37,564 bases of DNA, taken from Deltaproteobacteria bacterium PRO3. Its GTDB lineage: Bacteria; UBA10199; DSSB01. The notes under the pieces were generated by a model. It made no database searches. It was not told the DNA's origin and saw only the letters and a list, made by a program, of their open reading frames with translations. The translations under genes and the position numbers were made by a program. Positions 1 through 37,564 of this stretch are shown here, piece by piece; the first letter of the stretch is position 1, and every line of letters starts with the position of its first letter. Where the stretch lies: assembly GCA_030263375.1 (NCBI GenBank), contig SZOV01000030.1, positions 1-37,564 of the forward strand, read 5' to 3'.

Positions 1-3000
1 GACGTCGTTGGGATACAATTGCGGCAAGAAGGCCTCGCCCAAGGTCAAATTCACGACCCCCAGGGATTTTCCCAGGCCCAGCTCTTTCAGGGCCCGCTCG
101 GAAATATCGATCCCTTCCTGGAGCAAGGCCTCCGCGGCATATTCCCGCAGCTTGGTCACGTTGGGATAGGAATGTCCGGCGCGGCGCGCGACCGCCTCGC
201 GCAGCTTTTGAATTTTGGCGCGAGCCTCGGGGCTGTCGACCAGTAAAAATCCCAGCTGTTCGCTGAGCGTCGGACCCAGCAGGCGCTTGGTGGAATCCAC
301 GTACTCCTGAACCCTGCGAGGGTCGGACAAGAGCTTGTCATCGCGGACGATCCCAAGCCTCTCTTTGGAGGAGACGTTGGAGGCCAGGGCCAGGCGCTCT
401 TCCGGAGAAAGCGCCGGCAACGCGGGTGCCTCGGGCGCCTTGTCCTTCATGGACTCCTCGATCATCTTTTTGAAGGGAGAGGGCTGATCGGACTTCGCGG
501 AAACGATGCCCGCGGCCGACAAGTGGACCCGGACCTTCTGGTCGATGCCGTCGGGACGCAAAATCAGGCCGCCTGTTTCGTCTTTGGCCACGACGAATTT
601 CATGATCCCCATCGGGCCGATCCCGATCCGGTCGCCTTCCGCCAGGGCGATCGGGTCGTAGTTCGATCCCTTCGAGCCCTTTTTCAAGGCCCCGCTCGCG
701 TCCCGAAAATCGACCAAGTAGGCCGGCGGCAATTCCTTGCGGAGCTGTAAGGTCAGCCCGCCCGCTTCCTCCCGCGTCAGGGTGCCCACGGAGACCGGCT
801 TCTCGGCCAGGACGTCCTCCACACGCACCTCGTTCTTGTCGGAGTCTCGGTCCCAAAGCGCGGTGGGCATCGCCATCAGCTCCATCTCGACGCCGAGAGG
901 GAGGTCGGAGGCGGCCAGTTCCCCTTTGGACTCGGAGAGGCCCGTCTTGAAATCCGAGGTCCCGACGGCGATCGCCACGTGGGTCTTTTCGACATCGGGC
1001 GGCGGCACGGACTTGACCTCCAAAGGCGGCGCGCTGGGCTTCATGCGGCTCAGCTGGAATTTCTTCCCCTCGAATTCCACCATGACGGGCTTGCTTCCCC
1101 AATTGAAGCCCCGGCCCCTCAGCAAATAGCGACCGATGGCGTCGACGGAGAGCTCCACGACGACCGGCCCCTCGCGGTAGACGACCTGCGGCTCCTTCGT
1201 GGCGGCGGAGAGGTCGATCTCCTTGGTGCCCACGCGGGCCAAGATCGGAGAAGAGGGCGCGCCGGTCTCTTCCGGATGCTTCGGCGCCGATACGGCTTGA
1301 AGCAACTTGTGGGTCGGGGGGATTTCCTCGGCGATGGGCGCCAGCTTGACGGTCGGGGGCGGCGGAACCACGCCTGGAACCGGTTGCATTTTCGTGGTGG
1401 CCGGTCCCTCCGAGTCCAAGGTCTGCGGCGTCTCGTCGAGCACGTCGTCGATGCGCCACTCTTCCTCGACGGGCGGGGGCAGCAGCTCGTGCTTGTAGAC
1501 GTGAATCGAGATGTTGTCGGCCTTGTATCGGTCCACCGGAAGGAAATAATCCAGGCCCTGGACGGCCTCTCCCTGAAAATATTCCATCTCGTCCTTGGTA
1601 TTTCGGACCGCGAAGCGTCCCTTCGCCCAAGGCACCTCGACGCCGGTGCGCACTTGTCCCTGCGCATCCTTGAATTGCACCGCGCGCCCGACCACCTTGC
1701 CTCCATCGTCCAGGTAATAGTCTTGTAGCCCGTCAATGGGGACCATGTTTAAGTCCTGGATATCGGCCCCTTTCTCTCGGACCGGAACGAGGAAGACGTT
1801 TTGTCCCGCCTTGAGCTGCTCCGATCCGATCTGCAGGCGCTCCATTTTAAGGCGAAGGGCCGCCAGGATCTTTTCCCGCGCCTCTTCCGGGGTCTTGCTG
1901 CCCTGGACCAGGACGGACAATTCGTCTTTCGAGAAATTGTCGCCGATCCCGTCGGAGAACAGGAGGGTCCAATCGCCCGGCTGCAATTCCACGGAGGCAA
2001 ACTCGGGCTTCGCGTCCTTGCGCAGACCCAAGCCGCCCGAGACGACATGGGAATGAGGCGACCACCGCATCTCCATGGTGTTCTTCAAGGACCCCAAATC
2101 GCGCCACTGGGCCACGAGGGACTGCTCGCGGGTGGCGAAGACGACCTCGAAGCCGCCGTCGGGCTTGGGCCGCAAGACCAGGGCGCCGGCATCCCCGACG
2201 TGGGCGATCTCGGCGTAAGTGCGCCCGTTCTTTTGCACGACGCGTTGGGCCACCGCGGTGGTGCCCGCGTTCTTCGTGGGATCGTCCGGCGGGTTGACTT
2301 CTTCGTTGACCGCCCGACCCGCATGGATCAGCGCCTGTTTCAGATCTCCAACCCAACTCGGATTTTTGACGATTTCCGCAAGCTTGCGGACCGCCACCGC
2401 GCTGGCCTTGTCGCCCCCGCCCATGCCACCCATGCCGTCGGCGACGATCGCCACGCCGTATTCGGGGAGCACTCCGTAGGCGTCCTCGTTCACCGACTTG
2501 CCACCCAAACCCTCGTCGGTGTGGGCGGCGAAGGATCCGTAAGCGAAGGTCGGTTCATTTTGCGCGAAGGCGGCGCGCCGCGGCTTGTCCGGTAGGTTGT
2601 CCTGGACGGCGAGGGGTAATTTTTCGACGGAAAATTTTTGGGCGCCGGGATCGACGACGGCCGCGGCGCGAATCTCGGGCACAGGCATAGGGCCCGCTGC
2701 CGGCGTTAAACCGGCATCGGGCACAAGCCGATCCTTGTCGAGGATCTCGAACTCGAGATCCCCGGTTTGGCGAAAGCTGCGTCCGCTCCAAGGATCCTGT
2801 TGCAGAGGAGACCACATCGTTCCTTGCCGCGCATAGAGCTTGTCCCCGATGCGAAGATAGGCCTGCTCGGGCACCCGGTAGCCCCAGGAAATGCTTTCCC
2901 CCGTCTGGGAATCAAAGCCACGCTCCAGGCCCAAGGGCCGGCCGGCGGCATCGAGGACCTGGACGATCTCGTTGCGCGGCAGGACCCAAAAATCCTGCCC

Positions 3001-6000
3001 GTCCCGATGCAGCAGGGCCAGGACGTCTTCACCCGTCAAGTCCGGATGGCGGATCGCAACGTCGGTAGATTCCGGGAGGTACCGGATATCGAGGCCGGCC
3101 TGCCAGACATAGGAGCCCGTCTCCAGCGGCGAGACGGCATCGGCCTGGGCTGGCGGCGTCGCTTGCGAAGGTACCTCCGGCGCGGCGACCGAGGGAATAT
3201 CGGCCTCGTGCTCGAAACGGAACAAGATGCGGTTGCTGGAGGGATTCGGGTCGGTCGGATTTTTGACCAGGATCTTCTGGCCGGGCACGATCCGGGTCGG
3301 CTGGGTGACGGGCGTCTCTACTCCCTGAGCGTCCACCAGAAAAATTTGCCGCAAAGCCGGCGAGGCCGAGGGACGCAACAGGAAGCTCCCGTTTTCCACT
3401 TTTTCGATCTTGCCGTAGGTCTGCGGGTTTTGGATCGCGCCTACGCCGCCGGCCGCCGTGGCGCGCCGATCGTCCTCGTTGCGCTCGCCGAAGGTGAAGG
3501 AATTTTTCCCAGCCGGAAAACCGATCGGGAGTCCCTCCAGGCCCAGGTCGACGAGCGGACGGCTGCTCTCCACCTCGTAGACGTCCTTGCCCCCCTCTTG
3601 GCGGACGCGCAGAGTCAGGGTGACAGAACCCTGGGCATGCGGCAGAACGATCTGGTCGCCACTTTCGAAATCGATCCCGTCCGGGGATAATTTCAACGTC
3701 TTGATCTGATAATCGTCCGCCTTGAGCCGGACCTGGACCTCGAACCCTCCCCTGCCGGCGGGGTAGAGTTTCGGAACGCCGTAGTCGTCCAGGTAATGAA
3801 ACTTTACCCCCGCAGTCAGGCCGGGGATATGGAACTGTCCCAGGATCTTGCCGTCGCTGGCGCGGTCGCCGTCCCCTCCGATCGCGATCCCCTCCCCGCC
3901 GCCGTCCCGGACCAGTACGGGTTTCAAGGCAATCTTGGCCGCAACGGGGGCCTGGAAAACGACGGGGATGGCCTCTCCGGCCGGCGGGCCGGAAAGCCAT
4001 CCTTTCATCTTGTCCCCGATCTTTCCAAACCAACCCGCAGCCAACTGCGCCCCGCCGCCCAGCAATCCCTGGCTAAGAACCGCATCGAAGAAGACCGGCA
4101 TTAAAGGCAGGTAAGGAACAGCCTGCAGGGCTATCTGATGGAGACCCGCCATGAGCCCGCTCCACGGCGGAGCAACGGGCGTGGGAGGCACCGGCAGATC
4201 CATTTCGGTCACCGCCTCGCGGTCGACCGGCGTCGATTTCGTCTCTTCGAGAACCACTCCCGGCCTGTCCGCGGCGATCTCCACTTCAACTTCGGAATAT
4301 TTCAACGGCTCGGAAGGTTTTTCATACTCGCGCAGCGTCTTTTCATAAACGGCCATCTCTTCTTTGGCCTTCAGGTAGGCGGTCAATTCGGGGTCGGGGG
4401 CTAGGTCCGTGCGCGAGCCCTTCGCCAATGCAGCCTCGAGCGCAAGCAAGCGTCCTTCCATCTCGGGAGCCAGGGCGCGGACCTTGGGACCGATCTCCAA
4501 GAGGCGCTGCAAGGCCTCGCGCGGGCGCAGGGCGGCGTGGTACTCGGAGGAAAGGGCGATGGAGGTCGACTCGGGCGAGTCCTTGACGTCGCCCTTCGCC
4601 AGGGCGGCAAACTTCTCGCCGTGTTTTTCTTCGAACTGCTTGGCATAGGCCAGTATGTCCTCGGGAGCGGGCGAGGCCTCGGCCTTGAACCGAAGGTTGA
4701 AAGCGATGACGCGGTCCGAGCTCTTGGCTCGCGCGATCACGAAGACGGCTCCGTCCTTGCCCTGCACGACCTTCACGCCGGCCTGCGGGTGCTCCTTGCG
4801 CAGGCGGGCCGCGAGGTTCTCGGCCAGCTCGGTCGCGTAGCCGCGGCCGGGAACGCCGATGGAGACGGTCAGGCGGCCGGGCTCCTCCTGAATCGTCGTT
4901 TTTCCCAGGAGCGGAAAGCCCGCCAGCTTCCGGCCGACTTCAATCGTCGCCATGGCGGCGAGGGCGTCGAGCTTCACCGGCGTCAGCTTCGCCAGGGAGG
5001 ATGGGGGGGCCTTGGTGGCGACGGCCGGTAGTTCCAACTCGGTCGGCGCCTCGCGATCGACCGCGGCCGTCCGGCTCTCCGCGGGCTTCCATTTCAGCTT
5101 CCCATCCCCACCGGCCACTACCTCGCCCAAATAAACGGGCTTGCTCGGCAGCGTCGTGCCGAGACCTTCATCGTAATAGACCTTGTCGCCGACCTGAAGC
5201 GCCGTCGCCTCCTGTTGCAGGACAGTCAACCGCTGCCCCTTCGCATCGACCACGGTAAAGCCCTTGCCCTGCGTCAAGTACAAGGCGCCGTCGGGACCCG
5301 TGTCCACCCGCGCACTGGATATCTCCAGTTCGGCGGGGGCGAAGCTTACCTCGAGATAGGCCCGCGTCGGGACCTTCGCCTCTTTGGCGCGCCGCTCCCA
5401 CTCCTGCTTCGAGATCGCCCGCGGATCTGCCGCCAATGGGATCAGCTCCAGGTTTTCGGGCTTTCCCTTCACGGCGAAGAATCGGTCTCCGATCTGAACC
5501 ACGTCTCCCTGGGCGAGGGACCAGGTCTTGGTCTCCATGGTTCCCGTTTGAGACGCGGTGCCTTCGGGAGTTTTCGGAGACAAAACGGCGTTCAGGCCGC
5601 CGGGCCCCTCTCGCCCCGTCTCGGAAAGGACCTGAACCTGATCGGAGACGGCGCGCAGACTCAGTCCCTCCCCTTCTAGAAGGAATTCACCCACGGTCTC
5701 GACCCCCGCTTCCCCTTCCAGGACGATCTTGAGATCGGCGCCCTTCGGAAAGCCCGCCACCGGTCCCGCGATGGGATGTCGCCCCGGCAACAAAGGCGCG
5801 ACCGGCTTCGGCGCCGCAGGGGCAAGCTTTTCCGAAGCGCGGAGCGTCGTCACTTGCAGGACAGGGATCTTCCCCTTGGGGAGGAGCTTTCCGGTGAGAC
5901 CGACCAAGCCCAGGCGATGGGCCTCGGTGTCGCTGAGCGGCAGCGTCACCGTCTCTCGGCCCTCAAGTCCGAGCGTCTCCAACTCGAAGGTGACCAGGAG

Positions 6001-9000
6001 CCTGCCCTTTTCGCCCGGGACCGGCTCGGTCTTCACGGCCCTGCCCAGCTTCGTCCCGGGCAAAATCGCGTCCGTGACCTGGTAGGGCCGAAGGAAGATC
6101 TGATCCTCGCCCAGAGCAACCGCCACCTGAGGGCGTTCCGGGAAGCCGCCCAAGGCGGGAAGATCCTGAAGCGTCACGGTCTCCCGATCCGCGGCGGTGA
6201 GCTGTCCGGCCAGGACCGGTTTTTGACTCGGAAGCTTCGGCAATCCGACAAGGCCGCCGTAGGTCCCGAAGGGAAAGCTCGCCACCGGGTTCTTCTTGCC
6301 GACCGCGACCGTGTGGATCTCGAGGACGTCGCCCGCTTGGAGGGCGACCGCGACGGGACGTATCTTGGACGACTTGCCGCCCGAGGCTGCCTCGTTCAGC
6401 GGCTTCAGCTCGATCGGATCCGTTTGTCCGGGGCGGCGGATCAGAAGCTTCTCGCCCGGCCTCGCCTGGTAGGTGACCTCGATTTTTTCGAAATTCCTCC
6501 CCAGCTGGATGCCATGGTCCCGCAGCTCCTGCGGCGGCGGGATCTTATCGAAGGGGTGCTCGGGGATCTTGAGGGCGCTCACGCCCGAAGCGACGCGGAA
6601 GGCGGGCTTGGCGCGCAGCACCGGGTCTTCGAGGACCACGGCCTGCCCATCGAAAGACACGAGCAGGTCTCCGTCCCGGAGGACCGCCGCTTCGGTAATC
6701 ATGCCGCGCGCGTCCGTACCGATAAACCAGGACTCCTTCCCCGGGTTTTTGAAAATCCAGCGGTCCCCGCTCCGCTCGAGGTAGCTCTTCGGTCCAAGCG
6801 GGATCTTGTCGGCCTGAGGATCCAGCGACACGCGGCGCGGGACGGCCTCTATCTTCACCTCGAAGCCACCGCCCATCGGGGTGCGGAACTCGAGCTTTCC
6901 GGGCTTTTTCGCGACGAGCTCCAGCCCGAGCGCCTCGGCCTTCTTCAAGACCGCGGCCTCCAGCGTCGCGACCGCCTCGGCATCCGTAGTTTGAAATACC
7001 ATCGCGGGCGCGTCAAAGCGCGGCGGCTTCCCCTCGCGGGCCCGCGCCGCGTCGTCCAACATCCCTAACTCGAAGTCCGGTGAGTCGAGCCATTCGGGGG
7101 TCTGAATCGCCTGGAGAGGGATCTCCGCCTCCGCGGGCGCGTTTTGGGCACGAACCAGCAGGGGCGTGAAGGCCGTGTCCAGGAAGGACATGTAGTACTT
7201 CACCGACTGGGATTGGACCCAGAGGGCGTCGGCGGCCTCGATCTGCGTCCGCAACGCCTCCAGCCCTTTCCTCAAATCGGCCCAATCCTTGGAACCCCAG
7301 TCGCTGCGCTCGATGCGCTTAATCAATTCACCGGCCTCCTCGAAAACCCGAAAGACCTCCGCGGCGTCGGGAAAGGCCTCGGCCATCCTCGCGCGGTTCA
7401 CCTGCATCCCGAGGAAATCGGTGAGGGCCTTGGCCATCCGGTCTCGCACGGGACCGTGGAGCAGGTCCTTTTCATCCGACGGTGGGGCCGCTTCGGACTT
7501 CGACGGGAGGTGCCCCGAAGGATCGGTGTCGTGCTGCAAGGCCCGCAAGACCTCGTCGTAATAGGCGTCGGCTTTGGCCTCGTCTTCCTCTTGAAACAAG
7601 GGCTTGGGCGGAAGATTCAGTGGCGCCGCGCCTTCGACTTCGACTTTGACAAGAACTTTCCTTCCGGTCGGGGTGAGAAACACCAACTCCCCCGGCCCGC
7701 CGAAATCTTCCAGGGTCAGCTTCAGGGCGTCGGCCTTCTCGCTGACCGCGACCAGGGCGTCCTCGCGCGACTCGCCCTTGGGGAGACGGATGAAGATCTG
7801 AGCCGGCTCGTCGGCGGCTTGAAGCGCCGCCTCCATCTGCCGCATCCCCTCCGCCATGGCCTCCTGGCCGAGGATCTCGGCGATCGCCTCGGGCTGGCCT
7901 AGCCGTGCGGCGGCGAGCTGGTCCGGGTACTTCACCGTCGGGGCCTTGGATCGCTGCGGAGGCAAAAGCGGAATGACATTTTCGACCGCGTCGCCCCCTG
8001 TCAAATCCGTGTCGGCTGGCGTTTCACTCCCCAGCCACCAATCCTCCTCCGCGGCCGCGATGGCCAGCGGGACCACCTGTTCGGGGGACAGCGACATCTC
8101 CGTGCCTTCTCCGAAGACATCGATCTCTGGGTCCGGCAAGCCGTGGACACCAAGTTGGGCCTCATCGCCAAAGACTTCGCCGTAATCTTGCTTGGGCTGC
8201 TGGGCCTCGAAGGCGCCGAAGAAGTCGCCGAAGGGTCCTCCATCTCCGGCCAGGAACAAGGCGGGATCGAGCGGAGATTTCAGCACCTCCTCCGCGATAG
8301 CCCGCGCCCGCTCGGCGGTGAGCTTGCCGCCGGCCAGCTTCCGCATCAAGGCGATGCGAAACTCCGCCTGCTTGTGCTCAGGCAGGGCCTGCACCGCGGG
8401 CTCCAGGGCGGAGACGGCGCCCTCGATCTCGGCGTACCACCGGTCCCAATCGGGATTCCGATCGCCCTCCACCCGGCGGAAGAATTCGGGGACGATCTTC
8501 GTAAGATCGTCGTAGTCCCGCATCGAGAGGGCCTCGCCGGCGCCGAACCAGGCAGGAAAATTTTCATACAGGTCCCGCATCACGCTCCCGCCCTCTTCCA
8601 TGCGGCGCGCGACGCTGCCGATCTCCTCGAGGTAGACCTCTCCGTCGGGCGTCAAGGTGAAGAGCTTGCGTCCCAAGTCCTTGCCCTCTTGACGGATCCA
8701 GGTCCCGCTTTTGAGCGGCTGTCCTTCTTTGGCGGGGACCCAGGTCTTCGTGACGGGGTTGTAGACCTCCACCTTGCGGCCCGGATTCGGGAAAAGCCAG
8801 GCCTTGCCGGCCTCGACCTCGATCTCGGCGTACTTCGTGCGGGCTCGGCCCCCAACCTCCTCCACCGAGGCGATGCCTTGGAGGTTGAGCGGTACCGGCC
8901 GCGCCTCGGCGGGGTACAGGGCGCCCAACAAGGCCTTCGGACTTCCGGCCGCTCCCAACAGGGCGATGAATTTTTTCGCGATCCTCCCGCGTCCCTCCGG

Positions 9001-12000
9001 CGTGCTGACGCCGGTGGCCTCCGCCTCCAGCAAGACCTCCGCGATGCGCCCCAAAAGCGCCGGTTCCGTCCAGGAGGCCAGGCTCGCTGCGAGTTTTTTT
9101 CCGGTCGCGGCGTCCTGGAGCGCCTTCAAAAATAAGGTCGTTTTCACGGAATAGGCCGCGGGGCTTTGGTGGACATCGCGGGCCTGGAGCAGCCTTTCCG
9201 CGGCGGCATCGAGTTGCGGCTTGGCCTCCCGCAGGTCCTGGGCCACATTCTGGAAATACTGAAGCGCCTTCGCGGGATCCTTCCCCTGGTCGCCAAACTC
9301 GACCGCCTTCAGCAATAACTCGGCCGCCAACAGTTGTCCCTGCGGGGTGGCGAGGGCGCCCTCCCCCAAGAGCCCTTCCGCGATCGCCCGGAGGCCCTTT
9401 TGAAATTTTGCCGACTGCTTGGCCAAGGCGGAGATCTGCCCCGCATCGAGCCCCATCCGTTCAAAGCGAAGCTGAAGTTTTTCGCTGAGGCCGGGATGGG
9501 TGATCCCGCTTCCTTCCACCAAGGTGTCCGCGGCCCGGGCGGTTTTTTTGCCGCCTTGGGCGACGGCCTTGGCTAGGGCCTCGGAAGAAACGGCATCGGA
9601 GCTCGGCCCGCGATCTGAGCTCGTCGCCTCGACCCAGGCGTCGAGCTCTTTCCATCCTCTTTCTTTCGCAGCCTTTCGCGTCGTGATGCCGAGGAGCTTG
9701 GCGAGGCCTTCGTAGATGTCGCCCAAGGTCCAAGGGAGGCCGGCGAAATTGGCTTGGGTTCGATAGGGTCCGGCCTCCGGGCTCGCTTCCGGCGCCTTTG
9801 CCAAAGGCGTCGCCGCTTGGACGTCCCGCTCCAATAAGGCGCGGGGTGATTTTTTGGATGCCACGGCCTCTTCGAGGAGGCTCAAAACCACCTCGGCCCG
9901 CATCGTCTCTCGCAAGTCGTCCGTAAGCTTGGCTCCGGGTTGAACGTAGGCGTCGACCAGCACATCGAGCTGGTCGTTGAGCTTCGGCGTCGCGGCGAGC
10001 TCCTTCGCCATTTGCTTCGCTTGTTTGGGCGTCAGGCCGCGGAAGGCCAATTCGTAATAGGCCGACAGGTGCTCGGGGGATCGGATGCCCAAGGACTCCG
10101 CCGATTTTTGGAACTCGGCGAACTGCTCGGCAATGCCCTTCTTTCCTTTGACCTCGAAATAGTCCAAGACTTGAAAGGCGCGCAGCTGGGCCTCCCAGGA
10201 GTTCGGGTCCAAATCCGGATACAGTTTCTGCACTACCTCTTTGGCCTGGGCGATCTTTGCGGGATCCTTGGAAACGGCCTCCAAACGCTGCGGATCCATG
10301 GCCAACAGCGCGGCCAATTCCTTTTCGCCGGCCTTGGCCCCGTCCACCGGTCGTCGTTCCTCGACCCAGGCCTTGGCCGCGTTGAAATCCAAATCCCAGC
10401 CGAAGCCCCGGGCGGCCGCCTCAATGTCCGTCTTGCGGTCTTGCAGCTGGGCCTTCTGCTCGACGGCGTGGAGCCAGCCCCCCGTCGAGAAATCGATCAA
10501 TCTCCCGGCAAATCCCTCACCGAGATTCTCGCGCTTCTCCTCGAATCCGCCCTTCAGCACCTTGGAAAAGATCCGCAGGATCAGGGAGGCCTCTTGTTCC
10601 AATTCGGAAACCTTCTGGATCCCCAAGCCCTCCTGCGCGAAGGACATCCCCGCCTCGAACAGCCCGCCCGCGGTGAACTCGCCCATCTCCAGCATGACTC
10701 GGGTGGAGAAGCCGATCGCCGCCTGACCGGCGACCCGTTGCCCGAAGGTGGAGCTGCGCTTGGCGGCCTCGCCGAGCTTTTGGCTGAGGCGCGCGATATG
10801 CCGGTAGCCGAAGTAGCTGATAAAGGTGGTCGTGCCGGTCGTCGCCAGACCTTTGGCCGAAAAGGCGTCCCAATTTCCGGTCCAGGCCGATTCGACCAAC
10901 ATGCCGCTCAAGGAAGAGGCCGCGACGTTGGCGAGGATGGAGAGGCGCTCGCCCGCGCCCATGAGGCGGGCCCCCGCGCCCGCGAGACGGCCCACTCCGG
11001 CCGGGACCAGCCAAAGGGCGGCGCTTTTCCCCGCCTCGCTCAGGCTCTCCGCGCCGACGACGGAGAGATTTCCGAGGAAGACGCCCGTTTCATGAATCAC
11101 CGAGCGATTGGCGATGCCCGTGCGGTAGGATTTCGCCTGGGTCCCGACGTATCGATCGTTGCCCATCATGTCCAAGATCTGCGAGGCCGCTCCAAAATAG
11201 GCGACGTCCTTGGCCCCGGCTTGAAAGAGATCGAAATCGCCGGCCGAACCCAGATAGGTCCCCATCTCCAGTCCCAAGGCGGCGAAATCGCGGTCCGTGG
11301 CCTCGGGATTGGTCGCCGTCTGCAGAAGACTGAGGGATTTTTCGTTGAACTCCCGCCAATCGATGGAATCGCTCTCCCCGACCGCCCATTTATAAAAGTC
11401 CCGGCCTTGATGGGCGTCGTGGCGGACGTATCCGAAGGCCGCGAACAAATCCTCGATCGAGCGGTAATCTCCGCTCTCCAGCTTGTCGCGGAACAGCTCC
11501 GCCCGCGCCTTGAATTCGGCGCGGAACTTGTCGGCCTCCGCCTTGCCCTTCCGCTGCTCCAACTTTTGCGCGTATTCGGCGGCCACGGCCTCCAAGGCCC
11601 CCAGCACCTTCGGCAACCGTTGGGATCTTTGGTAGGCGACGATGGCGTCGTAGCTCCGCTGGGCCTCTTCCACGCCGGGCAAGGACTGGAAGAATTTTTT
11701 CGCCGCGTCGTAATCGGGCGGCTCCTTCAAGAGGGCCCGATGGCCCTGGGCCAGCGTCGCGGCCGTCTGCAGGCCCTCGTCCACCGTGCCGCTGAGATAC
11801 CGGTCCCGCTCCATGGCGACGATCTTTTCATAGACTCGAGCCGCCTCCTCCGGAAGCCGGACCGCCTGGTAGAGCTTGGCGATGTCCAGCAAAGACTCCG
11901 CGCGTTCCGCCGCGGTCAGATGGGGGTCGGCGGCAACTCCTTCGAAGAAATCCATGGCGGGCTTCAGCACCGTTTTGACGCGTTCCGGGGGGCCGCCGCG

Positions 12001-14325
12001 CTTGGAATAAAGCTCCGCCGCCTGCATGCGCAGTTGCAGGGCCTCAGCCTGCCATTTGGCGGATTTTTCCTCGGGCAGTTTTTTGAGCTTGGCCGCCTCG
12101 ACTTTGGCTTCGAGCGTTTTGGCGCGGGTCTCCAGGTCATAAGCTTTGTAGCTCATGGCCACGAAGGCCTCGAGACCCTTCGGGTTTCGCAGCAATGCGG
12201 CAAAAGAGGCGTCGCCGCGTTGGACCGCCTCTTGGCTTAATGCCGATACATCCTCCCCTATCGCCTGCAAAAGCTCGGGCTGCCGGGCCACCATCGGAAA
12301 TCGCTCGGCGATCACCTGGGACGCCAGGGCCTGGAGGTGCTCGGCGTTGCGCCGGACCAAGGGCGCCAGCTGCTCCTGGTTGAGCGGGGGATTCTCCCCG
12401 ATTTTCGTCAGTGGGTAGAAGAGCGAGAGCACCGCCGACATATCGGCCCGCCGGTCCAACTCCGCTTTCGGCTCGAGCTGGCTGTGATCCAGGTCCTCTT
12501 CCCAAGCCTTGAGGTGCTCCAGCATCTCCTTGCCGAGGTCCTCCGCGACAATGCCCACGCCGATCGCGCCGCTGCGCTCGGGATGGGCGATGCGATCGAG
12601 CAGGCCCGGTTCCCAGGCGCCGCGAATCGGCCGGGTGAGCGCGTCGACATATTCCGGAAACCTCGCGACGTCCAGGCGGACGACCTTTTCGCGCAACTCA
12701 AGCCGTTCCTTCGAACCCAATTTTTTGGCGTCGGCATTCTTCTGCATCACCAATTGCAGACGATCGATCTCCATCAACTGGACCGGATCGTCATTGGCAA
12801 TCCCGGCTTCCTGGCGAATCTTCACCGCCTGAATCAGGTCTTCCGCGACCTGCATTATCTCGGCCAATTCTTTGTCGTCGGCGACTTTGGAATCCGCGCC
12901 CCGCAAATGGCGGTTGGTCACCTTCATCGAGGATTCCAAAAAGAATCCCATCCATTCGGGGGAGGCGATCTCTTCTTTGAGCTCCGCCTCCAGCTTCAAC
13001 CCGCTGCCCTTCAACTCGGCATGGATGCGGCCCAGCATTTTGTAGTCTTCGATGGGGGCGTCTCCCCGGCCCAACAGCTTGCGAATCTCCCGGTCCATCG
13101 CTCGGGCGGCGGCCTCGTCGCGCAACTCGGCGTAGGCGCCCAAGGCCTTGAGGTAATCCTCCTTGGCCCCCTGCGCGTCACCCGCTTGGGACTTCTGCAT
13201 CGCGGACAGCATGGCCGCGTCGGCCTCGACCGATAATTGAGCGAAATTTTTCATCCCCTCGAGGCTGAGGCCGGAAAGCAATTCCGGCTGCAAGATTGTG
13301 TCGCTGGGAGGAGACGGAAAGATCCGATCGAGCATCACGCGGACGTGCTCGGCGCCGTTCGGAACCGGCTTGTTGTCTACCGAAATTAGTTTGGGATTGT
13401 CGCGCAAGGTGGCGACGATCTCGTCCTTCAAGGACTGAATCTTAGCCTGCATCTCGGCGGCGCCTTGGCCGAGCATGTTGTCGCCTAGCTCAGACCAAAC
13501 CTTGAGCACTGAATTCAACTCTTCCACCTTGGCGGCGGGATCCTTCAGGCCTTGGGCGGCCTTTTTCCACGCCTCCAAATCCCAACGCAGGGCGAAGTCA
13601 TCTCCGATCGTCCTATCAATCGCCACCAGCAGGCGCTGGGCCTCCACCGAATCCGGTTGAGAGCGCAGCTCCTCGCCCACTTCCTTCAGCCTCGCCTCGA
13701 GCTTCTGTTGCTTCTCGAGGGACCGGCGGGCGAGATCGTCCTGGGAGCCTTTATGGTATTTGGAATAGTAGTGATGCTTGGCCTGCTCCAAGGCGCGCAG
13801 GCGCGAGAGGATCTCGAAGGCCGCCTTGGCCTTGGCCGGATCTTTCGGAACCGGAGCGCCCCACTGCTGCGAAGCGTCCGTGCCGGCGGCGTCTCCCGAC
13901 TTGGCCTCTGCCGCTTCGCCGCCTTGGAATTCCTTGAGGTAGGCTTGGACTTCCGGGTCTTTCGCCTGCTCCATCAGGGCCGGCATCGCGGCCTGCATGG
14001 CGTCGATCTTGGATTTGGCTTGGGCCTCGGCAGCGGGGCCCGTTCCGGCGTCTTTGTAGGTGCTTTGAAATTCCTTCTCCGCCTGGTCGAAATGGGCGGC
14101 GGCCTCCTCCGGCTTGAGCTCCTTGGGCTTTTGCGCCTCGGCCGCGGCCTGGGCGTATTTCGCCAGAAATTCGTACCCCGACTGGGCGATCTCGTAAAAA
14201 TATTGGGACGGCGACTCGGCGCCTTCGGCGCCGGCCGAGGCATCCACTTTCGAGGCGTCGGCCTGCGCTGGAGGAATAATCTGCGGGGGGACCGATCCCG
14301 AACCCAGTCCAACCTTATCTGCCAT
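1..14325 (-). CDS. Giant multidomain protein with PPM/PP2C phosphatase domain, partial at its C-terminus
   Basis: One frame is open for 4775 codons from ATG 14325 to the window edge, with no stop seen. GGAG lies 7 nt before the ATG. Visible layout by residue: 1-1080 mostly helical and charged, TPR-like around 800-920; 1081-1230 Gly/Ala-rich hydrophobic module; 1230-1800 helical; 1800-3900 repeated small beta-rich modules joined by Pro-rich linkers; about 3925-4280 a PPM-type Ser/Thr phosphatase with NEDA (D3948), DGMGG (D3963), HVGDAG (D4045), SDG (D4125) and ADNIS (D4270); 4285-4370 a Pro/Thr linker; about 4505-4590 an FHA-like beta module. There is no signal peptide. Intact metal ligands suggest active dephosphorylation of phospho-Ser/Thr proteins; partners are unknown. 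The phosphatase call is firm, the rest is descriptive. Total length cannot be known here. Confidence 0.9.
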   Translation of the reverse strand, partial: MADKVGLGSGSVPPQIIPPAQADASKVDASAGAEGAESPSQYFYEIAQSGYEFLAKYAQAAAEAQKPKELKPEEAAAHFDQAEKEFQSTYKDAGTGPAAEAQAKSKIDAMQAAMPALMEQAKDPEVQAYLKEFQGGEAAEAKSGDAAGTDASQQWGAPVPKDPAKAKAAFEILSRLRALEQAKHHYYSKYHKGSQDDLARRSLEKQQKLEARLKEVGEELRSQPDSVEAQRLLVAIDRTIGDDFALRWDLEAWKKAAQGLKDPAAKVEELNSVLKVWSELGDNMLGQGAAEMQAKIQSLKDEIVATLRDNPKLISVDNKPVPNGAEHVRVMLDRIFPSPPSDTILQPELLSGLSLEGMKNFAQLSVEADAAMLSAMQKSQAGDAQGAKEDYLKALGAYAELRDEAAARAMDREIRKLLGRGDAPIEDYKMLGRIHAELKGSGLKLEAELKEEIASPEWMGFFLESSMKVTNRHLRGADSKVADDKELAEIMQVAEDLIQAVKIRQEAGIANDDPVQLMEIDRLQLVMQKNADAKKLGSKERLELREKVVRLDVARFPEYVDALTRPIRGAWEPGLLDRIAHPERSGAIGVGIVAEDLGKEMLEHLKAWEEDLDHSQLEPKAELDRRADMSAVLSLFYPLTKIGENPPLNQEQLAPLVRRNAEHLQALASQVIAERFPMVARQPELLQAIGEDVSALSQEAVQRGDASFAALLRNPKGLEAFVAMSYKAYDLETRAKTLEAKVEAAKLKKLPEEKSAKWQAEALQLRMQAAELYSKRGGPPERVKTVLKPAMDFFEGVAADPHLTAAERAESLLDIAKLYQAVRLPEEAARVYEKIVAMERDRYLSGTVDEGLQTAATLAQGHRALLKEPPDYDAAKKFFQSLPGVEEAQRSYDAIVAYQRSQRLPKVLGALEAVAAEYAQKLEQRKGKAEADKFRAEFKARAELFRDKLESGDYRSIEDLFAAFGYVRHDAHQGRDFYKWAVGESDSIDWREFNEKSLSLLQTATNPEATDRDFAALGLEMGTYLGSAGDFDLFQAGAKDVAYFGAASQILDMMGNDRYVGTQAKSYRTGIANRSVIHETGVFLGNLSVVGAESLSEAGKSAALWLVPAGVGRLAGAGARLMGAGERLSILANVAASSLSGMLVESAWTGNWDAFSAKGLATTGTTTFISYFGYRHIARLSQKLGEAAKRSSTFGQRVAGQAAIGFSTRVMLEMGEFTAGGLFEAGMSFAQEGLGIQKVSELEQEASLILRIFSKVLKGGFEEKRENLGEGFAGRLIDFSTGGWLHAVEQKAQLQDRKTDIEAAARGFGWDLDFNAAKAWVEERRPVDGAKAGEKELAALLAMDPQRLEAVSKDPAKIAQAKEVVQKLYPDLDPNSWEAQLRAFQVLDYFEVKGKKGIAEQFAEFQKSAESLGIRSPEHLSAYYELAFRGLTPKQAKQMAKELAATPKLNDQLDVLVDAYVQPGAKLTDDLRETMRAEVVLSLLEEAVASKKSPRALLERDVQAATPLAKAPEASPEAGPYRTQANFAGLPWTLGDIYEGLAKLLGITTRKAAKERGWKELDAWVEATSSDRGPSSDAVSSEALAKAVAQGGKKTARAADTLVEGSGITHPGLSEKLQLRFERMGLDAGQISALAKQSAKFQKGLRAIAEGLLGEGALATPQGQLLAAELLLKAVEFGDQGKDPAKALQYFQNVAQDLREAKPQLDAAAERLLQARDVHQSPAAYSVKTTLFLKALQDAATGKKLAASLASWTEPALLGRIAEVLLEAEATGVSTPEGRGRIAKKFIALLGAAGSPKALLGALYPAEARPVPLNLQGIASVEEVGGRARTKYAEIEVEAGKAWLFPNPGRKVEVYNPVTKTWVPAKEGQPLKSGTWIRQEGKDLGRKLFTLTPDGEVYLEEIGSVARRMEEGGSVMRDLYENFPAWFGAGEALSMRDYDDLTKIVPEFFRRVEGDRNPDWDRWYAEIEGAVSALEPAVQALPEHKQAEFRIALMRKLAGGKLTAERARAIAEEVLKSPLDPALFLAGDGGPFGDFFGAFEAQQPKQDYGEVFGDEAQLGVHGLPDPEIDVFGEGTEMSLSPEQVVPLAIAAAEEDWWLGSETPADTDLTGGDAVENVIPLLPPQRSKAPTVKYPDQLAAARLGQPEAIAEILGQEAMAEGMRQMEAALQAADEPAQIFIRLPKGESREDALVAVSEKADALKLTLEDFGGPGELVFLTPTGRKVLVKVEVEGAAPLNLPPKPLFQEEDEAKADAYYDEVLRALQHDTDPSGHLPSKSEAAPPSDEKDLLHGPVRDRMAKALTDFLGMQVNRARMAEAFPDAAEVFRVFEEAGELIKRIERSDWGSKDWADLRKGLEALRTQIEAADALWVQSQSVKYYMSFLDTAFTPLLVRAQNAPAEAEIPLQAIQTPEWLDSPDFELGMLDDAARAREGKPPRFDAPAMVFQTTDAEAVATLEAAVLKKAEALGLELVAKKPGKLEFRTPMGGGFEVKIEAVPRRVSLDPQADKIPLGPKSYLERSGDRWIFKNPGKESWFIGTDARGMITEAAVLRDGDLLVSFDGQAVVLEDPVLRAKPAFRVASGVSALKIPEHPFDKIPPPQELRDHGIQLGRNFEKIEVTYQARPGEKLLIRRPGQTDPIELKPLNEAASGGKSSKIRPVAVALQAGDVLEIHTVAVGKKNPVASFPFGTYGGLVGLPKLPSQKPVLAGQLTAADRETVTLQDLPALGGFPERPQVAVALGEDQIFLRPYQVTDAILPGTKLGRAVKTEPVPGEKGRLLVTFELETLGLEGRETVTLPLSDTEAHRLGLVGLTGKLLPKGKIPVLQVTTLRASEKLAPAAPKPVAPLLPGRHPIAGPVAGFPKGADLKIVLEGEAGVETVGEFLLEGEGLSLRAVSDQVQVLSETGREGPGGLNAVLSPKTPEGTASQTGTMETKTWSLAQGDVVQIGDRFFAVKGKPENLELIPLAADPRAISKQEWERRAKEAKVPTRAYLEVSFAPAELEISSARVDTGPDGALYLTQGKGFTVVDAKGQRLTVLQQEATALQVGDKVYYDEGLGTTLPSKPVYLGEVVAGGDGKLKWKPAESRTAAVDREAPTELELPAVATKAPPSSLAKLTPVKLDALAAMATIEVGRKLAGFPLLGKTTIQEEPGRLTVSIGVPGRGYATELAENLAARLRKEHPQAGVKVVQGKDGAVFVIARAKSSDRVIAFNLRFKAEASPAPEDILAYAKQFEEKHGEKFAALAKGDVKDSPESTSIALSSEYHAALRPREALQRLLEIGPKVRALAPEMEGRLLALEAALAKGSRTDLAPDPELTAYLKAKEEMAVYEKTLREYEKPSEPLKYSEVEVEIAADRPGVVLEETKSTPVDREAVTEMDLPVPPTPVAPPWSGLMAGLHQIALQAVPYLPLMPVFFDAVLSQGLLGGGAQLAAGWFGKIGDKMKGWLSGPPAGEAIPVVFQAPVAAKIALKPVLVRDGGGEGIAIGGDGDRASDGKILGQFHIPGLTAGVKFHYLDDYGVPKLYPAGRGGFEVQVRLKADDYQIKTLKLSPDGIDFESGDQIVLPHAQGSVTLTLRVRQEGGKDVYEVESSRPLVDLGLEGLPIGFPAGKNSFTFGERNEDDRRATAAGGVGAIQNPQTYGKIEKVENGSFLLRPSASPALRQIFLVDAQGVETPVTQPTRIVPGQKILVKNPTDPNPSSNRILFRFEHEADIPSVAAPEVPSQATPPAQADAVSPLETGSYVWQAGLDIRYLPESTDVAIRHPDLTGEDVLALLHRDGQDFWVLPRNEIVQVLDAAGRPLGLERGFDSQTGESISWGYRVPEQAYLRIGDKLYARQGTMWSPLQQDPWSGRSFRQTGDLEFEILDKDRLVPDAGLTPAAGPMPVPEIRAAAVVDPGAQKFSVEKLPLAVQDNLPDKPRRAAFAQNEPTFAYGSFAAHTDEGLGGKSVNEDAYGVLPEYGVAIVADGMGGMGGGDKASAVAVRKLAEIVKNPSWVGDLKQALIHAGRAVNEEVNPPDDPTKNAGTTAVAQRVVQKNGRTYAEIAHVGDAGALVLRPKPDGGFEVVFATREQSLVAQWRDLGSLKNTMEMRWSPHSHVVSGGLGLRKDAKPEFASVELQPGDWTLLFSDGIGDNFSKDELSVLVQGSKTPEEAREKILAALRLKMERLQIGSEQLKAGQNVFLVPVREKGADIQDLNMVPIDGLQDYYLDDGGKVVGRAVQFKDAQGQVRTGVEVPWAKGRFAVRNTKDEMEYFQGEAVQGLDYFLPVDRYKADNISIHVYKHELLPPPVEEEWRIDDVLDETPQTLDSEGPATTKMQPVPGVVPPPPTVKLAPIAEEIPPTHKLLQAVSAPKHPEETGAPSSPILARVGTKEIDLSAATKEPQVVYREGPVVVELSVDAIGRYLLRGRGFNWGSKPVMVEFEGKKFQLSRMKPSAPPLEVKSVPPPDVEKTHVAIAVGTSDFKTGLSESKGELAASDLPLGVEMELMAMPTALWDRDSDKNEVRVEDVLAEKPVSVGTLTREEAGGLTLQLRKELPPAYLVDFRDASGALKKGSKGSNYDPIALAEGDRIGIGPMGIMKFVVAKDETGGLILRPDGIDQKVRVHLSAAGIVSAKSDQPSPFKKMIEESMKDKAPEAPALPALSPEERLALASNVSSKERLGIVRDDKLLSDPRRVQEYVDSTKRLLGPTLSEQLGFLLVDSPEARAKIQKLREAVARRAGHSYPNVTKLREYAAEALLQEGIDISERALKELGLGKSLGVVNLTLGEAFLPQLYPNDV

Positions 14326-14411
14326 ACGGAAGCTCCATGCCCGTGAGCGATGGGAGTGCTTTTAGGAATGATGCGGGGCGGTGGAGGCCAGGGCCGCCGG
14401 AAACCTAGAAA

Positions 14412-14440
14412 ATTGTAAATCTCTAAGGACCTCTCGCCAA
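14412..14440 (-). promoter_or_regulatory. Predicted sigma70-type promoter of the giant gene
   Basis: On the minus strand TTGGCG (14440-14435) is followed after 17 nt by TACAAT (14417-14412), 4/6 and 5/6 matches to consensus. Transcription would start near 14405, giving a leader of about 80 nt before ATG 14325. It lies just downstream of the stop of the 124-aa gene, so the giant gene may also be read through from there. Confidence 0.5.
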
Positions 14441-14463
14441 CCGAAAAGCCCGAAAAATGCGGA

Positions 14464-14838
14464 TTAAGCGCCGTATAAGAAGCGAATGCCGGCGGCCTTG
14501 GGCTTGACTAAATCCTGGCGCGGCTGCGGGTTGGCCTGATGGAGGCCTTGACTCAGGATCTGCTCTGTCCACAGGGCCTCCGCCTTTGGCGCCGCGGCGG
14601 TCGGAGTGGGGACTAAGCGTAAAGCTGCGGAGTTCTTCTTCGTGACCAGGATCTGGTATTCCTGGGCCCGACGATGGACGGGGTCGACAGTCGCTTTGCC
14701 CGGCCGCCTAGCCGCGGGAACCGAGGGCACCGCGCTGCGGATCGCACCGATTTCTTTGAATTTATCCCAGGCAAACTTGAGGGGAGATGCTTTTCTCTCC
14801 GAGATGAGGTCGTTGAAGCCCTTAACCTGATTCGACAT
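14464..14838 (-). CDS. Small basic hypothetical protein (124 aa)
   Basis: I do not recognise this protein. It is 124 aa, rich in Lys, Arg, Ala and Pro, with no signal peptide or membrane segment. A helical N-terminal third is followed by a proline-rich, probably disordered part, and it ends in LYGA. ATG 14838 was chosen because AAAGGG lies 5 nt upstream; a GTG two codons earlier would overlap that site. It sits 138 nt upstream of the giant gene on the same strand and may be co-expressed with it, although the giant gene appears to have its own promoter. The clear ribosome site supports a real gene; the function is unknown. Confidence 0.6.
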   Translation of the reverse strand: MSNQVKGFNDLISERKASPLKFAWDKFKEIGAIRSAVPSVPAARRPGKATVDPVHRRAQEYQILVTKKNSAALRLVPTPTAAAPKAEALWTEQILSQGLHQANPQPRQDLVKPKAAGIRFLYGA

Positions 14839-14989
14839 GAACACCCTTTGCTGAGCTCAAGCTGGAGTGCCGGAGGCAGGAGCAAACGGTATTTGTTTTT
14901 TCTTGGCGAGGGATTGGGAGGTGGAGAGAGAGGTGCCCCCATTCCTTCGACAGGGAAAATTAGCAAGGCATGTGCCAGAGAATGGCGAC

Positions 14990-15017
14990 TTGAGAGAAAA
15001 TTAAAAAATAATATAAG
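14990..15017 (+). promoter_or_regulatory. Predicted promoter of the ABC-F gene
   Basis: TTGAGA (14990-14995), a 16-nt spacer and TATAAG (15012-15017) lie in the AT-rich core. Transcription from about 15024 would give a leader near 180 nt before the ABC-F start, long enough for the hairpins at 15080-15140. Confidence 0.45.
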
Positions 15018-15079
15018 TATTTGAATTTGAAAGGAAATAAATTTGCTCCGTCTTCATTTCCGGCTCCCGCGTCTGGGGC

Positions 15080-15099
15080 CCTCGGCTGCCAGGCCGAGG
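15080..15099 (+). promoter_or_regulatory. Leader hairpin upstream of the ABC-F gene
   Basis: CCTCGGC (15080-15086) pairs perfectly with GCCGAGG (15093-15099) around a 6-nt loop. It is followed by CCCC-ATC-GGGG and AGGG/CCCT pairings up to about 15142. A 29-codon frame (ATG 15120 to TGA 15207-15209) follows; its stop overlaps an in-frame ATG of the ABC-F gene as TGATG. No known riboswitch class fits by eye. Attenuation control is inference only. Confidence 0.35.
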
Positions 15100-15202
15100 T
15101 TTGACTCCCCCATCGGGGTATGGGTCTAGGGTTTCCAGCCCTCGAAATCGGCCGCATCCAGATATTGCGGGGGAGAGGAAAACAAGCTAGGGCAGCCGCC
15201 GC

Positions 15203-17080
<1,878 letters not shown>

Positions 17081-17110
17081 TTGACTTCCTCGGGCCGCGG
17101 TGCCTACTCT
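17081..17110 (+). promoter_or_regulatory. Predicted promoter of the thioesterase gene, possibly leaderless
   Basis: TTGACT (17081-17086) begins right after the ABC-F stop. An 18-nt spacer leads to TACTCT (17105-17110), only 5 nt before ATG 17116. Transcription would start at or next to the A of the ATG, and no ribosome site is present. Confidence 0.45.
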
Positions 17111-17115
17111 AAGCC

Positions 17116-17523
17116 ATGGCCAAGCTCAACGAACTCGTCCAGCGCATCTTCCCCCACCCCGACAACTTCGGCGCCGTCTTAGGCTACGACATCGAGACCT
17201 ATGCCGACGGCAGCGCCCGCACCTCCCTGCTTATCGAGGACAAGCACCTGAGCCCCGCCGGCGTCACGCACGGCGGCGTCATCTCGGCCTTCGTCGACTT
17301 TTCGATGGGGGCGGCGGTCTTCACCAAACTCGCGAGCGGCGAGCGCACCTCGACCATCGAGTTCAAGATCAACTACCTCTCGCCGGTGAAGCTGGGCGAG
17401 AAGATCTTCTGCGACGCGAAGGTCAAGTTCAAGGGCAGGTCGCACGCGGTGATCGAATGCCACGTCTTCCGCGAGGAGGGCAAGGACGTCGCCTTCGCGG
17501 TGGGGACCTACAATATCTACTGA
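17116..17523 (+). CDS. PaaI-type hot-dog fold acyl-CoA thioesterase
   Basis: A 135-aa protein of the usual length for single hot-dog thioesterases. It shows the family signature HGG (52-54) at the start of the central helix, followed by Asp61, the expected catalytic acid position. The later part forms beta strands ending in YNIY. Family members hydrolyse acyl-CoA or aryl-CoA thioesters as dimers or tetramers; the substrate cannot be told from sequence. It lies 35 nt after the ABC-F gene but appears to have its own promoter. Its stop is 6 nt from that of the converging 917-aa gene, with no visible terminator between them. Confidence 0.88.
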   Translation: MAKLNELVQRIFPHPDNFGAVLGYDIETYADGSARTSLLIEDKHLSPAGVTHGGVISAFVDFSMGAAVFTKLASGERTSTIEFKINYLSPVKLGEKIFCDAKVKFKGRSHAVIECHVFREEGKDVAFAVGTYNIY

Positions 17524-17529
17524 ATCCGG

Positions 17530-20283
17530 CTAATTGACGAAGCGCTTCGGCTTCTTGGGACCGGGACGGTCCGAGGGGCGCGTCTCCGAGCGCCGCGGCG
17601 GCGGCGCCTCGCGATCGGCGCGGCGGTACCTCTCGACGCCCTCCGCCGCCCAGCGGACGAGGAAGGATTGCGGGATCAGGTCTTCCGTGACCACCCGACC
17701 GGGATTATCCGCATAGTAGCCGGCCTTGTCGGCCTCGGCCTGCCAGGCCTCGAGGATCCCGCGGCTGATGGACTCGCGGGCCCGCAAGGGCAGCGCATCG
17801 AAGCCCTCGACGACCGAGGCGTACTGCTCGATGAGCATCTCCGGCGTGACCACCGAGAGCAGGCGATAGGGATCGGCGTTGAGCAATCCGCGCAGGCGGT
17901 TCGCGAGGGCCGAGCCTTCCTGGAAGGCTTGGGCGGCGTGGAGATTTCCGTGCTGGGAAATCAGACCCAGGGCGTAGAGCGCCCGATCCGAGGTCCTCGC
18001 CTCGCGCAGGATCGGCGCGGGGTCCATTCTTCCCAAAAAATCGCCCGCGGGCCGAAGGCCCGAAAGCGCCAAGTCGTGCAGCACCGAGACCGCGCCCAAA
18101 TCTCCCTCCTCGGCCAGGTCTTTGAGGTCGAGGAAGGAGCCCTCGCTGCCGTAGCGGTACAACTTCAACAGCAAGCCGGCGGAACCCGGCGCGACCGTAT
18201 AGAGCTCGATGCTCGCGAGCAGCTCCGCCGCCGTCGGATTTCCCGCCTGAGCCATCAGGTAAAGCGAGTGGACGGTGAAATCCTCGATCTCCTTGTTCTC
18301 GTAGAGCTCGACAGGAAATTCTCGCAGCCGGCGCAGGGCCGAGACCGCGGCGTCTCCCTCGCCCCTGCCAACGACGGCCAGCAACTGAACCGCCTTCGCC
18401 GCGTCGGACATGGAAGACTCAGAGACATGGCGCTGGGCCTCCCGCGACAGGGCCTCTACGACCGGCTCGCCCAGCCCTTGCACCAATCGCCTGGCTGAGG
18501 CGTTGCCGCCCTCGAAGGCAAAGCGCAGGGGCGAAGAGATCTCGACCAAGCGGGCGGCGTCGCCCGAGGCCATTTCGAGATAGGGGGAGAAATCCATCTC
18601 CTGAACCGCCTCCAGGGCGCGGGCGTTGCCGCCCTTGCCCAGCTCGAAGAGGCTGCGCAGGGCGTAGGGATTGCTGCCGGCGAATTCCCGGAGGGCGGAG
18701 ACGTCGAGGCTCCGCAGGCCCGCATCGATCTGCTCCAAGACCTCGGCCCGCCCCTGGAAATTTCCCTCGGCGTCCCGCAGCGAGCTCAGGAAGGCGATCG
18801 CCTCGGGCGAGACGCGCGCCTCGTTGAGCAGCAACCCGATCAGGTCGCGCCGCAGCTCAGGGTTGGGCGTCATACGCAGCGTCCGCCACAGGTCTTGAAA
18901 CTGCTCGCGGGTCATCGCGGCCTCGGCGCTAGGGCCTTCCACCGACGGAGCGCGTTCCCCGCCGAGAACACGCCCGGCGCCGGGATCCCTCGGGCCCTTC
19001 GGATCGCTGCGATCGGAGGACATAAAGAGGGGCTTGCTCATCAGCTCGGACAGGCTCTCGGGCCACGCCGCATTTCGGAGGGGCAATCCAAGACCCGCGC
19101 CGGCCGCCGCCAGAGAAGTGAAGGGACCGAATGAACCGGGAAACCGCGGCCGCAGCGGCGCGCGCCGCGCCAAGGCCTCGGCCTGCAGGTCCAAACCCCG
19201 CTCGAGGCGCATCCAACCCGGCCCCATCAGACCCTGCGCCAGACGCCCGCCGACATGGAATTGCAAGAGCGTCGCCAGGGCGTCGGTGAACTCGGTGCCG
19301 TCCGCCAGTCGCGGCCTCAATCCCAGCCGCGCCTCGAGGCGGTGGCTGAGCAGGATCCCGCCCAGCATCCCGGCCTGCGGCAGGACGGCGCGCGTCAGCG
19401 ACAATGTCAAACCCTCGCCGGGGCCCAAGGCCCGCACCGCGCCGCGCGCCAAGGCACCGGTGGCGCGAAGCCCCACGAGCGTCAAGGCGCCCGAGGCCCA
19501 TTCGCGGCCCACGGCATCAAAGGTCCAATCCTGGGGGCGCCCCAGCAAGGCATTGCCGCCGCGGACTCCGGCGGTGAAGGCGAGACTCTCCGCGAACATG
19601 CCGGAGGCATAGGCGAGCGCGCCGGGCATCCAGCCGCGCGTCACAAGCGAAACCGTCGGCGCCGCGGCGAGGCGGCTCAGGGTCGCGACGCGCGCCAGGC
19701 GGAAGGTCATGCCCGCCGCCGTCATGCCGAGGATCATGGCGGGATCGGTGGCCTGGGCAGCGAGGCGACGCGAAAGAAACTCAAAACGCGCGCCCGTCGA
19801 TCCCTCGCCGCGCATCGTTCGCAGGCGCTCCCGCGCGCGGGCCTCCAGGGCGCTTAGCCAGGCCGCGGACTCGACCGGCGACGCGGCGGCCGTGGCTCGC
19901 GCCGCCTCCGACAAGACGCCATAGACCGTCGCGGCCTGCGGCAGGCGATCCCGATTCTCCAGCTCGCGGCCCAAGCCCCACAGGCCCTCGAAAAAGAGTT
20001 GGGCATCGCCCTCGCCCGCCAGATGAAGCATCGCCTCGAGGCCGTCCGCGCCCCAATTCCGCTCCAGCTCCGCGCGAAAGGCCCCGCCCTGGCGGTACAG
20101 CGCCAGGCGCAAATCCCCGTCGGCCCCCGCCAAGGCGCCGGAAAGCGCGCCGGGGGCGTCGCCCCCTTCCAGGAGGCGGGCCAAGATCGCGGCGCCCTCC
20201 CGACGCGGGTTCCTGGAGGTGGGCGTCGCGGACGCCCCGGCCGAAACGGCTTGGAGCCGGGAGCCAAGTATCGAATATTCCAT
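17530..20283 (-). CDS. Large hypothetical protein with hydrophobic module and helical-repeat tail (917 aa)
   Basis: I do not recognise a family. ATG 20283 is chosen because extension further upstream would run into the divergent ferredoxin gene; no good ribosome site is seen. The N-terminal 130 residues are helical. Residues about 140-330 are Gly/Ala-rich and hydrophobic, possibly membrane-inserting, with the segment GRPQDWTFDAVGREWASG. Residues about 420-860 look like a HEAT- or Sel1-like alpha solenoid with recurring GN.RA..A and G.L.AV elements. The C-terminus is basic and Pro-rich. The order helical part, hydrophobic module, repeats mirrors residues 800-1250 of the giant protein, where TGNWDAFSAKGLATTG occupies the equivalent place. 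A scaffold or envelope-associated role is only a guess. Confidence 0.75.
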   Translation of the reverse strand: MEYSILGSRLQAVSAGASATPTSRNPRREGAAILARLLEGGDAPGALSGALAGADGDLRLALYRQGGAFRAELERNWGADGLEAMLHLAGEGDAQLFFEGLWGLGRELENRDRLPQAATVYGVLSEAARATAAASPVESAAWLSALEARARERLRTMRGEGSTGARFEFLSRRLAAQATDPAMILGMTAAGMTFRLARVATLSRLAAAPTVSLVTRGWMPGALAYASGMFAESLAFTAGVRGGNALLGRPQDWTFDAVGREWASGALTLVGLRATGALARGAVRALGPGEGLTLSLTRAVLPQAGMLGGILLSHRLEARLGLRPRLADGTEFTDALATLLQFHVGGRLAQGLMGPGWMRLERGLDLQAEALARRAPLRPRFPGSFGPFTSLAAAGAGLGLPLRNAAWPESLSELMSKPLFMSSDRSDPKGPRDPGAGRVLGGERAPSVEGPSAEAAMTREQFQDLWRTLRMTPNPELRRDLIGLLLNEARVSPEAIAFLSSLRDAEGNFQGRAEVLEQIDAGLRSLDVSALREFAGSNPYALRSLFELGKGGNARALEAVQEMDFSPYLEMASGDAARLVEISSPLRFAFEGGNASARRLVQGLGEPVVEALSREAQRHVSESSMSDAAKAVQLLAVVGRGEGDAAVSALRRLREFPVELYENKEIEDFTVHSLYLMAQAGNPTAAELLASIELYTVAPGSAGLLLKLYRYGSEGSFLDLKDLAEEGDLGAVSVLHDLALSGLRPAGDFLGRMDPAPILREARTSDRALYALGLISQHGNLHAAQAFQEGSALANRLRGLLNADPYRLLSVVTPEMLIEQYASVVEGFDALPLRARESISRGILEAWQAEADKAGYYADNPGRVVTEDLIPQSFLVRWAAEGVERYRRADREAPPPRRSETRPSDRPGPKKPKRFVN

Positions 20284-20336
20284 AATGTTTTCTATTGTCA
20301 GGAGTGAGGTTTCCTTAGCGGCGGTCTTATCGCCCC

Positions 20337-20357
20337 CGCGGAAGATTTGTTTCCGCG
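20337..20357. repeat. Perfect inverted repeat in the divergent promoter region
   Basis: CGCGGAA (20337-20343) and TTCCGCG (20351-20357) are perfect inverted arms around 7 nt. They lie between the divergent starts at 20283 and 20440. This could be an operator for either gene or an RNA hairpin. No known regulator motif is recognised. Confidence 0.4.
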
Positions 20358-20439
20358 AAAGTGCCCGTCGCCGCTCGACCCTGTTAAAATAGATGGCGGG
20401 CAATTCCAAGGAAATCTGGAGCCCTTTGCCGAGGCCCCC

Positions 20440-21306
20440 ATGGCGAATCCCCTCAAAAAAGTCCCGGAAAATCAACCTGGCGAATTCTTCGTCGACTCCA
20501 GCTGCATCGACTGCGACACCTGCCGCCAATTGGCGCCCTCGACTTTCGCCGACGCGGGGGAGTATTCTTACGTCAAAGCCCAACCGGTGGGCGAGGATGA
20601 AAGGCGCCTCGCACTCCGCGCCCTCCTCGCCTGTCCCACCAGCTCTATCGGAACGACCGGGAAGGCCTCCGCCCGCGAGGCGATGGAGGATTTCCCGCTC
20701 CCGATCGCGGAAGAGGTTTTCTACTGCGGCTTCAACGCGGAGGCGAGCTTCGGGGCGAACAGCTATTTCGTCCGCCATGCCGAGGGAAATTGGCTGATCG
20801 ACGCGCCGCGCTTTCTGCCCTTTCTCGCGAAAAAATTCGAGGCCATGGGCGGCCTGCGCTACGTCTTCCTTACCCATCGCGACGACGTCGCCGACGCCGG
20901 CAAATACGCCGAGCGCTTCGGGGCCCAGCTCATCATCCATCGAGCCGATGCCGACGCGGCACCGGGGGCGGAGATCTTGCTGGAAGGCGAGGCGCCGCGC
21001 CCCTTCGGAAATGATTTCTTGATCCTGCCGACGCCGGGTCACACCCGCGGCCATTGCGTCCTACTGTATCGGGGCCGTTTCCTCTTCACCGGCGACCACC
21101 TCGCCTACAGCCGCGCACGCGGGCACCTGATCGCCTTCCGCAACGCCAATTGGTATTCCTGGCCGGAGACGATCCGCTCCATGGAAAAACTGCAAGACTA
21201 CGACTTCGAGTGGGTGCTGCCCGGTCACGGCGAGCGCCTGCACCTGCCGGCTAACGAGATGCGAGCCCAGCTGCGGCGCGCGATCGAGTGGATGAAGTCC
21301 CGTTAG
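20440..21306 (+). CDS. Ferredoxin / metallo-beta-lactamase-fold fusion protein
   Basis: A 288-aa fusion. Residues 20-70 form a single-cluster ferredoxin with Cys22, Cys25, Cys28 and Cys65 (CP motif), suitable for one 4Fe-4S cluster. Residues about 92-285 are a metallo-beta-lactamase fold. The usual HxHxDH motif is replaced by THRDDVAD (145-152), while TPGHT (H201), TGDH (D219) and PGHGE (H263) remain. The same degenerate motif is known in ferredoxin-MBL proteins of cyanobacteria and plants, so it is a conserved variant rather than decay. Function is unknown; an electron-transfer or redox-sensing hydrolase role is inference. ATG 20440 has GAGG 5 nt upstream. The 3' end overlaps the converging gene by 56 bp. 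Confidence 0.88.
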   Translation: MANPLKKVPENQPGEFFVDSSCIDCDTCRQLAPSTFADAGEYSYVKAQPVGEDERRLALRALLACPTSSIGTTGKASAREAMEDFPLPIAEEVFYCGFNAEASFGANSYFVRHAEGNWLIDAPRFLPFLAKKFEAMGGLRYVFLTHRDDVADAGKYAERFGAQLIIHRADADAAPGAEILLEGEAPRPFGNDFLILPTPGHTRGHCVLLYRGRFLFTGDHLAYSRARGHLIAFRNANWYSWPETIRSMEKLQDYDFEWVLPGHGERLHLPANEMRAQLRRAIEWMKSR

Positions 21307-22411
21307 CGACGGGGCGCATCGGGACGATCCCCTGAAAATAGGTCTGCAGGCCGATGAAGCCCATGTGCGTGTCGTGGCCGCGCCCGTAGGCGCCGCGATA
21401 TCCGACATGGACAGCCAAGCCGTCGACAATTTGATAGCCGGCGGTCAGCTCGAGGTCGGTCTCGTTCATGCCGCGCGGCGGACCCATTCGGAGATCCTCC
21501 GAATCGGTCCGGCTCAGCAGAAACAGCGCGCCGCGAAAGCGGAAATTCCCGGGGTTCAAAGCGGCGAGGAGGGTGGCCGAAAAACGCTCTTCCAGTGCTT
21601 CCAGCTCGTGCGCGCCCCGCGAGCTGGAATGCTGGAAATTAAGCCCGACCCCTCCCGCGAAGATCCCGTGTTCGATCCAGGCCCCGCCGCCGATGCCATA
21701 AGTCAGGCCCGGGTCGGTGAGTTCGGGCCGCGCCGGATTGGGCGGGTTGGAGCGAAGGACGCCGAAGGCGGTGAGGCTGAGCTGCGGCGCGGAGGCGGGC
21801 TGCCCCAGCCCCAGGGTCAGCAGGCCTTGCGTCAGCCCCAGGACGGTGCCGTCGGCCCCGCCCATCACGGCGGCGCTGAAGACGCCTTCGCGAAAGGTCC
21901 CCGTGGCGGCGCTGCGCTCGAAGCGGAACTCCCCGTTGAAGACGCCCAAGGGGATCCAGACCTTCGCGTACTCGGCGCCGGGGGCATAGCCCTGGTTGGT
22001 GAAGAAATTGTCGAACTCGGTCTGCTCGTAATAGTGCGGGCCGACACGCAGCTGAATGCCGTTGTCGAAGCGCCAGCCCGCGCTGAAACTGCGCACCCCC
22101 AGGTGGAAGCGGCCCGGCGCCGCGGGATCTCCCCACAGCGATTGCACCAGCAGGAAGGGCGAAGGCGGCGTCAGGGCGTGCGAGCCGTGGTTCTCGTAGT
22201 AGTCGAGCCCGATCGGCGACTCGACCTCGTTGTAGACGCCGGTCTCGACGTTCAACTCGAGGAAAAAACCGCTGACCTGCATCAGCGCGCCCGGATTGAG
22301 GCGCACGCCGTAGGGCAGGGGCATGCCCCGAGGCGCCGGAAACGGCAGGATGCCGAGGCTGTTGAACTGGAACTCGAAGCGGTCGCGCGGCGGCGGTGCG
22401 GGGGGTGTCAT
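21251..22411 (-). CDS. Beta-strand-rich hypothetical protein, possible outer-membrane barrel (386 aa)
   Basis: I do not recognise a family. Alternating aromatic and Gly-rich strands run almost through the whole length, for example FHLGVRSFSAGWRF and LELTAGYQIVDGLAVHVGYR, as in outer-membrane barrels. No signal peptide is visible from ATG 22411 or from the in-frame TTG at 22429, which is odd for a barrel; the true N-terminus may differ or export may be non-standard. It is the last gene of the leftward metal-locus run, separated from the HHDH lipoprotein by 195 nt of AT-rich DNA with palindromes, so it may be regulated separately. Its last 56 bp overlap the ferredoxin-MBL gene tail to tail. Confidence 0.65.
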   Translation of the reverse strand: MTPPAPPPRDRFEFQFNSLGILPFPAPRGMPLPYGVRLNPGALMQVSGFFLELNVETGVYNEVESPIGLDYYENHGSHALTPPSPFLLVQSLWGDPAAPGRFHLGVRSFSAGWRFDNGIQLRVGPHYYEQTEFDNFFTNQGYAPGAEYAKVWIPLGVFNGEFRFERSAATGTFREGVFSAAVMGGADGTVLGLTQGLLTLGLGQPASAPQLSLTAFGVLRSNPPNPARPELTDPGLTYGIGGGAWIEHGIFAGGVGLNFQHSSSRGAHELEALEERFSATLLAALNPGNFRFRGALFLLSRTDSEDLRMGPPRGMNETDLELTAGYQIVDGLAVHVGYRGAYGRGHDTHMGFIGLQTYFQGIVPMRPVANGTSSTRSRAAAGLASR

Positions 22412-22606
22412 AGTGAAATTAATTTTCAATTAAAATTGAACGATTTTCGATCCCATTATCGCAAATCAGTGAATAATGGTTGCTAAAAAATGGGGAGATC
22501 GAAAGAAAAACGTCTATTTATTGAAAATATATTTCATTTAGAAGACCCGGGCGGTATGCCGCCCCGGCCCCCGCAAAAACCCAAGGTCTCAAAACAGGCC
22601 CGTCGC
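22412..22606 (-). promoter_or_regulatory. AT-rich regulatory region upstream of the beta-strand-rich gene
   Basis: This 195-nt gap is far more AT-rich than its surroundings. It contains a 7-2-7 palindrome TTCAATT-AA-AATTGAA (22425-22440) ending 14 nt before the ATG, and a 7-13-7 inverted repeat CCATTAT/ATAATGG (22453-22479). On the minus strand TGCGATAAT within the latter resembles an extended -10 box. The palindromes could bind a metalloregulator of the Fur/Zur type, but neither matches a Zur box that I recognise. Confidence 0.45.
22547..22567 (-). terminator. Possible hairpin terminator after the HHDH lipoprotein gene
   Basis: CCGGGCGG (22547-22554) pairs with CCGCCCCGG (22559-22567) around TATG with one bulged base. 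It lies 40 nt past the lipoprotein stop. The following minus-strand sequence is only moderately T-rich, so termination is uncertain. Confidence 0.3.
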
Positions 22607-23344
22607 CTAGTGATCGTGGTGGCCTTCGGAGCTTCCCAGGGCGAAGGCGCCGCCTAAATTGGCGGCGATACGATCCGCCAGATCCGCGTTATCGGCCGCC
22701 GAGATCGTCACCACGCCGCCGCCTTGACAGAGCCCGCCTAAATCGACGCCGGCAAAGACCTGATTGGGGTCCACCTCCACCAAGACCTCGGCCTCCTCGC
22801 CGGCCTCGACTTCGACGTCGTTGTCGCCGGGGTCCACCTCCATGGTCTCCCCGTCCGCCTGCAAGACGACCTGCAGGATACAGTTGTCCGAGCCCTTGAC
22901 CGCCTCCGCCTCCAAGAAGACCGAATTCCCGTCGAGGGCGCTTGGCGTCGTCTCAGCACGCTTCAGGTTGCGGGCCTGGAGGAAGCGGGCGTTGCCGCCG
23001 GAACCGGCCGTCCCCATCGTGAGCGCGACCTCGTCGTACTCGCCCGGGGCGACTTCCTCGATCTCGACGAGGTCGACCACTTCTTCGTCAAAGAAATCGG
23101 CGCTGAAGGCCTCGTCGACCTCCGCCTCGCCGAGACTCATGCCGGAGAAGGCCATGGCGAAATGAGTGAAGGTCAAGACGTAGCCGTCGTTGCTGACGTA
23201 GATTTCGCCGTCCTCCAAACCGGCCAACTGCAGCGAGAGCGCGGCGGAGCCGGTCTCCTCGTCGGGGGCCTGCCCCGGACCCGAGGCGCAGGCGGCCAGG
23301 GCCAGGAAGAAGGCAATGTGGAGTATACTCAAGAGTCGTTTCAT
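22607..23344 (-). CDS. Acidic lipoprotein with His-rich C-terminus (HHDH)
   Basis: A 245-aa lipoprotein: basic start, hydrophobic stretch and lipobox LAAC with Cys19. The mature part is very acidic and beta-rich. It contains VVDLVEIEEVAPGEYDEVAL, a pattern like DUF4382/MbnP-type extracytoplasmic domains, but this similarity is by eye only. The last residues are SEGHHDH, a probable metal-binding tag. AAGGAG precedes ATG 23344. It follows the Cys-containing lipoprotein by 23 nt and belongs to the leftward operon of the metal locus. A role as a surface or periplasmic zinc-binding lipoprotein is inferred from the tail and the neighbours. Confidence 0.8.
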   Translation of the reverse strand: MKRLLSILHIAFFLALAACASGPGQAPDEETGSAALSLQLAGLEDGEIYVSNDGYVLTFTHFAMAFSGMSLGEAEVDEAFSADFFDEEVVDLVEIEEVAPGEYDEVALTMGTAGSGGNARFLQARNLKRAETTPSALDGNSVFLEAEAVKGSDNCILQVVLQADGETMEVDPGDNDVEVEAGEEAEVLVEVDPNQVFAGVDLGGLCQGGGVVTISAADNADLADRIAANLGGAFALGSSEGHHDH

Positions 23345-23367
23345 ATTTTCTCCTTTTTCAATTCATT

Positions 23368-24171
23368 TCAACGCACGACGATGCAGTCCGAGACGGGGGT
23401 ATCGGCGTGCAGCCCTTCCATGCGGACGGTCGCCGGCGTCACGATCGCATCGTGGCGCGAGCCCTCCCCGTGACGGATCGACAGACCGTTCCATTGCAGG
23501 TCGTGCGCCTCGCCGTCCTCGTGAACGCCGCGCCTCAGAATGCAACCCACCCGGCCCTCCGAGAATCCCCGCCGCAGCTCGGCCTGAGGGCTGTGAAGCG
23601 CCGCGCGATAGAGGGTATAGGCCTCCATGAGATCCATCAGGTCTTGAAGCCCGTCGAATTCGCAGGGGCGTCCCGAGTAAAGATACGTCTGCAGACCTTC
23701 GAGCTGGGCGAGCCCGGCCCGCAACTCCGGGTTTCGGGGCACCGCGGAAAAATCGGAATCCTCGCGCAGGTTGGGGATCAGGGAAAAGACCGAGGCCCGG
23801 CTTCTGTCCTCCGAGACAAGCACGCGGTCGCCCTCGATGCGGCAGGCGCCGCCGCGCAACACCTCGTGAAGCCGGCAAAACTCGCTTCGCGCATCCTGGA
23901 CGACGAAGCGCTCGGGGCGCGGCGCATCGACGCGACATTGCGGAGGCCCGAAGGGTGAGGCGGCGGCGCTCGGAGGGACCAAGGTAGGTACGAGCCAGCG
24001 GCCCGTCCCGGGGCCGGAGCCCAAGGTACGCGGCGGAGACGAGGCGGCCGAGTTTTCCGGAGGCAGGGGATCCCGAGGCGGCCCCGCGGGCGCAGGCGGC
24101 GGATCCTCGCGGCGACCGCAGCCCCCCAAAAAAATGGCCGCGGCGGCGACGCCTAGAATGACGGGTAACAT
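23368..24171 (-). CDS. Cysteine-containing hypothetical lipoprotein (267 aa)
   Basis: The N-terminus has a hydrophobic stretch ending in lipobox LGGC (Cys18), so it is a predicted lipoprotein. A Pro-rich spacer (about 20-75) follows. The C-terminal domain has six further cysteines and may be disulfide-bonded in the periplasm. I do not recognise the domain. The start overlaps the end of the His-rich gene by 19 nt, and the HHDH lipoprotein gene follows 23 nt downstream, so these genes form an operon. A metal-related role is inferred only from that context. Confidence 0.78.
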   Translation of the reverse strand: MLPVILGVAAAAIFLGGCGRREDPPPAPAGPPRDPLPPENSAASSPPRTLGSGPGTGRWLVPTLVPPSAAASPFGPPQCRVDAPRPERFVVQDARSEFCRLHEVLRGGACRIEGDRVLVSEDRSRASVFSLIPNLREDSDFSAVPRNPELRAGLAQLEGLQTYLYSGRPCEFDGLQDLMDLMEAYTLYRAALHSPQAELRRGFSEGRVGCILRRGVHEDGEAHDLQWNGLSIRHGEGSRHDAIVTPATVRMEGLHADTPVSDCIVVR

Positions 24172-25517
24172 GGGATAACCTCCTTGCAGTTAGACGAAGC
24201 GCCCGAAGCATCCTCCGGCTCGACAAGCGAGAATGGATCGTCGGCGCCCTCTTCGTGCTCCGAAAAATCGGAGTCTTGTTTGGCGGTCACCGTCTCGTGG
24301 ACGGCGGTTTTCTTTTTGACGCGCTCTTGCTCTTTGGACCGACGCTCCCTGGCCGCGACCATGGCGGCCAATTGCTGCATCAAGAGCTCGTCCCGGGAAA
24401 TCTCTTCGCGCGCGCCGGATTTGCCGGCGTTCTTCCCGAAAAAGACGTGAAGGAATTGCAGCAAGGCCTTCTCGAGCCTCTGCATCAGCCCCGCGGAGAG
24501 GCGGAACGGGAGATTCGCTCCGATCCCCGCGGGATGCATCATCCAGGACAGGCCGCGCAGCAGTCCTTCCGCCGCGGGGAAGGCCTGCTTCGCCCCCGAT
24601 CCGGACAGTCGAATCGGAAGCTGTAGGCCCGGCCATCCGTCCACCGCCTTCCCCGCGGCCGGAGACGCCAGCATGGCGGCAAAGACCTGCAGGGCCTTCG
24701 GCGAGAGGCCCGACAACTGAGCCACCAGGTTTTGCAGGGCCGGAGGCAAGCCGCGGAGCAGTTCGGGGCTGTGCAGCGCCTCCTGCGCGAAGACCTGGAG
24801 GGAGGCGGCCAATTCCGGCGTCAGGCGGAGCCCCCTTTCCCCGGCACCGCCGGCTTGCAGGGCCCGCTGCAGGGCCTGATGCAGTTGTTGCAGGACTTGG
24901 AGGCCCGAGCCCTCGAGGCCGGAATCGCGCGCCGACGCCGCGGCTCCCGACGCGGCCTGTCCCGCGATCGCGGCGTCGCGCCCGCCGGCGGGAGCCTCCC
25001 GCGCCGGGGCGGAAGGCTTGTCGCCGCCGCCGTTGGGCGTCGCGGCGGGCGGCCGCTGGGCCGGAGCGGAAGCGGCTTGCGCGAAGGCCGGGAGGCCGCG
25101 CAACCAAGTCGCGGCGGCAAGACCCTGAGGCGAGAAAAACCTCGCGTTCCCCGCCTGCGACTCTCCGGAAGCGAAGGCCCCGGAGTTTTGACGAAAGAAG
25201 GAGGCCTCCCGCGCCTCGGGTCGGCCCCCTGGCGCGTCTCTCCCCTGGGGAGGTTGCGAGGCGCTGCGCGCTTCCGGCGGGCGACCGGCCTCGGGCGGAC
25301 GCCCCGCCCTGAGCTGCGCGGTTTCCTGAGCGGCTCGATGAAACTCCTCCAAGGTCGCGCGCCCCTGCGCGCTTTGGCGCTCCTGCATGTGGTTCAGGTG
25401 CTCGTCGGGACTCTCGTGTGGCCCATGCGCGTGGCCGTGATCGTGCGAATGCCCGATTTCGGCCCCATGATTGTGGCCGTCTCCGGCGTAGTGGCCCGGA
25501 GGCAATGGCGGCGTCAT
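24153..25517 (-). CDS. Protein with an 11-histidine N-terminal segment (454 aa)
   Basis: ATG 25517 is preceded by a strong AAAGGAG at 5 nt. The first 45 residues hold 11 histidines in H-x-H steps, including HSHDHGHAHG (23-32), a typical flexible zinc or nickel ligand region. There is no signal peptide, so the protein is predicted cytoplasmic unless exported in another way. Residues about 60-200 are Ala/Gly/Pro/Arg-rich and low in complexity. Residues about 200-380 are Leu/Ala/Gln-rich helices, somewhat like hook-length-control or scaffold proteins. The C-terminal 75 residues are charged and end in CKEVIPCYPSF. The family is unknown. A metal store or chaperone feeding the adjacent transporter is inference; extra basal-body-like functions cannot be excluded. 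Confidence 0.8.
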   Translation of the reverse strand: MTPPLPPGHYAGDGHNHGAEIGHSHDHGHAHGPHESPDEHLNHMQERQSAQGRATLEEFHRAAQETAQLRAGRPPEAGRPPEARSASQPPQGRDAPGGRPEAREASFFRQNSGAFASGESQAGNARFFSPQGLAAATWLRGLPAFAQAASAPAQRPPAATPNGGGDKPSAPAREAPAGGRDAAIAGQAASGAAASARDSGLEGSGLQVLQQLHQALQRALQAGGAGERGLRLTPELAASLQVFAQEALHSPELLRGLPPALQNLVAQLSGLSPKALQVFAAMLASPAAGKAVDGWPGLQLPIRLSGSGAKQAFPAAEGLLRGLSWMMHPAGIGANLPFRLSAGLMQRLEKALLQFLHVFFGKNAGKSGAREEISRDELLMQQLAAMVAARERRSKEQERVKKKTAVHETVTAKQDSDFSEHEEGADDPFSLVEPEDASGASSNCKEVIPCYPSF

Positions 25518-25617
25518 AACCGCTCCTTTCGCATGCCGGGCGGGACAGGCGTTCAAGCCTGAGCAAAGAGACCCGGCAAATCAGCTGGGAATTATCAGAG
25601 GGAATGAAAGGCGCGAA

Positions 25618-25911
25618 TTATGCGGCGGGAGGGGCTTGGGAAAATTTCCCGAGCCGAACGGCGGAAAAGGCGTGAAGCGGGGATTCGGGAAAAAGGATCG
25701 AAACCAAGAAGCCGTCGAAACCCAGTCCGAGGTGGGCGTGGCCGGGCGCCTCGCCGGAGCGGGCCTGCTGCGCAACCACGCAAACCGCGCAATGATCCGA
25801 GGCCTTGGTCTCCTCCGCGTGGTGGTGGAAGGCCGCCACCAGCCCCGAAGCGAAGATCGCCAGCGCGATCAGGCTCGAGAGGAATCGGTTTTGGGCGCGG
25901 TTCTGGATCAT
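25618..25911 (-). CDS. Small membrane-anchored His/CxxC protein (97 aa)
   Basis: A 97-aa protein with one N-terminal hydrophobic segment (about 11-27), followed by HHH (29-31) and then HCAVC (His40, Cys41, Cys44) and HAH (58-60). This looks like the DUF2946 type of small secreted proteins, which carry a hydrophobic segment and His/CxxC ligands and sit near metal transporters. It probably binds zinc or copper in the periplasm. It is first in the leftward operon. The divergent neighbour at 26004 has the same spacing of hydrophobic segment, His pair and CxxC. A TTGACA promoter box is shared back to back with that gene. Confidence 0.78.
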   Translation of the reverse strand: MIQNRAQNRFLSSLIALAIFASGLVAAFHHHAEETKASDHCAVCVVAQQARSGEAPGHAHLGLGFDGFLVSILFPESPLHAFSAVRLGKFSQAPPAA

Positions 25912-25922
25912 GGGTTTCCCGT

Positions 25923-25951
25923 ATATGAAGGATCGGTCGGCGCCCTGTCAA
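25923..25951 (-). promoter_or_regulatory. Leftward promoter of the metal-locus operon
   Basis: On the minus strand a perfect TTGACA (25951-25946) is followed by 17 nt and TCATAT (25928-25923). The ATG at 25911 is 11 nt past the -10 box, so the leader would be only a few bases. Confidence 0.5.
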
Positions 25952-25965
25952 GTTGCTTCCCGTCG

Positions 25966-25994
25966 TTGACAGCCCCGGCCTTCTCAAGTAAGGC
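25966..25994 (+). promoter_or_regulatory. Rightward promoter of the metal-locus operon
   Basis: A perfect TTGACA (25966-25971) is followed by 17 nt and TAAGGC (25989-25994), a poor -10. ATG 26004 is 9 nt further on. Together with the leftward box this forms the inverted pair TGTCAA-N14-TTGACA, so one bound regulator could control both operons. Confidence 0.4.
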
Positions 25995-26003
25995 TCGCCT
26001 GCC

Positions 26004-26297
26004 ATGAGGAAAGCCCCCGTCATCCTGCGCGCCGCCACCGCATTTTTGGCGCTGCTGCTCTTCGGAACGAGCCTCCTCGCCGCCTCGCACGCCCATGCCG
26101 CCTCCGGCCCTGAAAAATCCGAGACTTGCGCGACCTGTCACCTGCTCCCGCACGGCGTCAAGCTGCTGCCCAAGTCCGACGCCTGCCAGGCGCCCGCGAC
26201 CCCCTTCGTCTCCGCCGTCCCCGAGCCGAATCGGACGGCGCCGAGCTCCGCGGAAATTTCTTTCGCCGCCATCCGCGGCCCTCCTTCGCAAAGCTAG
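26004..26297 (+). CDS. Small membrane-anchored His/CxxC protein, divergent partner (97 aa)
   Basis: Like the 25618-25911 product it is 97 aa, with a hydrophobic segment (about 9-27), His29 and His31, then CATC (Cys42, Cys45) with His46, His50 and Cys61. The ligands resemble a small zinc site or a degenerate CxxCH; a heme site (CATCH, 42-46) is formally present too. The segment LLAASHA suggests a cleavable signal peptide. It lies 44 nt upstream of the porin gene and probably starts the rightward operon. A periplasmic metal-binding role is inferred. Confidence 0.75.
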   Translation: MRKAPVILRAATAFLALLLFGTSLLAASHAHAASGPEKSETCATCHLLPHGVKLLPKSDACQAPATPFVSAVPEPNRTAPSSAEISFAAIRGPPSQS

Positions 26298-26341
26298 TCT
26301 TCCCCGCCTTCCCTTGAAATTTTTACTTTGCAGGAGCCTTT

Positions 26342-27709
26342 ATGAATCGCTTTGGGTTCGTCCCTGGGCTCGCGACCCTCTTGTTGCTCGGTCTCGCCTC
26401 TCCCGCCCGCGCGGAGAGCGAGGTGGAGATGCTGCGACGGGAAGTGCGCGAACTCAAAAATACCGTTCAGCAATTGACCCAGATCGTCCGCGAGCAGGAT
26501 CGCCGCATCGACCGCCTCGCGCCCGAAACCGCCCCGGCGGCGGCCAAAACGGCCGCCCCGCAAGCGGAGCCGACGGCGGCGACCACCGACACGGCCGCCA
26601 AAACCGACGGCGTTCCGGACGGCGACGCCGAGGTCTCGGCCTTGCTCGACACGGTCAACAGCGCCCCGCCCAGCGCGGGCTCGGACAGCCGGTCGATCGG
26701 CCTGTGGCGCTATCCCTCGGGCGGCGGCGGGGCGGCAAAACTGCTGCCCGACATCAGCTTTGTGCCGATTTTCGGCGTCGGGTATTTTTCTCAAGACCCC
26801 ACCGGCGACGTCGGCCACGACCCCGCGCGCACCGGCTTTACGCTGCAACAGATCGAGATGGCGGTCTCCTCGGCAATCGATCCGTATTTCCGCTTCGACA
26901 TTTTCCTGTCCTTTCTGGAGGACGGCGTCGAGCTCGAGGAGGGATATTTCACCACGCTCGGCGCGGGCCTGCCGCGCGGCCTGCAATTCCGCGGCGGGAA
27001 GATGCTGATTCCCTTCGGGCGACAAAACCCGAAGCACCTGCACTTCTGGTCCTTCGCGGACAACAATCTAGTCAACAGCCGGCTGCTCAATCCCGAAGGC
27101 TTGGGGGAATTGGGCTTGGAGATGTCCTATCTCTTCCCGACGCCGTTTTTTCTCCAGCTGCAAGGGGGCTTCTACAACGGCGACAACGACACCAGCTTCG
27201 GCGGGACGCGCAAGCAGGACTTCCTCTACAACGCCCGGCTCTCGACCAGCGTGGACATCACCGAGAACCTCACCGCCTTGATCGGATCGTCGCTGGCCTT
27301 CGGCTTCAACGACACGGGGCCGGGCAACCGAACCGACCTCGTCGGCGGGGATTTCCTGCTGAGGTGGAAACCCTCCGCGCGTACCGGCTTGTCCTGGCAG
27401 ACCGAGTACATCCTGCGCCGCATGCAGTTCCCTGGCTTCCTGGCCTCGGACGGCGGACTCTACAGCTACGTCGAAGCGCAATTTCTAAAAAACTGGTATG
27501 CCGCATTCCGCTATGACCAAATGGGCATTCCGCAGGGCGTCGTCCCGAAGGAATTCCGGTTGACCCCGGCCATCGGCTACGCCCCCACGGAATTTTCACG
27601 AATCCGCTTACAATACGAATACGACAAGACGACCAACGCCGATCCCGTCCACGCGATGTTCCTGCAGTTCCAGTTCAGCCTGGGGCCGCACGGGGTCCAT
27701 CCCTTTTAG
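26342..27709 (+). CDS. Outer-membrane porin-like protein with N-terminal coiled coil
   Basis: A 455-aa protein with a signal peptide ending at about ARA (residue 24). A predicted coiled coil follows (26-58, heptads in EVEMLRREVRELKNTVQQL), then an Ala/Pro/Thr linker and a beta barrel from about 125. The barrel resembles phosphate-selective porin O/P-type proteins and ends in FQFSLGPHGVHPF, a terminus I associate with outer-membrane proteins next to zinc ABC transporters. AGGAG lies 6 nt upstream of the ATG. It is 12 nt upstream of znuA, so outer-membrane entry of the metal is its likely job. The coiled coil may trimerise the protein or contact peptidoglycan. Confidence 0.85.
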   Translation: MNRFGFVPGLATLLLLGLASPARAESEVEMLRREVRELKNTVQQLTQIVREQDRRIDRLAPETAPAAAKTAAPQAEPTAATTDTAAKTDGVPDGDAEVSALLDTVNSAPPSAGSDSRSIGLWRYPSGGGGAAKLLPDISFVPIFGVGYFSQDPTGDVGHDPARTGFTLQQIEMAVSSAIDPYFRFDIFLSFLEDGVELEEGYFTTLGAGLPRGLQFRGGKMLIPFGRQNPKHLHFWSFADNNLVNSRLLNPEGLGELGLEMSYLFPTPFFLQLQGGFYNGDNDTSFGGTRKQDFLYNARLSTSVDITENLTALIGSSLAFGFNDTGPGNRTDLVGGDFLLRWKPSARTGLSWQTEYILRRMQFPGFLASDGGLYSYVEAQFLKNWYAAFRYDQMGIPQGVVPKEFRLTPAIGYAPTEFSRIRLQYEYDKTTNADPVHAMFLQFQFSLGPHGVHPF

Positions 27710-27721
27710 GAGGACGAAACG

Positions 27722-28618
27722 ATGAAGAAACTCTTTTACCTGCTTTCGCTCCTGCTACTGCCCGCCTGGGCCCAGGCCAAGGTCAATGTCGTCGCAACGC
27801 TCCCGGTGTTCGGCGCGCTGGCGACCGAAATCGGAGGCGACCGGGTGGCGGTGCAGTCCCTCGCGCGCGGCAACCAGGATCCGCATTTCCTGGACGCCAA
27901 ACCCTCCTACGTGGTCGCCTTGAACAAGGCCGACCTGCTCATCGAAGGAGGCCTCGACCTGGAATCCGGATGGCTGCCGGCCATCCTTATCCAGTCCCGC
28001 AACGGCAAGATCCAGCCGAATACCGACGGCAACGTCAATGCCGCCAAGGGGCTTCGGATCCTCGAGATCCCCGGGGCCAAGTTCGACCGCTCCATGGGCG
28101 ACGTCCACCCGCTCGGCAATCCGCACGCCTGGTTGGATCCGCGCAACGCCAAGCTGATCGCGGCCAATATCTATCAGCACCTCGCCAAGATCGATCCGGA
28201 GGGGCAACCCTACTATGAAGCGCGCCTCAAGGACTTCCTGAGCCGGCTCGACCGGAAGATGGCGGAATGGGAACCCCTGCTGCAGAAGATCCGCGGCAAG
28301 AAGGCGATCAGCTACCACAAGAGCTTCAGCTACTTCGCGGATTGGACGGGCCTCGAGATCGTCGCGAATATCGAGGCCAAGCCCGGCATTCCGCCCAGCT
28401 CGAAGCACATCGACGACCTCCTCAAGATCATCCCGCAGCAGGGCGTAAAAGCGATCCTCGCGGAGAGCTTCTATCCGAAAAAGGTCCCCGCCTACCTGTC
28501 GGAGAAGGCCGGCATCCCCTACCTCATGCTGCCCTCGGACACCGACGAGTACGGCATCGTCACCTATTTCGAGTTGATCGATTACCTGCTTCGTGAAATA
28601 GCTAAGGCGCTAGGATGA
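27722..28618 (+). CDS. znuA: Periplasmic metal-binding protein of a zinc/manganese ABC transporter (ZnuA-like)
   Basis: A 298-aa cluster A-I binding protein with a signal peptide ending near AQA (residue 19). The usual metal ligands are visible: His55 (DPHFLDAKPS), His135 (NPHAWLDP), His199 (YHKSF) and Asp273/Asp275 (LPSDTDE). The long His-rich loop found in many proteobacterial ZnuA proteins is missing. Three His plus one acidic ligand fits zinc or manganese, and zinc is favoured by the His-rich neighbours. AGGAGG precedes the ATG. The stop overlaps the ATPase start as ATGA, so translation is coupled. Confidence 0.9.
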   Translation: MKKLFYLLSLLLLPAWAQAKVNVVATLPVFGALATEIGGDRVAVQSLARGNQDPHFLDAKPSYVVALNKADLLIEGGLDLESGWLPAILIQSRNGKIQPNTDGNVNAAKGLRILEIPGAKFDRSMGDVHPLGNPHAWLDPRNAKLIAANIYQHLAKIDPEGQPYYEARLKDFLSRLDRKMAEWEPLLQKIRGKKAISYHKSFSYFADWTGLEIVANIEAKPGIPPSSKHIDDLLKIIPQQGVKAILAESFYPKKVPAYLSEKAGIPYLMLPSDTDEYGIVTYFELIDYLLREIAKALG

Positions 28619-29358
28619 CGAGTCCCGTCCTTCAACTTCAAGGCCTCGTGGCGGGCTATCCCGACCGCCCGCTGACCTCTCCGCTCAGCCTCGAGCTGCC
28701 GGCCGGGTCGCGCCTCGGAATCATCGGCGGGAACGGCAGCGGCAAGACCACCCTGATGCGCACCCTGCTGGGCCTTCTCCCGCCGCAGCGGGGCGGCCTG
28801 AAGTGGAGCGACGGCACCTCCCTCGGCTACGTTCCCCAAGAAAACCAAGTCGACATGCTCTTTCCGCTCAGCGTCTTCGACCTGCTTAAGATGGGCGCCT
28901 TCGGGCGCTTGCCGCGCCTCCGCCGCGGCACCAAGGCACTCGAGAGCGAGCTGCGCGCCGTCCTCGAAGAGCTCGAGATCCTGCCGCTGCAAGACGCCTT
29001 GCTGCGCGACCTCTCCGGCGGAGAGAAGCAGCGCGCCCTGATCGGCCGCGCCTGGGTCGGCCGCCCGCAGGCGCTGCTGCTGGACGAGCCCTTCAACTCC
29101 CTCGACTACCGCTTCAAGGAGCGGCTTTGGAAGATCTTCGCGGATTGGCAGCGGGCGCGGCCCCTGACCTTGGTCCTGATCGACCACGATCTCAACCGAT
29201 TGATCAATCAGGTCGAATACCTCATCGTCTTGGGACCCGAACGCGCCCTCTGCGGGCTCGCGACAGACATCTTGCAACCCGAAACCCTCAGCCAGGCCTA
29301 TGGAGCCCCCCTGCATGTCCACCGGGAAAACGATCTACTTCAGGTTCATTTTTTATAG
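28615..29358 (+). CDS. znuC: ABC transporter ATPase (ZnuC-like)
   Basis: A 247-aa ATPase with Walker A GGNGSGKTT, Q-loop VPQENQ, signature LSGGEKQR, Walker B LLLDEPFNSLD and the switch His in LIDHDLNRL. It powers metal import through the downstream permease. It overlaps the binding-protein gene by 4 nt and its last 44 nt overlap the permease start. The C-terminus LHVHRENDLLQVHF carries several His residues. Zinc versus manganese cannot be settled from the ATPase itself. Confidence 0.92.
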   Translation: MTSPVLQLQGLVAGYPDRPLTSPLSLELPAGSRLGIIGGNGSGKTTLMRTLLGLLPPQRGGLKWSDGTSLGYVPQENQVDMLFPLSVFDLLKMGAFGRLPRLRRGTKALESELRAVLEELEILPLQDALLRDLSGGEKQRALIGRAWVGRPQALLLDEPFNSLDYRFKERLWKIFADWQRARPLTLVLIDHDLNRLINQVEYLIVLGPERALCGLATDILQPETLSQAYGAPLHVHRENDLLQVHFL

Positions 29359-30271
29359 CCTGATCACGGCAGGCCTGATCTTCGCCGGCTACCGCCTGCG
29401 GCCGGAGGAGACGCTCTCCTTTTTCGCGGGCTGGGGACTGTGGCGCGAGCCCCTCCTGGCCGGCCTGCTCTGCGGCCTGCTCGCCTCGGGCCTGGGCGTC
29501 TACATCCTGCTCAACCGAATCGTCTTCATCAGCTTAGGGATAGCCCAGGGCGCCAGTTTCGGGATCTTCCTCTCCTTCTTCATCGCCGGCGCCCTCGGGA
29601 TCTCGCTGCACGACTCGTCCGTCTCCCTTCTGACGGGCCTGGGCGTCGCTCTGCTCGCCACCCTGCTCTTCGCCTGGCTGCGCCGCGCGCGGCGCATCCC
29701 CGACGAGAGCCTGATCGGATTCCTCTACGTCGCCGCCTCGGGGCTCACGATTCTGCTGGCCGACCGAGTCGCGGAGGGGCACCACGGCGTCGACGACCTG
29801 CTCTTCGGCAACGCGGTCGCGGTCACCGCCTTCGACCTCAAGGTGATCGCCGGCGTCACCGTGCTGCTCTTCGCGGCCCACTTTTTCTTCCGCCGGGAAT
29901 TCCTTTACACCAGCGCCGATCCCGAGTTCATGCGCGTCAAGGGCGTCCCCGCCAAGCTTTGGACGATGCTGCTCTACTTCACGCTGACCCTGGGCATCAC
30001 CTTCAATCTCAAGACCCTCGGCAGTCTCCCGGTCTTCGCCTTGATGGTGATCCCGCCGCTGATCAGCCTGAAGGGCGCCCACGGGATGCGCGAGGCCTTC
30101 GCGATCTCGATCCTGCTGGGGGCGGTGATCCCGCCCCTGGGCTATTACTTTTCCTTCATCTACGCCTTTCCCACGGGGGCCAGCCTGATCGCCGTGGCCT
30201 GTCTCTACACCTTGTTCAGCTTCGCGGAGGTCCGGGTCGGCTCGCGGATCGCCGCCCGGGGACGCGCATGA
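29315..30271 (+). CDS. znuB: ABC transporter permease of the zinc/manganese (ABC-3) family (ZnuB-like)
   Basis: A polytopic protein of 318 aa with about eight hydrophobic segments. It shows the ABC-3 pattern GVYILLNRIVFISLGIAQGA near the N-terminus and a conserved late segment around LMVIPPLISL. ATG 29315 (GGAG 9 nt upstream) is preferred to ATG 29300; both lie inside the ATPase gene. The stop overlaps the next start as ATGA. It forms the membrane pore for the metal released from the binding protein. Confidence 0.9.
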   Translation: MSTGKTIYFRFIFYSLITAGLIFAGYRLRPEETLSFFAGWGLWREPLLAGLLCGLLASGLGVYILLNRIVFISLGIAQGASFGIFLSFFIAGALGISLHDSSVSLLTGLGVALLATLLFAWLRRARRIPDESLIGFLYVAASGLTILLADRVAEGHHGVDDLLFGNAVAVTAFDLKVIAGVTVLLFAAHFFFRREFLYTSADPEFMRVKGVPAKLWTMLLYFTLTLGITFNLKTLGSLPVFALMVIPPLISLKGAHGMREAFAISILLGAVIPPLGYYFSFIYAFPTGASLIAVACLYTLFSFAEVRVGSRIAARGRA

Positions 30272-31098
30272 CGGGCCCGGCGCCGCTCACCCTCGCGCTG
30301 GTCGGCATGGGCTCGGCGGGCCGCTCGCGGGAGCGGGCCTGCGCCGAGGTCGAGGGCGTCGAGCTGGTCGCACGGGTCTCGCGGCGGCCGGGGGCCGGGG
30401 ATCGGCTGCTTTCGGAGGTCCTGCGAGACCCCACCGTGCAGGCCTTGGCGATCTCCACCGAAAATACCGCCCACGCCGACCTGGTCGAAGCCGGACTCAA
30501 TGCCAGAAAGCACGTCCTCTGCGACTACCCGCTCGCCCTGAGCGGGGCCCGGGCCCGCGGGCTTTTTGATTTGGCGAGCAAGGCCGGCCGGGTCCTGCAC
30601 GTCGAGCACATCGCACTGCTCTCCGAGGAACATCGCCAGCTCAAGGCCGAGGTCGCGCGGGCGGGCCGACTGGTCAAGGGCGAGTATCTCTTTCAGGGTG
30701 GCTGGAACGAAAGGCTCGCCGATACCGCTTATACCGGCCCTTATCCCTTCTTGGCGGTCTCTCGCCTGGTGCAGGTCGCAGACCTCTTCGGTCCTTTCGC
30801 GATCGAGTCGGCGCGGGCCGAGGCGAAGCCGGAGGGCTTTTCGCTGCACCTTCACCTTCGATTTCCGGAGGGCGGGATCCTGGGTTTCACCGAAGAACGC
30901 CTCGCGGGGCTGCCGCGCCGACGCAGCTTGGTCGCGGAATGCGAGCGGGGCCCCGTCGCCTTGAAGACGGGGACGATGGGCGGCGGTCTCTTCGCGAAGG
31001 ACCTGGCGTGGTTTCGCGACCGGGTCTTGGCCGGAAAGCCCTGCTATTACGACGAGGAGGTCATGTTGGAAATTTTGGATCGACTGACGGCCCTGTAG
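30268..31098 (+). CDS. Biliverdin-reductase-like Gfo/Idh/MocA oxidoreductase
   Basis: A 276-aa protein with a Rossmann motif GMGSAG (13-18). The usual catalytic EKP of the Gfo/Idh family is replaced by DYP (86-88) in HVLCDYPLALS. Biliverdin reductases have EYP at this place, with the Tyr near the active site. HVEHIALL and GGLFAKDLAWFRDRVLAGKP also resemble cyanobacterial BvdR. The expected reaction is NAD(P)H reduction of a tetrapyrrole, but no heme oxygenase is in the window. It overlaps the permease by 4 nt (ATGA), so it belongs to the metal-transport operon, an unusual context. Its TAG stop lies inside a REP-like palindrome. Confidence 0.75.
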   Translation: MTGPAPLTLALVGMGSAGRSRERACAEVEGVELVARVSRRPGAGDRLLSEVLRDPTVQALAISTENTAHADLVEAGLNARKHVLCDYPLALSGARARGLFDLASKAGRVLHVEHIALLSEEHRQLKAEVARAGRLVKGEYLFQGGWNERLADTAYTGPYPFLAVSRLVQVADLFGPFAIESARAEAKPEGFSLHLHLRFPEGGILGFTEERLAGLPRRRSLVAECERGPVALKTGTMGGGLFAKDLAWFRDRVLAGKPCYYDEEVMLEILDRLTAL

Positions 31099-31122
31099 GG
31101 ATGAACTTGTGTTCTCCCCTAC
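31095..31122. repeat. REP-like palindrome between converging genes
   Basis: GTAGGGATGAAC (31095-31106) and GTTCTCCCCTAC (31111-31122) pair at 10 of 12 positions around TTGT. The left TAG (31096-31098) is the stop of the oxidoreductase and the right CTA (31119-31121) is the queA stop read on the minus strand. The unit closely resembles each arm of the repeat at 35381. It can act as a two-way terminator. Confidence 0.8.
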
Positions 31123-32162
31123 GGCAGAATCAGCATGCAGTCCCCATAGCTGAACAGGCGATACTCCCGCTCGATCGCATCCCGGTAGGCCCTGAGGATG
31201 AACTCCCGCCCCGCCAGCGCGCTCACCAGCATGAGCAGCGTCGACTTGGGCTGGTGAAAATTGGTCAGCAATAAATCCACGCAGCGGAACTCGAAGCCCG
31301 GCCGGACGAAGAGCTCGGTCTCCCCCGCGGTCCGGCCCGTCAGGGCCCAGCTCTCCAGCGCGCGCAACGAGGTCGTCCCCACCGCGAGGACGCGCCCGCC
31401 GCGCTGCCGGCAGCGGCGCAGGGCCGTGAGGGTTTCTTCGGAAATCTCGTAATGCTCCGCGTGCATCTTGTGCTCGGCGATGTTCTCGGTCTTCACCGGC
31501 AGAAAGGTCCCCGCGCCCACGTGCAGCGTGACCGTCGCCCATTCCGCCCCCGCCTCCCGCAGCCGCTCCCGCATCGCCTCGGTGAAATGCAGGCCCGCCG
31601 TCGGCGCGGCGACCGCGCCGGCCCGGCGGGCGAAGACGGTCTGGTAGCGCTCGCGGTCCGCGGCGCGCGGCGCCAACCTAGCGATGTAGGGCGGCAGCGG
31701 CATCTCGCCCAGGCGCTCGAAGGCGAACCTCTCCTCCGCTTCAGAATCGAAGCGCACGCGAAACTCCCCTTCCTTAAGCGAAACCAGCTGCACCGCGATC
31801 CCCGACCCCGCCTCGGAGGCCCGCGAGAAGAGCGGCAGGCGCTGTCCCTCCGCCAGCCCGCGCGCCGGCGAGAGAAAGACCGACCACTCCAAAGGCGCCG
31901 TCGCGCGCAGCAGGAAGACCTCGACCTTCCCTCCCGTCGGCTTACGCGCGAAGAGCCGGCAGGCCAGGACCGAGGTGTCGTTGGCCACGACCAGGTCGCC
32001 GGGCCGCAAGTAGCGCGGGAGCTCCGCGAAGCGCGCATGTTCCACGCCCTGGGCGGCGCGCCGCAGCACCATCAGGCGCGAGGCCCCGCGCTCGGCCGGC
32101 GGCTCCTGGGCCACCAGCTCCTCAGGAAAAGAATAATCATAATCGCGAATGTTTTCAGTCAT
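31119..32162 (-). CDS. queA: S-adenosylmethionine:tRNA ribosyltransferase-isomerase (QueA)
   Basis: A 347-aa cytoplasmic enzyme of the usual length. It carries out the penultimate step of queuosine synthesis, moving the ribosyl part of AdoMet to 7-aminomethyl-7-deazaguanine in tRNA to give epoxyqueuosine. Family motifs are present: DYSFPEELVAQEP at the start, DLVVANDTSV, APTAGLHFT, LHVGAGTFLPV and LLLTNFHQPKSTLLMLVSA, ending in YGDCMLIL. ATG 32162 starts the conserved TENIRDYDY; the GTG 15 nt upstream is less likely. It is divergent from the RND gene with only 38 bp between starts. Confidence 0.96.
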   Translation of the reverse strand: MTENIRDYDYSFPEELVAQEPPAERGASRLMVLRRAAQGVEHARFAELPRYLRPGDLVVANDTSVLACRLFARKPTGGKVEVFLLRATAPLEWSVFLSPARGLAEGQRLPLFSRASEAGSGIAVQLVSLKEGEFRVRFDSEAEERFAFERLGEMPLPPYIARLAPRAADRERYQTVFARRAGAVAAPTAGLHFTEAMRERLREAGAEWATVTLHVGAGTFLPVKTENIAEHKMHAEHYEISEETLTALRRCRQRGGRVLAVGTTSLRALESWALTGRTAGETELFVRPGFEFRCVDLLLTNFHQPKSTLLMLVSALAGREFILRAYRDAIEREYRLFSYGDCMLILP

Positions 32163-32163
32163 C

Positions 32164-32192
32164 TTGACAATACCCACCTCGCGGCTTACAGC
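32164..32192 (+). promoter_or_regulatory. Predicted promoter of the RND exporter gene, possibly leaderless
   Basis: A perfect TTGACA (32164-32169), a 17-nt spacer and TACAGC (32187-32192) end 8 nt before ATG 32201. No ribosome site is seen. The -10 box is weak (3/6). Confidence 0.35.
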
Positions 32193-32200
32193 CTTGGCCG

Positions 32201-34907
32201 ATGCGAGACCGCCTCCTCCGCCGCTACGCCCGCTGGCTCAACCGCCGCCCGAAGACCGTGGTGGCCCTGGCCTTCCTCGTCACGGCCTTAAGCCTCTGGG
32301 TCTCGATCGCCTACTTGAAGACCCAGACCGGGATCCTGGACCTCTACTCCGAGGACACGCCCGTCAACCAGCGCTTCCTCAGTTACACCAAAAAATTCGG
32401 CGCCGTCGAGTCCCTGATCCTCGTCTTCGAGGGCGAAAAGCCCGCCCAGCGCCAGGCCGCGATGGACGCCCTCGCCGGGCGGCTGAAGGCCGATCCCCAG
32501 GGCTACGTCCAGGACGTCTTCTACAAGATCGACTTGAGCCTCTTCAAGCAGCACGCCTTCCAATTCCTCTCGGAGACCCAAGCCAAGGCGCTGCTGCTCC
32601 AGGCCCAGGCGCCGGACGGCGGCATCCGCGCCCTCTTTCAGGCGCATAACTTCAGCGGCTTTCTCGCCTTCCTCAACGAGTCCCTCGAGGCCGGGATGAA
32701 AAAGGGCGCCCCGCCCGGCGCGGACGCGGCGCAGGAATTCCGCAAGCTGCTGCAGCCCGTCTTCCTGCTCCGCGACTTCCTGGACGGCCAAGAGCTGAGC
32801 GCCGAGGCGATCACGACGCGCCTCGAAACCGGCCCCGAAGAACGTGCCAGCATCGACGACGAGGGCTACCTGCGCACCGACGACCGGAAGATGCACGTCA
32901 TGTTCATCCGGCCCGCCGACCGCAAACAGGACTACAAGGTCGACCAAAAGCTCTTGAAATGGGTGCGGGAGGAGATCCCGGCGGTGGAGGGTCGCTTCCC
33001 CGGCGTCAAGATCGGCGTCACCGGCGGGCCGGCCCTCAACAGCGACCAATTTCAGATCAGCCAGAAGGACATGACCCTGGCCAGCATCTTCGCTTACACC
33101 TCGACGGCGTTGATCTTCATCCTGGCCTTTCATTCCTTCGCGCGGCCCTTTTTGGGATTGCTCACCCTCAACCTCGCCCTGACCTGGGTCTTCGGCTTCA
33201 CGACCCTGGCGATCGGGCATCTCAACCTCTTCTCGCTGGCCTTCGTCGTCATTCTGGTCGGCCAAGGAACCTATTACGGCGTCCATGTCGTCGCGCGCTA
33301 TGAGGAGGAACTGCGCCGCGGCCGCGGCGTCCCCGCGGCGATCGAGGAGACCATCGCCCACGTCTTCGGCAACATCGGCACCTCCGCCCTCACGACCGCG
33401 GCCGCCTTCTACGCAACGATTTTCGTCGAGCTGAAGGGCTTCGCCGAGCTGGGCCTGATCGCCGGTACCGGGGTCCTGCTCTCGGCCTCCGGTATGCTCT
33501 TCGTCCTCCCCGCCTTTCTTTTGCTGTACGACCGCCGCCGCTCGCCCGAGCTGCTCAAGGGCGCCGGCGAGCTGGCCGAGCCGCCGCTCAAGCCCTGGAT
33601 GCTCGCCCTGCGCAGTGCCGTCCACAATCACGCCGTTTGGGTGATCCTGGCGGTCAGCGCGGTCGGCCTGTGGGGCGCTTACATGTTCTACAGCCCCCGG
33701 CACGGCGTCGCCTTCGACAACAACCTGCTCAACCTGCAGGCGAAGGACACCGAGGCGGTGCGTTATGAAAAAAAACTGATCGAGACCTCGCTCTCGCCGC
33801 GCGCGGGGATCTTCATGACCGGATCGCTGGAAGAGGCCGAGCGCCTCGCCCAAGCGGCCAAGGCCCTGCCCACCGTGCAGCGGGTAGAGTGGCTGGGCGA
33901 CATCTTCCCCGAGGGCGGGGTCACCGCGATTACCGGGCAGGCCCTGCGCCGCGCCATCGCCGGCCTGCCTGAAGCGCCGCTCTCCCCGCCCGACCCCGCG
34001 AGGCTGCGCGCCGAGCTCGAGCGCCTGCGCCGCAACCTCGAGGCGGCCGAAAACCATCGACGCGATCTTGAAGAAATTCCCCGAAAGTTCCGGCGATGCG
34101 GCCACGCGCAAGATGCTCGAGACCTCCTTCTTGGCGCCGCAACTGGACGATTTCCAAAACCGCTTCTTCCCCGCCGTGCGCGGGATGCTGCGCGCGGCCG
34201 CTGCGGCACCGCCGATGGCTCTCGACCAGGTGCCGAAGGAAATCCGCGAGCGCTTCCTCGCCGCCGACGGGACTTACGCGGTCTACGCCTTCCCCAAGGT
34301 GAATATCTGGGAGCGGGCCCAACTGGAGGTCTTCGTCACGGACCTGCGCCAGGTCAGCCCCGAGGTGACCGGGCCGCCGGTCATGTTCTTCGAGATCCTG
34401 CGGCTGGTGCGCAAGGACTACTTCAAGGCGGGCTTCTACTCCGCGTTGGCGATCTTCCTGATCTTCCTGATCGAGTTCCGCTCCCTGCGCTATTCCCTGC
34501 TCGCCTCGCTGCCGCTGGTGATCGGCGTCTTCTCCCTCTTCGGCCTGATGTCTTGGCTCAAGATCTCCTTCAACACCGCCAACATGATCGCCCTGCCGAT
34601 GATCCTCGGCATCGGGGCCGACAACGGGGTGCACATCCTGCACCGCTTCCGCGAGGAGGGCGGCCGCGGGATCGATTTCCTGTTCAAGTCCACAGGCAAG
34701 GCCCTGCTCATCACCTACCTCGACTCGGTCACCTCCTTCGTCGGCCTGGCCTTCGCCAACCACCAAGGCCTGGCCTCGCTGGGCCGGATCGTCGTGATCG
34801 GCCTGACCTGCTGCACCGTGGCGGGGATCGCCTTCCTCCCCGCCGTCATGTCCCTGTTGGTGCGCCGCCGGGCCAAGCACCGGGCCGCGGACGCCGCTTC
34901 CACTTAA
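32201..34907 (+). CDS. RND/MMPL-family exporter (HpnN-like), interrupted by a frameshift
   Basis: Two frames together encode one exporter of about 901 aa with the duplicated RND/MMPL plan: one membrane segment, a periplasmic domain and five or six membrane segments in each half. The first frame (ATG 32201) runs properly to about residue 617. The continuation is one base later, visible from KKFPESSGDAATRKML near 34068 to the TAA at 34905. The switch falls at AAAA (34050-34053): removing one A restores a continuous protein. Beyond that point the first frame gives an Arg/Pro-rich nonsense tail. The best relatives I can name are hopanoid-type HpnN lipid transporters; substrate assignment is uncertain. 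It may be a sequencing error, a broken gene or programmed slippage. Confidence 0.8.
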
Positions 34908-34922
34908 TAGTGGACTCTTTTC
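34899..34922 (+). terminator. Candidate rho-independent terminator of the exporter gene
   Basis: TCCACT (34899-34904) and AGTGGA (34909-34914) pair perfectly around TAAT, which includes the TAA stop. CTCTTTTC follows. The stem is short, so strength is doubtful. Confidence 0.4.
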
Positions 34923-34973
34923 TCGGCCGCATTCATATTTCTAAGGGTCTGCAACCATTCTTGGGAGGTACCT

Positions 34974-35384
34974 ATGTCGATTCGAAGTCGCTTGGAGCCC
35001 CTTGCCTTGACCCTGCTGCGCATCTCCACCGGCATCATCATGGCCGCGCACGGCTGGGATAAATTGCAAAACCTGAACGCCACCGTCGAGCAATTCGGCG
35101 CGATGGGCATCCCGAAGGCGGGCGTCTATTTGGCCATCGCCGGCGAGCTCGGCGGCGGCCTGGGCCTGATCGTCGGACTGCTCACGCCCGTGGCGGCCTT
35201 CGGCGTCTTCTGCACCATGGCGGTCGCGGTGCTGCACGTCCACCTGAAGAACGGCCTCTTCGCGAAGGACGGTGGTTTCGAGTACCCGCTGACCTTGGCG
35301 ATGGTGGCCCTCTACTTCATCATGCGCGGCGCCGGGCCGGTCAGCCTGGATGGGATTTTCTGCAAGAAGAAAGAAGCGGCGTAG
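34974..35384 (+). CDS. DoxX-family membrane protein
   Basis: A 136-aa protein with four hydrophobic segments and the DoxX hallmarks: LRISTGIIMAAHGWDKL at the start and GELGGGLGLIVGLLTP in the second segment. Family members are small inner-membrane proteins linked to quinone-dependent redox or sulfur and oxidative-stress responses; the exact activity is unclear. A strong GGGAGG lies 6 nt before ATG 34974. The gene follows the exporter by 66 nt and its TAG stop is the first TAG of the REP-like repeat. Confidence 0.9.
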   Translation: MSIRSRLEPLALTLLRISTGIIMAAHGWDKLQNLNATVEQFGAMGIPKAGVYLAIAGELGGGLGLIVGLLTPVAAFGVFCTMAVAVLHVHLKNGLFAKDGGFEYPLTLAMVALYFIMRGAGPVSLDGIFCKKKEAA

Positions 35385-35446
35385 GGGCGAACCTTGTGTT
35401 CGCCCTCCCCATCCCTGCACAAGGGCGAACACAAGGTTCTCCCTAC
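35381..35446. repeat. REP/BIME-like double palindrome after the doxX gene
   Basis: A 26-nt left arm (35381-35406) and a 25-nt right arm (35422-35446) are inverted copies differing by one substitution and one missing base, around a 15-nt loop. Each arm contains its own palindrome, GGGCGAAC and GTTCGCCC around CTTGT. The single unit at 31095 is a diverged copy. The long stem probably stops doxX transcription before aceE. The left TAG (35382-35384) is the doxX stop codon. Confidence 0.85.
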
Positions 35447-35451
35447 ATTCT

Positions 35452-35480
35452 TTTAGATTTATTGAGGACCGTGATACACT
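35452..35480 (+). promoter_or_regulatory. Predicted promoter of aceE, possibly leaderless
   Basis: TTTAGA (35452-35457), a 17-nt spacer and TACACT (35475-35480) with an upstream TG form an extended -10 promoter. ATG 35489 is 8 nt past the -10 box and no ribosome site is present. Confidence 0.5.
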
Positions 35481-35488
35481 GACCCGGC

Positions 35489-37564
35489 ATGAACAAGCCG
35501 CCGGAACATCGCGATACGGATCCCCGAGAGACCGAAGACTGGCTTCATTCCCTCGACGCGGTGCTGCAAAGCCAGGGCAAAGAGCGTGTGCGCTTTCTCT
35601 TGGGCAAGCTCCTGGAGCGCGCGGCGCAGGGCGGCGCGGCCTACCCGCCGATCCTCAACACCCCCTACGTCAACACGATACCCTTGAGCGCCCAACCGCC
35701 CTATCCCGGCGACGGCGCCATCGAGTGGCGGATCCGCAGCCTGGTCCGCTGGAACGCCATGGCCATGGTGGTGCGGGCGAACAAGAAATACCCCGGCATC
35801 GGCGGCCACATCTCGACCTTCGCCTCCGCGGCCACGCTCTACGAGGTGGCCTTCAACCATTTCTTTCGCGGAAAAAACCACGACCGCTCCGGCGACCAGG
35901 TCTACATCCAGGGCCACGCCGCCCCGGGGATCTACGCCCGGGCCTTCCTCGAGGGCCGGCTCAACTTGGCCCAGCTCGAGAACTTCCGCCGCGAGCTGGA
36001 GAAGGGCGGCGGCCTCTCCTCTTACCCGCACCCCTGGCTGATGCCCGATTTTTGGGAATACCCCACCGTCTCGATGGGCCTCTCGCCGCTGGCCGCCATC
36101 TACCAGGCACGCTTCAACCGCTACCTGCAGGCGCGCGGGATCAAGGACACCTCCGACTCGCGCGTCTGGGCCTTCTTAGGCGACGGCGAGACCGACGAAC
36201 CCGAAGCCCTGGGCTCGCTCTCGATCGCCGCGCGCGAGGGCCTTGACAACCTCACCTTCGTCGTCAACTGCAATCTCCAGCGCCTCGACGGGCCGGTGCG
36301 CGGCAACGGAAAGATCATCCAAGAGCTCGAGGCCGTCTTCCGCGGCGCCGGCTGGAACGTGATCAAGGTGATCTGGGGCTCCGACTGGGACCCGCTGCTC
36401 GAGAAGGACGTCCACGGCCTCTTGGTGAAGCGGATGCACGAGGCCTTGGACGGGCACTATCAAAAGTACTCCGTCGAGCCCGGCTCCTATACTCGTAAGG
36501 ACTTCTTCGGCGTTTCCCCCGAGCTGCTCGCGATGGTCGAGCACTTGAGCGACGAGCAGATCCAAAAACTGCGCCGCGGCGGCCACGATCCCGACAAGGT
36601 CCACGCCGCCTACCACGCCGCGACCCGGCACCGCGGCGGCCCGACCGTAATCCTCGCCAAGACGATCAAGGGCTACGGGCTGGGCGAGGCCGGCGAGGGC
36701 CGCAACGTCACCCACCAGCAGAAGAAGCTCAACGAGCAGGAGCTGAAGCTCTTCCGCGACCGCTTCGAGATCCCGATCCCCGACTCCAAGCTGGGCGACG
36801 TCCCCTTCTACCGCCCCGACCCGAAGGGGCCGGAGATCCAATACCTGCTGGAGCGCCGTGAAAAATTGGGCGGCCCCCTGCCCCTACGCCGGGTCCGCAA
36901 GAAGCCCCTCGAGGTGCCGACGCTCGATTCTCTCAGGGAATTCCTGGAGGGCACGCAGGACAAGGCCGTCTCGACCACGATGGCCTTCGGCCGCCTGCTC
37001 AACCTCCTGCTGCGCGACAAGAAGATCGGCAGGCGCATCGTCCCGATCATCCCCGACGAGGCCCGCACCTTCGGCCTCGATCCCCTGTTCCGCCAAGTCG
37101 GGATCTACTCCTCGCTCGGCCAACTCTACGAGCCCGTCGACAAGAACATGCTGCTCTACTACCACGAATCGAAGGAGGGCCAGGTCCTCGAAGAGGGCAT
37201 CACCGAGGCGGGTGCGACCGCCTCCTTCACCGCCGCGGGCACCGCCTACGCCGTGCACGGCGAGCCGATGATCCCGATCTACCTCTTCTACTCGATGTTC
37301 GGCTTCCAGCGCACCGGCGACCAGTTTTGGGCCTTCGGCGACATGCGCGGCCGCGGTTTCCTCTGCGGCGCCACCGAGGGCCGCACCACGCTCGCCGGCG
37401 AGGGCCTCCAGCACCAGGACGGCCACAGCCACCTCCTGGCCAGCACGGTGCCGAACATCCGCGCCTACCACCCCGCCTTCGCCTACGAGATCGCGGTGAT
37501 CGTGCAGGAGGGACTGCAGCGGATGTTCGTCGAGCAGGAGGACGTCTTCTACTACCTGACCCTA
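35489..37564 (+). CDS. aceE: Pyruvate dehydrogenase E1 component, homodimeric type (partial)
   Basis: The first 692 residues of an E1 that is usually about 890 aa; it runs off the window. It decarboxylates pyruvate with thiamine diphosphate and passes the acetyl group to the lipoyl domain of E2. The cofactor motif GDGETDE (231-233 for GDG) is followed by NCN (260-262) in [34 protein letters not shown] and GQDHSHxL-like DGHSHLLAS also fit AceE. Single-chain E1 is typical of proteobacteria. The E2 gene would be expected to the right. ATG 35489 gives the usual N-terminus ([11 protein letters not shown]). Confidence 0.96.

What the first reader, a model, noticed from the sequence alone, without database searches (positions are those of the whole stretch)
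1..14325. Giant protein of more than 4775 residues carrying an embedded PP2C phosphatase
An uninterrupted frame this long is rare in bacteria, and giant genes are more often adhesins, polyketide synthases or peptide synthetases. None of those signatures is seen. Instead there is a helical part, a hydrophobic module, serial beta modules and a phosphatase with all metal ligands. No signal peptide or secretion signal is visible in the window. It may be a cytoplasmic or membrane-tethered signalling scaffold of an undescribed type.
Basis: partly seen in the sequence, partly recalled or inferred. Interest (0 to 1): 0.85.

Follow-up and report, generated by a model that had tools for sequence, protein, structure and literature searches.

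The report
Giant phosphatase in an expanded protein family
The giant bacterial protein is real: it carries an apparently intact protein phosphatase and is one of several such giants in a lineage that also has about 85 other proteins sharing one undescribed building block, possibly tools that the bacterium injects into other cells.

Summary
Confirmed. One open frame (minus strand, ATG at 14325) runs 4775 codons and is cut by the contig end at base 1. It has coding periodicity throughout and a colinear ortholog (about 52% over residues 1-1674) in a sister species. The PP2C domain (residues ~3926-4167) keeps its metal-binding motifs.

The protein is not isolated. Its hydrophobic part is a divergent copy of an undescribed ~275-residue helical module found 87 times in this genome. 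That module is abundant in some relatives of the same family and nearly absent elsewhere in the class. It fronts many C-termini: PP2C/FHA giants, RelA/SpoT, a sigma factor, biotin carboxylase, kinases, HExxH proteins. The second gene in the window (true span 17533-20283) carries it too.

PP2C frames lie 3'-end-on beside a ~900-residue module+HExxH partner at ten loci with both visible. The genome encodes a non-flagellar type III secretion system and no T6SS sheath gene; FHA and PP2C genes lie near the secretion genes.

Best reading: a giant PP2C member of a lineage-specific, effector-like arsenal. Delivery is inferred; a cytoplasmic scaffold remains a close rival. No Pfam family covers the module or the partner.

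The parts
1..14325 (-). Giant ORF, 4775 codons, ATG at 14325, 3' end cut by the contig end
   Evidence: ortholog
11257..14325 (-). Residues ~1-1023: helical N-terminal part, TPR-like, no visible signal peptide
   Evidence: 52-53% identical ortholog; weak similarity to helical parts of other giants; TPR hits only in paralogs
10387..11205 (-). Residues ~1041-1313: divergent copy of the family's hydrophobic helical module
   Evidence: hhalign to giants' module 97.9% probability, E 6e-13, negative controls <1%; G001 ortholog 1.2e-6, window copy itself iE 0.022; direct comparison with the 49-copy alignment not significant
9286..9498 (-). Residues ~1610-1680: element shared with other giants
   Evidence: iterated profile hits in the C10 4092-aa and G004 4000/3409/4369-aa giants
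2746..9258 (-). Residues ~1690-3860: mostly orphan, beta-rich region
   Evidence: few or no homologs among about 1800 fetched ORFs
7636..7860 (-). Internal repeat A, copy 1 (residues ~2156-2230)
6844..7062 (-). Internal repeat A, copy 2 (residues ~2422-2494)
4939..5151 (-). Internal repeat B, copy 1 (residues ~3059-3129)
4108..4347 (-). Internal repeat B, copy 2 (residues ~3327-3406)
1825..2550 (-). Residues ~3926-4167: PP2C Ser/Thr phosphatase domain with metal-binding motifs NED, DGMGG, SDG, DN
1..948 (-). Residues ~4460-4775: C-terminal extension with no homolog in the ortholog or other giants
17533..20283 (-). Second family member, ~917 aa; true start inferred at 20283, the mechanical ORF to 21054 is over-extended upstream
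   Evidence: module match E 5e-89; codon-position GC becomes typical only from about this point
19177..20034 (-). The ~275-aa family module in the second member
   Evidence: 39% identity to the G001 partner

Best explanation
The giant is one member of a lineage-specific modular protein family. Its helical and hydrophobic N-terminal third docks or inserts it at a membrane or complex, its beta-rich region binds partners, and its PP2C domain dephosphorylates Ser/Thr phosphoproteins (paralogs add FHA domains that would read phosphothreonine). Its ortholog is encoded next to a partner that carries the same kind of module plus a gluzincin-like HExxH domain. The most likely role of the giant-plus-partner pair, and of the other module proteins, is as effectors exported by the organism's non-flagellar type III secretion system into another cell. 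Shown: domains, family, pairing of giants and partners, presence of the secretion genes. Inferred: phosphatase and peptidase activity, membrane docking, export, target cell.
For: PP2C with intact motifs. Module chain of homology; 87 copies in the genome, at least 54 in each of three relatives, 41 in a fourth, none in two others of the same family, 0-2 in most of the class. One constant module with very different C-termini: the arrangement of effector and polymorphic families. PP2C frames sit 3'-end-on beside the HExxH module protein at ten loci in several genomes (gaps -7 to 205 b); the window giant's ortholog has the same partner 131 b downstream, and own-genome contig C161 carries that partner's closest relative at 48%. 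Type III apparatus: SctR, S, T, N, L, J, a FliM/SctQ-like protein and YscD-like FHA proteins, one SctV-type FHIPEP. Predicted N-termini of module proteins are Ser/Pro-rich and Lys/Leu-poor against genome controls (50 vs 74 proteins, Ser+Thr+Pro p 5e-7). Unfused biotin carboxylases exist besides the fused ones.
Against: The secretion genes (FHIPEP) occur across the class but the module does not. The giants are, to my knowledge, far larger than known type III substrates. Several cargoes (sigma factor, HTH, RelA/SpoT, histidine-kinase ATPase) are bacterial cytosolic functions and fit the producer's own cytosol equally well. FHA and PP2C genes lie near the secretion genes, which could mean self-regulation. 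Start codons are guessed, so the N-terminal composition test is weak. No translocation data.
Confidence: 0.4

Rival explanations
1. Own-cell signalling and metabolic scaffold: the module is an assembly or membrane-docking tag that gathers extra copies of regulators and enzymes inside the producing cell. The giant is the phosphatase hub of a phospho-signalling network, perhaps one that controls the type III system itself.
For: Cargoes are bacterial cytosolic functions with conserved sequence (sigma factor regions 2-4; biotin carboxylase with its ATP and catalytic motifs; RelA/SpoT). FHA domains recur in giants. FHA proteins lie in the type III cluster and a small PP2C lies near sctV on C24. No visible signal peptides.
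Against: Unfused biotin carboxylases are kept alongside. The module is patchy even within one family. Many C-termini have no recognisable domain, and the giant's mid-region is orphan.
Confidence: 0.35
2. Surface or secreted giant: the beta-rich region acts as adhesin or ligand modules outside the cell, with PP2C as an accessory.
For: Giant bacterial proteins outside NRPS/PKS are mostly attachment or recognition surface proteins (PMC11573180); beta-rich repeats.
Against: No signal peptide seen, no adhesin, Ig-like or autotransporter domain. PP2C, FHA and RelA/SpoT are cytosolic enzymes or readers.
Confidence: 0.1
3. Anti-phage or conflict system: PP2C giant plus HExxH partner as an internal defence pair.
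For: Two-gene pairing, fast turnover, patchy distribution.
Against: Many pairs and 87 module genes per genome is more than defence systems usually show. Enzymes such as carboxylase and sigma factor do not fit. No defence-library search was run.
Confidence: 0.07
4. Assembly artefact or chimeric frame.
For: Fragmented assembly; contig ends inside the gene.
Against: Colinear ortholog in another assembly, uniform codon-position GC, many comparable giants in independent genomes.
Confidence: 0.02

Closest known systems
Bacterial PP2C phosphatases of the Stp1/PstP/PphA type (PF13672, NF033484)
   Same: Catalytic core and metal-binding motifs
   Different: The solved relatives are chains of about 234-268 aa; here the core is embedded in a protein above 4775 aa. 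The NF033484 score of 92.9 is below that family's cut-off of 230
Chlamydial Inc proteins (PMC3048545)
   Same: Large lineage-specific family sharing a hydrophobic domain, with a type III system in the genome and variable remainder
   Different: Inc proteins are defined by a bilobal hydrophobic domain; here the module is about 275 aa, only moderately hydrophobic, and heads enzymes and giants. No sequence relation was tested
Chlamydial T3SS phospho-regulation: CdsD and its Ser/Thr kinase PknD (PMC2765968)
   Same: Phospho-signalling proteins tied to a type III system; here FHA proteins in the cluster and a phosphatase nearby
   Different: No giant proteins and no shared module known in that system
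Huge bacterial proteins surveyed in PMC11573180 (Omnitrophota, Planctomycetota, Elusimicrobiota)
   Same: Very long bacterial frames, largely uncharacterised in these phyla
   Different: The survey text holds no mention of phosphatases; FHA/PP2C content with an HExxH partner and an 87-copy module was not found described
Polymorphic toxin and effector families (general knowledge)
   Same: Constant module plus variable C-termini, tandem copies
   Different: No immunity genes recognised; cargoes are regulators and metabolic enzymes rather than nucleases or pore formers

Membership tests
PP2C Ser/Thr phosphatase superfamily | PP2C fold detected by profile above the curated cut-off | tested here: met
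   PF13672 32.4 bits vs cut-off 24
PP2C Ser/Thr phosphatase superfamily | Metal-binding Asp motifs NED, DGMGG, SDG, DN | tested here: met
PP2C Ser/Thr phosphatase superfamily | Mn/Mg-dependent phosphatase activity | not testable with these tools
   needs an enzyme assay
Stp1/IreP equivalog NF033484 | Score above the equivalog cut-off 230 | tested here: not met
   92.9 bits
FHA-domain proteins | FHA profile match in the window protein itself | tested here: not met
   Pfam none; local FHA profile best E 0.013-0.43; paralogs are positive
The ~275-aa module family described here | Module homology in the window giant | tested here: met
   indirect: ortholog 1.2e-6, hhalign via giants' module 97.9%; direct comparison with the main alignment not significant
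Type III secretion effectors | Non-flagellar type III apparatus in the genome | tested here: met
   sctC, sctU and needle not identified
Type III secretion effectors | N-terminal secretion signal | tested here: inconclusive
   family-wide Ser/Pro enrichment, starts guessed
Type III secretion effectors | Translocation into a target cell | not testable with these tools
   needs a reporter assay
Known secreted giants (NRPS/PKS, adhesins, autotransporters) | Defining domains in Pfam or NCBIfam | tested here: not met
   only PP2C-type families matched
Gluzincin metallopeptidases (partner) | HExxH plus downstream Glu | tested here: met
   HExxH in all 11 aligned partners with a conserved Glu about 20-35 residues on; no Pfam family matched
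Chlamydial Inc proteins | Bilobed strongly hydrophobic segment | tested here: not met
   maximum 19-residue hydropathy about 1.2-1.8 in the modules examined

The most novel reading that the evidence does not exclude
A previously undescribed bacterial delivery or compartment-targeting module, amplified to nearly 90 genes in one genome, that carries working core regulators and enzymes (sigma factor, RelA/SpoT, carboxylase, kinases, giant FHA/PP2C phosphatases with protease-like partners) either into a bacterial prey or host cell to reprogram it, or onto a new intracellular assembly.
Probability: 0.35. Interest if true: 0.92.

Novelty: new variant of a known kind. Interest (0 to 1): 0.74.

Why it matters
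It turns one odd giant gene into the visible edge of a large, unnamed protein family that takes up several percent of a genome and has no Pfam entry for its shared module. If the family is exported, it is a large effector repertoire in an uncultured lineage and includes cargoes (sigma factor, RelA/SpoT) that would point to bacterial targets. If it is intracellular, it is a new way of organising phospho-signalling and metabolism. Either way the module and the PP2C giant-HExxH pairing give a concrete, testable handle on why some uncultured bacteria keep giant genes.

Tried and rejected
AlphaFold models of the module failed: single sequence pLDDT 44, two-sequence giant module pLDDT 33; no fold search was run on them. 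FHA in the window protein: no significant match. T6SS: VipB absent in all 13 genomes. C161 as the missing 3' end: no sequence overlap with the contig end, kept as probable only. Papers on UBA10199 with type III secretion, predation or giant genes gave nothing relevant; that taxon was only a guess of mine. A first N-terminal composition test had too few proteins and was replaced.

Full report
Observation. The minus-strand frame 1..14325 is open for 4775 codons from ATG 14325 and reaches base 1, which is the end of contig C30. Codon-position GC is uniform (0.68/0.44/0.80) and chance openness is about 10^-51. The start and residues 1-1674 are conserved in a sister species at about 52%. The PP2C domain is confirmed by Pfam, NCBIfam and solved structures with its metal-binding motifs. 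No other library domain is found.

Architecture. Residues 1-1023 are helical; ~1041-1313 are a moderately hydrophobic helical module; ~1610-1680 is an element shared by giants; ~1690-3860 is an orphan beta-rich region with two internal repeat pairs; ~3926-4167 is PP2C with conserved flanks; 4460-4775 is an extension absent from the ortholog. 'Helical' and 'beta-rich' here rest on reading the sequence and on low-confidence models. The maximum 19-residue hydropathy in the giant is 1.49, so no clear transmembrane helix is seen.

A family of giants. The same genome carries other PP2C and/or FHA giants of 1641-4118 aa. Relatives have examples of 3-5 thousand residues, and G010:C17 has an open frame of 17,560 aa with five divergent PP2C copies, FHA and a receiver domain. 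One paralog (C7) combines RelA/SpoT, FHA and PP2C.

The module. Searching with the protein that follows the ortholog in G001 exposed a ~275-aa module near the N-terminus of many ORFs. With a 49-sequence alignment, 87 matches occur in the own genome. At least 54 occur in each of G001, G002 and G004, 41 in G003, none in G005 and G006, six in a sister family and 0-2 in most of the class. The giants' hydrophobic part is homologous, and the window giant joins through its ortholog and profile comparison (97.9%, controls below 1%), although not directly with the main alignment. The window's second gene carries a canonical copy (E 5e-89); its true start is near 20283, because codon-position GC upstream is not that of a gene on this frame.

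What the module carries. C-termini include beta-ketoacyl synthase, biotin carboxylase with carboxyltransferase, aminotransferase plus methyltransferase, PLP enzyme, phosphofructokinase, HTH, sigma-70 regions 2-4 with amine oxidase, helicase, histidine-kinase ATPase, PAS, protein kinase, transglutaminase, FHA, and many with no match. The sigma and carboxylase parts retain conserved functional motifs. Unfused biotin carboxylases coexist.

The pairing. A ~900-aa module protein with an HExxH motif and a downstream Glu lies next to the 3' end of a PP2C ORF at ten loci where both are on the fetched stretch (gaps -7 to 205 b). It has no Pfam family. In G001 it follows the window giant's ortholog by 131 b. 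In the own genome, contig C161 carries its closest relative (48%) preceded by a 284-aa frame open at the contig end, the probable end of the window giant; no sequence overlap proves the join.

Secretion context. Contig C12 encodes SctR, SctS, SctT, SctN (EscN-type C-terminal domain), SctL, a YscJ-family lipoprotein, a FliM/SctQ-like protein, a TPR protein and FHA proteins with YscD-like domains. The only FHIPEP in the genome is closer to non-flagellar SctV than to FlhA (591 vs 466 bits), on the contig that also holds a small PP2C. VipB is absent. Module-protein N-termini are Ser/Pro-rich and Lys/Leu-poor against 74 genome controls, a suggestive but weak sign because starts are predicted.

Interpretation. 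Active phosphatase is likely from the motifs. Whether these proteins leave the cell is not shown. The constant-module, variable-cargo layout, lineage-restricted amplification, retention of normal enzyme copies and type III genes favour effectors (0.40). The bacterial cytosolic nature of the cargoes and the FHA/PP2C genes near the apparatus keep an own-cell scaffold close behind (0.35).

Limits. The genomes are fragmented assemblies and the lineage is named only as a Deltaproteobacteria bacterium for the sister MAG. Counts in relatives are capped. Structure prediction failed. The literature searched was open-access only.

Noticed in passing
G010:C17:4988-57667 (L075-L077): Open frame of 17,560 aa reaching the contig end, with five divergent PP2C domains, FHA and a response-regulator receiver domain.
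   Followed up: partly
G000:C7 (L026:2-7366): Giant with a RelA/SpoT synthetase-type domain, FHA domains and PP2C in one frame.
   Followed up: partly
G000:C62 (L121:3953-11329) and G000:C78: Module fused to single-chain biotin carboxylase/carboxyltransferase-type proteins of about 2500 aa, with similar frames in relatives, beside unfused copies.
   Followed up: partly
G000:C53 (L111:1293-4958): Module + sigma-70 regions 2-4 + amine oxidase; the own-genome copy has an in-frame TGA inside the module, while a G002 frame (C118, 1265 aa) is open.
   Followed up: partly
G000:C24 (L032:7486-9651 and 15022-15795): sctV-type gene and a small PP2C on one contig; a FHIPEP gene lies on the same contig as FHA and/or PP2C genes in several class members.
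   Followed up: partly
G000:C23 (L071, L072): Three giants in a row (3479, 2718, 1994 aa) with a similar N-terminal motif of the form LxxETxxLLxxNxxFFE.
   Followed up: no
window 5515-5612 (+): ARAGORN calls a tRNA-Leu(gag) antisense inside the giant gene; Rfam finds nothing, probably false.
   Followed up: yes
window 15203-17080 (+) and 27722-37564: ABC-F ATPase gene next to the giant; the right part of the window (ZnuA, ABC ATPase, oxidoreductase, QueA, MMPL, PDH E1) is ordinary.
   Followed up: yes
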